A DNA stretch of 64,000 nucleotides from Bradyrhizobium sp. S69 (GTDB taxonomy: Bacteria; Pseudomonadota; Alphaproteobacteria; Rhizobiales; Xanthobacteraceae), in assembly GCF_009766005.1 (NCBI RefSeq), contig NZ_LMUK01000009.1, positions 44,944-108,943 of the forward strand, given 5' to 3'. Below the pieces are notes generated by a model. The model had not been told where the DNA came from. It made no database searches and saw only the letters and a list, made by a program, of their open reading frames with translations. Positions 1 through 64,000 of this stretch are shown here, piece by piece. The stretch's first letter is position 1. Every line of letters begins with the position of its first letter. A program made the position numbers and the translations under genes.

Positions 1-86
1 TGCGCCAAAAACACCAGCCGGCGCCAGCCATGGGTCGCTTGGGCGCCGGCGCGCCTCAGTTCGCTATCGTAATTGACCACGGCCAA
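1..86 (-). CDS. ABC transporter permease, DppC-type (partial, cut by window edge)
   Basis: Only about 28 N-terminal residues are visible; the gene runs off the left edge. The frame reads VVNYDSELRRAG and then HGWRRLVFLA, which looks like the cytoplasmic lead-in before the first membrane segment of a DppC-type permease. The start is probably TTG at 84-86, because AGGAGAG lies 7-8 bases upstream and overlaps the stop of the preceding permease; GTG at 78-80 is an alternative. It begins 12 bases after the DppB-like gene, the usual place for the second permease subunit. The identification rests mainly on this context. Confidence 0.5.
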   Translation of the reverse strand, partial: MAVVNYDSELRRAGAQATHGWRRLVFLA

Positions 87-98
87 ACGTCGGCTCTC

Positions 99-1046
99 CT
101 AATCGGTGTAGCGGATGCGCGGATCGATCGCGGCGTAGAGCATGTCGACCGTGAAGTTGGTGAACACCACGACCACCGCGATCAGCATCACGAGGTTCTG
201 CACGATCGGATAGTCGCGCCAGCGCAGCGCCTCGACCAGGTAGCGGGCGATGCCGGGAATATTGAACACGGTCTCGGTGACGATCAGGCCGCCGATCAGG
301 AAGGCCGCCTCGATACCGATCACGGTGATGACGGGAAGAATGGCGTTCTTGAGGGCATGGCGGTAGTTGATAGACGCCTCGGAGGCGCCCTTGGCGCGCG
401 CGGTGCGGATATAGTCCTGGCGCAGGATTTCGAGCATCGAGGAGCGCGTGATGCGCATGGTCAACGCGGCGCTGCGAAAGCCCACGGCCATCGCCGGCAC
501 GCAATAGATCGCGATCGCCTCGCTCCAGGTCTTCGGATGGGGATTGAAGATCGGCATGGTGCCGAACAGCGAGACCGACGCCATCAGGATCAGCAGTCCG
601 AGCCAGAACGAGGGCAGCGACAACCCACTCAGGCTGACCACGCGCAAGGCATAATCCAGCCGCGTGCCCTGGTGCACCGCGCTGATGACACCCAAGGGAA
701 TGCCGATCGAGGCGGAGAACATCAGAGCGAGGCCCGCGAGCCGCGCCGTGATCGGAATCCGCGGCAGGATTTCGTCAAGCGCGGGCTTCTCGGACACATA
801 GGAATAACCGAGATCGCCGCGCGCGAGGCCGCCGATCCAGTGCAGATATTGCATGACGATGGATTGATCGAGCCCCAGATCGTGCTCCAGATGCGCCTTG
901 TCGGCCGGATCGACATATCCGGCGGCGGCGAACAGGATGTCGACGATATTGCCCGGAACGATGCGCAGCAGCACGAAGATGATGACGGAGATGCCGAATA
1001 GCGTCACCAGCATCAGGACCAGGCGCCGCACGATGTAAGCAAACAC
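99..1046 (-). CDS. ABC transporter permease, DppB/OppB type
   Basis: 315-residue inner-membrane permease of a peptide/nickel-type (family 5) ABC importer. The N-terminus MFAYIVRRLVLMLVTLFG is the typical first membrane segment of DppB proteins, followed by a periplasmic loop and five more hydrophobic segments. The cytoplasmic EAA loop that contacts the ATPase reads RTARAKGASEASINYRHAL (about residues 215-235). The length is normal for the family. It lies 42 bases downstream of a family 5 substrate-binding protein and is followed by a second permease, so binding protein, DppB and DppC form one operon whose ATPases must lie left of the window. The substrate (peptide, opine or other small molecule) cannot be told from sequence. 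Confidence 0.93.
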   Translation of the reverse strand: MFAYIVRRLVLMLVTLFGISVIIFVLLRIVPGNIVDILFAAAGYVDPADKAHLEHDLGLDQSIVMQYLHWIGGLARGDLGYSYVSEKPALDEILPRIPITARLAGLALMFSASIGIPLGVISAVHQGTRLDYALRVVSLSGLSLPSFWLGLLILMASVSLFGTMPIFNPHPKTWSEAIAIYCVPAMAVGFRSAALTMRITRSSMLEILRQDYIRTARAKGASEASINYRHALKNAILPVITVIGIEAAFLIGGLIVTETVFNIPGIARYLVEALRWRDYPIVQNLVMLIAVVVVFTNFTVDMLYAAIDPRIRYTD

Positions 1047-1088
1047 CTTGTTGTCTCCCCTGGTCGGCTGGCTTTCGGTGGCGGGACG

Positions 1089-2681
1089 TTACTTGTCGAG
1101 CCACACATCCTCGTAACGATAACCATTGTACGAGCTGTTCACCATGACGGTGACGCCTTTGACATAAGGCTGCCAGCAGGTGCCGGTCCGGGCGTGGAAG
1201 ATGATGGGGCGGGCGACGTCGTCCTGCAGCTTCTGGTCGATCTCCCAGACCAGCTTCTTGCGCTTGGCGACGTCGGTTTCGATCGATTGCTGGTCGAACA
1301 GCTTTTCGATGTCCTTGTTGCAGTAGTTGGTGTAGTTGCGCTCCGAGCCGCAGGAATAATTCTCGTAGAACGACTGGTCGGGATCGTCGACCGCGTTGCC
1401 GGTGAGATTGAGGCCGAGCGCGTAGTCCTTGCGCGCGACTTTCGGGAACCACTGCGCGGTGTCGACCACATCGAGTTCGGCATCGATGTAGATGCTCTTG
1501 ATCTGATCGATCAGGATCACGGCCGGATCGCGGTAAACCGGAATGTTGCGGGTCGATACCTTGACGGCGAGGTGCTTGTCGGGGCCGTAGCCCGCCTTCT
1601 GCATCAGCTTGCGCGCCTCGTCGCGGTTGGCGTTGACGTCGGGACCATAACCCGGGATCGCCTCCAGCATTTCCTTCGGCATCGCCCACAGGCCCTGCGG
1701 CGCCGGCTCCATGGTGCCGCCGATATCGCCCTGGCCCTCGAACATGATCGAGATGAACGCCTTGCGATCCAGCGACAGCGCCAGCGCGCGGCGGATGTCG
1801 AGATTGTCGAATGGCGGCGAGGACGAATTGATGATGATGTTGGTGGAGACGTTGTTCGGCTCGACCACGCATACCGCGTTCGGCGCCTGCGACTTGACGT
1901 CCTTCAAGAGCGGGATCGACACTTCGGTCGGGAATGTCATGTCGAACTGGCCGGAGACAAAACCCAGGATCGCGGTCGAACGGTTCGGCGTGATGGTGAA
2001 CTCGATGCCGTCGAGATGCGGCAGGCCCTTCTTGAAGTAGTTCTCGTTGCGCACCAGCTTGATCGATTCATTGGCCTTGAACTCGACGAATTTGAACGGA
2101 CCGGTGCCGATCGGGTGGGTGCGCATGTCGGCCGGCGACACATGGCACGGATAGACCGGCGTGTAGCCCGAGGCGAGCAGCGCCAGCAAGGCCGGCTGCG
2201 GCCGCTTGAGATGAAACGACGCCTCGAAATCGCCGTTCGTGGTGACCTCGTTGACCTGATCGTACCAAGATTTGCGCGGGTTCTGCCGGAATTTCTGCGG
2301 CGACTTGCCCATCAGCATATCGAACGTGCATTTGACGTCGGCCGACGTGAACGGCTTGCCGTCATGCCAAATGACGCCCTGATGAAGCTTGAAGGTCAGG
2401 GTCTTGTTGTCGCTGCTCCAGGCCCAGCTGTCGGCAAGATCAGGGACGATGTCGTCCATGCTGTTTTGCGCGATGGTCTGATTGTAGATGACGAGGTTGT
2501 TGAAGACCGGCATGAACGGAACGTTCATCGAGTAGGTCGCGCCTTCGTGGATCGAGGCGCTGCCCGGGCTGTCGCGATGATAGAGCCGCAGGATGCCGCC
2601 CTGCTTCTCGGCCGCGAGCGCGGGACCCAAAGCCGCCAGCAACGACAACATGGCGGCGACAAGCGTTCGCACGCTCCGCAT
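1089..2681 (-). CDS. ABC transporter substrate-binding protein, family 5 (peptide/nickel type)
   Basis: 530-residue periplasmic binding protein (SBP_bac_5 family). The start at 2681 is preferred over an upstream in-frame ATG at 2846 because GGGAGGGAATC directly precedes it and the protein then begins with a clean Sec signal peptide (MRSVRTLVAAMLSL, cleavage after ALA near residue 24). Family features include the segment DNKTLTFKLHQGVIWHDGKP and the later GTGPFKFVEF. It is the first gene of the operon with the two downstream permeases and delivers the unknown ligand to them. The upstream region to 3812 holds repeats and no gene. Confidence 0.93.
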   Translation of the reverse strand: MRSVRTLVAAMLSLLAALGPALAAEKQGGILRLYHRDSPGSASIHEGATYSMNVPFMPVFNNLVIYNQTIAQNSMDDIVPDLADSWAWSSDNKTLTFKLHQGVIWHDGKPFTSADVKCTFDMLMGKSPQKFRQNPRKSWYDQVNEVTTNGDFEASFHLKRPQPALLALLASGYTPVYPCHVSPADMRTHPIGTGPFKFVEFKANESIKLVRNENYFKKGLPHLDGIEFTITPNRSTAILGFVSGQFDMTFPTEVSIPLLKDVKSQAPNAVCVVEPNNVSTNIIINSSSPPFDNLDIRRALALSLDRKAFISIMFEGQGDIGGTMEPAPQGLWAMPKEMLEAIPGYGPDVNANRDEARKLMQKAGYGPDKHLAVKVSTRNIPVYRDPAVILIDQIKSIYIDAELDVVDTAQWFPKVARKDYALGLNLTGNAVDDPDQSFYENYSCGSERNYTNYCNKDIEKLFDQQSIETDVAKRKKLVWEIDQKLQDDVARPIIFHARTGTCWQPYVKGVTVMVNSSYNGYRYEDVWLDK

Positions 2682-2885
2682 GATTCCCTCCCTCAGCATC
2701 CCGGCCTCATCGCGGGCCGTAGATGGCACAAGGATAGCATGGCAAGGCGTGCAGGCAACCAGCAAGGACGGCGGCCGGCATGCACACTTCGGATGAAGGC
2801 GACGATCCCGCAAGGTGCGACGTTTTGGCGAGTTAGCCGCGAGCACTGAGCTTGTGGCTACAGCCAGGCTCGCAACAACCGCTCA

Positions 2886-2996
2886 CGTCATCCTGAGGTG
2901 CGAGCCCTTGCGAGCCTCGAAGGATGTTGTTCCGCGCAGTGCGTGCAGCCATCCTTCGAGGCTCGCCGAAGACGGCGAGCACCTCAGGATGACGGT
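2886..2996. repeat. Palindromic intergenic repeat, family A, copy 1
   Basis: 111 bp element with ends CGTCATCCTGAGGTGCG and CACCTCAGGATGACG in inverted orientation, an inner inverted pair (CTCGAAGGATG / CATCCTTCGAG), and variable loop arms. Full copies also lie at 6235-6343, 22457-22565 and 56584-56694, and a half copy at about 60519-60579. It could fold into a long hairpin in RNA, so it may act as a transcript end or stability element; this is inference. Confidence 0.9.
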
Positions 2997-3163
2997 TGCG
3001 CTAACGGATCCGCTGCCCGACGGGCAAATCACCTTCGCGCGCCGAATCCTGTCCAGCCCTCCGCGCAAAAATATTTCGCTTTGTTTTTGACCCAACTCAG
3101 TTGCGTATTGCGTGCGTCCCACCCGACAAGAGGGGCGTTGCGCACGTCACGAAACGCGCGGTG

Positions 3164-3545
3164 GGATGCGGTGGACGCGGAGTTTGCGAAAGACGATCGC
3201 AAGCGTTCGCGGACGGCAAAGTCGTGTGGTCCTGACGCCCCAATGGCCGGTGTCAAGCTCTTGAGAAGCTCACGCTTCTTGGAGCGACGGTGACAAACAA
3301 GCCTGGTCTCGCCGGGGAGAGCACGGAATAAGCTGTAAAACCATTGCGCAGGGAAGGCCGGAGTGTTTCCGCTGAACCTGTATGCTCATGTGCGTTTTTT
3401 TGTCTACCTTTGCACATGAGACCGCGGGTGCAGCGCGCACCCGGTCTTCCCCGCGCCCTCTCTTGAGGGTCGCGTGCGCCCTCTTCTTTTTGAGGGCCGA
3501 TGAATTTGCAAAACTCGGGCGAATGCTGTCGCGAGATCGCGGAGT
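3164..3545 (+). repeat. Long dispersed repeat, copy A (inverted relative to copy at window end)
   Basis: This stretch is repeated in reverse complement at about 63610-64000. Shared blocks include GCGGTGGACGCGGA, AAGTCGTGTGGTCCTGA, GGTCTCGCCGGGGAGAGCAC, AACCATTGCGCAGGGAAGGC and GCTGAACCTGTATGCTCATG, in the same order with small differences between them. It contains a stem around ACCGCGGGTGC / GCGCACCCGGT (3420-3446). No reading frame has coding character. It resembles a dispersed repeat that I remember from Bradyrhizobium chromosomes, but that recollection cannot be checked here. Confidence 0.85.
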
Positions 3546-3558
3546 TGTGTTTTCTTTA

Positions 3559-3721
3559 CCCTACCCTGGAGGGGGAGGGTCGCTCGCGTAGCGAGCGGGG
3601 TGGGGTGGCGAAGCCGCGAGTGGTGTTAGGCGAGACCTCGTTCCGTAGCGTCGCCACCCCACCCCGTCTCACATTTCGCTGCGCTCCATGTGAGCCGACC
3701 CTCCCCCTCCAGGGGAGGGTG
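3559..3721. repeat. Palindromic intergenic repeat, family C
   Basis: About 163 bp large imperfect palindrome. The outer arms are CCCTACCCTGGAGGGGGAGG and CCTCCCCCTCCAGGGGAGGG, with inner arms CGGGGTGGGGTGGCGA / TCGCCACCCCACCCCG. A single copy is seen in the window. It lies about 90 bases upstream of the PAS hybrid kinase and could form a strong hairpin. No coding potential is seen. Confidence 0.8.
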
Positions 3722-3812
3722 AAGTCAAGCAACCACCTTTCTGCCGCGAGCAACGTCAGGCATGATGGGCCCCGACGATTGGATAATCTCGGAACCTTAA
3801 GGGGGTGCGCCG

Positions 3813-6182
3813 ATGGCGGATTCCGGTCAAGACAGGGATGGCGAGGGCGAACCGGCCGGTCTGCCACGGTTGGCCAAGGTCGCCGGGGTTGTGATCGATC
3901 TGCGGGACGGCTTTCGAAACGAACCGCGCTCGCCGGAATACCGGGCGATCCACGGTCTGGCCGCCGATGCTGAGGATAGCCACGAGGATTGGATTGCGCG
4001 GCTGCATCCGCAAGATCGCGACCGCACAGTACAGGTTTTGCTGGATGCGGTAAGCGGCGGCGCGGAACAGGTTTCCTATCAGTACCGCATCGTCAGGCCG
4101 AGCGACGGGCAGGTGCGATGGCTCGCCACCGACGCGCGGATCGAACGAAGCCCGGACGGAAAGCCGCTGCGGTTTGTCGGCGCCCATATCGACATCACCG
4201 ATCTCGTGGTCGCCAAGGAAACGCTGCGCGAAAGCGAGGAGCGGTTCCGGCTGATCGCCAATAGCGCGCCGGTTCCGATGTGGGTCAGCAAGACCGATGG
4301 CACCCGCGCTTTCGCCAACCAGGCCTATCTGGAGTTTCTCGGTGTCGCTTACGAAGCGGCGTTGGCGTTCGATTGGCGAAAAATATTGCATCCGGATGAC
4401 GGAGCGCGTGTGGTCCAGGAAAGCATCGCCGGCGAAGCGTCGCTCAAGCCGTTTGCGCTGGAAGCGCGCTATCGGCGGGCCGACGGGCAATGGCGGTGGA
4501 TGCGGTCGGAATCGCAACCGCGCTGGGACCCCGCCGGAAAACATATCGGCTTCATCGGGGTCGCGCATGATGTGACGGTGGCCAAGCAGGCCGAAGTCGA
4601 GCTTCGCCGTCTCAACGAAACGCTGGAGCAGCGCATCCGGGAACGCACCGCGCAGCTGCAGTCCAATGAAGCGCAGATGCGCACGATCATCGAGACCAGC
4701 AACCAGTATCAGGGCTTGCTCGATCTCGCGGGCAACGTCGTCTACGCCAACAAGACCATGCTGGCGAGCGTCAGTGCCCGCCTGTCGGATGTGGCGGGAA
4801 AGCCGTTCTGGGATACGCCATGGTTCTCGGCCACCGAGGGCGCGCGCGACATCGTTCACGGTGCCTTTGCAGCGGTTTTGACCGGCGAGAGCGTCCACGC
4901 CGAAATGCGGCTGCATCTGCCGGCGGGCGATCGGTTTTTCGATTTCACGATGCGTCCGGTGTTTGACCAATACGGCGTGGTCTCCGCCGTACTGCCCGAA
5001 GCGGTCGACATCACCGAACGGCGGCGCTCCGAAGAAGCGCTTCGGCAATCGCAAAAGATGGATGCGGTCGGCCAGCTCACCGGAGGCGTGGCGCACGATT
5101 TCAACAATCTGTTGACGATCATCCGCTCGGCCACCGATTTCCTGCGCCGCCGCGAACTGAGCGAGGATCGCCGCCGCCGTTACATCGACGCGATTTCGGA
5201 CACCGTCGACCGCGCCTCGAAACTGACCGGGCAATTGCTGGCGTTCGCGCGCCGCCAGCCGCTGACGCCGCAGGTGTTCAATGTCGGCGCGCAGGTCGAA
5301 AGCATCGCGCAGCTGATCCGCCCGCTGATGGGCGGCCGGATTCAGATCGAGCTCGATCTGTGCGAGCCCGAGTGTTTCGCGATGGCCGACGTCGCCCAAT
5401 TCGAGACCGCGGTGGTCAACCTCGCGGTCAATGCCCGCGACGCGATGGCGGATGAGGGCTATCTGTCGATCCGCGTTACCGCGGTCGAGGCCGTTGCCAC
5501 GCTGCACGGAGAGGTGAGCCTGATCGACCGCTTCGTCGCCATCTCGGTGACGGATAATGGATCGGGCATCGCGGCCGATCAGCTTGATGCGATCTTTGAA
5601 CCCTTCTTCACCACCAAGGGCGTCGGCAAAGGCACAGGCCTCGGCCTCAGCCAGGCGCTCGGATTTGCCAAGCAGTCGGGCGGCGAAATCAAGGTGACCA
5701 GCGTGGTGGGCAAGGGTTCGACCTTCACCATCTATTTGCCGCAGGCCGAGAGCGCGGTCGGTGGCGTGGAAGTCGCCGATACCCGCGCCGAAGCGGCCAT
5801 GAGTGGACGCGGCCATCATGTCCTGGTGGTCGAGGACAATGTGGAGGTTGGGCAGTTCTCGACCGAATTACTCAAGGATCTGGGTTACGTGGTCAAATGG
5901 GCCGTCAATGCCAGGGAGGCGCTCGCGGTCCTCACGGAGAACGAACTCGCCTTCGATCTGGTGTTCTCCGACGTCATCATGCCCGGAATGAACGGCGTCG
6001 AACTCGCCACCGTGATTCGCGAGCGATACCCCGGCCTCCCGGTGGTTCTGACCAGCGGCTACAGCAGCGTGCTCGCGGAAAACGCCCATCGCGGCTTCGA
6101 GCTGATCCAGAAACCCTATTCGGTCGAAGCGCTTTCGAGAACCCTTCGCAAGGCCATCTCCGAACGACGCCCGGCGGAGTGA
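3813..6182 (+). CDS. Hybrid sensor histidine kinase with PAS domains and C-terminal receiver
   Basis: 789-residue cytoplasmic signalling protein; no signal peptide or membrane segment is visible. The order is a PAS_3-like domain (about 30-130, with WIARLHPQDRDRTVQ), a second PAS (about 145-260), a short coiled coil (LRRLNETLEQRIRERTAQLQ), a third PAS (about 295-405), a HisKA dimerisation domain with phospho-accepting His428 in GGVAHDFNNLL, an HATPase_c domain (N box AVVNLAVNARDAM, G boxes DNGSGI and GKGTGLGLS), and a receiver domain with phospho-acceptor Asp720 in LVFSDVIMPGMNG and LTSGYS / QKPY conserved residues. The start follows AAGGGGGTGCGCCG. It is monocistronic with no adjacent response regulator, so output is likely by phosphorelay to a distant protein. 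Confidence 0.93.
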   Translation: MADSGQDRDGEGEPAGLPRLAKVAGVVIDLRDGFRNEPRSPEYRAIHGLAADAEDSHEDWIARLHPQDRDRTVQVLLDAVSGGAEQVSYQYRIVRPSDGQVRWLATDARIERSPDGKPLRFVGAHIDITDLVVAKETLRESEERFRLIANSAPVPMWVSKTDGTRAFANQAYLEFLGVAYEAALAFDWRKILHPDDGARVVQESIAGEASLKPFALEARYRRADGQWRWMRSESQPRWDPAGKHIGFIGVAHDVTVAKQAEVELRRLNETLEQRIRERTAQLQSNEAQMRTIIETSNQYQGLLDLAGNVVYANKTMLASVSARLSDVAGKPFWDTPWFSATEGARDIVHGAFAAVLTGESVHAEMRLHLPAGDRFFDFTMRPVFDQYGVVSAVLPEAVDITERRRSEEALRQSQKMDAVGQLTGGVAHDFNNLLTIIRSATDFLRRRELSEDRRRRYIDAISDTVDRASKLTGQLLAFARRQPLTPQVFNVGAQVESIAQLIRPLMGGRIQIELDLCEPECFAMADVAQFETAVVNLAVNARDAMADEGYLSIRVTAVEAVATLHGEVSLIDRFVAISVTDNGSGIAADQLDAIFEPFFTTKGVGKGTGLGLSQALGFAKQSGGEIKVTSVVGKGSTFTIYLPQAESAVGGVEVADTRAEAAMSGRGHHVLVVEDNVEVGQFSTELLKDLGYVVKWAVNAREALAVLTENELAFDLVFSDVIMPGMNGVELATVIRERYPGLPVVLTSGYSSVLAENAHRGFELIQKPYSVEALSRTLRKAISERRPAE

Positions 6183-6234
6183 AGTCCCGTTACAAGAAAG
6201 TCGCTGACATCAGAGCCGGTGACGCTATCTCAAA

Positions 6235-6343
6235 CGTCATCCTGAGGTGCGAGCCCTTGCGAGCCTCGAAGGATGGTGTTCAGCGCTGTGCGTGCGGCCA
6301 TCCTTCGAGGCGCGCAAGAAAGTGCGCGCACCTCAGGATGACG
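6235..6343. repeat. Palindromic intergenic repeat, family A, copy 2
   Basis: 109 bp copy of the element at 2886-2996, with the same CGTCATCCTGAGGTGCG and CACCTCAGGATGACG termini and a diverged second arm (CGCGCAAGAAAGTGCGCG). It lies between the 3' end of the PAS kinase and the convergent acyl-CoA ligase gene, where a hairpin could end both transcripts. Confidence 0.9.
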
Positions 6344-6356
6344 AATTGCCTGCTTC

Positions 6357-6375
6357 CGTCATCCTCAGGATGACG
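6357..6375. repeat. 19-bp fused ends of family A repeat
   Basis: CGTCATCCTCAGGATGACG, a perfect palindrome around one central base. It equals the two outer termini of the family A repeat joined with the interior missing, 13 bases beyond a full copy. It looks like a deletion remnant of a second copy. Confidence 0.6.
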
Positions 6376-6423
6376 TCTGAGACAGCTTCGCGGCCCTCAA
6401 AACATCCGCTCTATCGCTTCGCC

Positions 6424-7974
6424 TCACACGATGCGCGACGTCTTGTTGCCCCAATAGCGGTCGCGCAACAGGCGCTTGTAGAGCTTGCCGGTTGGCAGTC
6501 GTGGCAACTCCGCTTCGAAGTCGATCGAGCGCGGCACCTTCTGGCGCGACAGCGCCTGGCTGCAAAACGCGATCAGCTCCTCGGCGAGATCCGGGCCCGG
6601 CGAAATCCCCGGCATCGGCTGCACCACCGCTTTCACTTCCTCGCCGAGATCGGCATTGGGAACGCCGAACACTGCGGCGTCGGCGATCTTGGGATGGGTG
6701 ACCAAGAGGTTCTCGCATTCCTGCGGATAGATGTTCACCCCGCCCGAGATGATCATGAAGGTCGCGCGATCGGTCAAATGGAGAAAGCCGTCGTCGTCGA
6801 CATAGCCGACATCGCCAACCGTGCTCATGCTGCCGTCGGACGAGCGGGCCTCGCTGGTCTTGTCCGGATCGTTGAAATATTCGAACGGCGAGGCAGTCTT
6901 GAACCACACCGTGCCCGGCGCGCCCTTAGGACTCGGCTGCATATTCTCATCGAGGATATGCAGTTCGCCGAACAGCACCTTGCCGACGGTGCCGCGGTGC
7001 GCGAGCCATTCGGCGCTGTCGCAGGCGGTGAAGCCGAGGCCTTCGGTCGCGCCGTAATATTCATGCACGATCGGCCCCCACCATTTGATGATGTCATCCT
7101 TGACCATCGCGGGGCAGGGCGCCGCGGCATGAATGGCGATTTCGAGCGAAGACAAATCGTAGCGCTGTCGTACCGCCTCCGGCAGCTTCAGCATCCGCGA
7201 GAACATGGTCGGCACCAACTGGCTGTGGGTGATGCGCCATTTCTCGACCAGCTCCAAATAACGCTCGGGATCGAAGCTCTCCATGATGATCACGGTGCCT
7301 CCGATCCGGATCGCGAGGTTGACCGCGGCCTGCGGCGCCGAATGATACAGCGGCGCCGGCGAGAGGTAGATCATGCCCTCGCGGTAGTGCCAGAGCTTTT
7401 GCAGAAAATTGAACAGCGGCATCTGCTCCGACGGCGGCTGTTCCTGCAGCGGACGCAGGATGCCCTTGGGTCGCCCGGTGGTGCCCGACGAATACAGCAT
7501 GGCGGTGCCGATGCTCTCATCGGCGATCGGCGTGCCGGGCAGTCCGGCGGTCGCTTCCTGCAAGCCGATGATGCGCTCGCCCTCGCTCGCGCCGTCGACG
7601 ACGATGCAGAGCTCCACTTTCGGGCATTGCATGAGCGCCTCGCGCGCGACCTCGAGTTTCGCCGCCGATGTAATGAGGATGCGCGATTCGCTATTGGCGA
7701 TGATGTAGGCAAGCTCGCCGCCGGTGAGGTACGAATTCACGCAGGTATAATACAAACCGGATCGCTCGCCGGCGCCGCAGGCTTCCAGGTAGCGGCTGTT
7801 GTTCTCCATGAAGATCGCAAAATGGTCGAGCCGCTTCAGCCCCCGTTGGCGAAACAAATGCGCCAGCCGGTTGCTGCGCGCCTCCAACTCGGCATAGGTC
7901 ACGGTCTCGCCGGTATTCGCCATGATGAAGGCGGGCTGAAGCGGACGAAGGTGAGCGTGCTTGCCGGTGTACAT
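6424..7974 (-). CDS. Acyl-CoA synthetase (AMP-dependent ligase, ANL superfamily)
   Basis: 516-residue ATP-dependent carboxylate-CoA ligase that adenylates a carboxylic acid and transfers it to CoA. The P-loop motif is SSGTTGRPKG (about residue 171), with the A5 motif YYGATEGLG, the A7/A8 region GDVGYVDDDGFLHLTDR then ISGGVNIYPQECEN, and the C-terminal catalytic lysine motif PTGKLYKR. The length fits medium/aryl acyl-CoA ligases. It starts 15 bases after the iron-type dehydrogenase and closes the run of minus-strand genes from the phytanoyl-CoA dioxygenase-like gene, so it probably activates the acid made or imported by that pathway. The exact substrate is not known. Confidence 0.92.
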   Translation of the reverse strand: MYTGKHAHLRPLQPAFIMANTGETVTYAELEARSNRLAHLFRQRGLKRLDHFAIFMENNSRYLEACGAGERSGLYYTCVNSYLTGGELAYIIANSESRILITSAAKLEVAREALMQCPKVELCIVVDGASEGERIIGLQEATAGLPGTPIADESIGTAMLYSSGTTGRPKGILRPLQEQPPSEQMPLFNFLQKLWHYREGMIYLSPAPLYHSAPQAAVNLAIRIGGTVIIMESFDPERYLELVEKWRITHSQLVPTMFSRMLKLPEAVRQRYDLSSLEIAIHAAAPCPAMVKDDIIKWWGPIVHEYYGATEGLGFTACDSAEWLAHRGTVGKVLFGELHILDENMQPSPKGAPGTVWFKTASPFEYFNDPDKTSEARSSDGSMSTVGDVGYVDDDGFLHLTDRATFMIISGGVNIYPQECENLLVTHPKIADAAVFGVPNADLGEEVKAVVQPMPGISPGPDLAEELIAFCSQALSRQKVPRSIDFEAELPRLPTGKLYKRLLRDRYWGNKTSRIV

Positions 7975-7989
7975 CGTCTCTCCGTTATT

Positions 7990-9144
7990 CTAGGCGGCCA
8001 GCAGCAGGATCTCGCGAACCTGCGCCGGGCCGTCGATCTTGCGCGGGTTGCGCGGAACCCATGGCGTTCTCATCGCCTGCTCGGCAATCGCCTCGAAATG
8101 CTCGGGGCCGACGCGGACATCCCGCAGGCTGCGCGGCATGCCGAGGCCGCGGATGAAATCATCCAGCACGTCGGCGGCATTCTTGCCGGGCTGTCCCATC
8201 GCGGTCGAGACCAGCGCCTGCCGTTCGGCGTTGACCGGGCTGTTCCAGCGCATCACCGCGGGCAGCATCACGCAGGATGTATATCCGTGCGGCACGTCGA
8301 ACGCGGCGCCGAGCACATAGCCGATGCCATGGCTTGCCCCCATCGGCACGCCCGCGGCCGACGCCCCCATCGAGAGCCAGGTGCCGATCTGGCAATCCAT
8401 CCGGGCGCTGAGATCGTGCGGGTCGGCCTTTACCCGCGGCAGCGCCTGCGCCAGCATCGAAAGTCCCTTCTGCGCCTGCGCATCGGCATAAGGATGCGCC
8501 TCCTGCGAGCACAGGGCTTCGACGCAATGATCGACGGCGCGGATGCCGGTCGATAGAAACAGCCATTGCGGCGTGTGCAGCGTGATGGCCGGATCGAGGA
8601 TCACCGCGCGCGGTATCGTCAGGTCGTGGCGCAGCATCTCCTTGACCCGGATGCGCAGATTGGTGACGCCGGCGGCCGCGCCGAACTCGCCCCCGGCAAT
8701 GGTCGTGGGCACGCTGATCTGGCGCACCGAGGGTTCACGCATCGGCGGCGCGACGCCTTTGCGGGTGCGGATGTCGTCGATGCCATCGATGGTTCGGATG
8801 TTGTTGGCCAGGCAAAGTTGCACCGCCTTGGCGCCGTCGGTGATCGAGCCACCGCCGACGGTCACGATCAGATCGGCGCCGGCGGCGCGGGCCTGCTCGG
8901 CCGCGGCGATCACGGCTTCGCGCGGTGTGTGCGGCGGCATCGCGTCGAAGGTTCCGGCGCAGCGCGGTCCAAGGCTGTCACGGATATTCGCGATCTCGTC
9001 GGTTTCGCGGTTCAGCGTGCCGCTGACCATCAGAAACGCCCGCGTCGTGCCCAGGCGGTCCATTTGCGCCGGGATCGCGGTGGCGGCGGCCACGCCGAAC
9101 ACCACCTCGTCCATGGCGCCGAATACCACGCGTCCCTTGCGCAC
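7990..9144 (-). CDS. Iron-containing alcohol dehydrogenase / maleylacetate reductase-like
   Basis: 384-residue NAD(P)-dependent group III (iron-type) dehydrogenase. The nucleotide-binding motif is VGGGSITDGAKA, and metal-ligand regions are seen around AVDHCVEALCSQEAHPYAD and MGASHGIGY with DVPHGYTSC. The family includes maleylacetate reductases and short-chain alcohol dehydrogenases; the N-terminal KGRVVFGAMDEVVFG fits the former. A GTG start at 9144 is chosen because GGGGAGGA lies 8-9 bases upstream; a frame extension to 9225 has no ribosome site. It is tightly linked to the downstream acyl-CoA ligase, suggesting oxidation or reduction of an intermediate before CoA activation. Confidence 0.88.
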   Translation of the reverse strand: MRKGRVVFGAMDEVVFGVAAATAIPAQMDRLGTTRAFLMVSGTLNRETDEIANIRDSLGPRCAGTFDAMPPHTPREAVIAAAEQARAAGADLIVTVGGGSITDGAKAVQLCLANNIRTIDGIDDIRTRKGVAPPMREPSVRQISVPTTIAGGEFGAAAGVTNLRIRVKEMLRHDLTIPRAVILDPAITLHTPQWLFLSTGIRAVDHCVEALCSQEAHPYADAQAQKGLSMLAQALPRVKADPHDLSARMDCQIGTWLSMGASAAGVPMGASHGIGYVLGAAFDVPHGYTSCVMLPAVMRWNSPVNAERQALVSTAMGQPGKNAADVLDDFIRGLGMPRSLRDVRVGPEHFEAIAEQAMRTPWVPRNPRKIDGPAQVREILLLAA

Positions 9145-9310
9145 GAATTCTGTCCTCCCCGGACGGGTTGGCCTTTGCGGCCTTGCGAGGGAATGTAGCG
9201 GAGGAAGCGCAGCGAGGGGAACCAAAAAATCGCGCCCCGTCTGGATATCAGGAAGGCCGCGGCTCGATCGCTCGGGGCGATGGCGGGATGCGCGGTTGCC
9301 GCGCCATCAC

Positions 9311-10660
9311 CTACGCTTGCAGCGGCATCGCGACAGCCGGATGCAGCGCGCCGTCGGAACTGTTGTCGATCGTGATGTTCTCCCTATAGGTCTCCGGACC
9401 GCACCAGATCGCGACCGCGGTGATCGCCGACAGCAGCGCCGCGTAGCAGGCGACCGGCCACCAGTTCCCGGACCATGCCACCAGCGCGGTCGCGACGAAC
9501 GGCGCCGGGCCGCCGGCCAGGATCGAGCCCAGTTCGCGCGCGAAGGCAAAGCCGGCAAATCGCCGCTGCGGCGGGAACAGTTCGGCAAAGTAGGCGGCTT
9601 GCGGGCCGAACATCGCCGCCGTCACCACCGCGCGCGCGATGATGAAGGCAGCCGCGATCCATATCCATTCGCGGGTCGCCACCATCCAGAAGAACGGATA
9701 AGCAAAGGCGATGCCGGTCAGCGCGCCGAACATGTAGACCGGCCGCCGGCCGATGCGGTCGGAGAGCGCCGCGAAACCCAGGATCGCGAACAGCTCGATG
9801 ACGAAAGCGAGCATCAGCGCGCTCAGCGCCTCGGATTTAGGTACGCCCAGCGTCGTAATCACATAGCTGAGGCCGAACACTGGAAAGAAATAGCCGAGAC
9901 CATTCTCGGCCATCCGGGCGCCCAGCACGACCAGGAAATTGCGCGGATGCCGGCGCAAGGCCTGCATGGCAGGATTGCGCTCGACCTTGCCGCGCGCCAG
10001 CACCGCTTCGGTGAAGACCGGGGTTTCCGCCACCCGCAGGCGCACGTAGATGCCGACGATGATCAAGAGGAAGCTCGCCAGGAACGGCAGCCGCCAGCCC
10101 CACGACATCAGATCCTCGCGCGGCAGCATGCCCACCAGCGCGAACGCGGCAGCGGCCAGCAGATTGCCGATCGAGACGCCCATCGGCGCGAAGCCGCCCC
10201 AGAAACCGCGGTGGCCCGACGGCGCGTTCTCGACCAGGAAGATCACCGCGCCGCCATATTCGGCCCCGGCGCCCAGTCCCTGCACCACGCGCATCGTGAC
10301 CAGCAGCAACGGCGCCCAATATCCGACCTCGGCGTAGGTCGGCAAAAAGCCGATCGCGGTGGTGCCGATGCCGATCATCAGGAGCGTCGCCACCAGCACC
10401 GGCTTGCGCCCGAACCGGTCGCCCATGATGCCGAACAGGATGCCGCCGAGCGGGCGCACCACGAAGCCGACGCCGAAGGTCAGGAACGACAGCAGCGTGC
10501 CGATCAGCGGATCGCTTTTCGGAAAGAACAGATCGCCGAACACCAGCGCCGCGGCGGTGCCGTACAGGAAGAAGTCGTACCATTCGAGCGCGGACCCGAT
10601 GCTGGCCGCCAGGATCACGCGCAGGCGCGGCAGCATGGAATTATCGGCGGTCTTCTCCAT
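9311..10660 (-). CDS. MFS transporter, metabolite:H+ symporter (MHS) type
   Basis: 449-residue carrier with twelve predicted membrane segments. The N-terminal ASIGSALEWYDFFLYGTAAA is the signature first segment of MHS-family proton symporters for carboxylates and osmolytes (such as ShiA, KgtP and ProP). The loop 2-3 motif is GDRFGRKP and the loop 8-9 counterpart is SDRIGRRPVY. Its place between the dioxygenase-like gene and the dehydrogenase suggests that it imports the substrate of this pathway. The gap to the upstream dioxygenase is 84 bases and to the downstream dehydrogenase 166 bases. Confidence 0.92.
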   Translation of the reverse strand: MEKTADNSMLPRLRVILAASIGSALEWYDFFLYGTAAALVFGDLFFPKSDPLIGTLLSFLTFGVGFVVRPLGGILFGIMGDRFGRKPVLVATLLMIGIGTTAIGFLPTYAEVGYWAPLLLVTMRVVQGLGAGAEYGGAVIFLVENAPSGHRGFWGGFAPMGVSIGNLLAAAAFALVGMLPREDLMSWGWRLPFLASFLLIIVGIYVRLRVAETPVFTEAVLARGKVERNPAMQALRRHPRNFLVVLGARMAENGLGYFFPVFGLSYVITTLGVPKSEALSALMLAFVIELFAILGFAALSDRIGRRPVYMFGALTGIAFAYPFFWMVATREWIWIAAAFIIARAVVTAAMFGPQAAYFAELFPPQRRFAGFAFARELGSILAGGPAPFVATALVAWSGNWWPVACYAALLSAITAVAIWCGPETYRENITIDNSSDGALHPAVAMPLQA

Positions 10661-10744
10661 CAGCGCTTCCCCGGGTGATTCTTCTTGTCATTATTGTTCT
10701 GTTCGCGATCGTCACCGCCCGTGCCACGCACGGACGCATCGTCA

Positions 10745-11629
10745 TCAGGCGGCGCGGGTGAAGTAGGATTTCTTCGCCGCGGACTGCGTCTCGTAGATCG
10801 ATCCCTGCCGCTTCGCCGGCGGCAGCGGCAGGCGCACCGGGACATCGGTCATGCGCGGCGCCACGACTGGATCGCCCGACAACAAGCGGCTGTTGAATTC
10901 GTCGAAATCCTTCACGCCCATCAGCGGCCAGGCGTCGCTCGCCGCGACTTCATAGAGCAGCAAATTGCGCGGACGGTCCGAGGTGTTGGTGGCCGATCCG
11001 TGCAACGCGCGGACGTGATGGAACGACATGCTGCCGGCCCGGCCGATGCACGGCATTGCGCGATCGATTTCGTTCCTGATGAGATCAGGATCGATCAGCC
11101 CCGCGAAGCAGCCGTCATCGCCGTGATGATTCCAGACTTCGCCGGTGTGGGTGACCGGCGTCACCAGCATCGGGCCGTTGCTGAGGTCGCAATCGTCCAG
11201 CAGCACCCCGATCGCGAGCAAATCGTCATTGGTGTGTGGATAGAACGCCCAGTCCTGATGCCATTCCACCGGCGAGCCATAGCGCGCCGACTTCATGTTG
11301 AGCTTGGAGCCGTGCAGCCGCAGGCCGGGACCGATCAATTTAGTCAGAATGTCGAGCACCGCGGGGCGGCGCACGATGTCGTCGAAGATCGCGTGCACCT
11401 TGTGCGGAGCCTTGATGCGGCGGACCCGGGGTTCGCCTGCGGTATGGCCCGGCTCAAGATCATAGATTTCGGTGTGTTCCAGCGTGCCGGCCGATCCCGC
11501 CACCAGTTCCGCGATCACCGAGCGCACTTCGGCTAGGGTTTGCCGATCCAGCACCTCTGGCACCACGATCACGCCGTCGCGCTGGTAGGCCTGCACATCC
11601 TGCTCTGAAATCATTCCTCGGGTTCCCAT
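10745..11629 (-). CDS. Phytanoyl-CoA dioxygenase (PhyH) family protein
   Basis: 294-residue Fe(II)/2-oxoglutarate-dependent dioxygenase-like protein. The iron-binding motif is visible as HQDWAFYPHTNDD (HxD), with the distal histidine in VRALHGSATNTSDRPR, where the arginine would bind 2-oxoglutarate. The N-terminus SEQDVQAYQRDGVIVVPEV is typical of the family. The likely role is hydroxylation of a small organic acid or related compound; the substrate is unknown. It is the first gene of the minus-strand catabolic run and is divergent from a LacI-type regulator, with one operator-like site over its start codon and another just upstream. ATG at 11614 is an alternative start but has a poor ribosome-site spacing. 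Confidence 0.9.
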   Translation of the reverse strand: MGTRGMISEQDVQAYQRDGVIVVPEVLDRQTLAEVRSVIAELVAGSAGTLEHTEIYDLEPGHTAGEPRVRRIKAPHKVHAIFDDIVRRPAVLDILTKLIGPGLRLHGSKLNMKSARYGSPVEWHQDWAFYPHTNDDLLAIGVLLDDCDLSNGPMLVTPVTHTGEVWNHHGDDGCFAGLIDPDLIRNEIDRAMPCIGRAGSMSFHHVRALHGSATNTSDRPRNLLLYEVAASDAWPLMGVKDFDEFNSRLLSGDPVVAPRMTDVPVRLPLPPAKRQGSIYETQSAAKKSYFTRAA

Positions 11630-11644
11630 GATCGCGCTGCCATT
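11627..11644. promoter_or_regulatory. Second, degenerate LacI-type operator over the dioxygenase start codon
   Basis: CATGATCGCGCTGCCATT matches the neighbouring 18-bp palindrome at 14 of 18 positions and lies exactly 21 bp from it, two helical turns away on the same DNA face. It overlaps the start codon of the PhyH-like gene. Its function as an operator is inferred. Confidence 0.5.
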
Positions 11645-11647
11645 AAC

Positions 11648-11665
11648 TATGATAGCGCTGTCATA
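11648..11665. promoter_or_regulatory. LacI-family operator between dioxygenase and regulator genes
   Basis: TATGATAGCGCTGTCATA is an 18-bp palindrome with one mismatched pair and a central CG step (AGCGCT), the usual design of LacI/GntR-family operators. It lies in the 89-bp divergent gap, 19 bp upstream of the PhyH-like start and 54 bp upstream of the regulator gene, so it could control both. Confidence 0.7.
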
Positions 11666-11718
11666 AGTGTGATCAAGCTAGATCGTGCAATCCTGACCTG
11701 CGTTCCTATTTATGCTGC

Positions 11719-12735
11719 ATGAGCACAGTTGAGACCGCCGCGCCGCACTCTGTGGAACCGCATTCCGCGCCAACGCTATCCGCCGTGGCCAAACTGGCGG
11801 GGGTGTCGTCCATCACCGTGAGCAGGGTGGTGCGGCTGCCCAATCTTGTCGCTCCGGAAACCCGGACCCGGGTCGAGGCCGCGATGCGGGAACTCGGCTA
11901 TGTGCCGAACCAGCTCGCGGGCGCGCTGGCGAGCGGCGCGCGCACCCGTTCGGTCGGCGTATTGGTGCCGACGATCGCCAATTCGATCTTCGCCGACACC
12001 GTGCAGGGCCTGTCCGACGAGTTGGAACCGCTAGGCTACACCGTGCTGCTGGCGCAGACGCATTACGAGCCGATGCGGGAAAATCGCGTGCTGGCCGCGC
12101 TGCTGTCGCGCCGCCCGGAAGCGATCATCATGGTGGGCTCGCCCGCGACGGAAGATGGCGCACACCTGCTGCGCCGCGCCGGCATTCCGATCGTGGAGAC
12201 CTGGGAGATGCCGGAAGCTCCGATCGATGCGGTTGCCGGCTTCGATAATTATGAGGCCGGTTGCACCGTCGCGCGCTATCTGGTGGCGCAGGGCCGGCAG
12301 AGCCTGGCGTTCATCGGCGGCGACGATCCGCGCGCGACGCAGCGCTGGAATGGATTCAGCGACACCGCGCGGCAGGCCGGCCTCCAGCCGCCGCGCCGGC
12401 TGTTCCTGGATCGCCACGCCTCGGGTAGCCTGGTTGCGCTGCCGGATTTGCCGGGCGTCGACGCGGTGTTCGCTGCCAATGACGCGCTTGCCATCGGCTT
12501 CATGTCGGCGCTGCGCGGCGCCGGGCTATTGCGAAATGGCCCGGCCTCGGTACAGCCGGTTGCCGTGATTGGTCTCGGCGATCTCGAAATGGGCCGGCTG
12601 ATCGCGCCGAGCCTTTCCACCCTGCGCGTGCACGGCGACGCCATCGGCCGCACCGCCGCAAAATTGATGCTGACCCGCGACGGGCCGCGCCATGTCGATC
12701 TCGGCTTTGAATTGGTGCTGCGCGATAGCGGTTGA
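11719..12735 (+). CDS. LacI-family transcriptional regulator
   Basis: 338-residue repressor-type regulator. The N-terminal helix-turn-helix reads LSAVAKLAGVSSITVSRVV (about residues 20-38), followed by a hinge helix region PNQLAGALASG. The rest is a periplasmic-binding-protein-like sensor domain opening with RSVGVLVPTIANSIFADTV. The pattern is closest to GntR (gluconate)-type LacI proteins. It is transcribed away from the PhyH-like/MFS/dehydrogenase/ligase run and very likely controls it through the two palindromic sites in the shared upstream region. No clear ribosome site precedes the ATG. The effector is unknown, presumably the substrate or an intermediate of the pathway. Confidence 0.92.
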   Translation: MSTVETAAPHSVEPHSAPTLSAVAKLAGVSSITVSRVVRLPNLVAPETRTRVEAAMRELGYVPNQLAGALASGARTRSVGVLVPTIANSIFADTVQGLSDELEPLGYTVLLAQTHYEPMRENRVLAALLSRRPEAIIMVGSPATEDGAHLLRRAGIPIVETWEMPEAPIDAVAGFDNYEAGCTVARYLVAQGRQSLAFIGGDDPRATQRWNGFSDTARQAGLQPPRRLFLDRHASGSLVALPDLPGVDAVFAANDALAIGFMSALRGAGLLRNGPASVQPVAVIGLGDLEMGRLIAPSLSTLRVHGDAIGRTAAKLMLTRDGPRHVDLGFELVLRDSG

Positions 12736-12801
12736 AGGCAGACTCACGCGCCGTTCGGCTTGAAACCACTTCTGTCCTTGCCAGTTTCAATGATGTAGCA
12801 G

Positions 12802-14511
12802 TTGCTGGATTCGCCCACTCGACTGAGGCGCTTTAGCTCCATGCTTCTGACCCTGATATCGTTGGCGGCCATCGGTGTCATCGTGCTGGCGGAACGCAGC
12901 GTCGAGCACCTGCTGTTCGCGCTCGCGGCGTTATGTTGCAGCGCGGCCGTATTCTTGTTGGTGGTTGCCGATTTGGATCGTGCGATCCTGCTGGCCAGCG
13001 TGCTGGCCGCGGCCATCACTGCGGCATCAACGATCAAATATAATCACAGCGCGCTTAAGCTGATCGTGACTGATCTGCCCCTGGTGTTCGCGGGTACGGT
13101 TCCGTTCTTTATCGTGCAGTACCCGCGTGCGGTGCTCGCCGTCGTGGCTGGAATTGCCGCGTTTGCGTTGGCTGCCATCGCGGCCCTGACCTATGGGGCC
13201 GGATCGGTGGTTGAGCCGGGAGCCCGCGTCTTCCTGTTTGGTCTTGCATTGGCTTTGGTTGCGGCAGCCCACAGGATCAGCGGCGGCACGGTTTCGTTCC
13301 AACGCATCGCGGCTCAGCGGCGGTGCTTTTACTCGAGCTTCATGGCCTCGCTGATCGACCCGTATTGCTGGCGGCAATTCGGCGGGTTGGCTCTGAGTGA
13401 TATCTCGAATGATCCGTTACCGTTGCTGGCGGCCGTACCGGCCCGCACCATCGACTATCCCGACATCATCATCATCCAGCACGAATCGATCTTCGATCCC
13501 CGTATTTTCGGACTGCCTGTCGATCCCATGGTCGAGGAGTTTCTATCGCCAAGCCAAGGCCTGCATGGCACCCTCAACGTCGACATTTTTGGCGGAGGTT
13601 CGTGGCAATCCGAATTCAGCCTGCTGACCGGGCTTTCAAGTGCAAGCTTCGGTTCGAGTGCCTATTACCTCTTCAAGCAGGGCGCGGGCCGGTTCCACAA
13701 CAGCCTTCCGCATTCGTTGGCCGCGCTCGGCTACAGGACCATGCTGACGTCGAGCTGCCGTCGCAGTTTCCTCGACTACGATCAGTTTTATCGTTCGATT
13801 GGCATTAACGAACGCATCTTCGCGGACGATTTTCCTCCTCCGTTCGATGTTCGCCAATTCGAGACCACAAATTCCGATGCATTTTTTCTGGAGGCAGCGC
13901 TGGCGGCGCATACCAAGGATATGGCCAACGACCCGGCGCCTCGTTTTCTGTACGCGCTGACCAACTTCAACCATGGCCCTCACAGCCGAAGGCTGGTGGC
14001 GCCGGGACAGTTCGAGAGCGAACGCGCCTTTGCCGCATCGAGCCTGCCCGATCCGCACTATGCCGAATACTACGCCAGACTGGCGGAGACGGCCTCGACC
14101 TGGAAAAGGCTCAAGTCTGAGCTGGCCACTAATTTTCCCGAGCGGCCGATGCTCATTGTGCACTATGGGGATCATCAACCGGTATTGACGGGGCAGATCG
14201 ATCGGCAGCTCAAGCTACCAAGCGATGAGCGGCGCGCGTTCCGCACATTTTATGCCATGGAGACCCTGAATATCGCGGATCGCTTTGTTCCCTCGTCGGG
14301 CACGGACCTCGATATCGCTTTTCTCGGGACTGTCGCCCTGCAGCAAGCGGGCCTGCCGCTCGATCCGATATTTGCCACCCGCGCCAGCCTGCTGGACCAT
14401 TGCCGGGAGACCTACTTTGCGTCGCCCTCCGAGCGAAAACGCCGATTCCACCGTACGCTTGTGGATCTGGGGATGATCGACATGGCGTCGAGCGTTCAGC
14501 GTGGCCGCTAG
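12802..14511 (+). CDS. LTA synthase-like membrane-bound sulfatase-fold protein
   Basis: 569-residue inner-membrane protein with about five N-terminal hydrophobic segments (to about residue 160) and a large extracytoplasmic alkaline-phosphatase/sulfatase-fold domain. The first metal motif is IIIIQHESIFD, the nucleophile region DIFGGGSWQSEFSLLTGL, and the distal metal site LIVHYGDHQPVL. LtaS and OpgB-type enzymes of this fold move glycerol-phosphate from lipids to glycans; phosphatases and phosphoethanolamine transferases are relatives. Where LtaS uses a threonine nucleophile, this protein appears to have a serine (GGSWQSE). The TTG start at 12802 adds positive residues before segment 1; ATG at 12841 is a real alternative. 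It stands alone and converges on an acyl-CoA dehydrogenase gene. Confidence 0.8.
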   Translation: MLDSPTRLRRFSSMLLTLISLAAIGVIVLAERSVEHLLFALAALCCSAAVFLLVVADLDRAILLASVLAAAITAASTIKYNHSALKLIVTDLPLVFAGTVPFFIVQYPRAVLAVVAGIAAFALAAIAALTYGAGSVVEPGARVFLFGLALALVAAAHRISGGTVSFQRIAAQRRCFYSSFMASLIDPYCWRQFGGLALSDISNDPLPLLAAVPARTIDYPDIIIIQHESIFDPRIFGLPVDPMVEEFLSPSQGLHGTLNVDIFGGGSWQSEFSLLTGLSSASFGSSAYYLFKQGAGRFHNSLPHSLAALGYRTMLTSSCRRSFLDYDQFYRSIGINERIFADDFPPPFDVRQFETTNSDAFFLEAALAAHTKDMANDPAPRFLYALTNFNHGPHSRRLVAPGQFESERAFAASSLPDPHYAEYYARLAETASTWKRLKSELATNFPERPMLIVHYGDHQPVLTGQIDRQLKLPSDERRAFRTFYAMETLNIADRFVPSSGTDLDIAFLGTVALQQAGLPLDPIFATRASLLDHCRETYFASPSERKRRFHRTLVDLGMIDMASSVQRGR

Positions 14512-14539
14512 GACCGACGAATAGTCCGTTCCGTTTTTT
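14511..14539 (+). terminator. Possible weak terminator between convergent genes
   Basis: GGAC ... GTCC (14511-14514 / 14524-14527) followed by a run of six T at 14534-14539, in the 41-base gap between the LTA-synthase-like gene and the convergent acyl-CoA dehydrogenase gene. The stem is short, so this is tentative. Confidence 0.3.
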
Positions 14540-14552
14540 CGCTCGGTGCAGT

Positions 14553-16328
14553 TCAGTTTCCAAGAAGTCCCGCGATCTCGTCGATCGAAACGTTGCGCTC
14601 CGACAACAAGATGTCCGTCGCCGCGTGCTCCCATTTTGCTTCGTGATCGTCCAGCGGATCTCGCGCGCTCAAGCGATGATCGAGGATCATCCGCGCAACC
14701 AACGCCCGGCGTGCATCGGTGTCCGGCTGGGCCGCCTCGGAGGTCATGAGGATGGCGCTGGTGACGTGGTACAGCGCGCTTGCCGCCTGCCGCGCGCGAT
14801 CTTCCAGCGCGGGTTCGGCCGCGACACGTTCGGCAAAGTCCAGCGTCCGGGCTAGCGCCTGCTGTAACCGATCGCGGAATGCCGCCGGGATCGCGGTCGC
14901 CTCATGCAACAGTTTTGTAAGCTCGGTCTGCAGTGCCTTGTGCGCGTGCATCTTGCCGACCGCGCGCGTGATGATATCGAGCGCGTTGATGTTGCTGGTG
15001 CCCTCCCAGAGCACGCCGATATGGGCGTCGCGGACCAGCCGGGCATTGACCCATTCCTCGATGTAGCCGTTGCCGCCACGCACTTCCATCGCGCCGGTGG
15101 CGACCGGAATGTTGTCGCGGCAGGCGCGGAATTTCAACAGCGGCGTCAGGATGCGCAACAGGCTCTCGGCTTGCTTTGAACCGGCATTGGCGCGATCCAT
15201 CGCGTGCGCGGCGAACAGGAACATCGAGAGCGCCTGCTCCGTCGGTACCATGATTTTCACAAGCTGGCGGCGGAGCAGGGGATAGTCGATAATGCCGTGG
15301 CCGAACGCCGAACGTGTCCGCGCACAGACCATGGCCTCGTTGACGCAGCGCCGCATCATCGCGGCGGCGCGCACGCCGTGCGAAAGCCGTGACAAATTGA
15401 CCTGTTCCATCATCTGTTTCAGCCCAGCGTCGACATCGCCGACCAGATAGGCCACCGCACCTTCCAGCAGAATCTCGCCGCTCGCCATCGAACGGGTGCC
15501 GAGCTTGTCCTTGAGCCGAACGACGCGATAGGCGTTGCGGCTTCCGTCCTTCAAGCGCCGGGGCAGCGCGAACAGCGCAAGCCCCTTGGTTCCGGCGGCC
15601 GCGCCTTCGGGCCGCGCCAGCATCAAGGCGATGTCGGCATCGGCATGCGAGCAGAACCATTTATCGCCATAGAGCCGCCATTCGCCGTCCTGGTGGCGGG
15701 CGATCGTCTCGATCGCGCCGACATCGGAACCGCCGGCCCGTTCGGTCATGAACTGGGTGCCCTTCCACAGCGTCGCGGGATCGTCCGACAGCATCTTCGG
15801 CAGCAGATATTCCTTCAGCTCGGTGCTGGCGAATTTTCGGATCAGATGGATCGAGGTGTCGGTGACGCTGATCGGGCACATCAGCCCGAACTCGGCCTGC
15901 ACGAACAGATATTGCAGCGCGTATTTGGCGACCGCCGGCAGCGGACGATCCATGCCGAGCGCCCCGGCGCGGTGGCTCATGGCGTGGAACTGAAAATCCC
16001 CGAACGCGATATGCTCCATCTCGCGATAGGACGAATGATAGTCGATCCAGTCTTCGTCGCGACCGAAGCGATCGCGCGGATTCAGCACCGGCGGATGCTT
16101 GTCGGCGGCCCGCGCCAGCTGATCGAGCCGGCCGCCGGCCAATTCGCCGAGGCGATGGAAATGCGGCTCCAGCCGAGCGAAATCACCCGGCGCAAGATAA
16201 AGCCGGATCAGGTCGCGCAGGCCGCGGTCGATGGCGTAGAAATTTTCACCTGAGCAGTCGAGCGCGAGATGATCGGGGCCTTGCGCCGTGGCGGTGCCGA
16301 GCGATTTTGCAGCGTGAGGTGCGTGCAT
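14553..16328 (-). CDS. Acyl-CoA dehydrogenase, AidB-like subgroup
   Basis: 591-residue FAD-dependent acyl-CoA dehydrogenase, longer than the usual 380-400 residues, as in AidB and related proteins. The motif TQFMTERAGGSDVGA closely resembles the AidB flavin-loop motif, and GAMEVRGGNGYIEEWVNARL is the characteristic C-terminal segment near the active site, followed by RDAHIGVLWEGTSNI. The start at 16328 is chosen because GAGG lies six bases upstream; an extension to 16379 lacks one. It could oxidise a branched or unusual acyl-CoA, or have an AidB-like protective role; sequence alone does not decide. It is divergent from the RND pump genes. Confidence 0.88.
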   Translation of the reverse strand: MHAPHAAKSLGTATAQGPDHLALDCSGENFYAIDRGLRDLIRLYLAPGDFARLEPHFHRLGELAGGRLDQLARAADKHPPVLNPRDRFGRDEDWIDYHSSYREMEHIAFGDFQFHAMSHRAGALGMDRPLPAVAKYALQYLFVQAEFGLMCPISVTDTSIHLIRKFASTELKEYLLPKMLSDDPATLWKGTQFMTERAGGSDVGAIETIARHQDGEWRLYGDKWFCSHADADIALMLARPEGAAAGTKGLALFALPRRLKDGSRNAYRVVRLKDKLGTRSMASGEILLEGAVAYLVGDVDAGLKQMMEQVNLSRLSHGVRAAAMMRRCVNEAMVCARTRSAFGHGIIDYPLLRRQLVKIMVPTEQALSMFLFAAHAMDRANAGSKQAESLLRILTPLLKFRACRDNIPVATGAMEVRGGNGYIEEWVNARLVRDAHIGVLWEGTSNINALDIITRAVGKMHAHKALQTELTKLLHEATAIPAAFRDRLQQALARTLDFAERVAAEPALEDRARQAASALYHVTSAILMTSEAAQPDTDARRALVARMILDHRLSARDPLDDHEAKWEHAATDILLSERNVSIDEIAGLLGN

Positions 16329-16725
16329 GACTGACCTCGTTTCAGATCTCCGGGCGGTCCGTGATACGTCCCCTTGCAAGACGCATCACGACCGTAGTGC
16401 CTGTTGAATATCGCCTTCCCGCCGTCACCTGCAACATGATTGAGCCGCGACGCTGCGGCTGCGCGCAATCGCCGGGCCATGACATGCGGTTAAATAGCCG
16501 CGGGATCGATAAACCATGAATCGACAGCTCAGGCGGCGCAGCATGAATCGTCCATTTCGAGACCGCGAAGGCCGGCCGCGCTGGCCTGTACGAGCATAGT
16601 GTGAAACGCAGCGCTCGAACTAATAAAATATTTTGCTTGATCCGGGCAGATAGTCTGGCCTTTGATCTCACCTTGGTCCAGCCGCTGGGGCGGCGGCCGG
16701 TTTGATGATTGCGGAGGAGATAGCA
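16329..16725. other. Divergent intergenic region, acyl-CoA dehydrogenase / RND pump
   Basis: 397 bases without a convincing gene. Frames here are short and have no ribosome sites. An AT-rich patch at about 16618-16640 (AATAAAATATTTTGCTTG) is the best candidate for a promoter serving the efflux genes. No repressor gene or clear operator palindrome was found. Confidence 0.4.
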
Positions 16726-17943
16726 TTGGGCGCCGCTCTGACATCAAAGAGTGTGACATCAAGGAAGTTGGCTCACACGATCACGTTCAGGCTCGCTTCA
16801 CGCCGCGGCCTCGGATCTTTGGCCGTTCTCCTCGCGGTCGGCCTGGCGGGCTGCAGCGAAAAGCCGGCGCCGCAGGCCGCTGCCGCGCCGCCGGTCACCG
16901 TCGCCCAGCCGGTCAAGCGCACCGTCACCGATTGGGATGAGTTCACCGGCCGCTTCGAGGCGGTCGAGGAAGTGCAGGTCCGCGCCCGGGTCGGCGGCTT
17001 TGTCACCAATGTCGAGTTCAAGGACGGCGACATGGTTCACACCGGCGACCTGCTCTACATCATCGACCCGCGTCCGTTCGAAGCCGTCTCGACCCAGGCA
17101 GATGGCCAGCTTGCGGACGCGCGAGCCAAGGCGGAACTCGCCAAGCGCGAGCTCGATCGCGGGTTGAGCCTGGTCCAGACCAGTGCGGTCTCCGAACAGG
17201 TCGTCGACCAACGTCGCCAGGCTCTGCAGGCTGCGCATGCCGCCGAGACCGTCGCCGAAGGCGCGCTGAAGGCAGCCCAGCTCAACGTCGAGTTCACGCA
17301 TGTGGTGGCGCCGCTCGTAGGGCGGGTCAGCCGCCATCTCGTCAGTGTCGGCAATCTTGTGAGCGGTAGCGACAATGGCACCTCGACCCTGCTCACCACG
17401 ATCGTCTCGCTGGACCCGATCTACATCTATTTCGACGTGGACGAGGCGACTTATCTGAAGAACAACAAGCTCTGGTTCGAGGGCAAGCGGCCAAGTTCAC
17501 GCGATACCGCCAATCCGGTCGAGGTGGCACTGACCGGGGAGACCAAGCCATCGCATGACGGCCACATGGATTTCATCGATAATCGGCTGGACGTCTCTAC
17601 CGGCACGTTGCGCAGCCGCGCGGTGATTGCAAACCATGATCTGTCGATCCTGCCCGGCCAGTTCGGCCGCGTCCGGCTGATCGCAAGCTCGCCCTATGAA
17701 GCGCTGCTGTTGCCGGACACGGCGATTGCTACCGACCAATCGCGCAAGATCGTGTTCGTGGTCAAGAACGACGACACCGTCGAGGCTCGCGCGGTCGTGC
17801 TGGGTCCGCTCGATGACGGCCTCAGGGTTATCAAGGAGGGCCTGGAGCCGGACGACAAGGTCATCGTCGACGGCATCCAGCGCGCCCGCGTCGGCGCCAA
17901 GGTCAGCCCGCACATGGCGGCGAGCGGCGGCGGCAAGCCATGA
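16726..17943 (+). CDS. RND efflux periplasmic adaptor (membrane fusion protein)
   Basis: 405-residue lipoprotein of the AcrA/MexE type linking an RND pump to an outer-membrane channel. The TTG start at 16726 is chosen because GGAGGAG lies six bases upstream; an in-frame ATG at 16705 lies before that site. The N-terminal region is positively charged and is followed by a hydrophobic stretch and the lipobox VGLAGC (mature Cys about residue 43), then a linker rich in Pro/Ala. Lipoyl-like halves flank a coiled-coil hairpin (about 115-190); VRARVGGFVTNVEFKDGDMV and IIDPRPFEA are family hallmarks. It overlaps the pump gene by four bases, so the two are translationally coupled. Confidence 0.92.
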   Translation: MGAALTSKSVTSRKLAHTITFRLASRRGLGSLAVLLAVGLAGCSEKPAPQAAAAPPVTVAQPVKRTVTDWDEFTGRFEAVEEVQVRARVGGFVTNVEFKDGDMVHTGDLLYIIDPRPFEAVSTQADGQLADARAKAELAKRELDRGLSLVQTSAVSEQVVDQRRQALQAAHAAETVAEGALKAAQLNVEFTHVVAPLVGRVSRHLVSVGNLVSGSDNGTSTLLTTIVSLDPIYIYFDVDEATYLKNNKLWFEGKRPSSRDTANPVEVALTGETKPSHDGHMDFIDNRLDVSTGTLRSRAVIANHDLSILPGQFGRVRLIASSPYEALLLPDTAIATDQSRKIVFVVKNDDTVEARAVVLGPLDDGLRVIKEGLEPDDKVIVDGIQRARVGAKVSPHMAASGGGKP

Positions 17944-20900
17944 ACCTCGGACGTCTTTCCGTCAACCAGCCCATTCTGGCGATGGTGCTGTCGATCGTAC
18001 TGCTGATCGTGGGCGCGATCGCTTACACGACGTTGCCGATCGCCGAGTATCCGCAGGTGGTGCCGCCGACCGTGGTGGTGACCGCGCAATATCCGGGCGC
18101 CTCGGCGCAGACCATCTCGGACACCGTCGCAGCTCCCATCGAGCAGCAGATCAACGGCGTCGAGGACATGCTGTATATCTACAGCCAGGCCACCTCGAAC
18201 GGCCAGCTCACCATCACCATCACCTTCAAACTCGGCACCGATCTCGACAAGGCGCAGGTGCTGGTCCAGAATCGCGTCGCGATCGCGCAGCCTCAGCTGC
18301 CCGACGAAGTGCAGCGCAACGGCGTCGTCACGAAAAAGAACTCGCCCGACATCCTGATGGTCGTGTTCATGCTGTCGCCGGACGACACGTTCGACCAGCT
18401 CTACATCTCCAACTACGCGCTCTTGCAGGTCCGCGACGAGCTGCTGCGGGTTGACGGCATCGGCGACATCCAGATCTTCGGCGCGCGCGACTATTCGATG
18501 CGGCTGTGGCTCGATCCGGACAAGATCGCGCATCTCGGCCTGACCGCGGCCGATGTGATCGCGGCGATCCGCGCCCAGAACCTGCAGATCACCGGCGGCC
18601 AGTTCGCAAGCCCGCCGATCGCCGACCGCGCCTTCCAGCCGAATCTCACCTTCACCGGGCGCTTGAAGGACCCCGCCCAGTTCGAGGACATCGTCGTCAA
18701 GGCGAGCGAAGACGGCCGCACCGTGCGGCTGCGCGACGTGGCGCGGGTCGAGCTCGGCGCGCTAGACTATTCCACCAACAGCTTCCTGCTCCGCAAGACC
18801 GCCGTCGCCATGCTGGTGACGCAGCGTCCGGGGTCGAACGCGCTCGCCACCGCCAAGGGCATCGAAGACACCATGGTGAAGCTGAAGGCGAGCTTCCCGA
18901 AGGGGCTCGACTACAACATCGGCTACAATCCGACCGAGTTCATCGCGCAGTCGATCCACGAACTGATCAAGACCATCTATGAGGCGATGATCCTGGTCGT
19001 GATCGTGGTGCTGGTGTTCTTGCAGGGCTGGCGCCCGGCCATCATTCCGATCGTGGCGATCCCGGTGTCGTTGGTCGGCACCTTTGCGGCGATGTCGGCG
19101 TTCGGTTTCGGTCTCAACAATCTGACGCTGTTCGGCCTCGTGCTGGCGGTCGGCATCGTCGTCGACGACGCCATCGTGGTGGTCGAGAATGTCGAACGCC
19201 ATCTTGGACTTGGCTTGAGCCGGCGGGATGCCGCGCTGAAGACCATGGAGGAGGTCGGCGGCGCGCTGGTCTCGATCGCGCTGACGCTGTGCGCGGTGTT
19301 CGTGCCGACGGCGTTCCTGGGCGGCATCTCCGGACAGTTCTTCCAGCAATTCGCGATTACCATCGCGGTGGCGACCGCGATCTCCTGCTTCTGCTCGCTG
19401 ACGCTGTCGCCGGCGCTGGCCTCGCAGATTCTCGTCGCCCATCACGACAGGCGGCCACCGGCCGCGTGGAACGTGATCGGCCGCGCCTGGGATTGGTTCA
19501 CCGGCATCTTCAACCGCGGCTTCGATCGGCTGTCCCATGGTTACGGCAGCGCGGCGGGTTTCGTGATCCGGCACCGCGTGGTGATGTTGCTGATCTATGT
19601 CGTGCTGATAGGCAGCGCCGGGTGGCTGCTCGCTACGACGCCGCAAGGTTACATCCCGGCGCAGGATCGCGGCTACGTCATCATCTCCGCGCAATTGCCC
19701 GGCGCCGCCTCGCTGGCGCGCACCACCGAAGTGGTCCGCAGGATCGAAAGCATGGCGCTCGACACGCCCGGCATCGTTCGCGTCGCGGTATTCGCAGGGC
19801 TATCCGGGGCGACCCGGACCCAGGCGAGCAACTCGGCCGCGCTGTTTCCGGTGTTCGACGAGCCGGAGGTGCGGCTCAAGAAGGGCCTGACCGCAACCGT
19901 GATCACCAACGACCTGCGCAAGCGGCTCTCGGCCATCGAGGGCGCGTTCATCATCGTCATCCCGCCGCCGTCGATCCCCGGCATCGGTACCGGCGGCGGC
20001 TTCACCATGCGCGTCCAGGACCGGCAGGGACGTGGGCCCGACCTGCTCGCGGCCGCAACCGACGAACTTGTCGCCGCGGCGCGCAAGTCGCCGTTGCTGC
20101 TCGCTCCGACTGTGTTCTCGCCATTCTCGGCCAACACGCCGCAGGTGTTCGTCGACATCGACCGCATCAAGGCGCAGAAGCTCGGCGTTCCCATTGCCAA
20201 CATCACCGACACCATCGAGACCTATTTCGGCTCGGCCTATGTCAACGACTTCAATCTGTTCGGCCGCACCTATCATGTCACCGCCCAGGCCGACCTGCCG
20301 TTCCGGAAAGACCGTGCAGACCTGTCGCGGTTGCGCACCCGCAACGCAAATGGCGACATGGTGATGCTCGGCAGCGTGGTGGATTTCAAGGACATCGCCG
20401 GTCCCGATCGCGTGGCGCGCTACAATCTCTATCCGGCGTCCGAACTACAGGGCGAGGGCAGGCCCGGCGTCAGCTCGGCGACCGTCATCAGCGCCATGAG
20501 GCAGCTCGCGAACGAGACGCTGCCGAGCGGCTTCTCGTATGACTGGACGGATTTGTCCTATCAGCAGGTCAATGGCGGCAGTGCCGGCCTGCTGGTGTTC
20601 CCGATTTGCGTGCTGTTCGTCTATCTGGTGCTGGCCGCGCAATATGGCAGCTGGACGTTGCCGTTCGCGATCATCCTGATCGTGCCGATGTGCCTGTTCG
20701 CCGCCACCATCGGTGTGCGCATCATGGGACAGGACGTCAATATCCTCACGCAAATCGGCTTCGTGGTGCTGGTGGGGTTGGCCGCGAAGAATGCGATCCT
20801 GATCGTGGAATTCGCACGCGACATCGAGGCCGAGGGCAAGGAGCGGCTGGAGGCCGTGATCGAAGCCTGCCGGTTGCGGCTGCGGCCGATCCTGATGACG

Positions 20901-21104
20901 TCGTTCGCCTTCATTCTCGGCGTGTTGCCGCTGGTGGTCTCCAGCGGCTCGGGCTCGGAAATGCGCCAGGCGGTCGGTGTTGCCGTGTTCTTCGGCATGC
21001 TGGGCGTCACCCTGTTCGGGCTCGTCTTTACGCCGATCTTCTACATGGTGGTTCGCGGCCTCGCAGACCCGCGGCCGCCTCGTGAAACTCCGACCGCAGT
21101 CTGA
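17940..21104 (+). CDS. RND multidrug efflux transporter, HAE1 family (AcrB/MexF type)
   Basis: 1054-residue inner-membrane proton-driven pump. The N-terminus MNLGRLSVNQPILAMVLSIV gives membrane segment 1, followed by a large porter loop with PIAEYPQVVPPTVVVTAQYPG. The segment 4 proton-relay aspartates are visible in VGIVVDDAIVVVENVER, and the segment 10 lysine lies in LVGLAAKNAILIVEFARD. The second porter loop and five C-terminal segments follow, so the protein is full length. It overlaps the adaptor gene. No outer-membrane TolC/OprM gene follows, so it probably shares a channel encoded elsewhere. Substrates cannot be predicted; the sequence is closest in style to MexF/BpeF proteins. Confidence 0.95.
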   Translation: MNLGRLSVNQPILAMVLSIVLLIVGAIAYTTLPIAEYPQVVPPTVVVTAQYPGASAQTISDTVAAPIEQQINGVEDMLYIYSQATSNGQLTITITFKLGTDLDKAQVLVQNRVAIAQPQLPDEVQRNGVVTKKNSPDILMVVFMLSPDDTFDQLYISNYALLQVRDELLRVDGIGDIQIFGARDYSMRLWLDPDKIAHLGLTAADVIAAIRAQNLQITGGQFASPPIADRAFQPNLTFTGRLKDPAQFEDIVVKASEDGRTVRLRDVARVELGALDYSTNSFLLRKTAVAMLVTQRPGSNALATAKGIEDTMVKLKASFPKGLDYNIGYNPTEFIAQSIHELIKTIYEAMILVVIVVLVFLQGWRPAIIPIVAIPVSLVGTFAAMSAFGFGLNNLTLFGLVLAVGIVVDDAIVVVENVERHLGLGLSRRDAALKTMEEVGGALVSIALTLCAVFVPTAFLGGISGQFFQQFAITIAVATAISCFCSLTLSPALASQILVAHHDRRPPAAWNVIGRAWDWFTGIFNRGFDRLSHGYGSAAGFVIRHRVVMLLIYVVLIGSAGWLLATTPQGYIPAQDRGYVIISAQLPGAASLARTTEVVRRIESMALDTPGIVRVAVFAGLSGATRTQASNSAALFPVFDEPEVRLKKGLTATVITNDLRKRLSAIEGAFIIVIPPPSIPGIGTGGGFTMRVQDRQGRGPDLLAAATDELVAAARKSPLLLAPTVFSPFSANTPQVFVDIDRIKAQKLGVPIANITDTIETYFGSAYVNDFNLFGRTYHVTAQADLPFRKDRADLSRLRTRNANGDMVMLGSVVDFKDIAGPDRVARYNLYPASELQGEGRPGVSSATVISAMRQLANETLPSGFSYDWTDLSYQQVNGGSAGLLVFPICVLFVYLVLAAQYGSWTLPFAIILIVPMCLFAATIGVRIMGQDVNILTQIGFVVLVGLAAKNAILIVEFARDIEAEGKERLEAVIEACRLRLRPILMTSFAFILGVLPLVVSSGSGSEMRQAVGVAVFFGMLGVTLFGLVFTPIFYMVVRGLADPRPPRETPTAV

Positions 21105-21189
21105 TATCGTGCCATCGGCAGCGGTGCGCCCGCCGCGCCGACACAATTATTCCGGCCGCAACAGATCAGCCTTTGTGGGGAGATGAGCG

Positions 21190-22380
21190 ATGAAATCGAT
21201 AGGGTTGGCGGCGGCCGCGATCGGCAGTCTCTTGATCGCGGCGCCGGTCTCCGCGCAGGGCGTCAAGATCGGCATTCTCAACGATCAGTCCGGCGTCTAC
21301 GCCGATTACGGCGGCAAATATTCCGTCGAGGCGGCGCGAATGGCGATCGAGGATTTCGGCGGCAGCGTGCTCGGCCAAAAAATCGAGATGGTCACCGCCG
21401 ATCATCAGAACAAGCCTGACCTCGCTACCTCCATCGCGCGGCGCTGGTATGATGTCGAGAACGTCGACATGATCACCGAACTGACGACCTCGTCGGTGGC
21501 GCTGGCGGTCCAGGAGCTTTCGAAGGACAAGAAGAAGATCGACATCGTGGTGGGTGCGGCGACCTCCCGCATCACCGGCGACGCCTGCACGCCTTACGGA
21601 TTCCATTGGGCGTTCGATACCCACGCGCTCGCGGTCGGTACCGGTGGCGCGCTGGTCAAGGCGGGTGGCGATAGCTGGTTCTTCCTGACCGCCGACTACG
21701 CGTTCGGCTATGCGCTTGAAAAAGACACCAGCGAGATCGTCACGGCGAGCGGCGGCAAGGTGCTCGGCTCGGTGCGCATCCCCCTGAACTCGTCGGATTT
21801 CTCCTCGTTCCTGTTGCAGGCGCAGAGTTCGAAAGCCAAGGTGATCGGACTGGCCAATGCCGGGCTCGATACCACGAACTCGATCAAGCAGGCTGCGGAA
21901 TTCGGCATCGTCAATGGCGGCCAGAAGCTGGCCGGCCTGTTGATGACGCTCGCCGAAGTGAACGGCCTCGGGTTGCAGGCAGCCCAGGGCCTCGTTCTCA
22001 CCGAAGGCTTTTATTGGGATCGCGATGACAAATCACGCGCCTTCGGCGAACGTTTCATGGCGCGCACCGGCCGGATGCCGAGCATGATCCATGCCGGCAC
22101 TTATTCCGCGACACTGCAATATCTCAAGGCGGTCAAGGCCGCGGGCACCAAGGATTCCGACGCGGTCGCGAAAAAGCTGAAGGAATTGCCGGTCGACGAT
22201 GCCTTTGCGCAAGGCAAGGTGCAGGAAAACGGCCGCATGGTGCACGACCTCTATCTGTTCGAGGTCAAGAAGCCGTCGGAGTCGAGGAAGCCCTGGGATT
22301 ACTACAAGCAACTCGCCGTGGTGCCGGGCGACAAGGCGTTTCCCTCGGCCAAGGATAGTGGGTGTCCGCTGACGAAGTGA
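21190..22380 (+). CDS. ABC transporter substrate-binding protein, branched-chain amino-acid type
   Basis: 396-residue periplasmic protein of the LivJ-like family. The start follows GGGGAGATGAGCG, and the Sec signal MKSIGLAAAAIGSLLIAAP ends at VSAQ near residue 24. The mature protein begins GVKIGILNDQSGVYADYGG, typical of ligand-binding lobe 1, with the later ADYAFGYALEKDTSE and FYWDRDDKSRAFGERF also family-like. It is an orphan: no permease or ATPase lies beside it. Such orphans in soil alphaproteobacteria bind amino acids, amides or aromatic acids; the ligand here is unknown. Confidence 0.9.
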   Translation: MKSIGLAAAAIGSLLIAAPVSAQGVKIGILNDQSGVYADYGGKYSVEAARMAIEDFGGSVLGQKIEMVTADHQNKPDLATSIARRWYDVENVDMITELTTSSVALAVQELSKDKKKIDIVVGAATSRITGDACTPYGFHWAFDTHALAVGTGGALVKAGGDSWFFLTADYAFGYALEKDTSEIVTASGGKVLGSVRIPLNSSDFSSFLLQAQSSKAKVIGLANAGLDTTNSIKQAAEFGIVNGGQKLAGLLMTLAEVNGLGLQAAQGLVLTEGFYWDRDDKSRAFGERFMARTGRMPSMIHAGTYSATLQYLKAVKAAGTKDSDAVAKKLKELPVDDAFAQGKVQENGRMVHDLYLFEVKKPSESRKPWDYYKQLAVVPGDKAFPSAKDSGCPLTK

Positions 22381-22401
22381 GTGGGGGCGTGTCGCTCAAG
22401 T

Positions 22402-22446
22402 TCGTCATCCCGGCCTAGCGCGCAATTGCGCGTAAGGCGCCGGGAC
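22402..22446. repeat. Short GC-rich palindrome, truncated repeat
   Basis: CGTCATCCCGGC ... GCCGGGACA arms around an inner palindrome GCGCGCAATTGCGCG. It sits immediately before family A copy 3 and looks like one half of another intergenic repeat. Confidence 0.5.
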
Positions 22447-22456
22447 ACACCGGAAC

Positions 22457-22565
22457 CGTCATCCTGAGGTGCTCGCCGTCTTCGGCGAGCCTCGAAGGAT
22501 ATTGTTCAGCTCAGTGCTCGCAGCCATCCTTCGAGGCTCGCAAGAGCTCGCACCTCAGGATGACG
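22457..22565. repeat. Palindromic intergenic repeat, family A, copy 3
   Basis: 109 bp copy of the element at 2886-2996, here with loop arms CTCGCCGTCTTCGGCGAG and CTCGCAAGAGCTCG. It lies between the convergent binding-protein and MAPEG genes and could serve as a two-way transcript end. Confidence 0.9.
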
Positions 22566-22618
22566 GCCGAGATACTTTGCAGGCTGGAAGGCCGGACGAC
22601 GACCGCGAGTTTCATTCC

Positions 22619-23011
22619 TCACCCATGAACCAGCCGCCAGATCGGTGCGCCCAGCGCGCCCAGCCACAGGGCGGTAGCTGCCAGCGCCTGAATCGTAAAT
22701 CCCATGCCGCGTTTTTCCGCGGCTTGCGAATAGCCGGTCAAATAGAGGATGCGACCGAGAATCCAGATCAGGCCAAGCACCGCCGCCCATTCGTCGCTGA
22801 TATAGATCGCGAACAGCCAGAGCGAGGGCAGGAAAATCGGTAGCCATTCCAGCGTGTTCATCTGCACCCGGAACGCCCGCTCGAAATCAGGATTGCCTGA
22901 CACGGCGGGCGCCTTGATGCCGAATTTCCGGCGGGCGTTGCCGACCATCATGCTTGTGAAGTAGTAAAACAGAATGGCCACGCAGGTGACGATAGCAGTG
23001 AAGTGAAACAT
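22619..23011 (-). CDS. MAPEG family membrane protein
   Basis: 130-residue integral membrane protein with four hydrophobic segments, the size and topology of MAPEG proteins (membrane-associated eicosanoid and glutathione metabolism; bacterial members are microsomal glutathione transferase-like). The diagnostic segment FERAFRVQMNTLEWLP (about residues 43-58) matches the MAPEG glutathione-site signature (ERAxRxxxNtlE). GAGGGGGCTT precedes the start. It lies 34 bases after the AttH-like gene and is the last gene of a five-gene operon, so it may act on the same lipid-like substrate. The real reaction is unknown. Confidence 0.85.
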   Translation of the reverse strand: MFHFTAIVTCVAILFYYFTSMMVGNARRKFGIKAPAVSGNPDFERAFRVQMNTLEWLPIFLPSLWLFAIYISDEWAAVLGLIWILGRILYLTGYSQAAEKRGMGFTIQALAATALWLGALGAPIWRLVHG

Positions 23012-23045
23012 CGATGGAAGCCCCCTCGTTAAAACTCGAAACGCT

Positions 23046-24134
23046 TCAATAGCCGGTCATCTCGAGATAGCCAACTCCGGCATGGCTGCCGGTGAAGCTG
23101 ATCGGTCCTTCCCAATAGGAAAAGCTCGTTCCCATCCAGGACAGCGGATTAAGCGCCGTGGTCTCGATGCTGAGGCCGCGCGTGGGAATCTCGATGCGCC
23201 ATGCCGTCGGCAGTTTGCGCGCCTCGATCGGCGTAAAGGCAGTCGGCGTCATCTTGATGTCGGCGGTCGATATCTGTTCGCTCCTGCCGTCGGGGCTGAT
23301 CCAGTTGCCGGTGCGGTAATCGCGACCATCGGTTTGACGCAGCCGGTATAGCATCAGCTTCTCGCCGGAGTTCAGATGCAGCGCGAGCCAATCCCATCCG
23401 GTTTGATCGGAGGCCAGCGGCTGGCTGCTCCACTCCCGGTCCATCCAGGCCATTCCGATGACCTCGATCGGCTTGTCGTCGAGGGTGACGCGGCCGGACA
23501 CCGCAAAGAACGGTTGGCTATAATAATAGGAGGCTTGCTCGCGCTCCGATTTCCGGCTGTAGCCGGCATCGCCTTCCAGCACCAGCGGCTGGTTGGCGTC
23601 GAGCCGCAAGGCGTAGCTGAAATCGGCGCCCGAAGCATTGAGTTCGAGTGGCGCGATATTCATGTCGTTGATCGGCGCAAGCCCGCGCATGTTCCATGAA
23701 TCGATCCAACCGTGGAACGGCGTGGCATCGACGCCGGCCTGCCCGACGCCGCCGCGCGCAAAGGTTTCGCTAAAGCGATGAAGCTCCGCTGTCGTGACCG
23801 CGGCATGGCCCATCCATATTTGCTGACTGGCCCAGCCTTGCGGTTGCCCGCCTGGCTTCATGGCCTGACGAAACAGGGTCCACTGCACGCCGAACGCCGC
23901 GCCGCTCCTGTCGACCAGATTGGCCGTCACGTACCACCATTCGATGCGGAAATCCGGGTGCGGACCGTGGTCGGCCGGAAACGAAAAAACCTTGCCCGGC
24001 GTGGCCGGCGTAAATCCCTTGCCGTCCGCGCCGAGCCCGGCAAAGCCCTGCGCCCGCGCCAGCCTGCCGCCGAGGCCGGCGGCGATGACGGCGCCTGCGA
24101 AGGCCCGGCGGGTGACCCCGAACCTATCGTTCAT
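23046..24134 (-). CDS. AttH/CrtC-like lipocalin-fold protein
   Basis: 362-residue exported protein of the AttH/carotenoid 1,2-hydratase-like family. A Tat-like leader (VTRRAFAGAVIAAGLGG) precedes a mature start near residue 29. Family marks are FPADHGPHPDFRIEWWYVT (about residues 52-70), GVQWTLFRQAM and WMDREWSSQPL. AttH proteins are two-domain lipocalin-like folds usually encoded beside an ABC transporter of the LolCDE/FtsX type, as here. The gene overlaps the permease by 11 bases, so they are coupled. A role in accepting or carrying a hydrophobic molecule in the periplasm fits but is inference; a carotenoid hydratase is unlikely, because no carotenoid gene is nearby. Confidence 0.88.
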   Translation of the reverse strand: MNDRFGVTRRAFAGAVIAAGLGGRLARAQGFAGLGADGKGFTPATPGKVFSFPADHGPHPDFRIEWWYVTANLVDRSGAAFGVQWTLFRQAMKPGGQPQGWASQQIWMGHAAVTTAELHRFSETFARGGVGQAGVDATPFHGWIDSWNMRGLAPINDMNIAPLELNASGADFSYALRLDANQPLVLEGDAGYSRKSEREQASYYYSQPFFAVSGRVTLDDKPIEVIGMAWMDREWSSQPLASDQTGWDWLALHLNSGEKLMLYRLRQTDGRDYRTGNWISPDGRSEQISTADIKMTPTAFTPIEARKLPTAWRIEIPTRGLSIETTALNPLSWMGTSFSYWEGPISFTGSHAGVGYLEMTGY

Positions 24135-26583
24135 CGGCGAAAATCTTGATCAGGCTGGCGGGCTGCATGCGCGCCAGTTTTAACGCCGGGACCAGGGCCG
24201 CCGCCAGCGCCGCCAGCATCGCGACAGCGACAAGTTTGATCAATTGCAGCGGGAACACATGAAACGGCAGCCGCCAGCCGAACGCTTTGACATTCACCAC
24301 CGCGATCAGGCACCACGCCACCAGAAGACCCAGCGGCAGCGCCAGCAGGGTCGTGATCAGCGCCACCGACAGGGTCTTCAACAGTTCGATCGCCGCCAGC
24401 CGCCGCCTTGTGATTCCGATCGCCCACAGCGGGGCCAGATGCGGCAGGCGTGAATTGCCGAGCGTCAGCAGGCTGGTCAACAATGCAATGCCGGCGACAC
24501 CAAGGGTGAAGGCGTTCAGCGCCGCGGTCACCGCAAAGGTCCGGTTGAAGATCCGTCTCGATTCGGCTTTCAGCGTGGCCTGGTCCAGCAGATTGCGGGC
24601 GTCGAGGCCAAATTTGCTTTGCAGCGCCGACATCAGCGCCGGAATCTCCGGCGGCGCGACGCGCAAGCCAAAACGCGTTTGCGGAATGGCGGGAAAGCGC
24701 CGCAGCAGCGCGGCGATATTGACGGTGATCTGGCCCTTCGGGTTGCCGTAATCAGCATAGATGCCGACGATCTCGAGCGTCCACTTGCCGCCTGGCGCCG
24801 GCACCTCGATGTGGTCACCGAGCCCCAGGTTCAGGCGGCGGGCCAATTGTTCGCTGACAAAGCCGGCATCGCCGGGACGCAGCCGAACCCAGGCGTTGGC
24901 GGTCGATTGAAGCAACGGCCAATGATCGCGATAGGTGGCGTGATCGGGAAGACCGACGATTTCGATCGGTGCGCCATCGAGCTGCGCCTCGGTGCGGCCG
25001 CCGGGCAAGATCGCCTGCACCTCGGGCCGCTGGCGCAGCCACGTCTTGATGTCGGTCGCCTGCGCATTGTCAGGGGCGTTGATGTAGATATCCGCCGAAA
25101 GCCTGCCGTCGAGCCATGTGATGAAGGTCCGGCTGAAGGTTTCGACCATGGTGCCGACGCCGACATTGACCGCCAGCGCGAGCAACAGCGCCATCAACGC
25201 CAGCGACAATCCAGAAAGCTGCTGACGGCTATCGGCCCAGAACCACACTGTGATGGCCCGGCGGGCGCTGCGCTGGCCGACAGACAATACCAATTCCAGC
25301 ATCGCCGGCAGTAGCAGCGCCGCGCCGAGCAGCAACGCCGCCAGCACGGCGAACCCCGACAGCAGCGAATCGCCGAACCACAGGAAACAGCCGGCGGCGG
25401 TCAGCACGACCAGCGCGAGCCCGGCTTGAAGCATCAGCCAGCGGTGCTGGGCCTGTTGCCAGGCATAAGGTTGCGCCGCGGCCAGCACCGGAAGACGGAT
25501 CGCTTTGAGCAGGCTTGCGGTCGCCGCCGCCAGCGCGCCGATGATGCTGATCGCGATGCCGGCAAACCACCAGGCGGGTTTGAGCGTCAGCTCTCCGGGA
25601 ATCTCCGCGCCGTAAAGGCCGCGCAGGCTGGCGGCGACATCGGGCAGCAGCAAAGCCGCGATCAGATAGCCGCAGACCAGGCCTATGAGGCCCGCGACCA
25701 GCGCCAACGTTACCAGTTCGAGCACCAGCACGGCATTGAGCAAACGAGCGGACACCCCGCAGGCACGCAGCGTCCGCAGCATCGGCAGGCGTTGTTCGAA
25801 CGCCAGGCCGATGGCCGAGTTGACGATGAACAGCCCGACAAAGAACGACAGCAGCCCGAACGCCGTCAGATTGAGATGAAAGCTGTCGGTCAGACGTTCG
25901 AGGTCGCTCTCGGAATCAGCCGCGACCAGACGGAGCTTGTCGCCGGTGACGGCTTCAAGCGGTGGATGCGGGCCTCTCGGTTTGCCGATCAACAGGCGGG
26001 AGATCTGATCGGGGCGGTTGAGCAGCCCTTGTGCGATGCCGATGTCGACCACCAGCACGCCCGGCACCATCTGCGGCTGCGCGTGCAGCGGCGGCAGCGT
26101 TGCGCCGCCGCTCGAGATCGGTGCGGCGCCTTCCGGCTGGTCGAGTTCGGCAAGCGTTTCCGGCGCCACCAGCGTTTGCCCGGGTGGCGCGATGAAGGAT
26201 TGCAGATCGGCTTTGCCGATGGCGGGCGCATTGCCGACCTCGATGGGCAGCGTAATCGGTTCGATGCCGAGCAGCCGGAACGACCGTCCGCCGACCTGAA
26301 GACGGCCTTCCAGCACCGGCGATACCGGCCAGCCGGCCCGCCGCAGATCGACAAAAAGCTGCTGCGGGAAGCTCGCGCCATCGCGAGCGACCAGCGTCGA
26401 TGTTCGCGCGCCGCCGAATGTGGCGGCGGCGCGGTCGTAGCTCAGGCGCGCCTGCTGGTTCAGCGCCTGCACGCCGCTCCACAACGCGGTCGCGGAAACC
26501 AGCCCGATCAGCAGGGTGGCCAGCTGCATCGGATGCCGCCGCCAATGGCTCAACAGGGTCGCGAGAATCCAGATCACCCTCAT
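24124..26583 (-). CDS. ABC transporter permease, FtsX/LolC-type (fused AttF-AttG)
   Basis: 819-residue inner-membrane protein with two FtsX domains. The N-terminal segment (ATLLIGLVSATALWSGVQAL) is followed by a periplasmic domain and three segments (about 245-355). A central group of segments (about 380-470) leads to a second periplasmic domain containing DLGDHIEVPAPGGK-like text (LNLGLGDHIEVPAPGGKW), and the C-terminal trio ends at ALKLARMQPASLI. This is the layout of MacB/Lol-type exporters that move lipids or lipoproteins rather than soluble importers. AttF and AttG are separate in some systems; here one protein carries both halves. It overlaps the ATPase gene by four bases and AttH by 11. 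Confidence 0.9.
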   Translation of the reverse strand: MRVIWILATLLSHWRRHPMQLATLLIGLVSATALWSGVQALNQQARLSYDRAAATFGGARTSTLVARDGASFPQQLFVDLRRAGWPVSPVLEGRLQVGGRSFRLLGIEPITLPIEVGNAPAIGKADLQSFIAPPGQTLVAPETLAELDQPEGAAPISSGGATLPPLHAQPQMVPGVLVVDIGIAQGLLNRPDQISRLLIGKPRGPHPPLEAVTGDKLRLVAADSESDLERLTDSFHLNLTAFGLLSFFVGLFIVNSAIGLAFEQRLPMLRTLRACGVSARLLNAVLVLELVTLALVAGLIGLVCGYLIAALLLPDVAASLRGLYGAEIPGELTLKPAWWFAGIAISIIGALAAATASLLKAIRLPVLAAAQPYAWQQAQHRWLMLQAGLALVVLTAAGCFLWFGDSLLSGFAVLAALLLGAALLLPAMLELVLSVGQRSARRAITVWFWADSRQQLSGLSLALMALLLALAVNVGVGTMVETFSRTFITWLDGRLSADIYINAPDNAQATDIKTWLRQRPEVQAILPGGRTEAQLDGAPIEIVGLPDHATYRDHWPLLQSTANAWVRLRPGDAGFVSEQLARRLNLGLGDHIEVPAPGGKWTLEIVGIYADYGNPKGQITVNIAALLRRFPAIPQTRFGLRVAPPEIPALMSALQSKFGLDARNLLDQATLKAESRRIFNRTFAVTAALNAFTLGVAGIALLTSLLTLGNSRLPHLAPLWAIGITRRRLAAIELLKTLSVALITTLLALPLGLLVAWCLIAVVNVKAFGWRLPFHVFPLQLIKLVAVAMLAALAAALVPALKLARMQPASLIKIFADER

Positions 26584-27254
26584 GCGATTAGTCCGGCGCT
26601 GAGATTGATGCGGCGGTCGAGCGTGGCGGCGAGGCGCGCGCTGTGGGTCACCATCAGGAAGCCGCAGCCGGTTCGGCTGACGAGATCGCGCGTGAGCGCG
26701 AGCACGTCGTCGGCGGTCGCCTCGTCGAGGTTGCCGGTGGGCTCGTCGGCGAGCACCAGCAGCGGCTTTGTCGCCAGCGCGCGGCCGATCGCAACCCGCT
26801 GCTGCTGGCCGCCGGACAATTGCTCGGGATAGCGCTTCAGCAGTGTGCTGAGCCCCAGCCGCTTCACCAGCTCGGCATGCCAGGCCGCATCATGACGGCC
26901 GGCGATGCGGGCCTGAAAGGCGAGGTTGTCTTCGACATTCAGGCTCGGGATCAAATTGAACTGCTGAAACACTAGGCCGAGCCGGTCGCGCCGCAAGGCG
27001 GCCCTGCCGGAATCGGTGAGATCGCCGACGGCTGCGCCGTCCAGCGTAATCTTGCCGCCGTCGGCGCGATCGAGGCCCGCGATCAGATGCAGCAGCGTGC
27101 TCTTGCCGCTGCCGGATTCCCCGGTCAGCGCGACGCGCTCACCCGCTGATATGTCCAGGTTCACGCCACGCAGCACCTCGACCCGCTCTCCAGCGGAACG
27201 ATAGGCTTTCGTGAGCTCCCGAACGCTCAACACGATCTGACGGTCGCTTGTCAT
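26580..27254 (-). CDS. ABC transporter ATP-binding protein, LolD/MacB type
   Basis: 224-residue ATPase, complete for its family. Walker A is GESGSGKST (about residues 45-53), the Q-loop is GLVFQQFNLIPSLNVEDN, the signature LSGGQQQRVAIGRAL, Walker B LLVLADEPTGNLD and the switch histidine MVTHSARLA. The sequence is typical of the MacB/LolD/FtsE group that powers FtsX-type permeases. It is the second gene of the operon, 19 bases after the exported methyltransferase gene and overlapping the permease gene. Confidence 0.95.
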   Translation of the reverse strand: MTSDRQIVLSVRELTKAYRSAGERVEVLRGVNLDISAGERVALTGESGSGKSTLLHLIAGLDRADGGKITLDGAAVGDLTDSGRAALRRDRLGLVFQQFNLIPSLNVEDNLAFQARIAGRHDAAWHAELVKRLGLSTLLKRYPEQLSGGQQQRVAIGRALATKPLLVLADEPTGNLDEATADDVLALTRDLVSRTGCGFLMVTHSARLAATLDRRINLSAGLIA

Positions 27255-27273
27255 GCGGTGCGCGAACGATGCC

Positions 27274-28044
27274 TCAAGACGGCTTCTGGAATTTCAGCAC
27301 GAACTCGTCGTTCGGGATCTGCGGATGAAACGTCGCAGCGTCGCGCGGATCCTTCGGGTTGCGCAGGAAGTCAGCCTCGGACACCAGCTTGAAGCCGGCC
27401 GCCTCGACCTCCTGACGCAGCGTGCTTTCCTCGATCCGGTGCAGCGTCTTGCCGACATTGGCGCCATCGCCCGGACGCGCGGAATGATCGGCGATCACCA
27501 GCAAGCCTCCGGGCTTCAGCGTCGCGAACATCTTGCGGTCCATCTCAGCGCGATCGACCGGCATGTAGGTGGTGTCGTGGTAGGCGAAGAAAAACGTGAT
27601 CAGGTCGAGCCCGCTGACATCGGGCGGGATCGGATCGTCGAAATTTCGGATCACATGCACGACATTCTTCATCGCGGGACTTTGCGCGCGGATGTCGAAT
27701 TTGTCCTTGACGTGCTCCATGACGGCGGCGGAGTCCTGGGCGTAGACGACGCCACCGGGCGCCACCGCGCGCGCCAACAGCTCGGTGCTGTAGCCGGCCC
27801 CGGCCTCCATATCGAATACCTTCATTCCCGGCCGGGCCCCGGTGAAGGCGAGCATCTTGACCGGCGCGCGGCGCTGATCGGTCTGGCGGTCGGCATCGCT
27901 GCGGTCGGGCGATGCGACGATCGCGGCATAGTCAGGGGCGTCCTGCGCCATCGTCGGGGTCACGCCCCAGGCCGCGATCACCGAGAGAATGGCAAGCAGG
28001 CCGGCAGCGGGCATCCGGCGATGGATCAACCTGGTCATTCCCAA
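27274..28044 (-). CDS. Exported class I SAM-dependent methyltransferase-like protein (COG4798 type)
   Basis: 256-residue protein with a clear N-terminal signal peptide (LIHRRMPAAGLLAILSVIA, cleavage after TMA near residue 33) and a Rossmann methyltransferase core. Motif I reads VFDMEAGAGYSTELLARAV, followed by GGVVYAQDSA, and the motif IV-like region DLITFFFAYHD. Export is puzzling because S-adenosylmethionine is cytoplasmic; the family may bind another ligand or the leader may act as a membrane anchor. It is the first gene of the operon with the ABC exporter, AttH-like and MAPEG proteins (19-base gap), suggesting a shared envelope substrate. Confidence 0.85.
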   Translation of the reverse strand: MGMTRLIHRRMPAAGLLAILSVIAAWGVTPTMAQDAPDYAAIVASPDRSDADRQTDQRRAPVKMLAFTGARPGMKVFDMEAGAGYSTELLARAVAPGGVVYAQDSAAVMEHVKDKFDIRAQSPAMKNVVHVIRNFDDPIPPDVSGLDLITFFFAYHDTTYMPVDRAEMDRKMFATLKPGGLLVIADHSARPGDGANVGKTLHRIEESTLRQEVEAAGFKLVSEADFLRNPKDPRDAATFHPQIPNDEFVLKFQKPS

Positions 28045-28322
28045 AATCCCTTAATTGGCGATGCAACATACCAAGACCGTAGCGCGATATCACGGTCTCT
28101 GTCGTGACGGCGACGCGATCGTGATCGGTGTTGGGCGCTTTCAAGGCGGCATCCGGCGGCATTTCGAGGGCGAAACATTTCGAGAGCGGAGTTTCAGTTG
28201 CAGCGCACACACGCCGGTCGCGGGGACCGGTTCAAAATGGCGGGTTGCCATACCTGTGACGCCACGGGTAGCATCGGATGAGCCCGACCAACGGGGCAAG
28301 CGAGAACGACGGGGGAGCAATC

Positions 28323-29609
28323 ATGGCCGCGCAACCGACGCCCAAAGGCGCCTGGGGAATCACGTTCCTCCTGTTCCTGTACATGCTGGTGAATTTCGCG
28401 GACAAGATCGTGGTCGGCCTTGCCGGCGTCCCGATCATGACCGAACTGAAACTCGAACCGGAACAGTTCGGGCTGCTCGGTTCCTCGTTCTTTTTCCTGT
28501 TTTCGATCTCGGCCATCATTGTCGGCTTCATCGTCAACCGGATCGAGACGCGCTGGGTGTTGCTGGTGTTGGCGGTGGTGTGGGCGCTGGCGCAATTTCC
28601 GATGCTGGGCACCATCAGTTTCGGCACGCTGCTGATCTGCCGCATCATCCTCGGCGCCGGCGAAGGGCCTGCCGCCGCGGTCGCGGTGCATGCGATTTAC
28701 AAATGGTTTCCCGACGAAAAGCGGGCGCTGCCCACCGCCGTGCTCTCGCAAGGCTCGGCATTTGGCGTGATTCTCGCGGTCCCGGCGCTGAACTGGGTGA
28801 TCGTCAATCATAGCTGGCACTACGCCTTCGGCGCGCTCGGCGTCGTCGGCCTGATGTGGGTCGTGGCGTGGCTGGTTTGGGGCAAGGAAGGGCCGCTGGT
28901 TCAAACCACGGCGATGGCCGCGGCCGAACCGCGGATTCCCTATTTCCAGCTTCTGACCTCGCGTACCTTCGTCGGCTGCTGTGTCGCGACATTCGGGGCC
29001 TATTGGGCGCTGTCGCTCGGCCTCACCTGGTTCACGCCCTTCATCGTCAAGGGCCTTGGCTTTTCGCAAACGGATGCAGGCTGGATTTCGATCCTGCCCT
29101 GGGTGTTCGGCGCCATCGTCGTGATGCTCACGGGCTGGATTTCGCAAGCCATGATGGCGCGCGGCTTCACCACCCGTGTCGCACGCGGCGTGGTTGGCTC
29201 GGTGCCCCTCGTTGTCGGCGGCTTGATTCTCGCCACGCTGCCGCATGTTGCGCCGGGCGGACTGATGATCGCGCTGCTCGTGGTCGGGTCCGGATTGTGC
29301 GGGTCGATCTATGTGGTGTGCGCGCCGATGCTCGGCGAGTTCACGCCGGTATCGCAGCGCGGCGCCGTGATCGCGATCTATGGTGCGATCTATACGCTGT
29401 CCGGAATCGTGGCGCCGCAGGTGATGGGGAGCGTGATTCAGCGCGCGAGCGGCCTGCTCGACGGCTACATGACGGGCTTCACCATCAACGCCGTGGTCAT
29501 GATCGCGTCGGGACTGCTCGGCCTGCTGTTACTGTGGCCCAACACCGAACGCGCGCGCTTGACGGCACAGCCGGCGCAACCGAAATTCGCCGGCGCGGCC
29601 AAAGCCTGA
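28323..29609 (+). CDS. MFS transporter, anion:cation symporter (ACS)-like
   Basis: 428-residue carrier with twelve predicted membrane segments. The start at 28323 is preferred over ATG at 28278 because GGGGGAG lies five bases upstream. NFADKIVVGLAGVPIMTEL (segment 1), RIILGAGEGPAAAVAVHAIY (segment 4) and the following KWFPDEKRA are hallmarks of the anion:cation symporters that import hexuronates, phthalates and other organic anions. It is not closely linked to an enzyme gene; a second MFS gene follows 159 bases on. The substrate is unknown. Confidence 0.9.
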   Translation: MAAQPTPKGAWGITFLLFLYMLVNFADKIVVGLAGVPIMTELKLEPEQFGLLGSSFFFLFSISAIIVGFIVNRIETRWVLLVLAVVWALAQFPMLGTISFGTLLICRIILGAGEGPAAAVAVHAIYKWFPDEKRALPTAVLSQGSAFGVILAVPALNWVIVNHSWHYAFGALGVVGLMWVVAWLVWGKEGPLVQTTAMAAAEPRIPYFQLLTSRTFVGCCVATFGAYWALSLGLTWFTPFIVKGLGFSQTDAGWISILPWVFGAIVVMLTGWISQAMMARGFTTRVARGVVGSVPLVVGGLILATLPHVAPGGLMIALLVVGSGLCGSIYVVCAPMLGEFTPVSQRGAVIAIYGAIYTLSGIVAPQVMGSVIQRASGLLDGYMTGFTINAVVMIASGLLGLLLLWPNTERARLTAQPAQPKFAGAAKA

Positions 29610-29768
29610 TCATGCATCGTTAAGGCCCTGCTCCCTGCGCCTGCGGGGGGACTGGCATGCTGTGGCGGATCACGGTGCGCGTCTTGCTAATATCGGAATA
29701 ATCGGCATGCTCGCGGGAAACCGACGCGGGCAAGTTTTGCCGGCGATAATAAAGCAGGGAGAGAGACG

Positions 29769-31169
29769 ATGGGCACGGAGCAATCCGACGGGGCTCGTGC
29801 GGCCGCCATCCTGGCGCGGCTGGATCGATTGCCCGGCACGCGGCATGTGTGGAAGCTCATCGCGCTACTCTCGCTCGGAGGCATGTTCGAGCTCTACGAT
29901 CTGTTCATGACGGCCTATGTCGTCCCCGGCCTGATGAAAGCGGGGCTGCTCGCCAACGTGTCCGTCAGCATATTCGCCGGGCCGGCTCTGTTTGTCGCGG
30001 CGACCTTCACCGGCCTTTTCATCGGCACCTTCGTGTTCGGCTACGCGGCCGATAAATACGGGCGGCGTGCGATATTCACCTATTCGATGCTGTGGTATTG
30101 CGCGGCGACATTCGTGATGGCTTTCCAGCACACCGGTCTTGGGGTCAGCCTGTGGCGGTTGATCGCGGGAATCGGCATCGGCGTCGAACTGGTTACGATC
30201 GACACTTATTTGTCCGAGCTGGTGCCCAAATCGATGCGAGGCCGGGCGTTCGCCTTCAATCAGGGTGTGATGTTCTCGGCGGTTCCGGTGGTGGCGCTGG
30301 TCGCCTATCTCCTGGTGCCGATCAGTCCCTGGGGCATCGATGGCTGGCGCTGGGTCGTCATGCTCGGTTCGGTCGGGGCGCTGTTCGTCTGGTTCATTCG
30401 CCGTGCCGTGCCGGAGAGCCCGCGATGGCTGATCAATCAGGGACGGTTCGATGAGGCGGAGGCGATCACCGCATCGATCGAAACCAAGGTGCTTGCCGAC
30501 CTCAGCGGCGCGGCGCTGCCGATACCGGGAAATCACGCGGTGGAGAAAGCCGAGCCAACGGGGCGCCTCGGCGAGATCTTCGAACCGCGCTATCGCAGCC
30601 GCACCATCATGTTGATGGTGTTCCAGTTCTTTCAGACCTTCGGCTTCTATGGCTTCGCGGCCTGGGTGCCGACGCTGATCGCGCAACAGGCCGGCATCAA
30701 TCTCGGCGCCAGCCTGCTTTATTCGTTCATCATCGCGATCGCGAACCCGTTCGGGCCGCTATTGGCGATCGGCTTTGCCGATCGATGCGAACGAAAATGG
30801 CAGTTGATCGGTGCGGCCTGCTGCATCGGGGTATTCGGAATGCTGTTCGCATTTCAGAGTTCGATGGCGCCGCTGATCTTTTTCGGCGTGCTGATCACGC
30901 TGTCGAACAACGTGCTGTCGTACTCGTTCCACAACTACCAGAGCGAATTGTTCCCGACCCGCGTGCGCGCGCGGGCGGTCGGCTTCACCTACTCGCTCAG
31001 CCGGATCAGCGCGGTGTTCGCGAGCTTCATCATCGGCTTCTTCCTGCAAACCGCGGGCACCAAGGGCGTGTTCAGCCTGATCGCGGTGGCGATGACCATC
31101 GTCGTGGTGTCGATCGGAGTCTGGGGACCGCGCACGCGTGACCTCGAGCTCGAACAAGTGTCACAATGA
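29769..31169 (+). CDS. MFS transporter, sugar/aromatic-acid porter type
   Basis: 466-residue carrier with twelve predicted membrane segments. Signature sequences are GGMFELYDLFMTAYVVPGL (segment 1), GYAADKYGRRAIF (loop 2-3), RGRAFAFNQ and PESPRWLINQGRFDEAEAI (the sugar-porter signature after segment 6). AGGGAGAGAGACG precedes the ATG. Relatives in this genus move sugars or aromatic acids; the substrate cannot be told. The last nine bases overlap the 3' end of the convergent HWE kinase gene, leaving no room for a separate terminator. Confidence 0.92.
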   Translation: MGTEQSDGARAAAILARLDRLPGTRHVWKLIALLSLGGMFELYDLFMTAYVVPGLMKAGLLANVSVSIFAGPALFVAATFTGLFIGTFVFGYAADKYGRRAIFTYSMLWYCAATFVMAFQHTGLGVSLWRLIAGIGIGVELVTIDTYLSELVPKSMRGRAFAFNQGVMFSAVPVVALVAYLLVPISPWGIDGWRWVVMLGSVGALFVWFIRRAVPESPRWLINQGRFDEAEAITASIETKVLADLSGAALPIPGNHAVEKAEPTGRLGEIFEPRYRSRTIMLMVFQFFQTFGFYGFAAWVPTLIAQQAGINLGASLLYSFIIAIANPFGPLLAIGFADRCERKWQLIGAACCIGVFGMLFAFQSSMAPLIFFGVLITLSNNVLSYSFHNYQSELFPTRVRARAVGFTYSLSRISAVFASFIIGFFLQTAGTKGVFSLIAVAMTIVVVSIGVWGPRTRDLELEQVSQ

Positions 31170-32672
31170 GCGCATCGGCGCAGCGAACGGCCGTGTTCCG
31201 TTGGCGACCAGCGGCGTCGGCTGTTCGCTCAGTTCGGATTCAATGGCTTGCGGCGTGACCGGCACCAGCAGCCGGCAAATCAATCCCTCGGAACGCCAAT
31301 CGAACAGCGCTTGTCCGCCAAGCTGCGACTCGATGCTGGCGATGACGCTTCTGGTGCCAAATCCCCGCGCCGCCGGCTTGTGAACCTCAGGGCCGCCGGT
31401 TTCTTCCCAGACCAAGGTCAGCACATCGTCGTCCTGTAGCTCCCATCGGACCGATACCCGGCCTTGCTCGACCGAGAGCGCGCCATATTTGACCGAATTG
31501 GTCACGAGTTCATGAAAGGCCAGCGCCAGCGTCTGCGCCGTGGCGGGCTCTAGCTGAATCTCGGAACCCCGGACCTTGATCTGGCCTCCGGCTGAATAGG
31601 GCGAGAGTTCCCCGTCGACCAGCCGTTTGATTTTCGCGCCCTGCCAACTCGACAGCGAAAGGATGGTATGAATCCGCGCCAGTGCGCTGATCCGTCCCTC
31701 GACCGCGCGGACATAGGCGGTGATGTCCTGGGCCCGTGTCAGCCGGACGATCGATTGCGCCAGCGCCAGCGCATTTTTCGCCCGGTGATCGACTTCGCGG
31801 GTCAGAAGATTCTGGCGCTCTTCCGCGCGCTTGCGTTCGGTGATGTCGACGGTGACGCCGCTGACGCGGACCACCCGGCCGTTTTTGTCGATCGTCGCCG
31901 CGGCCGTTCCAACGCACCAGCGAAGCTCGCCATCCGGTCGCACGAACCGGAATTCGGTCTCATACGATGTCGCGCCTTTTGCGAACTGGGCGAAGGCCCG
32001 GCGCAATTGGTTGGCGTCCTGGGGATGCAGCAGGTTCTGGATATTTTCCGACGTCACCTGAAACTGCTTCGGGTCGACGCCGCAGATTTGGTACTGGCCT
32101 TCATCCCACATCCAGTCACCGTTGACCCAATCCCAATCCCACGATCCCATTTTTCCGGCGGCGATGGCCATGCTGCGGCGCTGCTCGCTTTCGACCAGCC
32201 GGGCGGTGGATTCCTCGAGCTCCGATGTGCGGGCGCGCACCCGGTGTTCGAGTTCGGCATTGAGCCGTTCCAGTTGCCGGGTCTTGCGGTACAGTTCGAC
32301 GAAGACGTGGATCTTGGCGCGCAGCACCTCCGGAATCACCGGCACCGGCACATAATCGACGGCGCCCATCTCGTAACCTCTGAGCCGATCGATATCGCTG
32401 ACCTGGATCGCCGAAATGAAGATCATCGCGGTCTTCTGGAAGCGCGGATGCTCGCGGATCATGGCGGCGAGCTCGAAGCCGTCGAGCTCCGGCATGCAGA
32501 CGTCCATCAGGATCACGGCGACTTCGTTCTTGAGCAGATATTCCAGCGCTTGCCGGCCCGAAGTCGCCGCGACGAGGTTCTCGCCGAGCTCCTTGAGAAT
32601 GACTTCATAGGCCAACAGCTTGGCCGGCTGATCGTCGACCAGAAGAATGTTTACTTTTTCATGGTCCATCAT
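31161..32672 (-). CDS. Receiver-PAS-HWE histidine kinase
   Basis: 503-residue cytoplasmic signalling protein. An N-terminal receiver domain (about 8-125, phospho-acceptor Asp57 in VILMDVCMPELDG) is followed by a coiled coil (about 130-165), a PAS_3-like domain (about 168-285, ending VTVDITERKRAEERQ) and an HWE-type kinase domain with His296 in REVDHRAKNALALAQSIV. Its ATP-binding half shows ALAFHELVTNSVKYGALS and a final GFGTRSVI, lacking the usual F box as HWE kinases do. It starts 13 bases after the giant HAMP-repeat kinase and is surely co-transcribed; its receiver is a likely phosphorelay partner of that kinase. Confidence 0.93.
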   Translation of the reverse strand: MMDHEKVNILLVDDQPAKLLAYEVILKELGENLVAATSGRQALEYLLKNEVAVILMDVCMPELDGFELAAMIREHPRFQKTAMIFISAIQVSDIDRLRGYEMGAVDYVPVPVIPEVLRAKIHVFVELYRKTRQLERLNAELEHRVRARTSELEESTARLVESEQRRSMAIAAGKMGSWDWDWVNGDWMWDEGQYQICGVDPKQFQVTSENIQNLLHPQDANQLRRAFAQFAKGATSYETEFRFVRPDGELRWCVGTAAATIDKNGRVVRVSGVTVDITERKRAEERQNLLTREVDHRAKNALALAQSIVRLTRAQDITAYVRAVEGRISALARIHTILSLSSWQGAKIKRLVDGELSPYSAGGQIKVRGSEIQLEPATAQTLALAFHELVTNSVKYGALSVEQGRVSVRWELQDDDVLTLVWEETGGPEVHKPAARGFGTRSVIASIESQLGGQALFDWRSEGLICRLLVPVTPQAIESELSEQPTPLVANGTRPFAAPMRSL

Positions 32673-32685
32673 CTGCGCGACCCGG

Positions 32686-35600
32686 TCAGCGGTGCAGCCA
32701 CATGCGGATGGCGAGGAGTAATTGCTCGGTGTTGACGGGCTTCGCCAGGTAATCGGAGGCGCCGGCCTCGAGGCATTTCTCGCGATCCCCCTTCATCGCC
32801 TTCGCCGTCAACGCAATGATCGGCAGCCGGCTGAACGAGGGATTCTGGCGAATGACGCCCATGGTCTGGTATCCGTCCATTTGCGGCATCATGATATCCA
32901 TCAGCACGATCGCAATCTCAGGGCTGGTTTCCACAAGCGCGATAGCCTCACTGCCGGTCGTGGCGGTCAACACCTTCATGCCACGCCGCTCCAGCACGCT
33001 GCTCAGCGCGAAGATGTTGCGGGCATCGTCGTCGACCAGGAGCGCCGTCCTGCCCACCAGATCCTCATCGGAACTGTTGAGCTTCTCCAGCATTCGCTGC
33101 TTCTCGGTTGGCAATTCTGTGATCACACGATGCAAAAACAGCGACGTCTCGTCGAGCAGCCGTTCCGGCGATTCCACGCCCTTGACCACGATGCTTCGGG
33201 CCATGGTGTGGAGTTCCGCGTCCTCCTCGGCCGAGAGTTCCCGCCCGGTGAACACCACGACGGGAACATTGGACAGCGCCTCGTCGTTGCGGATCTGGTT
33301 GAGAACCTCGAAGCCGCTCATGTCCGGCAGCCGCAAATCCAGCACCACGCAATCGCACGGACTGCTGCGCAGCACAGATAGCGCTTCGGCCCCGGTATCG
33401 GTGGCGATGATCTCGATATCCTTGTGATCGAGCAGTTCCCGGATGCTCATTTGTTCCGCGGCATTGTCTTCGACGATCAGCAGGCGCTTGCGTCGCGGCT
33501 TGGTGTATTCCTTGATCTGGGACAGCGCCGCGCTGACGCCTTCGGTCGTGGTCGGCTTGTTGACGAAGGAAAAGGCGCCCCGTGCCAGCGCGTGCTGACG
33601 GTCTTCATCCAGCGTGATGATCTGGACCGGAATGTGTCGGGTCAACGGATTGTGTTTGAGCTGGCTCAACACGGTCCAGCCCAGCATGTCCGGCAGGAAG
33701 ACGTCGAGCGAGACCGCGGTCGGCTGGAACTGCTTGGCAAGGTCGAGCGCTTCCGCGCCCCGCGCCGCGACCAGCACCTTGAAGCCCGTGTCGCGGGCAA
33801 GATCGATCAGCACGCGCGCATAATGCGGGTCGTCTTCGACGATCAGCAGAATCGTGTCGCCCGGCTCGAGATTGAGCCGGTCGTCCGGCAGTTGTTCGAT
33901 GATCCGCTCCTGCGCCGCGGCCTGTAGCGCGGGCGCCGTTGCATAGGGCGTCGGGATACGCGGCGCCACCGTCGGGCCGGAATATTTCAGCGGCAAATAG
34001 AGCGTGAAGGTGCTGCCCTTGCCGGGGGTGCTGCGCAAATGGATTTCACCGCCGAGCAGGCTTGCAAGTTCGCGGCTGATGGCAAGGCCAAGGCCGGTGC
34101 CGCCATATTTCCGGCTGGTGCCGGCATCGGCCTGCTGAAACGCCTCGAAGATCAGCCGCTGCTTCTCCAGCGGGATGCCGATGCCGGTGTCGGTCACCTC
34201 AAAAGCAACGACGGCGGCAGCGTGATTCAAAATCGGGTGCTCTGCGCTCCAGCCGCCAACGGCCGCCGCGACGTTCATTCGGACACCACCCTCCGCGGTG
34301 AACTTGAACGCGTTCGACAACAGGTTTTTCAACACCTGCTGCAGGCGCTTGGAGTCCGTTACCATGCTGCGGGCGAGGTTGCCGTCGACCTCGACCTCGA
34401 ACGACAGGTGGCGATTTTCCGCCTCGTGGCGGAACGGCCGTCCAACCGTATCGAGCAGGCTCGATGTCAGGATTTCTTCCGCATCGACCGTGACGGTGCC
34501 GGATTCGATCTTCGACAAATCGAGAATGTCGCTGATCAGGTTCAACAGGTCGGTGCCCGCGCCGTGAATGGTTCGGGCGAATTCGACCTGTTTGCCCGAC
34601 AAATTGCCGTCCGGATTTTCCGTGAGCTGCTGGCCCAGAATGAGGATGCTGTTGAGCGGCGTGCGCAGCTCATGCGACATGTTGGCGAGGAATTCGGATT
34701 TGTATTTCGACGTCAGCGACAGCTCGGTTGCCTTTTCCTCGAGCGCGCGCCGGGCCTGTTCGATCTCCTGGTTCTTTCTTTCCACCTCGACGTTGCGCTC
34801 GGCGAGCTGCTGCGCCTTCTGCTCCAGCTGTTCGTTGGTCTGTTGCAGTTCCTTTTGCTGGGTCTGCAATTCGCCGGCGAGCTGCTGCGATTGCTTCAGC
34901 AGACCCTCGGTCTGCATGGTGGCCTCGATGCTGTTGAGCACGATGCCGATGCTGTCGGTGAGCTGTTCGAGGAACGTCATTTGCGAGGTCGTGAACGAAC
35001 CCACGGAGGACAGCTCAATGACGGCCTTGACCTGGTTCTCGAACAGCACCGGCAGCACCACCAGATTCCGGGGGGCGACGCGCAGCAGCGCGGAGTTGAT
35101 CGGGATCGCGTCGGTCGGGATGTCCGACACCAGCCGCTGGCGCCGGTCCATCGCGCTTTGCCCAATCAGGCCTTCGCCAAATTGTACGAATTGCGGATGC
35201 GGGTTGGCGCCATTGCCCGCATAGGACGACAGCAGGCGCAATTGCGGATTGTCTTCATTCTCGACGCGGTAAATGACGCCCATATGCGCGTTTACCAGCG
35301 GGGTCAGTTCGGTCAGAAGCAGCCGGCCCACGGTCGTCAGGTCGCGCTGGCCCTGCAGCATGTTGGTGAATTTGGCCAAATTGGTTTTCAGCCAGTCTTG
35401 CTCCGAGTTCACGTCCGTGGTCAGGCGCAGATTGCCGATCATGGTGTTGATGTTGTCTTTGAGCTCGGCGACTTCGCCGCGCGCATCGACCTGAATGGAG
35501 CGGGTGAGGTCGCCTTTGGTGACGGCGGTCGCGACTTCGGCGATCGCGCGCACCTGCGAGGTCAAATTGGCGGCCAGCAGGTTGACGTTGCCGGTGAGGT

Positions 35601-38600
35601 CCTTCCAGGTGCCGGCGGCGCCCGGCACGTTGGCCTGACCGCCGAGTCGGCCTTCCACGCCGACTTCGCGCGCCACGCTGGTGACCTGATCGGCGAATGT
35701 CGCCAGGGTCTCGGTCATGTTGTTGATGGTATCGGCGAGCGCCGCGACTTCGCCCTTCGATTTCACCGTCAGGTCCTGCTTCAAATCGCCGTTGGCAACC
35801 GCGGTCACGACTTTGACGATGCCGCGCACCTGTTCGGTCAGGTTGGCCGCCATGAAGTTCACGGTATCGGTGAGATCCTTCCAGGTGCCGGCGACGCCGG
35901 GCACCTGCGCCTGGCCGCCGAGCTTGCCCTCGGTACCGACCTCGCGCGCCACGCGGGTGACTTCGCCCGCGAACGCGTTCAACTGGTCGACCATCGTGTT
36001 GATGGTGTTCTTGAGTTCGAGGATCTCACCCTTGACGTCGACCGTGATCTTGCGCGACAGGTCGCCGCGCGCCACCGCGGTGGTCACTTCGGCGATGTTG
36101 CGGACTTGCGTCGTGAGGTTGGCGGCCAGCAGATTGACGTTGTCGGTGAGGTCTTTCCAGGTGCCGCCGACGCCGGGCACCACGGCCTGGCCGCCGAGCC
36201 TGCCCTCGGTGCCGACTTCGCGCGCGACGCGGGTCACTTCGGCCGCGAACGAGCGCAACTGCTCGACCATCGTGTTCAGGGTGTCCTTGAGCAGCAGAAT
36301 CTCGCCGCGCACGTCGACCGTGATCTTCTTCGACAGGTCGCCGCCGGCGATCGCGGTCGCCACTTCGGCGATGTTGCGAACCTGGGCGGTGAGGTTCGAG
36401 GCCATGAAGTTGACGTTGTCGGTGAGGTCTTTCCAGGTGCCGGCGACTTCGGGCACCTGGGCCTGGCCGCCGAGCTTGCCTTCGGTGCCGACCTCGCGCG
36501 CGACGCGCGTCACTTCGGAAGCAAAGGCGTTCAACTGATCGACCATGGTGTTGACGGTATTCTTCAGTTCGAGGATTTCGCCTTTGACGTCGACCGTGAT
36601 CTTTTTCGACAAATCGCCCTTGGCGACCGCGGTGGTCACTTCGGCGATGTTACGGACCTGGCCGGTCAAATTGCCGGCCATCGAGTTGACGTTGTCGGTG
36701 AGGTCCTTCCAGGTGCCGGCGACGCCGGGCACGTTGGCCTGGCCGCCCAGACGCCCTTCGGTGCCGACCTCGCGCGCGACGCGCGTCACCTCGCCGGCGA
36801 ACCGGTTGAGCTGATCCACCATGGTGTTGAGCGTTTCCTTCAACTGAAGGATTTCGCCGCGCACGTCCACGGTGATCTTGCGCGACAGGTCGCCGCCGGC
36901 GATCGCGGTGGCAACTTCGGCGATGTTGCGGACCTGCGCGGTCAGATTGCCGGCCATCGAATTGACGCTGTCGGTGAGGTCTTTCCAGGTGCCGGCGACG
37001 CCGGGCACTTCGGCCTGACCGCCCAGCTTGCCGTCGGTGCCGACTTCGCGCGCGACCCGCGTCACCTCGCCGGCAAACGCATTGAGCTGATCCACCATGG
37101 TATTGAGGGTTTCCTTCAATTGAAGGATTTCGCCTGATACGTTCACGGTAATCTTCTTCGACAAGTCGCCTTTCGCGACGGCGGTGGCGACTTCGGCGAT
37201 GTTGCGGACCTGGCCGGTCAGGTTGCCGGCCATCGAGTTGACGTTGTCGGTGAGGTCCTTCCAGGTGCCGGCGACGCCGCGCACGTTGGCCTGACCGCCG
37301 AGCTTGCCTTCGGTACCGACTTCGCGCGCGACGCGCGTCACTTCGCCGGCGAACGCATTGAGCTGGTCGACCATCGTGTTGATGGTGTCTTTCAGCTCGA
37401 GGATTTCGCCACGCACGTCCACCGTGATCTTTTTCGACAGGTCGCCATTGGCGACCGCGGTGGTCACTTCGGCGATGTTTCGAACCTGCGCGGTCAGGTT
37501 CGACGCCATCGAGTTGACGCTCTCGGTCAGATCCTTCCAGGTGCCGGCGACACCGAGCACGTTGGCCTGTCCGCCCAATCTTCCGTCGGTGCCGACCTCG
37601 CGCGCGACGCGCGTGACTTCGCCGGCAAAGGCGTTGAGCTGGTCGACCATGGTGTTGAGGGTTTCCTTCAATTGAAGGATTTCCCCTGATACGTTCACCG
37701 TGATCTTCTTGGAGAGGTCGCCGCCCGCGATCGCGGTGGCGACGTCGGCGATATTGCGCACCTGTGCGGTGAGGTTGGAGGCCATGAAGTTGACGTTGTC
37801 GGTGAGGTCCTTCCAGGTGCCGGCAACACCCGGGACCTGGGCCTGACCGCCGAGTTTTCCCTCGGTTCCGACCTCGCGCGCGACGCGCGTCACTTCCGAG
37901 GCGAACGAATTGAGCTGGTCGACCATCGTATTGATGGTGTCTTTCAGTTCGAGAATTTCGCCGCGGACGTCGACCGTGATTTTTCGCGACAGGTCGCCGC
38001 GGGCGACCGCCGTCGTCACGTTGGCGATGTTGCGAACCTGCGCGGTCAAATTGCCGCACATCGCGTTCACCGAGTCGGTCAGATCCTTCCAGGTGCCGGC
38101 GACGCCAGGCACGATCGCCTGGCCGCCGAGTTTGCCGTCGGTGCCGACCTCGCGCGCCACCCGCGTCACTTCGGACGCAAACGAGCGCAACTGGTCCACC
38201 ATGGTGTTGATGGCTTCCTTGAGCTGCAGGATCTCACCGCGCACGTCGACCGTGATCTTCTTGGACAGATCGCCATTGGCAACCGCGATGGTGACCTCGG
38301 CGATGTTTCGAACCTGGCCGGTGAGGTTATTGGCCATCGAGTTCACGCTTTCGGTCAGGTCTTTCCAGACCCCCGTCACTTCGGGAACCTGGGCCTGACC
38401 GCCGAGCTTGCCTTCGGTGCCGACCTCGCGGGCGACGCGCGTCACCTCCGAGGTGAACACGCTGAGCTGCTTGATCATGGTGTTGACGATATTGGCCGAC
38501 TGAAGAAATTCGCCGCCCAGCGGGCGGCCATCGACGTCCAGTTGCACGGTTTGCAGCAGGTCGCCCTGCGCCACGGCGGCCACTGCGCGGGTCACCTCGC

Positions 38601-38964
38601 GGGTCGGCCACAACAGGTCGTCGATCAGGGTGTTGACGGAACCTTCCATGTCCGCCCATGAGCCGCTGGCCAGATCGAACTTCACGCGCTGCCGGGTTTT
38701 GCCTTCACGGCCGACGACTTGGCCGACCCGTTCCAGTTGCTGCGCCATCCGCTGGTTCGCAGCGACGATTTCGTTGAAGGTGTCGGCGATCTTGCCCTCG
38801 ATCCCGAGATGATCGCCGGTCATCCGCACCGAAAAATCCCCGCTTCGCATCGCTTGCAGGGCGTGCAGCAGGTCTTGCAGGGGATCAGATTTTCCGTTCG
38901 GGGCAGGATTGTTTTTCGCGACGCGACGGGCGGTTGAAGGTGCGTCGGGAACCAGGTCGCTCAT
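32686..38964 (-). CDS. Giant hybrid histidine kinase with tandem HAMP repeats, GAF and three receivers
   Basis: 2092-residue protein of the Nik1/group III hybrid kinase type, without membrane segments. After a degenerate N-terminal HAMP region (1-170) come eleven near-identical 92-residue units (about 172-1180), each built of a HAMP pair with [31 protein letters not shown] and [15 protein letters not shown]. Then follow a GAF domain (about 1195-1350), a coiled coil (about 1360-1425), HisKA with His1431 in [12 protein letters not shown], HATPase_c (about 1540-1650, NLLSNAFKF and GTGLGLAIS) and three receivers (about 1700, 1825 and 1970 onward; the last phospho-acceptor is Asp2023). Nik1 kinases sense osmotic or cell-envelope stress through HAMP-array mechanics. 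It heads an operon with the receiver-PAS-HWE kinase. Confidence 0.95.
35430..38460 (-). repeat. Eleven 276-bp coding repeats (HAMP pairs) within the giant kinase
   Basis: The plus-strand phrase GTGAGGTCCTTCCAGGTGCC (with single-base variants) recurs every 276 bases, at about 35594, 35870, 36146, 36422, 36698, 36974, 37250, 37526, 37802, 38078 and 38354. The period equals 92 codons, so reading frame is kept. Units differ mostly at third positions and in short swaps such as [15 protein letters not shown] against [15 protein letters not shown]. Confidence 0.95.
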
Positions 38965-39264
38965 GGGCTTTCCTCTGGAAAACTCGGCCGAATCTCAATG
39001 CACGCCTGATAAGAGGCATCGAAAAAACTCAAAGCAAGCGGGAAATGCGACCGGTTCCAAAAATGGATCCCACCGAAATCAGCCCGGACAAACTAATTCC
39101 CAAGGTTCCCTGGTGTTCCCCGGTTGTGCAAAAAAATCGCGGGCGGTCTTCGGGAGCGCCGGGCGAGATGGTTCGGTGTCGCCACGGGGTTCATTCCAGC
39201 TCCAATAAAAATGCCCGCTCCGAAGCCGAAGCGGACATTTGCAAGGCGCAGAATCCGGCTCGGC
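38965..39264. other. Intergenic region upstream of the giant kinase
   Basis: 300 bases between the kinase start and the stop of the aminoacylase gene. It holds a terminator hairpin for the aminoacylase gene at 39209-39240 and otherwise the presumed promoter region of the kinase operon. No frame has coding character and no repeat family seen elsewhere in the window is present. Confidence 0.5.
39205..39240 (-). terminator. Intrinsic terminator of the aminoacylase-like gene
   Basis: Read on the minus strand, AAATG-T-CCGCT / AGCGG-G-CATTT forms a 10-pair stem with one mismatch around a 10-base loop (TCGGCTTCGG), followed by TTTTATT. It begins about 25 bases after the stop at 39265, the expected position. 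Confidence 0.75.
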
Positions 39265-41010
39265 CTATTGTGCCGCATCCAGTTGCAGGCTGCCTTGCGC
39301 GCCACGTACCAACCGGCCCGGGTGTGATCCGGTGGCGGTGCCGCCGCGTTGCGTCACCACGCCGGAGACGATGGTGGCATCATAGCCATCGACCTGTTGC
39401 AGCAGCCGACGGCCGCCCACCGGAAGGTCGTAATGAACTTTCGGCGGATGCAGATGCAGCCTGTCGTAATCGATGACGTTGATGTCGGCCTTGTAGCCGG
39501 GTGCGATCACGCCGCGATCGTACAACCCGACCGACAGCGCGGTCTTGCGCGACTGCGCCGCCACCACGAAGGGGATCGACAGCTTTTCGCCGCGGCTGCG
39601 GTCCCTGGTCCAGTGCGTCAGCAGATAGGTCGGGAAGCTCGCATCGCAGATGATGCCGCAATGCGCGCCGCCGTCGCTCAATCCCGGCACCGAGTTCGGA
39701 TCGCGCAGCATCTCGCGCGTCGCATCGAGATTGCCGTCGGAATAATTCAGGAACGGCACATAGAGCATGCCGCGGCCTTCGTCGGTCAGCATGGCGTCGT
39801 AGGCCAGCGCTTCGGCTTGCTGGCCCTGACGCTTGGCCTGCGCGCCCAGGGTATTTTCCGGCGGCTGTTCGTAGTCCGGCGGATTGCCGAGCAGATACAT
39901 CTTGTCGTAGTTGGGCCGGAAGAACAGCGGATCGTCGGTCGCGGTGGCGTGTTCATTCAGGATAGCGGCCCGCAGTTCGGGCTGCCGCAGCGCTGCCAGC
40001 CGCTCCTTCAGTGGCAGATGGGAGATCGCCTTGTAGCTTGGATGGGTCTGGAACGGATTGCGCGACAATTCCAGCCCAAGCATCAGTCCGACCGGGCGGG
40101 CGGCGATCTGCGCCGTGATCGACAGCCCGCGCGCCGAAGCATCGCGGATGGTGTCGAGCGTCTGGCGCCAGCGCTGCGGCGCCTTGTCGTTTTGCGTGAT
40201 CGAGAACGAAACCGGGATCCGGGTGTTCTCCGCCACCCGCAGCAGCATCGGCAGGTCTTCGTCGAGGGTGGAGAGATCGAGCACGAATTGCAGCACGCTG
40301 CGGCCGACGCCGTGCATCGCGCCCGCGATCGCCGTCAGTTCGTCCTCGCCCGCCTTCAAGGTCGGCGTGAAGTCGCCGGTCGAGGTGCGATGGTTCAGGG
40401 TGCGCGAGGTCGAAAAACCCAGCGCGCCGGCGCGGACGGCGTCGCCGGCAAGTGCCGCCATCGCCTTGTTGTCCTCCGGTGTCGAGGGGTCGCGGCGCGC
40501 GCCACGCTCGCCCATCACATAGACCCGAAGTGCCGCATGCGGCAGTTGCGCGCCGATGTCGATGTCGAAATCGCGCTTCGACAGCCAGTTCATGTAATCC
40601 GGAAAACTCTCCCACGCCCACGGAATGCCGGCGCTCAGTACCGGCTCGGGGATATCCTCGACGCCTTCCATCAATTGAATCAGGCGCTGGTGGTCGCTCG
40701 GTCGGCAGGGCGCGAAGCCAACGCCGCAATTGCCCATGATGGCGGTGGTGACGCCGTTCTGCGACGAAGGCGTGATGTCGTGGCTCCAGGCGACCTGGCC
40801 GTCGTAATGGGTGTGAACGTCGACAAAGCCCGGCGTCACCAGTTTGCCCCGGGCGTCGATCTCTTCCTTGCCTTTGCCTGCGACCTTGCCGACCTCGATG
40901 ATACGGCCATTGGTGATTGCGACGTCGGCCTCGAACAATTCGCCGCCGAGGCCATCGGCGATGCTGCCACCGCGGATCACGAGGTCTGGAGTGCTGGTCA
41001 TGGCGTTCAT
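39265..41010 (-). CDS. Amidohydrolase, N-acyl-D-amino-acid deacylase-like
   Basis: 581-residue metal-dependent amidohydrolase of the D-aminoacylase group, which releases free D-amino acids from N-acyl forms or cleaves related amides. The N-terminal beta-sandwich motif LVIRGGSIADGLGG leads to the metal site VDVHTHYDGQ (HxH). Other family regions are GNCGVGFAPCRP, LGFSTSRTLNH and the late metal aspartate in LSDGGAHCGI, followed by APGYKADINVID. It has no signal peptide, so it is cytoplasmic. It is somewhat longer than classical D-aminoacylases (about 480) and resembles the larger family members common in soil bacteria. It is followed by a terminator and lies 104 bases downstream of an MFS gene, which may be its partner. 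Confidence 0.88.
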   Translation of the reverse strand: MNAMTSTPDLVIRGGSIADGLGGELFEADVAITNGRIIEVGKVAGKGKEEIDARGKLVTPGFVDVHTHYDGQVAWSHDITPSSQNGVTTAIMGNCGVGFAPCRPSDHQRLIQLMEGVEDIPEPVLSAGIPWAWESFPDYMNWLSKRDFDIDIGAQLPHAALRVYVMGERGARRDPSTPEDNKAMAALAGDAVRAGALGFSTSRTLNHRTSTGDFTPTLKAGEDELTAIAGAMHGVGRSVLQFVLDLSTLDEDLPMLLRVAENTRIPVSFSITQNDKAPQRWRQTLDTIRDASARGLSITAQIAARPVGLMLGLELSRNPFQTHPSYKAISHLPLKERLAALRQPELRAAILNEHATATDDPLFFRPNYDKMYLLGNPPDYEQPPENTLGAQAKRQGQQAEALAYDAMLTDEGRGMLYVPFLNYSDGNLDATREMLRDPNSVPGLSDGGAHCGIICDASFPTYLLTHWTRDRSRGEKLSIPFVVAAQSRKTALSVGLYDRGVIAPGYKADINVIDYDRLHLHPPKVHYDLPVGGRRLLQQVDGYDATIVSGVVTQRGGTATGSHPGRLVRGAQGSLQLDAAQ

Positions 41011-41114
41011 CCCGGGTTGATTTTATGGCCGCATCATCGGGCGTCCCCCGATGCTGTCAACCGTCCCGGGCGATGTTCAGGAATGCATCAGCTTGATGCT
41101 TCAGCCTTAACGCA

Positions 41115-42368
41115 TCAGCTTTGGGAAGGCATCAGCCCCGCGCCGGAACCCGCAGGGCTTTCCTGCGGGCCGCGATCGGTGACGAGCCCGAGCACGACCG
41201 TCAGGATCATGAACACCACGGAAGCGCCGAACACCCAATGCGGCATGTTCTGATCCATGATCCAGCCGAACAACAACGGGCTGATGATGCCGCCGACATT
41301 GAAGCCCGTGGAGACGATGCCGAAGGCCCGGCCGGCCGCACCGGGAGGTGCGGCGTTGCGCACCAGCATATCCCGCGACGGCGCGATCACGCCGCCGAGG
41401 AAGCCGGCCAGTCCCATCGCCAGCGTCAGCAACAGCCAGGGCATTCCGACCAGCGCGATCACCAGTACGAGGCCGGCGTTGATTGCAAAACAGGCCGCGG
41501 CGACCTGACCGTGGCGCTGGGTACGATCGGCGAGGAAGCCGCCGGCGAGCACGCCGACCGCGCTGCCGCCGAGAAATGCGGTCAGCGCGATATTGGCGGT
41601 CGAAAATGACACGCCATAGCCGCTGATCAGGGCGACGACGCCGAAATTGTTGATGCCGGCGCTGGACAGGCTGAGCAGCAGGAAAAACACCGTCAGTACC
41701 ATCAAGGCAGGTGTGACGACACTTTGTCGCGACGTCGTCGTGCCATTGGCGTCGCGCTGCGCGGCGCCTGCATCGGGGATGCCGACAACGATCAGCAACA
41801 ACGCCACGATCGGGCCGATCGCACCGGCCACGATCAGCGCGCCATGGCCGCCGATCGTGGCAACCAGCGCGGCCATCACGGCGGGCGCGACCGCGCCGCC
41901 GAAGAAGCCGGCAAAGGTATGGATCGAGAAGGCACGGCCCATCCGCGCTTCGTCCATGTGAGCCGAAAGGATCGCATAGTCGGCCGGATGATAAACGCTG
42001 TTGGCGAGCCCGAGCAGCACGGCGCTGGCGATCAGCCAGGGATAGCTCAAATGCAGGCCGAGCATGATCAGCGCGAAGCCGCCCAGCGTCAGCCCCATCA
42101 GCAGGATCTTGCGGGCGCCGATATGATCGGCCAGATAGCCGATCGGCGCCTGGGTCAGGCCGGAGATCACGGCAAAGACGGTGAGTGCGAAGCCAAGGTC
42201 GATATAGCCGACGCCGAGTTTTTCCTTGAGGAAAGGAAACAGCATCGGCAGCACGAACATGTGGAAATGGCTGACCCAATGCGCGGTCGAAATCGCGGCG
42301 AGCGTGCGCGCCGGACTCTCAGCTTTTGCGGCTTTTGCGTGTTGCGGTGCGGCCAGAACGTCGACCAT
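41115..42368 (-). CDS. MFS transporter, Fsr (fosmidomycin-resistance)-like
   Basis: 417-residue carrier with about twelve membrane segments. The start at 42368 is chosen because the frame upstream to 42662 has no transporter-like sequence; the ribosome site (CGGGGTATC) is weak. Segment 1 reads HWVSHFHMFVLPMLFPFLK, followed by GVGYIDLGFAL, APIGYLADHIGARK and GLANSVYHPADYAIL, which is the Fsr/sugar-efflux pattern. Family members export small drugs or metabolites, but many are uncharacterised. It lies upstream of the D-aminoacylase-like gene on the same strand, with a 104-base gap. Confidence 0.88.
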   Translation of the reverse strand: MVDVLAAPQHAKAAKAESPARTLAAISTAHWVSHFHMFVLPMLFPFLKEKLGVGYIDLGFALTVFAVISGLTQAPIGYLADHIGARKILLMGLTLGGFALIMLGLHLSYPWLIASAVLLGLANSVYHPADYAILSAHMDEARMGRAFSIHTFAGFFGGAVAPAVMAALVATIGGHGALIVAGAIGPIVALLLIVVGIPDAGAAQRDANGTTTSRQSVVTPALMVLTVFFLLLSLSSAGINNFGVVALISGYGVSFSTANIALTAFLGGSAVGVLAGGFLADRTQRHGQVAAACFAINAGLVLVIALVGMPWLLLTLAMGLAGFLGGVIAPSRDMLVRNAAPPGAAGRAFGIVSTGFNVGGIISPLLFGWIMDQNMPHWVFGASVVFMILTVVLGLVTDRGPQESPAGSGAGLMPSQS

Positions 42369-42567
42369 CTTGAATTGATACCCCGTTTGAAATGCGGCCC
42401 GGCAAGGCAGGCGGAAACTATCCGCTGGACCGGTTATTTGTCCATGAATGCGGGCGCATGGCTGCCCCGGCGAACCGGGCCGGAACGGCAAAACAGGAGC
42501 GAATTCGCAGGAAGCTTGCAAGCGAATCCGCGAGAAAATTGGCGAGACAACGCGGCCCGAATTGGCA

Positions 42568-43896
42568 ATGATATCGGCCATGGCCGTCGCCGCGCGTGTT
42601 CCGAAGTCGCTCCGGGTGCTCGTTTCCGAGGGAAACAGCACCTCGGCGCGGGAGGCGATCACGATTTTGGGATTGTCCGGGCATCGCGTCGAGGTCTGCG
42701 ATCCCAGCCGGGTTTGCCTTGCACGGTTCTCGCGATTCTTATCGAGATTTCATCGCTGTCCGGGGTTGCGCCAGGATCCCGCGGGGTTTCTCGGCTTCGT
42801 CGAACGGTTGCTCGCAGCGCAGCATTTCGACGTGCTGTTACCGGTTCACGAACAGGGGTTTTTGTTCGCGCGAGTAGGTCAACGGCTCTCGGGTCGCACG
42901 GGGATCGCGCTGCCGGCTTTCGAGAGCTATCGCGTCGCGCACAACAAGGCAGGCTTCAGCCGGTTGCTCGATCAACTGCGATTGCCGCAGCCGCCGACAC
43001 AAATCGTGAAATCCGAGGCTGAGCTTCGCGTCGCGATGCGATTTCCCTCGGTGGTCAAGACATCGGTGGGGACGGCGAGCCGCGGCATCTGGTTTGTGCG
43101 CAATGCCGACGATCTCGAAGCCGTGATGCGCGATCTCCGCGCGCAAGGTTTGAGCGGGCAAGATTTGAGCGTGCAAGGTCTCGGCGTGCAAGGTTTCGGC
43201 GCCAACCGAACGTTCGCCGACGAAGTGCTGGTGCAGGATTTTGTCAACGGCATCACCGGCAAGGCGCAGGCGGTATTTTGTCGAGGCCAGCTGCTTGGCT
43301 TTCACGGCTACCGGCAAATCGCCGCCGGCGCCGGTGGCGGCGAGGCGATCAAGCAAAGCGAGAGCCGCGCCGATGTGCGCGCCCATGTCGCGGCGATCGG
43401 CGAGCATCTCGGCTGGCACGGCGCATTGTCGGTAGATTATGTGCTGGCCGATGCCGCGACACCATTGTTGATCGATTGCAATCCGCGGCTGGTCGAACCG
43501 ATGAGCGCCTATCTCGCCGGCGTCGACCTCGTCGGGCTGTTGCTTGCGATATCGCAAGGCGAAATACCGCAAGCGTCCCAACACAGCCGCGACGGCGTGC
43601 GGACGCATCTTGCGATGCAAGCGCTGCTCGGATGCGCGTCGCGGGGCGGTGACCGAAAACACATTGCGCGCACGTGCTGGCAACTCGCGGCGCGCCGTGG
43701 CGCTTATGCCGATAGCACCGAGGAGTTGACGCCGGCGCGGCTCGACTGGGTCAGCCTGGTACCGCTGGCGATGGTGGCGCTTGCGCTATTGGTGCAGCCG
43801 CGCTGGGGCGCCACGCTGGCGAACAAAGGCTGGGGCGCGCATTTGCTCGATCTCGACAGTATCGCGATCATCGCGCGCCAAGATTTCCCCGGCTAG
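42568..43896 (+). CDS. ATP-grasp domain protein
   Basis: 442-residue ATP-grasp ligase-like protein. The N-terminal preATP-grasp domain starts RVLVSEGNSTSAREAITILG (about residue 15), followed by LLPVHEQGFLFAR, AHNKAGFSRLLDQL and the nucleotide-binding strand VVKTSVGTASRGIWFV. The metal-binding end reads LLIDCNPRLVEPMSAYLAG. Family members join a carboxylate to an amine or other nucleophile using ATP; carbamoyl-phosphate synthase-like and peptide-ligase-like relatives exist, and the substrates here are unknown. A four-fold repeat of a five-residue motif lies at residues 192-211. The start is uncertain: ATG at 42568 or 42580, neither with a strong ribosome site. It is divergent from the MFS gene. 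Confidence 0.82.
   Translation: MISAMAVAARVPKSLRVLVSEGNSTSAREAITILGLSGHRVEVCDPSRVCLARFSRFLSRFHRCPGLRQDPAGFLGFVERLLAAQHFDVLLPVHEQGFLFARVGQRLSGRTGIALPAFESYRVAHNKAGFSRLLDQLRLPQPPTQIVKSEAELRVAMRFPSVVKTSVGTASRGIWFVRNADDLEAVMRDLRAQGLSGQDLSVQGLGVQGFGANRTFADEVLVQDFVNGITGKAQAVFCRGQLLGFHGYRQIAAGAGGGEAIKQSESRADVRAHVAAIGEHLGWHGALSVDYVLADAATPLLIDCNPRLVEPMSAYLAGVDLVGLLLAISQGEIPQASQHSRDGVRTHLAMQALLGCASRGGDRKHIARTCWQLAARRGAYADSTEELTPARLDWVSLVPLAMVALALLVQPRWGATLANKGWGAHLLDLDSIAIIARQDFPG
43141..43200 (+). repeat. 15-bp minisatellite, four units, inside the ATP-grasp gene
   Basis: Four in-frame 15-base units: GCGCAAGGTTTGAGC, GGGCAAGATTTGAGC, GTGCAAGGTCTCGGC and GTGCAAGGTTTCGGC, encoding AQGLS, GQDLS, VQGLG and VQGFG. 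The array falls between the two ATP-grasp subdomain strands, probably in a surface loop. Confidence 0.85.
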
Positions 43897-43997
43897 AGCG
43901 TTTTCGAGCGAAGTGGGCACCGGTTCGCGTGAAGAAAACGCGTCAAACAAAAGACTAGAGCCCCGTTCCGATTCCATCGGAACGGAAAAGGCTCTAG
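43897..43997. repeat. Composite intergenic repeat (family F), with terminal hairpin
   Basis: The element has a first module (GAGCGTTTTCGAGCGAAGTG ... GCGTGAAGAAAACGCG) and a second module at 43955-43997 with nested stems CTAGAGCC / GGCTCTAG and CCGTTCCGAT / ATCGGAACGG around a 3-base loop. The two modules recur separately at about 44604-44641 and 44854-44881. It follows the ATP-grasp stop codon directly, so the hairpin may end that transcript. Confidence 0.8.
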
Positions 43998-44000
43998 GCG

Positions 44001-44168
44001 TCATAGCGGCTCGTCATCGTTGCCGTCGCGATCGCGCTTCGGCGTGGCGATGTCGCCATCCTCGATGTCATCGTCCTCAATGTTATGGTCCTCGATCGGG
44101 ATGGGCGGTGCTTCCTTGGATTTGCCTTTGGTTTTGGGAGGGTCATCCTTCTTGCCGATTCCGCCCAT
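44001..44168 (-). CDS. Small acidic hypothetical protein (55 aa)
   Basis: A short frame starting ATG at 44168 with GAGGGAGAATGAT directly upstream, a good ribosome site. The protein begins MGGIGKKDDPPKTKGKSKEA and continues with a strongly acidic tail (IEDHNIEDDDIEDGDIATP, then KRDRDGNDDEPL). It has basic first and acidic second halves, no hydrophobic segment and no Cys, and is probably disordered. No family was recognised. It is divergent from the 80-residue gene at 44337. A longer frame on the same strand (43994-44386) has an arginine-rich, low-complexity translation and no ribosome site, so this frame is preferred. Confidence 0.55.
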   Translation of the reverse strand: MGGIGKKDDPPKTKGKSKEAPPIPIEDHNIEDDDIEDGDIATPKRDRDGNDDEPL

Positions 44169-44336
44169 ATCATTCTCCCTCGTTCGGATGGATCAAAGCC
44201 GGGCCCCAAACGTTGAAGCGAATAGCCGGCGACCTCAATCTCACCGTGTTTTGCCGGGCATATTATCCACTGTCGAACAAACTTTCCTGCCTTTTTCCGG
44301 CGATCCGTGTAAAGGAGGCGCAACAAGGAGCTATTG

Positions 44337-44579
44337 ATGAAGAAGCCTAAGATCGAAGCCGAAGAACAGTCACCGCGCCGAATCATCCGCGCCGATAAAG
44401 CGCCGACCGACGGCTACTCGCTGGTCGTGGATGGCCATTTCAAATCGCACCACGCCACCGTCGAGGCGGCCGAGGAAGCCGGCATGGCGTTGAAGAATCA
44501 ATTCCAGATGCTTCAGGTACAGGTCTACGACGCCGCGACCAAGACGCGATCGATGATCGAGTGGCCGTTGCCGGCGTAA
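44337..44579 (+). CDS. Small conserved-looking hypothetical protein (80 aa)
   Basis: 80 residues, ATG start with AAGGAG six bases upstream; a TTG one codon earlier is less likely. The sequence has the pattern of a small folded domain: IIRADKAPTDGYSLVVDGHF, then HHATVEAAEEAGMALKNQFQ and LQVQVYDAATKTRSMIEWPL, suggesting strand-helix-strand. The N-terminus is charged (MKKPKIEAEEQSPRR). No known family was recognised. It is flanked by repeats and not in an operon. Confidence 0.7.
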   Translation: MKKPKIEAEEQSPRRIIRADKAPTDGYSLVVDGHFKSHHATVEAAEEAGMALKNQFQMLQVQVYDAATKTRSMIEWPLPA

Positions 44580-44603
44580 TTTTCCGGGGGCTCGGTGGCT
44601 GCC

Positions 44604-44641
44604 GTTCGCGTGAAGAAAACGCGTCGAACAAAAGACTAGAG
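44604..44641. repeat. Family F repeat, first module only
   Basis: CGTTCGCGTGAAGAAAACGC then GTCGAACAAAAGACTAGAGC matches the first module of the composite element at 43897-43997 almost exactly, but the hairpin module that should follow directly is found about 210 bases away at 44854-44881. Confidence 0.75.
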
Positions 44642-44672
44642 CGCGACGATTGCTGATTGAACCGGGGGCGAT

Positions 44673-44807
44673 TTCCCTTCACCTCTCCCGTTGGGAGAGG
44701 TCGGCGCGTAGCGCCGGGTGAGGGGTTACAGCCTCTTGTTTGACATAAGAGCCCTTACCCGATTTGCTTCGCAAATCGACCTCTCCCAACGGGAGAGGTG
44801 AAGGGAA
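44673..44807. repeat. Palindromic intergenic repeat, family D
   Basis: 135 bp element with outer arms TTCCCTTCACCTCTCCCGTT and AACGGGAGAGGTGAAGGGAA, a perfect long inverted pair, and inner arms that diverge (GGCGCGTAGCGCC and GATTTGCTTCGCAAATC, each a small hairpin). A single copy is seen. It separates the two modules of a split family F repeat. Confidence 0.9.
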
Positions 44808-44853
44808 GCGCGCCGATAACCCCGGCTCAATCCAATCTCATCCTGCTTTACAG

Positions 44854-44881
44854 CCCCGTTCCGATTCCATCGGAACGGGAA
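44854..44881 (-). terminator. Family F hairpin module, probable transcript end for the small-gene pair
   Basis: On the minus strand CCCGTTCCGAT / ATCGGAACGGG forms a perfect 11-pair stem with a 3-base loop, directly after the stop codon at 44886. No T run follows, so factor-dependent ending or RNA protection is as likely as intrinsic termination. Confidence 0.5.
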
Positions 44882-44885
44882 AGCT

Positions 44886-45152
44886 TTAAGTCCTGCGTCC
44901 GCCGCTCTGTTGCCCGGCCAGCCACTCGCCTAACGCCGGGGCTTTTTCCGCCGATTTTTTCGAATTGGCCCGCGCCTTCTTCGGCGCGGCAGGAGCTTGC
45001 GGAGGGGCTGCGGCTTCGCGTGCGAGCCGCAACGCCTTCAGCCTTGCCATGTTGTCGAGCACCGCCTTGGTGGCGACATCGCGATCGAGCATGTTGCTCT
45101 TGGCGGTTCCGCCGGCCTTGTTGTTGCGTGCGTCGCGATCTGCTTTTGTCAT
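44886..45152 (-). CDS. Small Ala/Lys-rich hypothetical protein (88 aa)
   Basis: 88 residues, start overlapping the stop of the preceding 76-residue gene by four bases (ATGA), a strong sign of coupled translation. The sequence has a helical centre (NMARLKALRLAREAAAPP) and a Pro/Ala/Lys linker (PAAPKKARANSKKSAEKAP) before GEWLAGQQSGGRRT. It shares the LRLAREAA motif with the preceding protein's RLAREAAERDK, suggesting an ancient duplication. It is basic and may bind nucleic acid, but no family was recognised. It is followed by a hairpin. Confidence 0.6.
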   Translation of the reverse strand: MTKADRDARNNKAGGTAKSNMLDRDVATKAVLDNMARLKALRLAREAAAPPQAPAAPKKARANSKKSAEKAPALGEWLAGQQSGGRRT

Positions 45153-45379
45153 TTGGCGGTCTTCTTCTTTTTGGCTTTCGCCTTGGGTTCGACCGGCTTG
45201 TCGCGCTCGGCCGCTTCCCGGGCCAAGCGCTGCGCGCGCAGATCCGCGGTCCGCTTCCGTATCGCGATATCGGCGGCGGCAATATCGGCCATCGCCTTGA
45301 TGCCTTCGGCATCCTGGGCGATCTTCCGGTTCAGCCGGATTTCCTTCATCTCGGCAGGGCTTTTCGGTTCGTCATCCAT
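45149..45379 (-). CDS. Small charged helical hypothetical protein (76 aa)
   Basis: 76 residues, with GAGG seven bases before the ATG. It is nearly all charged helix: AEMKEIRLNRKIAQDAEGIK, then AAADIAIRKRTADLRAQRLA, ending in a lysine tail (KAKAKKKKTAK). There is no hydrophobic or cysteine-containing segment. It is first of a two-gene unit with the 88-residue protein, with which it shares a RLAREAA motif. No family was recognised. Upstream DNA carries an 11-bp tandem repeat and alternating CG. Confidence 0.6.
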   Translation of the reverse strand: MDDEPKSPAEMKEIRLNRKIAQDAEGIKAMADIAAADIAIRKRTADLRAQRLAREAAERDKPVEPKAKAKKKKTAK

Positions 45380-45408
45380 CGGTATGCCTCGAATTAGCGG
45401 GGGCGCGC

Positions 45409-45430
45409 GCGCGTATTTTGCGCGTATTTT
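45409..45430. repeat. 11-bp tandem duplication upstream of the small-gene pair
   Basis: GCGCGTATTTT occurs twice in a row, preceded by a (GC)n run from 45403. The spot is 30-50 bases upstream of the 76-residue gene, in its probable promoter region. Confidence 0.6.
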
Positions 45431-45489
45431 TGGGGGGCGCGACCGGTATCGGCGATACTACCACGCCTCGGACGGTAAAAGGGGCCCTG

Positions 45490-45511
45490 TTTTCGGCGTA
45501 TTTGCCGAAAA
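45490..45511. terminator. Bidirectional terminator hairpin after the persulfide dioxygenase gene
   Basis: TTTTCGGC / GCCGAAAA is a perfect 8-pair inverted repeat around a 6-base loop, with A and T runs at its ends, about 70 bases after the stop of the sulfur cluster's last gene. Confidence 0.55.
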
Positions 45512-45579
45512 ACCACGATTTCTCAATGAGATCGAATTCGTGGTGAATGCTGGTCAAGTGCGGTTTGTGGACCGAAAAG

Positions 45580-46620
45580 TCAACCTGTCAGCACCGGTCC
45601 GCCGGCCTTCTTCCAGGCGTCGATGCCGCCGGCGATGTGCGCGGTATTGGCGAGGCCGGCGTCCTTGGCGGCGGCAACCGCCATCGCGGACCGTTCGCCG
45701 AAGGCACAGAAGAACACGATGCGGCGTCCGGTCGCCGCCGCCACCTCGCGCAACATGCCGCCCGGCGCCAGGCTTTCGCCAACGCCCGGATAGGGCGCGT
45801 GAAGCGCGCCCGACAGCGTGCCGTGTCTGGCGCGTTCACCATTCTCGCGAAGGTCGACCAGCAGCACTTCGGGCCGGCCGAGGCTCTCGATGGCATCGCG
45901 GGCCGTTAGCGCCAGTCCCTGTTTGGCAAGATCGTCCTGATGCAGGCCGACATGCATGTTGGCCGGCACCACGACGTCCATCAGTTTCGGATTCGGCAGA
46001 TTGAGATTGCCCATCAGCGCGACATACTCGTCGATCGAGCGCACTTGCAGCCGCGGATTGTAGCGCTTCTCCTCGCCGATGGTGGAGACGGTATCGCCCT
46101 TGTAGTCATGGGCCGGGAACACCATCGTCTCGTCGGGTAATTTGAGCAGCCGGTTGAAGATCGAATCGTATTGCGACCGCGCGCTGCCATTCTGGAAATC
46201 GGTTCGGCCGGTGCCGCGGATCAGCAGTGTGTCGCCGGTGAAGACCCGATCGCCCATCAGATAAGAGTAGGAATCGTCGGTGTGGCCGGGCGTGTACATC
46301 ACGTCGAGGCAAAGACCCTCGATCGTCACCTTGTCGCCGTCGGCCACCCGCATCGCCACCACGTCGGCCTTGCTCTGCTCGCCCATGATGGTGACGCAAT
46401 GGGTACGGTCGCGCAGCTCGCCGAGCCCGGTGACGTGGTCGGCGTGGAGATGGGTATCGACGGCCTTGACCAGCTTCAGGTCGAGCTCGCGCAGCAACTG
46501 GCAATAGCGGTCGGCCTTCTCCAGCACGGGATCGAGGATCAGCGCCTCGCCGCCGGGCCGGCTGGCGAGCAAATAGCTGTAGGTTCCCGAGACGCTGTCG
46601 AACAGCTGGCGAAAGATCAT
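45580..46620 (-). CDS. Persulfide dioxygenase (ETHE1-like)-rhodanese fusion protein
   Basis: 346-residue cytoplasmic protein. The N-terminal metallo-beta-lactamase domain (about 1-230) has THLHADHVTG, GHTDDSYSY, GDTLLIRGTGRTD and FPAHDY, the iron-binding and ETHE1-type motifs of enzymes that oxidise glutathione persulfide to sulfite. The C-terminal rhodanese domain (about 240-346) keeps its active-site cysteine in FFCAFGERSAMAV. Such fusions couple sulfane transfer to persulfide oxidation. ATG at 46620 is chosen because MIFRQLFDSVSGTYSYLL is the family start; an upstream ATG at 46647 has no better site. It lies 84 bases after the HbpS-like gene on the same strand and forms the end of the sulfur cluster. 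Confidence 0.92.
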   Translation of the reverse strand: MIFRQLFDSVSGTYSYLLASRPGGEALILDPVLEKADRYCQLLRELDLKLVKAVDTHLHADHVTGLGELRDRTHCVTIMGEQSKADVVAMRVADGDKVTIEGLCLDVMYTPGHTDDSYSYLMGDRVFTGDTLLIRGTGRTDFQNGSARSQYDSIFNRLLKLPDETMVFPAHDYKGDTVSTIGEEKRYNPRLQVRSIDEYVALMGNLNLPNPKLMDVVVPANMHVGLHQDDLAKQGLALTARDAIESLGRPEVLLVDLRENGERARHGTLSGALHAPYPGVGESLAPGGMLREVAAATGRRIVFFCAFGERSAMAVAAAKDAGLANTAHIAGGIDAWKKAGGPVLTG

Positions 46621-46675
46621 GGCTGGCTGTATCCGCTTTGCCAGCAAATAATAACTGATTTTCGCCGGACAAGCA

Positions 46676-46690
46676 GTAGATATCTTCTAC
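46676..46690. promoter_or_regulatory. Inverted repeat upstream of the persulfide dioxygenase gene
   Basis: GTAGATATCTTCTAC: 5-base arms GTAGA / TCTAC around a 5-base centre, 56-70 bases upstream of the gene start in an AT-rich stretch. It may be an operator for a separate promoter, for example of an ArsR-type persulfide sensor, but no such regulator is encoded nearby. Confidence 0.35.
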
Positions 46691-46704
46691 AATCTAGCGC
46701 CTTT

Positions 46705-47223
46705 TCAGAAATCGATCCTATCCCGGATCGCCTCCAGCCCCGCTTTGGCGCAGGCCTCGTCCTTGTCGCCGCCGGGTGCGCCGGAGACGCCGATGCCGCC
46801 GAGGAGTGTGCCGGCGGCTTCGATCACGAGGCCGCCGGCCAGCATCGCGATGTGGGGCAGTTGGGCCAGCCCTGCGTCCATCTGCCCGGAGCGGACCGAT
46901 TTCGCCAGATCGCTGGTGTCTTTATGGAAACTCAGCGCGGTGTAGGCCTTGCTGGTCGCGGTCTCGGCCGCCGGCAATCCGGCAAAACGGTCCCGCAGCA
47001 TCACCTGGGCCTGACCAAAACGGTCGACCACGGCGACCGCGACCTGGAAACCGTCGGCGCGGCATTGCTTGAGGGCGGCCTGCGCCGCCTCCAGCGCGAC
47101 CTCCGGCGAAAGCGACTTGTAGACCACCAGCGCGTCGTCGCCCGCGATGGCGGCCGGAGCGCCCAGCGCCAGCATCGCCGCTGTGGTCATCGCCAGAACG
47201 CGCATCGCCCGAGCTCTGCTCAC
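46705..47223 (-). CDS. Exported HbpS/GlcG-like protein
   Basis: 172-residue protein of the GlcG/HbpS (DUF336) family, whose characterised members bind haem or corrin-like ligands. A Sec signal peptide is visible (MRVLAMTTAAMLALGAPAAI with cleavage near IAG), then the family text ALKQCRADGFQVAVAVVDRF, LAGGLVIEAAGTLLGGIGVS and GAPGGDKDEACAKAGL. A GTG start at 47223 overlaps the stop of the upstream DsrE-like gene (GTGA), with ATG at 47205 as an alternative. It is coupled to the DsrE pair and SoxB, so a periplasmic role in sulfur oxidation, perhaps with SoxXA haem or redox state, is likely but unproven. Confidence 0.85.
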   Translation of the reverse strand: MSRARAMRVLAMTTAAMLALGAPAAIAGDDALVVYKSLSPEVALEAAQAALKQCRADGFQVAVAVVDRFGQAQVMLRDRFAGLPAAETATSKAYTALSFHKDTSDLAKSVRSGQMDAGLAQLPHIAMLAGGLVIEAAGTLLGGIGVSGAPGGDKDEACAKAGLEAIRDRIDF

Positions 47224-47675
47224 GGCCGCACATAACTCCAGCCCTGTTCCTGCAATTCGCTCAAATGCACGACGCCGGAGGGCACGACGGTGGCATCGGG
47301 CAGCAGCGCAATCGGGTGGCCTTCCGCCTTCTCCATGCCCTGCCTGGTGTTGTTGCAGGCCGAAAACTGGATCCTGCCGGGGAAGACCATGTCCTTGAGA
47401 CGCTTGACGCGATCCTGCACCGGCGAGGTGTCGGCGCGCAGCATATGCAGGCCCGGGCCGTAGGCGACGATGTCGATATCGACCTCTTCGTTCTTGGATC
47501 GATAATATTCGATCACGTTGTTGGCGTTGCCGAGCACCAGATTCATCAGCTGCGGGTCGTTCTGATCGATCTGGATCGCGATGTGATGCGGCTTGGCATC
47601 GGCGGCCGGACTGCCGGAGGTGAACGCGATCGACATCAGGGTGGCGGCGGCCAGACAACGAACGAAACTATACAT
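47220..47675 (-). CDS. Exported DsrE-like sulfur-carrier protein (second of pair)
   Basis: 151-residue protein with a Sec signal peptide (MYSFVRCLAAATLMSIAFTS, mature near ADAKP). The mature domain has the DsrE/DsrF-like fold (COG1416 style): HHIAIQIDQNDPQLMNLVLG, DIDIVAYGPGLHMLRAD and one conserved cysteine in IQFSACNNTRQGM, followed by SGVVHLSELQEQGWSYVRP. DsrE-type cysteines carry sulfane sulfur as a persulfide; export to the periplasm sets this subgroup apart from the cytoplasmic DsrEFH complex. It starts 12 bases after its paralogue and overlaps the HbpS-like gene. Confidence 0.85.
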   Translation of the reverse strand: MYSFVRCLAAATLMSIAFTSGSPAADAKPHHIAIQIDQNDPQLMNLVLGNANNVIEYYRSKNEEVDIDIVAYGPGLHMLRADTSPVQDRVKRLKDMVFPGRIQFSACNNTRQGMEKAEGHPIALLPDATVVPSGVVHLSELQEQGWSYVRP

Positions 47676-47687
47676 GACGCGAACTCC

Positions 47688-48173
47688 TTAGGGTCGGACC
47701 AGAGTATATCCGTTTTCTGTCAGCGACAGGATCTGCCCGACGCCGACCTGAACCGGGGTCGCTGCCGGGATATATTGCGGCCGCTTGCCGGTGTCGCGCT
47801 CGATCGTATCCACGGTATTGAGGCAGATGTCGAACTTGACGCCCTGCGCGACCAGGCTCTCGATCCGTTGGCGATTGGCATTGTCCGGAAACAGCAAGTC
47901 GATGCCAGGACCGAACGCCACCACCTCGATCGCGACCTTGTCGGGATCGTAGAGTTTTAAGAGATTATAGGCGACGCTGATCACGAGGCTTTGTTTCTTC
48001 GGATCGTTGTCGGAAAGCTGCAGCACAATTCGGTGTTCGGCGAACGGCTTGTCCGGCAGCGGCGCCGGTTCGGCGCCGACGGCGGGCGCGGCACTCGCCA
48101 GCGCGATCGCGATCATCATCGCGTTGGCAAAGGCGCGGACCAGCGATCTCCAATGGATTGGCAAAGCTCTCAT
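47688..48173 (-). CDS. Exported DsrE-like sulfur-carrier protein (first of pair)
   Basis: 161-residue paralogue of the next protein. The N-terminal segment (LVRAFANAMMIAIALASAAP) is a signal peptide ending near VGA. The mature domain reads HRIVLQLSDNDPKKQSLVIS, VAIEVVAFGPGIDLLFPDN and has a single cysteine in VKFDICLNTVDTI, with the same C-terminal pattern (LSLTENGYTLVRP). The two proteins share layout but are well diverged, so a heterodimer is possible. Its start overlaps the soxB stop by four bases, tying it tightly to the Sox operon. Confidence 0.85.
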   Translation of the reverse strand: MRALPIHWRSLVRAFANAMMIAIALASAAPAVGAEPAPLPDKPFAEHRIVLQLSDNDPKKQSLVISVAYNLLKLYDPDKVAIEVVAFGPGIDLLFPDNANRQRIESLVAQGVKFDICLNTVDTIERDTGKRPQYIPAATPVQVGVGQILSLTENGYTLVRP

Positions 48174-49921
48174 CCCTGTCCCGCGATGCCCGGATTGTCG
48201 TCGACGCCCTTCAGCGTGATGTCGGCGCCGCGCTGGTCACCTGCTTTTTTCCCGGAACGCAGATGGCTGGCAACGACATCCCACACCGGGGTTCCCTTTT
48301 GCGCGTTGACCGACGCCCATCCCGCCACCTTGTAGGGCTTGCCGGCTTCGATAATGCGGCCATTGTCGAGCTTCAGCTCGGAGATGCGGTGGCCGACCGC
48401 TTCATTGGGCGAACAGGTATAGCTCATGCCGCCGACGCGAACCATGTCGCCGCCTTGCTGGTAATAGGGATCGGCATTGAAGAGATTGTCGCAGACGTCC
48501 TCGAGGATATCCTTGAGCTGGCTGCCGGTCATGCTCTGGACGTAGGTTTCGGGATAGGTGATCGCGGTTTCCGCCAGCACATCCTGCATCGTCACCGGCT
48601 GGCCCGCCAGCACGCTGGTGCCCCAGCGAAAACCCGGCGACAGCGCGATCTCGGCATTGAGCTCGCCGCGCAGCGCATCGCAGATCATTTGATCCATCGT
48701 GCCGCTGAAATTGCCGCGGCGATAGAGCAGGCGGTCGGCGGTCGTGATCTTCTCGGCATCCGGCGTCGCATAGGGTTCGCGCGATCGGTCGATCAGCGCC
48801 TGCATCTCGGCATCCGGCTTCAGCAGCTCGGAGAATACCGGCAGCAGCCGGTAGCGCACATCGCTGACCTTGCCTTTGGCCAGTTCGAGATCGAGCACGC
48901 CCAGGAATTTTCCGTTGGAGCCCGCGTTGGTCACCAGCGTGACGCCGCCGGCATTGCTGACGGATATCGGTTGCGGAACAGCATCATGGGTATGGCCGCC
49001 GAGAATGACGTCGATGCCGCGCACGCGGCCAGCGAGCTTGAGATCGACATCCATGCCGTTGTGCGACAACAGCACCACCGCATCGACCTTGTCGTTGCTG
49101 CGCAGGCCATCGACCAGCTTTTGCAATTCGTCGTCGCGAATGCCGAAGGTCCAGTCCGGCGTGAACCGCTTCGGATGCGCGATCGGCACATAGGGAAACG
49201 CCTGGCCGATCACCGCGACGCGATGCCCGCCGAATTCCTTGATGGTGGCCGGCTTGAAAGCGCGGCCCGATGCGGCATCGAACGCCTTGGCGTCGTTGAA
49301 CGCGGCCTCTTCGGTCAGGAACACATTCTGCGCCAGGAATTCACCCTTGAAGCGTGCCAGATTGCCGCGCAACGCCGCTTCGCCGTAGGTGAATTCCCAG
49401 TGCCCGGTCATCGCCTCGATGCCGAGCAGGTTGGCGGCCTGCACCATGTCGGCGCCCTGCGTGGCATTGGCCTGGCCGGTGCCCTGCCACAGATCGCCGC
49501 CATCCAGCAGCAGCGCGCGCCCGGCGCCGGCGTCGCTGCGCAGGCGGTCGATCAGCGTCTTGAGATGCGCGAAGCCGCCAAGCTTGCCGAAGCGGCCCGC
49601 GGACTTCTCGAAATCGAGAAACGTGAAGGCGTAGGCATCGGCGCTGTCCGGGTTGATGCCAAACCGATTGAGAAAGGCGCGGCCGACCAGATGTGGCGGC
49701 TTGCCGGCCATCGCCCCGATCCCGAGATTGACGCTCGGCTCGCGAAAATACATCGGCTGCAACTGCGCATGGGTATCGGTCATGTGCAGGATGCGCGCGT
49801 TGCCGAAGCGCTCGAGATCGTAAACGCCCGCGTTTTCGCCGCCGCGTGCGGTCCGTGACAGCCCCGGCAGCAACGTGGCCGTGCCCGCGAGTTTGAGGAA
49901 ATCCCGGCGACGGATGGTCAT
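48170..49921 (-). CDS. soxB: Thiosulfohydrolase SoxB
   Basis: 583-residue periplasmic di-manganese hydrolase that releases sulfate from the S-thiosulfonate bound to SoxYZ. A Tat leader (TIRRRDFLKLAGTATLLPGL) precedes the mature protein. Metal-site motifs are ILHMTDTHAQLQP, LLLDGGDLWQGTG, TGHWEFTYGE (the SoxB form of the nucleotidase GNHE motif), VVLLSHNGMD and ILGGHTHD. The C-terminal 5'-nucleotidase-like substrate domain (about 370-560) is complete. GGAG precedes the ATG by seven bases. It lies 28 bases after the SoxK-like gene and overlaps the first DsrE-like gene. Confidence 0.97.
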   Translation of the reverse strand: MTIRRRDFLKLAGTATLLPGLSRTARGGENAGVYDLERFGNARILHMTDTHAQLQPMYFREPSVNLGIGAMAGKPPHLVGRAFLNRFGINPDSADAYAFTFLDFEKSAGRFGKLGGFAHLKTLIDRLRSDAGAGRALLLDGGDLWQGTGQANATQGADMVQAANLLGIEAMTGHWEFTYGEAALRGNLARFKGEFLAQNVFLTEEAAFNDAKAFDAASGRAFKPATIKEFGGHRVAVIGQAFPYVPIAHPKRFTPDWTFGIRDDELQKLVDGLRSNDKVDAVVLLSHNGMDVDLKLAGRVRGIDVILGGHTHDAVPQPISVSNAGGVTLVTNAGSNGKFLGVLDLELAKGKVSDVRYRLLPVFSELLKPDAEMQALIDRSREPYATPDAEKITTADRLLYRRGNFSGTMDQMICDALRGELNAEIALSPGFRWGTSVLAGQPVTMQDVLAETAITYPETYVQSMTGSQLKDILEDVCDNLFNADPYYQQGGDMVRVGGMSYTCSPNEAVGHRISELKLDNGRIIEAGKPYKVAGWASVNAQKGTPVWDVVASHLRSGKKAGDQRGADITLKGVDDNPGIAGQG

Positions 49922-49949
49922 GCGATATCTCCGCGCCTCCTAAATTGGC

Positions 49950-50309
49950 TCAGCGTATTTCCTGCGCCTTCCAGGCTTGTTTTTCGCTGGTGCCCTGGAA
50001 AATCGACGCTTTCGCCAGCGCCTCGGCTTCCTTCGACAGGGCTACCGCGGCATCAAAATTGCCGGCATCTGCGGCTTTTTTGGCGTCAGCCAACGTGCTC
50101 GCGGTCGCCGTCCACTGGTTGCGCAGCGCGCCCGCCTGCGTGTTGGCGGCCTCGGCGACGGCATAGGCCGCCTTGAACTCATCCACGGAAGCCGCTGCCT
50201 GCGCGGAGCTCGCGCGCGTTATCTGCAGCATCGTGGTCAATAGCGTCGTCGCCAGCACCAGCCGCGCGATCGGCCTGTTGCTTCCCGTCAGGCGCATGGT
50301 CATTTTCAT
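49950..50309 (-). CDS. soxK: SoxXA-binding protein, SoxK-like
   Basis: 119-residue small exported protein between soxA and soxB, the place where SoxXA-binding (SAXB/SoxK) proteins are encoded. A signal peptide (RLVLATTLLTTMLQI ... AQAA) is followed by a helical hairpin: VDEFKAAYAVAEAANTQAG, NQWTATASTLADAKKAADAG and a final ALAKASIFQGTSEKQAWKAQ. The Trp/Ala-rich pattern fits that family, which makes SoxXA a three-part complex. The start overlaps the soxA stop by four bases. The gene symbol rests on position and general pattern. Confidence 0.75.
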   Translation of the reverse strand: MKMTMRLTGSNRPIARLVLATTLLTTMLQITRASSAQAAASVDEFKAAYAVAEAANTQAGALRNQWTATASTLADAKKAADAGNFDAAVALSKEAEALAKASIFQGTSEKQAWKAQEIR

Positions 50310-51172
50310 GGCCGCGCTCCCGGACCGGAGATCGGCAGTCCGTTACTGACATAGGACAAATAATATTCGAGATCGCGGTATTCGTCGGATTGCGGATCGA
50401 GCGGCACGCCGCGGGTCTGGACGTTGCAGGTGATGAAGCGCCGGCTGATCGTGCCCATGCCGCCCCATTCGGAGCGGTAAATAGGCATCGCATTGAGAAT
50501 CCCGAGCGCGGGCGCGAGGATCTCGGCGCGAATCCGCTCGCCCGGATTTTGCACATGGCAGCTTGCACAGGAGAAATTGAGCTGGCCGCGGCGGGTATAG
50601 AAATATTGCTTGCCGGTCTCGAAGGCCTCCAGCGCGCGCGGATCGTTCGGGATCTTGATGTCGAACGGCTTGCCGCGCGAGGTGAACGCCATGTAGCCGG
50701 TCAGCGCGGCCATCTCGTCCTTTACATAGGAGAACGGCGCCTCGCCATTGGCTTGGCGGCAGCGGTTCAACGCCAGCTCGAGCGTGACGACCTTGCCTTC
50801 CTTGTCGTCGAAATACGGATAGTTCTGGCGGATGCCGATGCCGCCGTTCGCAAAGCAATCGGCGTAGCTCTTGCCGTTCTTGAACGGCTGGGCGAACATC
50901 TCTTTGCCCATGTCGAGCGAGAATTCGTAAGGCGGGAATTCCTCCTTCTCGACCCACTGCCGATGCATGTCTTCATTCAGCGAGTAGGGGCCGTTGACGA
51001 AATCCTCCAGCTTCAGCTTGGGGAATTTGGTCGTGAAGAATTTCTGGAACGCCCGCGCGTCGGCGGCGGGGTCGATCGCATTGGCGGCCGAGGCAGGCGG
51101 TGCCGCCGCAAGCGTCAGCGCAGCCAGCGCGAGCGCCACTGAGGCCAGGGAGATTGCCGATCGGACCTTCAT
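50306..51172 (-). CDS. soxA: L-cysteine S-thiosulfotransferase subunit SoxA (mono-haem type)
   Basis: 288-residue periplasmic c-type cytochrome that, with SoxX, joins thiosulfate oxidatively to the SoxY cysteine. The Sec signal peptide ends near SAAN (residue 30). There is one haem motif, CASCH at 202-206, and the catalytic cysteine, which becomes a persulfide ligand, is Cys249 in RFITCNVQTRG. The N-terminal domain has Cys106 and Cys138 instead of a second haem site, as in mono-haem SoxA proteins, where they form a disulfide. Coupled to soxK by a four-base overlap and 32 bases after soxZ. Confidence 0.95.
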   Translation of the reverse strand: MKVRSAISLASVALALAALTLAAAPPASAANAIDPAADARAFQKFFTTKFPKLKLEDFVNGPYSLNEDMHRQWVEKEEFPPYEFSLDMGKEMFAQPFKNGKSYADCFANGGIGIRQNYPYFDDKEGKVVTLELALNRCRQANGEAPFSYVKDEMAALTGYMAFTSRGKPFDIKIPNDPRALEAFETGKQYFYTRRGQLNFSCASCHVQNPGERIRAEILAPALGILNAMPIYRSEWGGMGTISRRFITCNVQTRGVPLDPQSDEYRDLEYYLSYVSNGLPISGPGARP

Positions 51173-51204
51173 GTCAGCTCACGCGCTATCATCTTATGAA
51201 ATCT

Positions 51205-51516
51205 TTACGATATCTTGGCCGTGGTGGTGTCCGAGGCGCCCTTGTTGTCGATCCAACTGATTTTGAGGTCGTCGCCCTTGTTGCCGCCCTTGAAGCTGAA
51301 CTTGACGTAAGGGTCCTTGGAAACCGCCGTTCCCCAGTCCGCGACGAACACGGCCTTGCCGTTACATTCGAACGTCAATTGCTGGATGAAATGCGGCGGA
51401 ATGATCTGCCCCTGGGCGTCTTTCACGAAGCCTGAATCCATCGGGTGCTGGATCAGCGCCTGGACTTCGGTGGTGTCGCCGGTTGCAGTGGCGCGCACGC
51501 GAATGGTCGATGCCAT
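51205..51516 (-). CDS. soxZ: Thiosulfate-carrier complex subunit SoxZ
   Basis: 103-residue partner of SoxY without its own signal peptide; it is exported together with SoxY through the Tat leader of that protein. Family marks are MDSGFVKDAQGQIIPPHFIQ, LTFECNGKAVFVADWG and DPYVKFSFKGGNKGDDLKIS. The length is normal. It is separated from soxY by 85 bases holding a short palindromic repeat. Confidence 0.95.
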   Translation of the reverse strand: MASTIRVRATATGDTTEVQALIQHPMDSGFVKDAQGQIIPPHFIQQLTFECNGKAVFVADWGTAVSKDPYVKFSFKGGNKGDDLKISWIDNKGASDTTTAKIS

Positions 51517-51542
51517 CGGAATGTTCCTCGTTACAATTGACG

Positions 51543-51590
51543 CATAATCTTATCGGAAAACCGGTATCCACTTTTCCGGATCATGCGTAT
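51543..51590. repeat. Short palindromic repeat between soxY and soxZ (family G, inverted)
   Basis: CTTATCGGAAAACCGGTATC then CACTTTTCCGGATCATGCG is the reverse complement of the core of the element at 57837-57886 (AGCATGATCCGGAAAAGTGG ... ACCGGTTTTCCGAAAAGATC). It can form a hairpin inside the sox mRNA, which could lower or adjust expression of the genes after soxY. Confidence 0.75.
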
Positions 51591-51601
51591 TAGATATCTG
51601 G

Positions 51602-52105
51602 TTAACCGCCGCAGCCGCCGACGGTGACTTTGACTTCCTTGGTGGCGCTGTAGAGCTTGCCGCCGGCTTCGACGATCGCGGTGACGTTGCTGGTCTTGGC
51701 CATTTTGAGGCGGTTGGCCACGCTCGGCAGCGTGCCCGGTAAAATCTGGTAGGACGCCGCCAATGCGTTCGGATTGTCAGCGACCAGAAAAGAGATCGAG
51801 GTCACGTCGGTCAATGTCGTGGTAACCGAAATCGGAACCACCGCGCCGTTCTCCGCGATCTCGGGGGCGTCGAGCTTGACCTGGTCGGAGGGTTCGGCGG
51901 TCTTGCCGTACAGCGACTTGATGGCTTCGGCCTGGCCCTTTTGCTTGAAGGCGTCTTCCGGCCATTTGTCGTTGGCTGCGGCGAGCGCCGGCATCGGGCC
52001 GAACGGCAAAATGCCGAGGCCTGTCAGCGCGACGAGACCGACGCCTTTCAGGATCAGCCGCCGGCTGGCCGAATACCCCGAGAATTCATCATCCGTGGTC
52101 GTCAT
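51602..52105 (-). CDS. soxY: Sulfur-compound carrier SoxY
   Basis: 167-residue periplasmic carrier that holds sulfur intermediates on its C-terminal cysteine. The canonical GGCGG end is present (VTVGGCGG, Cys165). A Tat leader is visible (SASRRLILKGVGLVALTGLG), followed by the SoxY domain (KLDAPEIAENGAVVPISVTT, SISFLVADNPNALAASYQIL). A GGGGGACTTT stretch precedes the ATG. It lies 47 bases after soxX, upstream of soxZ. Confidence 0.97.
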   Translation of the reverse strand: MTTTDDEFSGYSASRRLILKGVGLVALTGLGILPFGPMPALAAANDKWPEDAFKQKGQAEAIKSLYGKTAEPSDQVKLDAPEIAENGAVVPISVTTTLTDVTSISFLVADNPNALAASYQILPGTLPSVANRLKMAKTSNVTAIVEAGGKLYSATKEVKVTVGGCGG

Positions 52106-52152
52106 CTAAAAGTCCCCCAAGAAGTCTTTCTATCAAGACGCGCGTGGCGTCA

Positions 52153-52566
52153 TCACAAGGTCTGCAGGAAATCCACCACCGCGTTGATCTCCTGCTCGGT
52201 CAAAATCCGGTTTCGTCCGAACGGAGGCATGACGGTTTGCGGATTGCGTTTGGTCTCGTCGTTGAGGATCGCGACCAGATCGTTACGGTCGGGATATCTG
52301 CTTTTGATGTCCTTCAGCTCCGGGCCGATGCTGCCGGGGAGGTCGCCGCCCTGGATCACATGGCAGGTCAGGCAATTGCCCTTGCCGCGATCGAACGCGA
52401 TCTTCTGACCCTCGGCTGCACTGGCGCCGGTTGCTTGGGATTGCGCGCAAGCGGGGCTTGCGAAGGCGGCTGCGCCGATCAGCAACGCCAGCGCCCAGGC
52501 GGACTTCGTCGAAGAAATCTCGGCGGGCTTCGTCGAACAAATCTCGGTCAAGGGCGCTTCCCGCAA
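52153..52566 (-). CDS. soxX: Cytochrome c subunit SoxX
   Basis: 137-residue exported mono-haem cytochrome c, electron-accepting partner of SoxA. The haem motif is CLTCH at 65-69, with a probable methionine ligand in PQTVMPPFGRNR (Met113) and the family C-terminus LTEQEINAVVDFLQTL. The signal peptide core is WALALLIGAAAFASPACAQ. There is no ATG: TTG at 52566 or TTG at 52551 (with GGGAAGCG upstream) must be used. The region just after the start carries a 24-bp tandem duplication. It is the first gene of the cluster and is divergent from a DUF938 methyltransferase. Confidence 0.92.
   Translation of the reverse strand: MREAPLTEICSTKPAEISSTKSAWALALLIGAAAFASPACAQSQATGASAAEGQKIAFDRGKGNCLTCHVIQGGDLPGSIGPELKDIKSRYPDRNDLVAILNDETKRNPQTVMPPFGRNRILTEQEINAVVDFLQTL
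52501..52548 (-). repeat. 24-bp tandem duplication in the 5' end of soxX
   Basis: Two adjacent 24-base units on the minus strand, encoding TEICSTKP and AEISSTKS, differ at four positions. They lengthen the N-region of the signal peptide. Confidence 0.8.
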
Positions 52567-52707
52567 GCTTCTCGATTATTTCACCGGATTATAGGCGGCC
52601 GGGTGCCGAATTGCCACCGGCCCAAGTTAGACAACACGTGGACACAATAGGATCGCGCCGTCGAGGTAAACCGGCTATTTTGGCCATTAATTACCCGGGA
52701 GCGTGGC

Positions 52708-53391
52708 GTGGCGGAATTTGTGGTGGAATTCGGTAAAGACGGCCGGCGGGTCGAGCCCGACGGCCGGCTCGATGCCGCGGCGTTTCACCGTAACCATCAG
52801 GCGATTTGGGCGGTGCTGGGGAAATTCCTGGCCGGCAAATCCGGTGACGTGGTCGAGGTCGGCAGCGGCACCGGACAGCACGTGGTCACTTTCGCCCGCC
52901 ATTCGCCTGATATCATGTGGTGGCCGAGCGATACCAATGCGCAGCATCTGAGAAGTATCGAGGCGTGGCGGGCGCAGGCCGCATTGCCGAATATCCGCAC
53001 CGCATTGCAGATCGATCTGTCCGACCCGGCCTGGTGCCCCGAGCTGCATGACGGAAGCGGCCCCGGTCCATTGCTGGCGGCCTTCTGCGCCAACGTGATC
53101 CACATCGCGCCGTGGCGCGTTGCCGAGGGGCTGTTTGAAGGGGCGGGGCGCTATCTGCGCGCCGACGGGCGGCTGTTTCTCTACGGTCCGTTCAAGCGCG
53201 ATGGCAAGCACACCGCGCTCAGCAATGCGGTGTTCGACACCAGTCTGCGCGAACATGACGCCGAGTGGGGCGTGCGCGATATCGCCGATGTCGAAAAGCT
53301 TGCGGATGGCGCAGGCCTGGTACTGACGCAGACCGTCGAAATGCCCGCCAACAACCTGATTCTGGCGTTCGAGCGATCCAAAAAAGCGTGA
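52708..53391 (+). CDS. DUF938 family SAM-dependent methyltransferase-like protein
   Basis: 227-residue cytoplasmic protein of the DUF938 family. The SAM-binding motif is VVEVGSGTGQHVVTFAR (about residues 48-64), followed by WWPSDTNAQHLRSIEAW and the family region FCANVIHIAPWRVAEGLF, LFLYGPFKRDGKHTALSN and EMPANNLILAFERS. GTG at 52708 is the start, with GGGAG seven bases upstream. The reaction is not known. It is divergent from soxX with a 141-base gap. Confidence 0.9.
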   Translation: MAEFVVEFGKDGRRVEPDGRLDAAAFHRNHQAIWAVLGKFLAGKSGDVVEVGSGTGQHVVTFARHSPDIMWWPSDTNAQHLRSIEAWRAQAALPNIRTALQIDLSDPAWCPELHDGSGPGPLLAAFCANVIHIAPWRVAEGLFEGAGRYLRADGRLFLYGPFKRDGKHTALSNAVFDTSLREHDAEWGVRDIADVEKLADGAGLVLTQTVEMPANNLILAFERSKKA

Positions 53392-53504
53392 CGCCGGCGC
53401 ATAGCGTGCGCCCGTTTGTGTCGGTTGATCGCATGCCGGCATCTCGCCATAGTGCCGGGAATCAATAGATCCCGACGGGCGGAAGCACGGAAATACCAAA
53501 TCCA

Positions 53505-54749
53505 ATGAGCGGCGTGACGGCAACCGACGAGATATCGAACGACGCGCGGGCGCGATCCAACGTGCTGCGTCTGGCGGCGGCGCAGGCGTTGACCGGCGCC
53601 AACTCGGCGGTGATTTTCGCCACCGGCTCGATTGTCGGCGCGACCTTGGCGCCGGATATCTCGCTCGCGACGGTGCCGCTGTCGATGTACGTGGTCGGGC
53701 TTGCCGCCGGCACGCTGCCGACCGGTGCGATTTCCCGGGCGTATGGCCGCCGCGTCGCCTTCATCATCGGCACCGGCTGCGGCGTGCTGACCGGCCTGCT
53801 CGGCGCGTTCGCCATTTTGCATGCGTCGTTTCCGCTGTTTTGCGGCGCCACCTTCCTGGGCGGATTGTACGGCGCGGTGTCGCAATCCTACCGGTTCGCC
53901 GCCGCCGACGGCGCCAGCGCGGAATACCGCCCCAAGGCCGTGTCGTGGGTGATGGCCGGCGGCGTGTTCGCCGGCGTGCTGGGTCCGCAGCTCGTGCAAT
54001 GGACCATGAATATCTGGCCGCCTTATTTGTTCGCCTTCAGCTTCGTGGTGCAGGCGATCGTCGCCTTGGTGGCGATGGCGGTGCTCTCCGGCATCGACGC
54101 GCCGAAGCCGGCGCCGGCGGATCTTCACGGCGGACGGCCGCTGCTCGAGATCGTGCGGCAGCCGCGGTTCATCGCCGCGGCACTGTGCGGCATCATCGCC
54201 TATCCGATGATGAATCTGGTGATGACCTCGGCGCCGCTGGCGATGAAAATGTGCGGCCTCTCGGTCAGCGATTCGAATTTCGGCATTCAGTGGCATATCG
54301 TGGCGATGTACGGGCCGAGCTTTTTTACCGGCTCGCTGATCGCGCGCTTCGGAGCGCGGCGGATTGTGGCGGCCGGCCTGCTGCTGGAAACGGCTGCGGC
54401 GACCATCGGCCTGTCGGGCATCACCGCGCTGCACTTCTGGGCCACGCTGATCGTGCTCGGCATCGGCTGGAATTTTGCCTTTGTCGGGGCATCCGCGCTG
54501 GTGCTGGAGACGCATCGGCCGCAGGAGCGCAACAAGGTGCAGGCCTTCAACGACTTCCTGGTGTTCGGAATGATGGCAGTGGGATCGTTCTCGTCCGGCC
54601 AGTTGCTGGCGAATTACGGCTGGTCCGCGGTCAATCTGGTGGTGTTTCCGCCGGTCTTTTTGGGACTCGCGGTATTGATGCTGGCATCGTTCGCCCGGCG
54701 CCGGGCAAGCCTGCGCGCCGTGGACCAAATTCCCGACCCGAGCATCTGA
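53505..54749 (+). CDS. MFS transporter
   Basis: 414-residue carrier with about twelve membrane segments. The opening LRLAAAQALTGANSAVIFAT, the loop GAISRAYGRRVAFIIG and GAVSQSYRFAAADGASAEYR are typical of a group of uncharacterised MFS exporters in alphaproteobacteria; GARRIVAAGLLLETAAATIG begins the second half. It follows the DUF938 gene by 113 bases on the same strand. The substrate is unknown. Confidence 0.88.
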   Translation: MSGVTATDEISNDARARSNVLRLAAAQALTGANSAVIFATGSIVGATLAPDISLATVPLSMYVVGLAAGTLPTGAISRAYGRRVAFIIGTGCGVLTGLLGAFAILHASFPLFCGATFLGGLYGAVSQSYRFAAADGASAEYRPKAVSWVMAGGVFAGVLGPQLVQWTMNIWPPYLFAFSFVVQAIVALVAMAVLSGIDAPKPAPADLHGGRPLLEIVRQPRFIAAALCGIIAYPMMNLVMTSAPLAMKMCGLSVSDSNFGIQWHIVAMYGPSFFTGSLIARFGARRIVAAGLLLETAAATIGLSGITALHFWATLIVLGIGWNFAFVGASALVLETHRPQERNKVQAFNDFLVFGMMAVGSFSSGQLLANYGWSAVNLVVFPPVFLGLAVLMLASFARRRASLRAVDQIPDPSI

Positions 54750-54802
54750 CCCGGACGGCTGCGCTCGACTATATAAGCGAGCGTAAACGCATGGGAGGTT
54801 TT

Positions 54803-55162
54803 ATGCCGTCACGAGCCCGTCTCGACGAATTCATTGCGGTGGTCGTATCCGGAGATCACGCCGGCGCCATTGAGCGTTATTACACCGAGGATGCCAGCAT
54901 GCAGGAGAACGAAGCTCCGCCGCGCGTCGGCCGCGACGGGCTGGTCGCGCGCGAGCGCAGCGTTCTCGCGCAGATGACGGATGTCTATTCCGAGGCGGTG
55001 TCGTCGGTGGTCGAAGGCGACCGCGTCGCGATCCAATGGATTTTCAAGCTTACCGATAAATCCGGCAAGGTGCGCCGGCGCGAAGAAGTCGCGCTGCAGC
55101 AGTGGCGCGGTGACCGGATTTTTCGCGAGCGATTTTTCTACGATCCGACCGCGCCGGAATGA
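54803..55162 (+). CDS. SnoaL/NTF2-like protein
   Basis: 119-residue protein of the NTF2-like superfamily (SnoaL/ketosteroid isomerase fold). ATG at 54803 has GGGAGG four bases upstream; longer frames read into the MFS gene's other frame and were discarded. The fold pattern is RLDEFIAVVVSGDHAGAIER, YYTEDASMQENEAPPRVGRD, VEGDRVAIQWIFKLTDKSG and LQQWRGDRIFRERFFYDP. Family members bind small hydrophobic ligands or isomerise them; nothing here fixes the role. It follows the MFS gene by 53 bases and may be co-transcribed with it. Confidence 0.85.
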   Translation: MPSRARLDEFIAVVVSGDHAGAIERYYTEDASMQENEAPPRVGRDGLVARERSVLAQMTDVYSEAVSSVVEGDRVAIQWIFKLTDKSGKVRRREEVALQQWRGDRIFRERFFYDPTAPE

Positions 55163-55218
55163 TACTTCGGCGGGCATCGAAGTCTCCTTCGGGTTGATCT
55201 GCTAGATATACAAATAGT

Positions 55219-55307
55219 CGTCATGGCCGGGCTTGACCCGGCCATCCACGTCTTGATCCATGCCGAAGGCAAGCAGTTGGATGGCCGGGTCAAGCCCGGC
55301 CATGACG
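55219..55307. repeat. Palindromic intergenic repeat, family E
   Basis: About 89 bp, outer arms CGTCATGGCCGGGCTTGACC and GGTCAAGCCCGGCCATGACG, a perfect 20-base-plus inverted pair, around a loop with ATCCA / TGGAT. It sits between the SnoaL-like gene and an MFS gene, and one possible start codon of the latter lies inside its right arm. Confidence 0.9.
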
Positions 55308-55334
55308 GACAAAGAGACCAACGAAGAGATACCC

Positions 55335-56594
55335 TTGGACGCCTCAAACCACATCGCCGTCGACGAAACCTCGATCCGCTATGAGGGCTGGCGGATCGTT
55401 GCGGTCTGCTTCCTGGTGGCGACCTTCGGCTGGGGCCTCGGCTTTTACGGCCAAAGCGTCTATGTCGCCGAGCTGCATCGGCTGCACGGCTGGCCGGCGT
55501 CGCTGATCGCCAGCGGCACCACCTTTTTCTATCTGTTCGGCGCGCTGCTGGTGGTGTTTGTCAGCGAAGCGATCCGAAGCTTCGGGCCGCGCAATTGCCT
55601 GCTGGCGGGCGTCTGCGCGATGGCGGCGGCGGCCGTCGCGATCGGCCTGGCCCGCGAACCCTGGCAACTCTTTGCCGCCGATGCCGTGCTATCCCTCGGC
55701 TGGGCCGGCACCAGCCTCGGCATGATCACCAATACGCTCGGCCTCTGGTTCGACCACAAGCGCGGCATGGCGATCAGCCTGGCGCTGAACGGCGCGAGTT
55801 TTGGCGGCATCATCGGCGTGCCGCTCTTGGTCGCCGCGATCGAGGCGTTTGGCTTCTCCGGCGCGCTGATCGCGGCGGCGGCCGTGATGCTGGTGCTGAT
55901 GGTGCCGATCATCCTGATCTTTGTCGGACAACCGCCGCGCCGTGGCAGCGTCACAGCCGGGCCGGCCGCGACCGATGCGCCGTCGGCAACGCGCATCCGC
56001 GCGCAGGCGTTCCGCGACCTCGCTTTCCTGACGGTCTCGATCGCGTTCGCACTGGTGCTGTTCGCGCAAGTCGGATTCATCGTGCACCTGATCGCATTCC
56101 TCGATCCGGTGATCGGCCGAAGTGGTGCTGCGACCGCGGTGGCGCTGTTGACCGCGATGGCGGTGGTCGGGCGCGTGTTGTTTTCGACCGTGATCGACCG
56201 GCTCAATCAACGGCTGGCCTCGGCGATCTCGTTTATGAGCCAGGCCGTGGCGCTCGCCATCATCATCAACTCCCACAACGAGATCGTGCTGGTCGTGGCC
56301 TGCGGGCTATTTGGTTTCTCGGTCGGCAATCTGATCACGCTGCCGTCGCTGATCGTGCAGCGCGAATTCGATTCCCGTTCGTTCGGCGTGTTGGTCAGCC
56401 TGATCACCGCGATCAACCAGGTCACCTACGCCTTCGGCCCCGGCGTGATCGGCCTGCTGCGCGATATCTCCGGAAGCTATTCGCTGCCGCTGTACGGATG
56501 CATCGGGCTGGAACTGACCGCGGCGGCGCTGATCATGGTGCGGGGGCATACAGGTAAAGTCTCATCCGCTGCTACAACGGCACCGTCATCCTGA
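55335..56594 (+). CDS. MFS transporter, monocarboxylate-porter-like
   Basis: 419-residue carrier with twelve predicted membrane segments. The N-terminal WRIVAVCFLVATFGWGLGFY, GLWFDHKRGMAISLALNGAS and RSFGVLVSLITAINQVTYAF match the monocarboxylate/oxalate-porter-like MFS group. TTG at 55335 is chosen because GAAGAG lies six bases upstream; ATG at 55302 would start inside a family E repeat and has no ribosome site. The last codons (TTAPSS) and the stop come from the family A repeat beginning at 56584, so the original C-terminus was probably altered when the repeat arrived. Confidence 0.87.
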   Translation: MDASNHIAVDETSIRYEGWRIVAVCFLVATFGWGLGFYGQSVYVAELHRLHGWPASLIASGTTFFYLFGALLVVFVSEAIRSFGPRNCLLAGVCAMAAAAVAIGLAREPWQLFAADAVLSLGWAGTSLGMITNTLGLWFDHKRGMAISLALNGASFGGIIGVPLLVAAIEAFGFSGALIAAAAVMLVLMVPIILIFVGQPPRRGSVTAGPAATDAPSATRIRAQAFRDLAFLTVSIAFALVLFAQVGFIVHLIAFLDPVIGRSGAATAVALLTAMAVVGRVLFSTVIDRLNQRLASAISFMSQAVALAIIINSHNEIVLVVACGLFGFSVGNLITLPSLIVQREFDSRSFGVLVSLITAINQVTYAFGPGVIGLLRDISGSYSLPLYGCIGLELTAAALIMVRGHTGKVSSAATTAPSS

Positions 56595-56694
56595 GGTGCG
56601 CGTCGTCTTCGACGCGCCTCGAAGGATGGTGTTCAGCGCCGTGCGTGCGGCCATCCTTCGAGACGCGGCGAAGACGCCGCTCCTCAGGATGACG
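56584..56694. repeat. Palindromic intergenic repeat, family A, copy 4
   Basis: 111 bp copy of the element at 2886-2996, with loop arms GCGTCGTCTTCGACGC and GCGGCGAAGACGCCGC. Its left end supplies the stop codon of the preceding MFS gene, and it separates that gene from the convergent VOC gene. Confidence 0.9.
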
Positions 56695-56712
56695 GTTGAG
56701 TTGTTGTGCAGG

Positions 56713-57207
56713 TCAGCTTTCCCGCTGCCGCAACAAATCCTCAAGATCCAGCCGCCGCGTGAACATCGACAGCGATCCGTCCGGTTGGCGCGGCCATTGC
56801 TCGCTTGGCCGGTCCCAATAGAGCTCGACGCCGTTCTCGTCGGGGTCGCGCAAATACAGCGCTTCGCTGACGCCATGGTCGCTGGCGCCGTCGAGTTGAA
56901 TGCCGGCCTCAACCACGCGATGCAGCGCGTCCGCCAGCGCCGGCCGCGTCGGATACAGAATCGCGGTGTGAAACAGTCCGGTGGTGCCGGGCGGCGGCGG
57001 GTGGCCGCCTTTGCTTTCCCAGGTATTGAGTCCGATATGATGGTGATAGCCGCCGGCCGAGATGAAGGCCGCGCTGGAGCCGATGCGCTGCATCAGCTCG
57101 AATCCCAGCACGCCGCAATAAAATCCGAGCGCCCGGTCGAGATCGGCGACCTTGAGGTGAACATGCCCGATGCGGGTGCCGGCGACGATGGGCGGATTTC
57201 CGAGCAT
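56713..57207 (-). CDS. VOC family protein (glyoxalase/ring-cleavage dioxygenase-like)
   Basis: 164-residue single-chain vicinal oxygen chelate protein. The domain opens RIGHVHLKVADLDRALGFY with the first metal histidine, continues AGGYHHHIGLNTWESKGGHP (second histidine) and ends LRDPDENGVELYWDRP (the glutamate ligand). This resembles CatE-type catechol 2,3-dioxygenase and related proteins. It follows an AhpD-like gene by 54 bases on the same strand; the two probably form an operon. The substrate is unknown. Confidence 0.88.
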   Translation of the reverse strand: MLGNPPIVAGTRIGHVHLKVADLDRALGFYCGVLGFELMQRIGSSAAFISAGGYHHHIGLNTWESKGGHPPPPGTTGLFHTAILYPTRPALADALHRVVEAGIQLDGASDHGVSEALYLRDPDENGVELYWDRPSEQWPRQPDGSLSMFTRRLDLEDLLRQRES

Positions 57208-57261
57208 GCTCTCTCCAAATGGGTTGAATGCGTTCGCTGCGGTCTATGCAGCGTTCATTCA

Positions 57262-57807
57262 TCACGCAAGATCGGACACCTCGCCCTCGGGCAGGCCGAA
57301 TTCGAACGTGTTCAGCGTCATCGAGACCATGGTGTAATAGCCGCACAGGCCGATGATCTCGGTGATGCCGCGCTCGCCGACCAGTCTGACGGCTTCGTCG
57401 TAAAGCGGCTTCGACACGCCGTGGCCTTCATGCAGCGACTTGCTGACTTCGTAAATGATCTTGCCCTTGGGGTCATCGAACTCAGGCGTGCGGCGGTCGC
57501 GGATGGCATCGATGATTTTGGGGTCCATGCCGCCCTTCAGCGCCAACCGCTTATGGGCGAACCATTCGTAATGCGAGGTCCAGTGCCGCGCGGTGACCAG
57601 GATCGCGATCTCGGACAGCTTGGCCGGAAAAGTTGTGTCGAACCGCAGCATGCCGCCGAGACGGGTGGCGTGACGCGCCATTTCCGGGCTGTTGAGCCAG
57701 GCCATCATCGGGGCCGGCGGCGCGCCGCGCTTGCCGGCGATCGATTCGTCATAGGTTTGTTTCTGGTCCTCGTTCATTTCGCCAGGCGAAAGCAGTTTCA
57801 GGCGCAT
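57262..57807 (-). CDS. Carboxymuconolactone decarboxylase (AhpD-like) family protein
   Basis: 181-residue all-helical protein of the CMD/AhpD superfamily. ATG at 57807 has GAGGAA six bases upstream; an extension to 57891 would read through a repeat. The core is LSEIAILVTARHWTSHYEWF then AHKRLALKGGMDPKIIDAIR. The redox CxxC pair of AhpD is missing, and the Glu/His pattern fits the decarboxylase-like branch. It lies upstream of the VOC gene in the same direction. A detoxification or catabolic role with it is plausible but unproven. Confidence 0.87.
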   Translation of the reverse strand: MRLKLLSPGEMNEDQKQTYDESIAGKRGAPPAPMMAWLNSPEMARHATRLGGMLRFDTTFPAKLSEIAILVTARHWTSHYEWFAHKRLALKGGMDPKIIDAIRDRRTPEFDDPKGKIIYEVSKSLHEGHGVSKPLYDEAVRLVGERGITEIIGLCGYYTMVSMTLNTFEFGLPEGEVSDLA

Positions 57808-57833
57808 GTCCGTTTCCTCTTGTTTTTCAATCG

Positions 57834-57902
57834 CTAGAGCATGATCCGGAAAAGTGGAAACCGGTTTTCCGAAAAGATCATGCTCAAACAATAAGCTCTA
57901 GA
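57834..57902. repeat. Palindromic intergenic repeat, family G
   Basis: CTAGAGCATGATCCGGAAAA and the reverse arm TTTTCCGAAAAGATCATGCT form an imperfect hairpin, with outer CTAGAGC / GCTCTAG. It sits just upstream of the AhpD-like gene. An inverted core copy lies between soxY and soxZ. Confidence 0.85.
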
Positions 57903-58028
57903 CTTACGCGAATATACCCGATCGGCCCTCCTGACCACATCCGCCACCGCATGGGCGAGCCAGAGACATATTGAATTCCGCAAGGCGACGGCTAAGGTCT
58001 TTTCAAATAATCTGGATGGAACGCGCCA

Positions 58029-59213
58029 ATGACCGATCACGATCAATTCCGCCGCGACACCCGCGCCTGGCTCGAGGCCAATTGCCCGCCGGAGATGCGG
58101 CGTCCGATGAATTCGGAGGAAGACACCTTCTGGGGCGGCCGCACCACCAAATTCTCCTCGGAGCCGCAGCGCGTCTGGTTCGAACGGATGCGCGACAAAG
58201 GCTGGACGGTGCCGCACTGGCCCACGGAATATGGCGGCGGCGGCCTCGATGCCGAGCAGACAAAAATCATGCGTCAGGAAATGGCGGCGATCGGCGCGCG
58301 GCAGCCGCTGACGTCGTTCGGCATTTCCATGCTCGGGCCGGCATTGCTGAAATACGGCACCGACGCGCAGAAGAAAGAGCATCTGCCGAAGATCGCGGCC
58401 GGCCTGATCCGCTGGTGCCAGGGCTATTCCGAGCCGAACGCCGGATCGGATCTCGCCTCACTGCAGACCCGCGCCGAAAGCGACGGCGACGACTTCGTCA
58501 TCACCGGCCAGAAGATCTGGACGTCGTACGCGAACTACGCGGACTGGATCTTCTGCCTGGTACGGACCGATGCTTCGGCCAAGAAGCATGATGGCATCAG
58601 CTTCATCCTGTTCGACATGACTTCGAAGGGCGTCTCGACCAAGCCGATCCTGTTGATCTCGGGACGATCGCCGTTCTGCGAAACCTTCTTCGACAATGTG
58701 CGGGTGCCCAAGTCCCATGTGGTCGGCACCGTCAACCGCGGTTGGGATGTTGCCAAATATCTGCTGCAACACGAACGCGCGATGATCTCCGGCATGGGCG
58801 AACGCGGCGTCGGCCGCCCGCTGGGGCAGATCGCCGCCGACTCCGTCGGCACCGATGCGCAGGGCCGGCTGGAGGATTCGATGCTGCGCGGTCAGATCGC
58901 GAGCTTCGAGATCGACGAGGCGGCGCTGTCGGCCGCCGCCGAGCGCGCGGTCGATCTGGCCAAGGCAGGCCAGTCGCATCCGGCTTTTTCGTCGGCGATG
59001 AAATATTACGGCACTGAGTTGAACAAACGCCGCTACGAGATCCTGATGTCGGCCGGCGGCATCGATGCCCTGGAGTGGGAGAGCGAACGCTCGAAGGGCG
59101 GCGCCCGCCCGCGCGCCTGGCTGCGCACCAAGGCCAATTCGATCGAAGGCGGCACTTCCGAGGTGATGCTCGGCATCGTGGCAAAACGGATTCTCGATCT
59201 GCCGGGGGCTTGA
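58029..59213 (+). CDS. Acyl-CoA dehydrogenase
   Basis: 394-residue FAD-dependent acyl-CoA dehydrogenase. N-terminal features are WLEANCPPEMRRP and WTVPHWPTEYGGGGLDAEQT, the flavin-loop motif is WCQGYSEPNAGSDLASLQTR, then GQKIWTSYANYADWIFCLVR, and the C-terminus reads TKANSIEGGTSEVMLGIVAK. It is a member of the group that often works as a heterodimer, with a shorter acyl-CoA dehydrogenase encoded next to it, as in steroid or side-chain degradation (FadE-type pairs). The partner here would be the gene at 59372. The substrate is unknown. Confidence 0.92.
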   Translation: MTDHDQFRRDTRAWLEANCPPEMRRPMNSEEDTFWGGRTTKFSSEPQRVWFERMRDKGWTVPHWPTEYGGGGLDAEQTKIMRQEMAAIGARQPLTSFGISMLGPALLKYGTDAQKKEHLPKIAAGLIRWCQGYSEPNAGSDLASLQTRAESDGDDFVITGQKIWTSYANYADWIFCLVRTDASAKKHDGISFILFDMTSKGVSTKPILLISGRSPFCETFFDNVRVPKSHVVGTVNRGWDVAKYLLQHERAMISGMGERGVGRPLGQIAADSVGTDAQGRLEDSMLRGQIASFEIDEAALSAAAERAVDLAKAGQSHPAFSSAMKYYGTELNKRRYEILMSAGGIDALEWESERSKGGARPRAWLRTKANSIEGGTSEVMLGIVAKRILDLPGA

Positions 59214-59235
59214 AGGGCCGTCGGTCGCAAACACC

Positions 59236-59334
59236 CGTCATTCCGGGGCGCGCGTAGCGCGAGCCCGGAATCCATAACCACGACAGGGAGTATGGATTCC
59301 GGGCCTACGCCAAGAGGCGTATCCCGGAATGACG
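59236..59334. repeat. Palindromic intergenic repeat, family B
   Basis: 99 bp, arms CGTCATTCCGGGGCGCGCGT and the reverse TCCCGGAATGACG, inner GGAATCCATA / TATGGATTCC. It lies between the two acyl-CoA dehydrogenase genes. A single copy is seen. Confidence 0.85.
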
Positions 59335-59371
59335 AAATTAAAATTTTGGTTCTAACATCCGGGATTCATCC

Positions 59372-60511
59372 ATGCCTCTCGTCCTCACCGAAGAACAATC
59401 GATGCTGCGCGACAGCGCGCGTGGCCTGATCAGCGACAAGGCGCCGGTGTCGCATCTGCGGCAGCTTCGCGACGGCAAGGACGCCACGGGATTTTCCCGC
59501 GAGCTGTGGCGGGCCTTTGCCGAGATGGGATTTTCCGGACTGCTGGTGCCGGAAGCGTTCGGCGGCAGTGGGCTCGGCTGTGTCGAAGCCGGCGTGGTGA
59601 TGGAAGAAATCGGCCGCAATTTGATGCCGTCGCCGTTTCTGTCGACCGCGGTCGTGGCGGCGTCGGCGCTGTCGCGCGGCGGCAGCGATGTGCAGAAATC
59701 GCACTATCTGCCGAAGATATCCGACGGCTCGCTGCTGGCCGCGCTCGCGATCGACGAGGGCGCAAAACATCGTCCGCTGCAAACCAGCATGCAGGCGGTT
59801 CGCTCCGGCAACGGTTTTCGACTGAATGGCAACAAGGCCTTCGTGGTCGACGGCCACACCGCGGATCTCGTGATCGTCGCGGCGCGCACCGCAGGCGGCG
59901 CCGGCGAGCGCGACGGCCTGACGCTGTTCCTGGTCGATCCCAAGTCAAAGGGCGTGGCGACCGAGCGCACCGCGATGGTCGATTCGCATAACGCCGCCCG
60001 AATCGTGTTCGACAATGTCGAGGTCGACGCGGACGGCGTGCTCGGCGAAGTCGATCAGGGCGTCGGCTTGCTCGAAGGCGTGCTTAATATTGGCCGCGGC
60101 GCGGTGGCGTCGGAAATGGTCGGGCTCAGCGAAGAAGTGTTCGGCCGCACCGTCTCCTATCTGAAGGAGCGCAAGCAGTTCGGAAAGCTGATCGGCGAAT
60201 TCCAGGCGCTGCAGCACCGCGCCGCGCAGCTCTATATCGAGATCGAGATCACCCGCGCGGCGGTGCTGAGGGCGTTGCAGACGCTCGATGGCGATTTCGA
60301 GCAGGCGGGTGCTGCGGTCGCGGTTGCAAAAGCGCGCGCCGGTTCAACCGCGACGCTGGCGGTGCAGGAAGGCGTGCAGATGCACGGCGGCATGGGCATG
60401 ACCGACCAGTTCGACATCGGCTTCTTCATGAAGCGCGCGCGGGTCTGTCAGGAATTGTTCGGCGACGCCAATTTCCACGCCGATCAGTTGGCGCGGATGA
60501 AGAGTTATTGA
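59372..60511 (+). CDS. Acyl-CoA dehydrogenase (second of pair)
   Basis: 379-residue FAD-dependent acyl-CoA dehydrogenase. It opens LVLTEEQSMLRDSARGLISD, includes FGGSGLGCVEAGVVMEEIGR, has a shortened flavin-loop motif (LLAALAIDEGAKHRP) and ends with VQEGVQMHGGMGMTDQFDIG. The usual catalytic-loop GSD motif of its neighbour is not obvious here, which is common for the partner subunit of heteromeric dehydrogenases. It follows the first gene by 158 bases, with a repeat between them. Confidence 0.9.
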   Translation: MPLVLTEEQSMLRDSARGLISDKAPVSHLRQLRDGKDATGFSRELWRAFAEMGFSGLLVPEAFGGSGLGCVEAGVVMEEIGRNLMPSPFLSTAVVAASALSRGGSDVQKSHYLPKISDGSLLAALAIDEGAKHRPLQTSMQAVRSGNGFRLNGNKAFVVDGHTADLVIVAARTAGGAGERDGLTLFLVDPKSKGVATERTAMVDSHNAARIVFDNVEVDADGVLGEVDQGVGLLEGVLNIGRGAVASEMVGLSEEVFGRTVSYLKERKQFGKLIGEFQALQHRAAQLYIEIEITRAAVLRALQTLDGDFEQAGAAVAVAKARAGSTATLAVQEGVQMHGGMGMTDQFDIGFFMKRARVCQELFGDANFHADQLARMKSY

Positions 60512-60518
60512 GGGGCTG

Positions 60519-60579
60519 CGCCACTGCGCGGAACAACATCCTTCGAGACGCGGCGAAGACGCCGCTCCTCAGGATGACG
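60519..60579. repeat. Half copy of palindromic repeat family A (inverted)
   Basis: Reading the minus strand: CGTCATCCTGAGGAGCGGCG, then CTCGAAGGATGTTGTTCCGC, ending near GCGCAGTGGCGC. This equals one arm plus centre of the full element; the other arm is missing. It separates convergent genes. Confidence 0.75.
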
Positions 60580-60594
60580 TCCGAGCTGATTTGC

Positions 60595-61632
60595 CTACCT
60601 TATCGGCGGCGCGTACTGGATGCCGCCGGCGTTCCAGAGCTGGTTGAGCCCGCGGGGAATGCCGAGTTTCGATCCGCTGCCGACATTGCGCTCATAGACC
60701 TCGCCGTAATTGCCGACGTGGCGAATGATGCGGACGGCCCAATCCTTGGTCAGGCCGAGGTCTTCGCCGTAGGTGCCCTCGGTGCCGACCAGCCGCATCA
60801 CGTCGGGCTTTTTCGACTTCAGCGCTTCGTCGATATTCTGCGAGGTAATGCCGAGCTCTTCGGCGTTGATCATCGCGTACAGCGTCCACTTCACGATCAG
60901 CATCCAGTCGTCGTCCCGTTCGCGCACCACCGGCGCCAGCGGTTCCTTGGAGATGATATCGGGCAGGATGACATGGTCGCCGGGCTTCGCAAGATTGAGC
61001 CGCAGCGCATAAAGCTGGGAGGCGTCGGCGGTGAGGACGTCGCATTTGCCGGTGTCATAGGCCTTGACGACATCGTCCAGCTTCTCGAACTTCATCTCCT
61101 GGTATTTCATGTTATTGGCGCGGAAATAATCCGAAAGGTTGAGCTTGGTCGTGGTGTTGTCCTGCACGCAGACCTTGCTGCCGTCGAGCGCCAGCGCGGA
61201 ATCGATATTTTTGGCGCGGGGCAGCATGAATCCTTCGCCGTCATAATAGGCCACGGCCGGGAAATAGAGGTCGTAATTGGTCTCGCGCGACATGCTCCAG
61301 GTCGAGTTGCGGGAGAGAATATCGACCTTCCGGTTCTGCAATTCCTTGAAGCGCTCATTGGCATCGAGTGGAATGAATTTGGCCTTCTTCGGATCGTCGA
61401 AGATGGCCGCTGCGACCGCGCGGCAGAAATCGACGTCGAAGCCGCTCCAGTTGCCCTTGTCGTCGGGAATCGAGAAGCCGGGCAGCCCGGTATTGACGCC
61501 GCACAGCACTTCACCGCGCCGGACCGTCCGCTTGAGGGTCTTGGTATCGTATCGCTCGTAGGTGATCGCGGCGGCCGCGACGGCGGCTGCGACCACCAGC
61601 CCGATCAGGAGGCCGCCTCGAAATGTCCGCAT
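60595..61632 (-). CDS. Amino-acid ABC transporter substrate-binding protein, AapJ/BztA-like
   Basis: 345-residue periplasmic protein (family 3 binding protein). The N-terminal hydrophobic segment (GGLLIGLVVAAAVAAAAITY) is a signal peptide or anchor. Family marks are LKRTVRRGEVLCGVNTGLPG, WSGFDVDFCRAVAAAIFDD, DILSRNSTWSMSRE and VGNYGEVYERNVGSGSKLGI. These are typical of AapJ, the general L-amino-acid binding protein of rhizobia. The transporter genes (aapQMP) are not beside it, so it is an orphan, or the partners lie elsewhere. Confidence 0.9.
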   Translation of the reverse strand: MRTFRGGLLIGLVVAAAVAAAAITYERYDTKTLKRTVRRGEVLCGVNTGLPGFSIPDDKGNWSGFDVDFCRAVAAAIFDDPKKAKFIPLDANERFKELQNRKVDILSRNSTWSMSRETNYDLYFPAVAYYDGEGFMLPRAKNIDSALALDGSKVCVQDNTTTKLNLSDYFRANNMKYQEMKFEKLDDVVKAYDTGKCDVLTADASQLYALRLNLAKPGDHVILPDIISKEPLAPVVRERDDDWMLIVKWTLYAMINAEELGITSQNIDEALKSKKPDVMRLVGTEGTYGEDLGLTKDWAVRIIRHVGNYGEVYERNVGSGSKLGIPRGLNQLWNAGGIQYAPPIR

Positions 61633-61698
61633 GATTTATCTCGCAATCGATGGAGGGAAATGGATCGGGTGTGCAGGGGTGTCCAAGCAGCGCGGCGA

Positions 61699-62292
61699 TT
61701 ACAGCTCGGGCTTCTGGCGAATGATGACCTTGGTGCCGACCGGCACGCGGCCATAGAGGTCGGCGACGTCGGCATTGACCAGCCGGAAGCAGCCGGAGGA
61801 GATCGCTGTGCCGATGGTGTCCGGCTGGTTGGTGCCGTGGATGCGATAGACCGTGGCGCCGAGATACATCGCGCGGGCGCCGAGCGGGTTACCGGGACCG
61901 CCCGCCATGAACCGCGGCAGATAGGGCTGGCGCGCGATCATCTCCGGCGGCGGCGTCCAGTCCGGCCATTCCGCTTTTTTGGTAATGCTCACCATTCCCT
62001 GCCATTGAAAGCCGTCGCGGCCGACGCCGATGCCGTAGCGCAAGGCGCGGCCGTTGCCCTGGATCAGATACAGATGCCGCTCCGCGGTCGAGATGATGAT
62101 GGTGCCTGCCGGTTCGGTGGAGCGGTAATAGACCATCTGCTTCTGGTATTCGGGCGCCAGTTCCACCGAATCATCCGGGATCATCCCCGGCTCATCGCCG
62201 CGATCCGGCTGCTGGGCGAAACCCGGCGCGACCGAAAGCGCGAGGCCGATACTGGCGATCGTGATCCAGATCAGTTGCCTGAATTTGATCAT
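61699..62292 (-). CDS. L,D-transpeptidase (YkuD domain)
   Basis: 197-residue exported peptidoglycan enzyme. The start at 62292 follows AGGAG with good spacing, and a signal peptide (LIWITIASIGLALSVAPGFA) is visible. The YkuD catalytic domain spans about 70-195: TIIISTAERHLYLIQGNGRA, then the active site YRIHGTNQPDTIG with the catalytic cysteine in SSGCFRLVNADVADLYGRV. Such enzymes make 3-3 cross-links or attach proteins to peptidoglycan; alphaproteobacteria carry many copies. Confidence 0.93.
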   Translation of the reverse strand: MIKFRQLIWITIASIGLALSVAPGFAQQPDRGDEPGMIPDDSVELAPEYQKQMVYYRSTEPAGTIIISTAERHLYLIQGNGRALRYGIGVGRDGFQWQGMVSITKKAEWPDWTPPPEMIARQPYLPRFMAGGPGNPLGARAMYLGATVYRIHGTNQPDTIGTAISSGCFRLVNADVADLYGRVPVGTKVIIRQKPEL

Positions 62293-62622
62293 GCAAAGCT
62301 CTCCTGTTCGCCCCGGTCGGCTATGTACCATCGTTTTGCCAAATCACTAAAGCCATCAAATCGCACCACCGGCGCGATGGCAAGCAAAGCGGGCGATCAA
62401 ACAGCCCCGCAAATACAGAGCGACCCGGAAGGGGGCATCCCGTCCGGGTCGTGGAAGTCTTGGGAGGAAGAGAATGGTCGGAAGAGAATGGTCGGAAGAA
62501 GACGATCGGTCGAAGCGTGGTCGGTTAGAGAGGCAAATTCGATGTTACCGGTATAGAGGCGATGTTTTTCCGGGTGATGTCGCGAATTGTTTCATGTGTT
62601 TCGTGGCATCCAGAAATTGATG
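62293..62622. other. Intergenic region between ECF sigma factor and L,D-transpeptidase genes
   Basis: 330 bases without a convincing gene. It contains an inverted repeat at 62422-62450 (GACCCGGA / TCCGGGTC) that may end the sigma-factor transcript, and a tandem array of a 14-bp unit (GGAAGAGAATGGTC) at 62466-62507 with two exact and one diverged copy. Confidence 0.5.
62422..62450 (-). terminator. Possible terminator hairpin downstream of the sigma-factor gene
   Basis: 8-pair perfect stem GACCCGGA / TCCGGGTC with a 13-base loop that can pair further (GGG / CCC). It lies about 170 bases after the sigma-factor stop. There is no T run, so it is a weak call. Confidence 0.35.
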
Positions 62623-63234
62623 TCATGCCGCGAGGCTGTCGACGCCGGCTCCCTTGAGCAGTTCGGCGAGTTGCTTGCGGGCATAGAACATCCGGGTCTT
62701 GACCGTGCTCTGGGGAATTCCAATGATCTCACCGGCCTCTTCGACCGATTTCTCGTGGTAATAAACCAGGTTGATGATCTCGCGATGCGCCGGCGACAGC
62801 TTGGCGACGCAGGCGCGCAGGATGGCGCTGGTGTTGGTGCGGTCCAGCGAGGCTTCCGGCGTATCGGCCTGATCGGCGATTTCGAGCACGTCGTCCTGGT
62901 CGATGTCCTCGTGGCGGCGCTGGCGCAGCGCGGTCAAGGCCTTGAAGCGGGCGATCGACAACAGCCAGGTGGAGACCTGGGAACGGCCTTCGAAGCGGCG
63001 CGCGGTACGCCAGACGTCGAGGAAAACCTGGCTGACCAGATCTTCCGCCATCGTGGTGTCGCGCACGATGCGCAGGATGAAGCGATAGACCCGCACATTG
63101 TGCCGGCAATACAGGATGTGCATGGCGGTACGGCCGCCACCGGCAATGCTTTCGAGCAGCATTTCGTCGGAGGTGGCCTGGGCGGCGATGATGCCCTGGC
63201 GGGCAGCGGCGTTGATGGCAACAACGTTTGGCAT
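62623..63234 (-). CDS. ECF-type RNA polymerase sigma factor
   Basis: 203-residue sigma-70 family protein with regions 2 and 4 only. Region 2 has HNVRVYRFILRIVRDTTMAE then DLVSQVFLDVWRTARRFEGR and STWLLSIARFKALTALRQRR; region 4 has KLSPAHREIINLVYYHEKSV then EIIGIPQSTVKTRMFYARKQ. ATG at 63234 has GGGAG seven bases upstream; an upstream extension to 63420 is not sigma-like. No anti-sigma factor gene lies within the window on either side, although the region beyond 63234 is only repeat and promoter DNA. Confidence 0.93.
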   Translation of the reverse strand: MPNVVAINAAARQGIIAAQATSDEMLLESIAGGGRTAMHILYCRHNVRVYRFILRIVRDTTMAEDLVSQVFLDVWRTARRFEGRSQVSTWLLSIARFKALTALRQRRHEDIDQDDVLEIADQADTPEASLDRTNTSAILRACVAKLSPAHREIINLVYYHEKSVEEAGEIIGIPQSTVKTRMFYARKQLAELLKGAGVDSLAA

Positions 63235-63609
63235 GACAGGCTCCCAGTGATCGCCGCTTAACGGCGCCTCGTTGGTAAAATTGATAGTCAGCCAACGTTT
63301 CGGGATGTCTGCGCCAAAACCGGAAAATGGTTTCGTGGGCAGGAGAATTGTTTCGTCGCGGCGGGGTCTATGAAACAATTCGAACAAAAAAGTGAATGAT
63401 TTCAATGATCGTAAAGCCACGGGGGTGGCGAAATTTGGCTCATTCGGATTGCGGAACGAATGCCGTTCTGCCGCGTATGCGCTTTCGGCGCGCGGGGATC
63501 ACGGCGGGCTTGGCGGGGTCGGGCTCGATCTCCCGGCGGATTCGCATGATTCGCAGATCGACGGCGCGATCACCCTCAACGCACGACGCCCGGATTTACA
63601 TGTCAAACA
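63235..63609. other. Upstream region of the sigma-factor gene
   Basis: 375 bases holding the probable promoter of the sigma gene; an AT-rich stretch at 63365-63410 is the most promoter-like. From about 63440 the sequence looks like the continuation of the long repeat next to it, but no matching copy exists in this window. Open frames here have no ribosome site or family resemblance. Confidence 0.4.
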
Positions 63610-64000
63610 GCACGTACGACTTCGCGATCTCGCCGCGCCTTGCGCACGAGTTTTGCCAACAACGTCCCGCCTTCCAAACGGAAGGCGCAGGCGACCCTCA
63701 AGAGAGGGCGCAGGGAAGACCGGGTGCGCGCTGCACCCGCGGTCTCATGTGCAAGAGCAGAGTAGAAAACGCACATGAGCATACAGGTTCAGCGGAAGCA
63801 GTCCGGCCTTCCCTGCGCAATGGTTTTAACGGTCTATTTCGTGCTCTCCCCGGCGAGACCATGCTTTGTTGTCACCGTTGCCCGCAAGAAGCTTGCTTCT
63901 CGCGAACTTGATGCCGGCATCGGGGCATCAGGACCACACGACTTAACCGTCCGCCTCACGCGCCGTTCGTCAAAAGCGCATCCGCGTCCACCGCTCCCCG
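63610..64000 (-). repeat. Long dispersed repeat, copy B (inverted, cut by window edge)
   Basis: Reverse complement of the repeat at 3164-3545: GGTCTCGCCGGGGAGAGCAC, AACCATTGCGCAGGGAAGGC, GCTGAACCTGTATGCTCATG and ACCGCGGGTGCAGCGCGCAC are recovered in order on the minus strand. The element continues past 64000. A frame of 171 codons crossing it (63396-63911) has no coding character. Confidence 0.85.

What the first reader, a model, noticed from the sequence alone, without database searches (positions are those of the whole stretch)
45580..52566. Sox cluster without SoxCD, continued by two exported DsrE-like proteins, an HbpS-like protein and a persulfide dioxygenase-rhodanese fusion
Seen: soxX-Y-Z-A-K-B, then two DsrE-like genes, an HbpS/GlcG-like gene and an ETHE1-rhodanese fusion, all on one strand. 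Four of the junctions are 4-base overlaps or similar (soxA/soxK, soxB/DsrE-1, DsrE-2/HbpS, and a 14-base DsrE-1/DsrE-2 gap). Known: without SoxCD, the sulfane sulfur left on SoxY must leave by another route; DsrE-type cysteines carry sulfane sulfur, and ETHE1 enzymes oxidise persulfides to sulfite. Inference: the exported DsrE pair unloads SoxYZ or acts as a periplasmic sulfur relay, with a haem-binding HbpS-like protein as a redox or sensor part. Both sides of the cluster are bounded inside the window (divergent DUF938 gene; small unrelated genes), so soxCD and soxR are truly absent from this locus.
Basis: partly seen in the sequence, partly recalled or inferred. Interest (0 to 1): 0.8.

Follow-up and report, generated by a model that had tools for sequence, protein, structure and literature searches.

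The report
Exported DsrE sulfur relay beside Sox
A bacterial gene cluster for oxidising thiosulfate (Sox) continues into genes for two small DsrE-like proteins, each with a single invariant cysteine and predicted to be exported, that likely pass sulfur from the Sox carrier towards a membrane sulfur importer; related genomes keep them with or without the usual SoxCD enzyme, so they are probably a side exit for sulfur rather than a stand-in for SoxCD.

Summary
In detail: soxX-Y-Z-A-(SoxK-like)-B, two DsrE-fold proteins with signal-peptide-like starts, an HbpS-like protein and a persulfide dioxygenase-rhodanese fusion lie on one strand with tight junctions; soxCD and soxR are absent from the locus. 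But "Sox without SoxCD" fails for the genome: a full-length SoxC (619 bits, cut-off 420) lies on another contig. In 12 of 31 determinable relatives soxCD sits inside this very cluster, between DUF938 and soxX; the window lineage lacks that block. Of 58 family genomes with DsrE-1, 51 have SoxC; five near-complete ones have none. So the DsrE module works beside SoxCD, not as its fixed replacement. New here: the DsrE pair also sits in a second Sox cluster type, directly behind a YeeE/SoxT-family transporter gene; there DsrE-2 stays behind that gene in 12 of 13 loci read even where DsrE-1 is missing. 55 of 58 DsrE-1 genomes, the window's included, encode that transporter type. Best reading: the DsrE proteins are periplasmic sulfane-sulfur carriers between SoxYZ and a SoxT-type importer, feeding the cytoplasmic fusion enzyme. 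In window-type clusters DsrE-1 and the fusion enzyme are constant; DsrE-2 and HbpS are not. No biochemistry was done.

The parts
52153..52566 (-). soxX, c-type cytochrome (one CxxCH); first gene of the cluster
   Evidence: TIGR04485 88.6 bits, cut-off 61; CxxCH at residue 65
51602..52105 (-). soxY, sulfur carrier with C-terminal GGCGG
   Evidence: TIGR04488 158.4 bits, cut-off 125; C-terminus read
51205..51516 (-). soxZ
   Evidence: TIGR04490 131.5 bits, cut-off 76
50306..51172 (-). soxA, one CxxCH haem motif
   Evidence: TIGR04484 228.6 bits, cut-off 110
49950..50309 (-). soxK-like (SoxAX-binding protein-like)
   Evidence: NF052674 42.2 bits, below its cut-off of 95; 4-base overlap with soxA
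48170..49921 (-). soxB, thiosulfohydrolase
   Evidence: TIGR04486 831.7 bits, cut-off 550; the only SoxB over the cut-off in the genome
47688..48173 (-). DsrE-1 (E1): DsrE-fold protein, signal-peptide-like start, single Cys117
   Evidence: no Pfam match; AlphaFold mean pLDDT 82, 83 or higher in every 10-residue block from model residue 41 (the model starts at residue 2); Foldseek MTH1491, DsrEFH, TusBCD; Cys invariant 39 of 39
47220..47675 (-). DsrE-2 (E2): DsrE-fold protein, signal-peptide-like start, conserved Cys107
   Evidence: PF02635 24.2 bits, cut-off 22.7; pLDDT 86; Foldseek MTH1491; Cys invariant 34 of 34
46705..47223 (-). HbpS/GlcG-like protein with signal-peptide-like start (GTG 47223 overlapping the DsrE-2 stop, or ATG 47205)
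   Evidence: PF03928 103.6 bits, cut-off 25; closest solved relatives 3fpv/4bmw haem-binding HbpS
45580..46620 (-). persulfide dioxygenase-rhodanese fusion, no export signal seen
   Evidence: Lactamase_B + Rhodanese; match to BpPRF 5ve3 over residues 1-340 of 346, dioxygenase part to 4ysb; HLHADH, TPGHT, GDTL and rhodanese CAFGERS motifs (motifs recalled)
52567..52707 (.). 141-base gap between soxX and the divergent DUF938 gene, where relatives carry soxC-soxD and mostly an ArsR gene
   Evidence: sequence; soxCD there in L016, L017, L019, L031, L033, L036, L039, L040, L044, L122, L123, L124; ArsR by Pfam for L123

Best explanation
The cluster is a soxXYZA-(SoxK-like)-B thiosulfate-oxidation gene set that continues into two DsrE-fold proteins predicted to be exported, an HbpS-like protein and a persulfide dioxygenase-rhodanese fusion; the DsrE proteins likely take sulfane sulfur off SoxYZ and would hand it to a YeeE/SoxT-type importer, so that the fusion enzyme, predicted to be cytoplasmic, would oxidise it to sulfite beside SoxCD and not instead of it. 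Shown by sequence: gene order, single invariant cysteines, predicted fold, signal-peptide-like starts, recurrence in two Sox cluster types, DsrE genes directly behind a YeeE gene in one type, coexistence with SoxCD. Inferred: sulfur binding on the cysteines, transfer from SoxY and to the importer, import, oxidation by the fusion enzyme. SoxCD would take the main flow where present; the DsrE branch would be the overflow exit, and the main exit in the few species with no SoxC.
For: Single Cys invariant in 39 of 39 DsrE-1 and 34 of 34 DsrE-2, aligning with a Cys of the solved DsrE-like MTH1491. E1 and E2 are two groups, each holding both Sox cluster types (split 98/100), so the same pair serves two Sox lineages whose SoxB are 46-47% identical. 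In the second type the gene upstream of E1 is YeeE/Sulf_transp (86-121 bases in 18 of 20 places, 288 and 372 in the others). In 13 further Sox loci of family genomes with this YeeE but without E1, a DsrE-2 (64-78% identical to L046's) follows YeeE in 12 of 13. That YeeE type (60% identity or more) is in 55 of 58 E1 genomes against 19 of 97 SoxB genomes without E1, and 12 of those 19 are the DsrE-2 loci just named. The window genome's only YeeE is 62% identical to it. By coordinates, two genomes have it about 1 kb from E1 behind soxB, one 1.7 kb from soxC of such a cluster. The fusion enzyme is in 35 of 35 determinable window-type loci. In Cupriavidus, soxCD deletion raises pdo and yeeE/yedE transcripts and PDO oxidises the sulfane sulfur (PMC9959259, passages); SoxT1A imports sulfur in Hyphomicrobium and the step before it is called unknown (PMC11582611, passages).
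Against: No interaction, persulfidation or transport was tested. In the window's genome the YeeE gene is not among sulfur genes (neighbours named by recall as phenylacetate-type), and inside the window's genus all 17 genomes have it whether or not they have E1, so the association rests on other genera and is not corrected for kinship. Three E1 genomes (G406, G417, G492) lack it, and one of 13 read Sox loci has this YeeE with no DsrE behind it (L134). The second cluster type has SoxC close by and no fusion enzyme seen in the stretches read, so what imported sulfur would feed there is open; SoxT may serve signalling, as PMC11582611 assumes for complete Sox systems. In the window type E2, the DsrE most tied to YeeE, is often missing. 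97 of 155 SoxB genomes of the family lack E1 at E 1e-30.
Confidence: 0.5

Rival explanations
1. Signal relay: the DsrE proteins with the YeeE/SoxT transporter deliver a little sulfur to a cytoplasmic ArsR-type SoxR repressor, to report thiosulfate, and carry no mass flow.
For: In the second cluster type YeeE-(E1)-E2 faces a second YeeE followed by an ArsR gene; PMC11582611 (passages) assigns signalling to SoxT1B and assumes it for complete Sox systems. In-cluster soxCD of the window type comes with a divergent ArsR-like gene in 9 of 12 loci.
Against: Window-type clusters without the soxCD block show no ArsR match in the locus (19 of 31 determinable) and still keep DsrE-1, while the fusion enzyme, a bulk oxidation enzyme, is there in 35 of 35. 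The E1-linked YeeE is only about 37% identical to the ArsR-linked one.
Confidence: 0.2
2. SoxYZ repair: DsrE-1/2 strip over-loaded or dead-end sulfur from SoxY in the periplasm, to keep the carrier active, as proposed for SoxS in Paracoccus (recalled); nothing needs to be imported.
For: None of the ten cluster genes is thioredoxin-like; E1 directly follows soxB.
Against: The second cluster type has a thioredoxin-like gene beside the ArsR gene (L125) and still keeps E1-E2; it does not explain the YeeE linkage or the constant fusion enzyme.
Confidence: 0.12
3. One reading: the DsrE/HbpS/dioxygenase set replaces SoxCD in a SoxCD-less Sox system.
For: Five near-complete genomes (G073, one contig; G181, G445, G465, G374) have SoxB and E1 but no SoxC match; the SoxC of the window's genome is of an unlinked clade whose part in the Sox cycle is unproven.
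Against: 51 of 58 E1 genomes have SoxC; for 39 of 60 E1 places SoxC is within 15 kb; HbpS and DsrE-2 are often missing.
Confidence: 0.12
4. Passenger genes: DsrE-1/2 have another periplasmic role and are only hitch-hiking.
For: More distant DsrE relatives (31-38% identical) also occur away from sox genes, as in Azospirillum and on an Acidithiobacillus plasmid.
Against: All 58 E1 genomes, of 248 examined, have SoxB, 33 of 60 E1 places adjoin soxB, and a remote pair follows soxB in Methylosinus.
Confidence: 0.06

Closest known systems
SoxT/YeeE import module of Hyphomicrobium denitrificans (SoxT1A with DsbA-like protein and Rhd442; PMC11582611, passages read)
   Same: Truncated-type Sox chemistry, a YeeE-family importer and a cytoplasmic sulfur-handling rhodanese
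   Different: The proposed periplasmic donor there is a DsbA-like thioredoxin and the sink is sHdr; here it is DsrE proteins predicted to be exported and a PDO-rhodanese fusion, and the importer gene is not in the window's cluster
Cupriavidus pinatubonensis JMP134 soxCD deletion route (PMC9959259, passages read)
   Same: Sulfane sulfur left by Sox is oxidised by PDO; yeeE/yedE rise when soxCD is gone
   Different: DsrE has 0 occurrences in its main text and the transport step is left open; an engineered strain, not a natural gene cluster
sox locus I of Bradyrhizobium diazoefficiens (soxTRSVWXYZABCD; PMC5748708, passages and outline read)
   Same: Thiosulfate oxidation by Sox proteins in the likely same genus
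   Different: That locus has soxR, soxT and soxCD together and DsrE has 0 occurrences in the paper; the window's cluster is of another kind
BpPRF persulfide dioxygenase-rhodanese fusion (PDB 5ve3) and the dioxygenase 4ysb
   Same: Same domain order, metal and rhodanese motifs
   Different: Here it closes a sox cluster in 35 of 35 determinable window-type loci
YTD clusters (YeeE-TusA-DsrEFH type II; PMC13293266, PMC13047784, passages read)
   Same: A YeeE-type transporter beside DsrE-fold sulfur carriers
   Different: There the sulfur is thought to pass in the cytoplasm from TusA to DsrEFH; here the DsrE proteins have signal-peptide-like starts and sit with Sox genes
DsrEFH/TusBCD and MTH1491 (1l1s) DsrE-fold proteins
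   Same: Fold and conserved cysteine place
   Different: Those are cytoplasmic (recalled); DsrC/TusE partners were not searched for here

Membership tests
Truncated Sox system (no SoxCD) | soxXYZAB present | tested here: met
Truncated Sox system (no SoxCD) | no SoxC in the genome | tested here: not met
   SoxC 619 bits on C23; not filed as a truncated Sox organism
Complete Sox system | SoxC encoded | tested here: met
   L010:9351-10892, 618.9 bits against 420
Complete Sox system | SoxD encoded | tested here: inconclusive
   187-aa cytochrome c next to soxC, similar at 49-58% to the gene after soxC in relatives; no SoxD model matched
Complete Sox system | that SoxCD acts with this SoxYZ | not testable with these tools
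   unlinked clade, 51-57% identical to in-cluster SoxC
DsrE/DsrF family (PF02635) | profile over cut-off | tested here: inconclusive
   DsrE-2 24.2 against 22.7; DsrE-1 no match
DsrE fold | structural match with the conserved Cys | tested here: met
   Cys aligned with MTH1491
DsrE-type sulfurtransferase | sulfane sulfur bound and passed on by the Cys | not testable with these tools
   no assay
Persulfide dioxygenase-rhodanese fusion (PRF) | both domains in that order with active-site motifs | tested here: met
HbpS-like (PF03928) | profile over cut-off | tested here: met
   103.6 against 25
HbpS-like (PF03928) | binds haem | not testable with these tools
   no assay
SoxK/SAXB (NF052674) | score over cut-off 95 | tested here: not met
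   42.2 bits; called SoxK-like
SoxT-linked Sox cluster | YeeE gene within the cluster | tested here: not met
   only YeeE of the genome is on C49; linked in relatives
YTD cluster | YeeE, TusA and DsrEFH together | tested here: not met
   the genome's only YeeE is on another contig; TusA was not searched for

The most novel reading that the evidence does not exclude
Exported DsrE proteins are the missing periplasmic carrier that links SoxYZ to YeeE/SoxT sulfur importers: DsrE-1 is tied to soxB in one Sox cluster type and DsrE-2 to the importer gene in the other, a portable relay that lets an organism divert Sox-bound sulfane sulfur into the cytoplasm whether or not it has SoxCD.
Probability: 0.45. 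Interest if true: 0.75.

Novelty: new variant of a known kind. Interest (0 to 1): 0.57.

Why it matters
How the second sulfur atom of thiosulfate gets from the periplasmic carrier SoxYZ into the cytoplasm is called unknown in PMC11582611 and was not studied in detail in PMC9959259 (passages). This cluster and its relatives name concrete, testable candidate carriers (DsrE-1, DsrE-2) and their likely importer, in genera with cultured strains such as Bradyrhizobium and Tardiphaga, including near-complete genomes without a SoxC match in which they would be the main exit. It also warns against reading soxCD absence from one locus: here soxCD is on another contig, and relatives carry it in the very same cluster.

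Tried and rejected
Rejected: 'SoxCD-less organism'. Rejected: 'HbpS is an integral part' (in 14 of 36 determinable window-type loci), although HbpS follows soxA-soxX directly in the second cluster type (L046, L125) and is in 12 of 13 further loci of that type, so some tie to Sox haem proteins is likely. Rejected: 'the pair is obligatory' (DsrE-2 full length in 27 of 37 window-type loci, fragment in 2, absent in 8; DsrE-1 absent from 13 of 13 loci read, which were chosen for lacking it).

Led nowhere: the protein searches listed only close relatives, so distant reach came from loci and profiles; the third search was not used. Azospirillum and Acidithiobacillus plasmid relatives sit among unrelated genes; the Indioceanicola record lists no genes there. 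The place of remote DsrE rows in the tree is unsure (long branches).

Corrected error: the dioxygenase query was out of frame; its identities there are void, and repeats it in frame (84-93%).

Papers: seen as passages PMC5748708 (also outline), PMC11582611, PMC9959259, PMC13293266, PMC13047784; others as search listings. 'Not described' rests on the searches in one open-access library.
Full report
What is there. The window is a stretch of contig C14 of a 7.5-Mb, 99.99% complete draft genome; the nearest named relatives are Bradyrhizobium, so the organism is probably of that genus (inferred). On the minus strand lie soxX, soxY, soxZ, soxA, a soxK-like gene, soxB, DsrE-1, DsrE-2, an HbpS-like gene and a persulfide dioxygenase-rhodanese fusion. 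Five Sox proteins pass curated equivalog cut-offs; SoxK does not (42.2 against 95). The junctions are tight: two 4-base overlaps, a 12-base gap between the DsrE genes, and a possible GTG start of HbpS that overlaps the DsrE-2 stop by 4 bases. A DUF938 gene runs away on the other strand 141 bases from soxX.

The proteins. DsrE-1 and DsrE-2 start with basic, hydrophobic, signal-peptide-like stretches; by a simple hydropathy rule 38 of 39 DsrE-1 and 34 of 34 DsrE-2 sequences from the loci do, 37 and 34 with a basic residue before it (starts were picked by expected length, and no trained predictor was available). Each has one invariant cysteine (39 of 39; 34 of 34, which kept sequences of 130 aa or more and over 50% identity), at the place of a cysteine in MTH1491. 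Structure predictions are confident in the core and match MTH1491 first; DsrE-1 also matches DsrEFH and TusBCD chains and DsrE-2 other DsrE-family structures. The fusion enzyme matches BpPRF over residues 1-340 of 346, keeps the dioxygenase and rhodanese motifs (motifs recalled) and shows no export signal.

SoxCD. The same genome encodes a full-length SoxC (619 bits against 420) next to a short SoxD-like cytochrome on contig C23, with no other sox gene recognised in the 20 kb read and a gene related to cytochrome bd subunit I nearby (below its model's cut-off). SoxD is named by position and by 49-58% similarity to the gene after soxC in relatives. In a SoxC tree of 41 sequences it belongs to a clade of unlinked SoxCD (15 rows, 100/100) apart from the in-cluster SoxC, to which it is 51-57% identical. 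Whether it works with this SoxYZ is unknown. Among 38 genomes holding named relatives of the locus, 33 have SoxC over the cut-off; the 5 without are metagenome bins of 3.1-4.3 Mb (L025 was not held).

The cluster in relatives. I read 37 window-type loci in which DsrE-1 is complete: 31 of the 39 loci (L014-L041, L043, L044, L051) plus six fetched (L119-L124). Dropped from this count are L052 (DsrE-1 cut by the contig end) and seven second-type loci (L042, L045-L050; L042 and L050 show YeeE, the DsrE pair and ArsR but no sox genes in the stretch held). By the table, recounted: fusion enzyme 35 of 35 determinable; DsrE-2 full in 27 of 37, fragment in 2, absent in 8; HbpS 14 of 36; soxCD inside the cluster, between DUF938 and soxX, 12 of 31, with a divergent ArsR-like gene in 9 of those 12 (confirmed as ArsR by Pfam for L123). 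So the window lineage lacks a block that others carry at exactly this place; loss is the simpler reading, but later gain in the others is not excluded. DsrE-1 itself was the search bait, so its presence there is by construction.

Family-wide counts. In 248 genomes of the family: SoxB 155, SoxC 160, DsrE-1 at E 1e-30 or better 58. All 58 have SoxB; 51 have SoxC and 7 do not: G073, G181, G445, G465, G374 (99-100% complete) and G492, G504 (81% and 87%). Of 60 DsrE-1 places in the 58 genomes, 33 directly follow soxB (36-188 bases by profile ends), 20 lie 6.9-8.7 kb from soxB, and 7 have no listed SoxB place within 15 kb on the contig, in part because the place list is cut and contigs break. For the 33, SoxC is within 6 kb in 19, farther or on another contig in 9 (G422 and perhaps others are contig breaks), and absent in 5. 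In 249 genomes of the order the same searches gave SoxB 89, DsrE-1 profile 32 (8 strong, all on the soxB contig) and SoxC 72.

The importer link. The 20 places at 6.9-8.7 kb are a second cluster type (Tardiphaga and kin): in L125, YeeE, DsrE-1, DsrE-2 in one direction, facing a second YeeE, an ArsR gene and a thioredoxin-like gene, with HbpS just behind soxA-soxX, then soxY, Z, B, C, D. YeeE is 86-121 bases from DsrE-1 in 18 of those 20, at 288 and 372 in the others. DsrE-1 and DsrE-2 each form one group holding both cluster types (98/100), while the SoxB proteins of the two types are 46-47% identical: the pair is shared, the Sox genes are not. That YeeE type (60% identity or more to L125) is in 55 of 58 DsrE-1 genomes and in 19 of 97 SoxB genomes without DsrE-1 (Fisher p 1.7e-21, not corrected for kinship). 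In 13 of those 19 it lies within 10 kb of soxB; I read all 13: DsrE-1 is missing, but DsrE-2 (64-78% identical to L046's) sits directly behind YeeE in 12, and only L134 has none there. The other 6 (G294, G424, G442, G460, G490, G520) have the two genes on different contigs and were not read; G442 is the genome of L052, where DsrE-1 is cut by a contig end. So each DsrE protein can stand alone: DsrE-1 with soxB and the fusion enzyme, DsrE-2 with the importer.

Limits of that link. In the window's genus all 17 genomes have this YeeE, DsrE-1 or not (15 and 2), so that genus adds nothing; genera g130, g151 and g113 mostly fit (exceptions G442, G424), g142 does not. By coordinates, G376 has it 1.7 kb from soxC of a soxB-DsrE-1 cluster, and G432 and G499 about 1 kb from DsrE-1. 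The window genome's single YeeE is 62% identical to the DsrE-linked one and 34% to the ArsR-linked one, but stands away from sulfur genes (neighbours named by recall as phenylacetate-type).

Mechanism. SoxAX and SoxB leave a sulfane sulfur on SoxY (established). SoxCD oxidises it in place where present. I infer that DsrE-1 takes part of it on Cys117, alone or with DsrE-2, and that it passes to a YeeE/SoxT importer; inside, the fusion enzyme would make sulfite by way of glutathione persulfide. In Cupriavidus the loss of soxCD raises pdo and yeeE/yedE transcripts, with soxY, sqr and soxF (PMC9959259, passages), and in Hyphomicrobium a SoxT imports the sulfur while the delivering step is open (PMC11582611, passages). 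The DsrE proteins fit that gap. Confidence 0.5.

Limits. No expression, binding or transport data; export and location are predicted; associations are not corrected for shared descent; in the second cluster type no fusion enzyme was seen nearby, so its sink is open and signalling to the ArsR protein is a fair rival. Wider tie of DsrE to Sox: soxZ-soxB-DsrE-DsrE-DUF302 on a Methylosinus plasmid and soxB-C-D-DsrE in genomes of two other families (L126, L127).

Novelty. Each part is a known kind; DsrE proteins predicted to be exported, tied both to Sox and to a YeeE importer, were not found described in the library searched.

Noticed in passing
L011 (G000:C54:357001-376000), 8376-9481 -: A second SoxA (225.6 bits, cut-off 110) and SoxZ (83.9, cut-off 76) lie together near a flavoprotein weakly related to sulfide-quinone reductase (94.8 bits, cut-off 525), away from the window's cluster.
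   Followed up: partly
L010 (G000:C23:61001-81000), 8801-13763: The unlinked soxCD of this genome lies near a gene related to cytochrome bd oxidase subunit I (below the model's cut-off).
   Followed up: partly
L083 (Methylosinus trichosporium plasmid pOB3b1), 4678-9439: soxZ-soxB-DsrE-DsrE-DUF302 on a plasmid, with what looks by eye like the end of a soxY upstream, next to an IS6 transposase gene.
   Followed up: partly
L125:10004-12022: In the second Sox cluster type an HbpS-like gene follows soxA-soxX by about 22 bases, a second tie of HbpS to Sox cytochromes; HbpS is also in 12 of 13 further such loci.
   Followed up: partly
G073, G209, G232: Genomes without DsrE-2 in the cluster have another DsrE-1-like match far away (79-87 bits); none was listed for G150 and G181.
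   Followed up: no
window 31161-38964 -: A 2092-residue open frame beside a 503-residue response-regulator-like one, possibly a large hybrid sensor kinase pair (by eye only).
   Followed up: no
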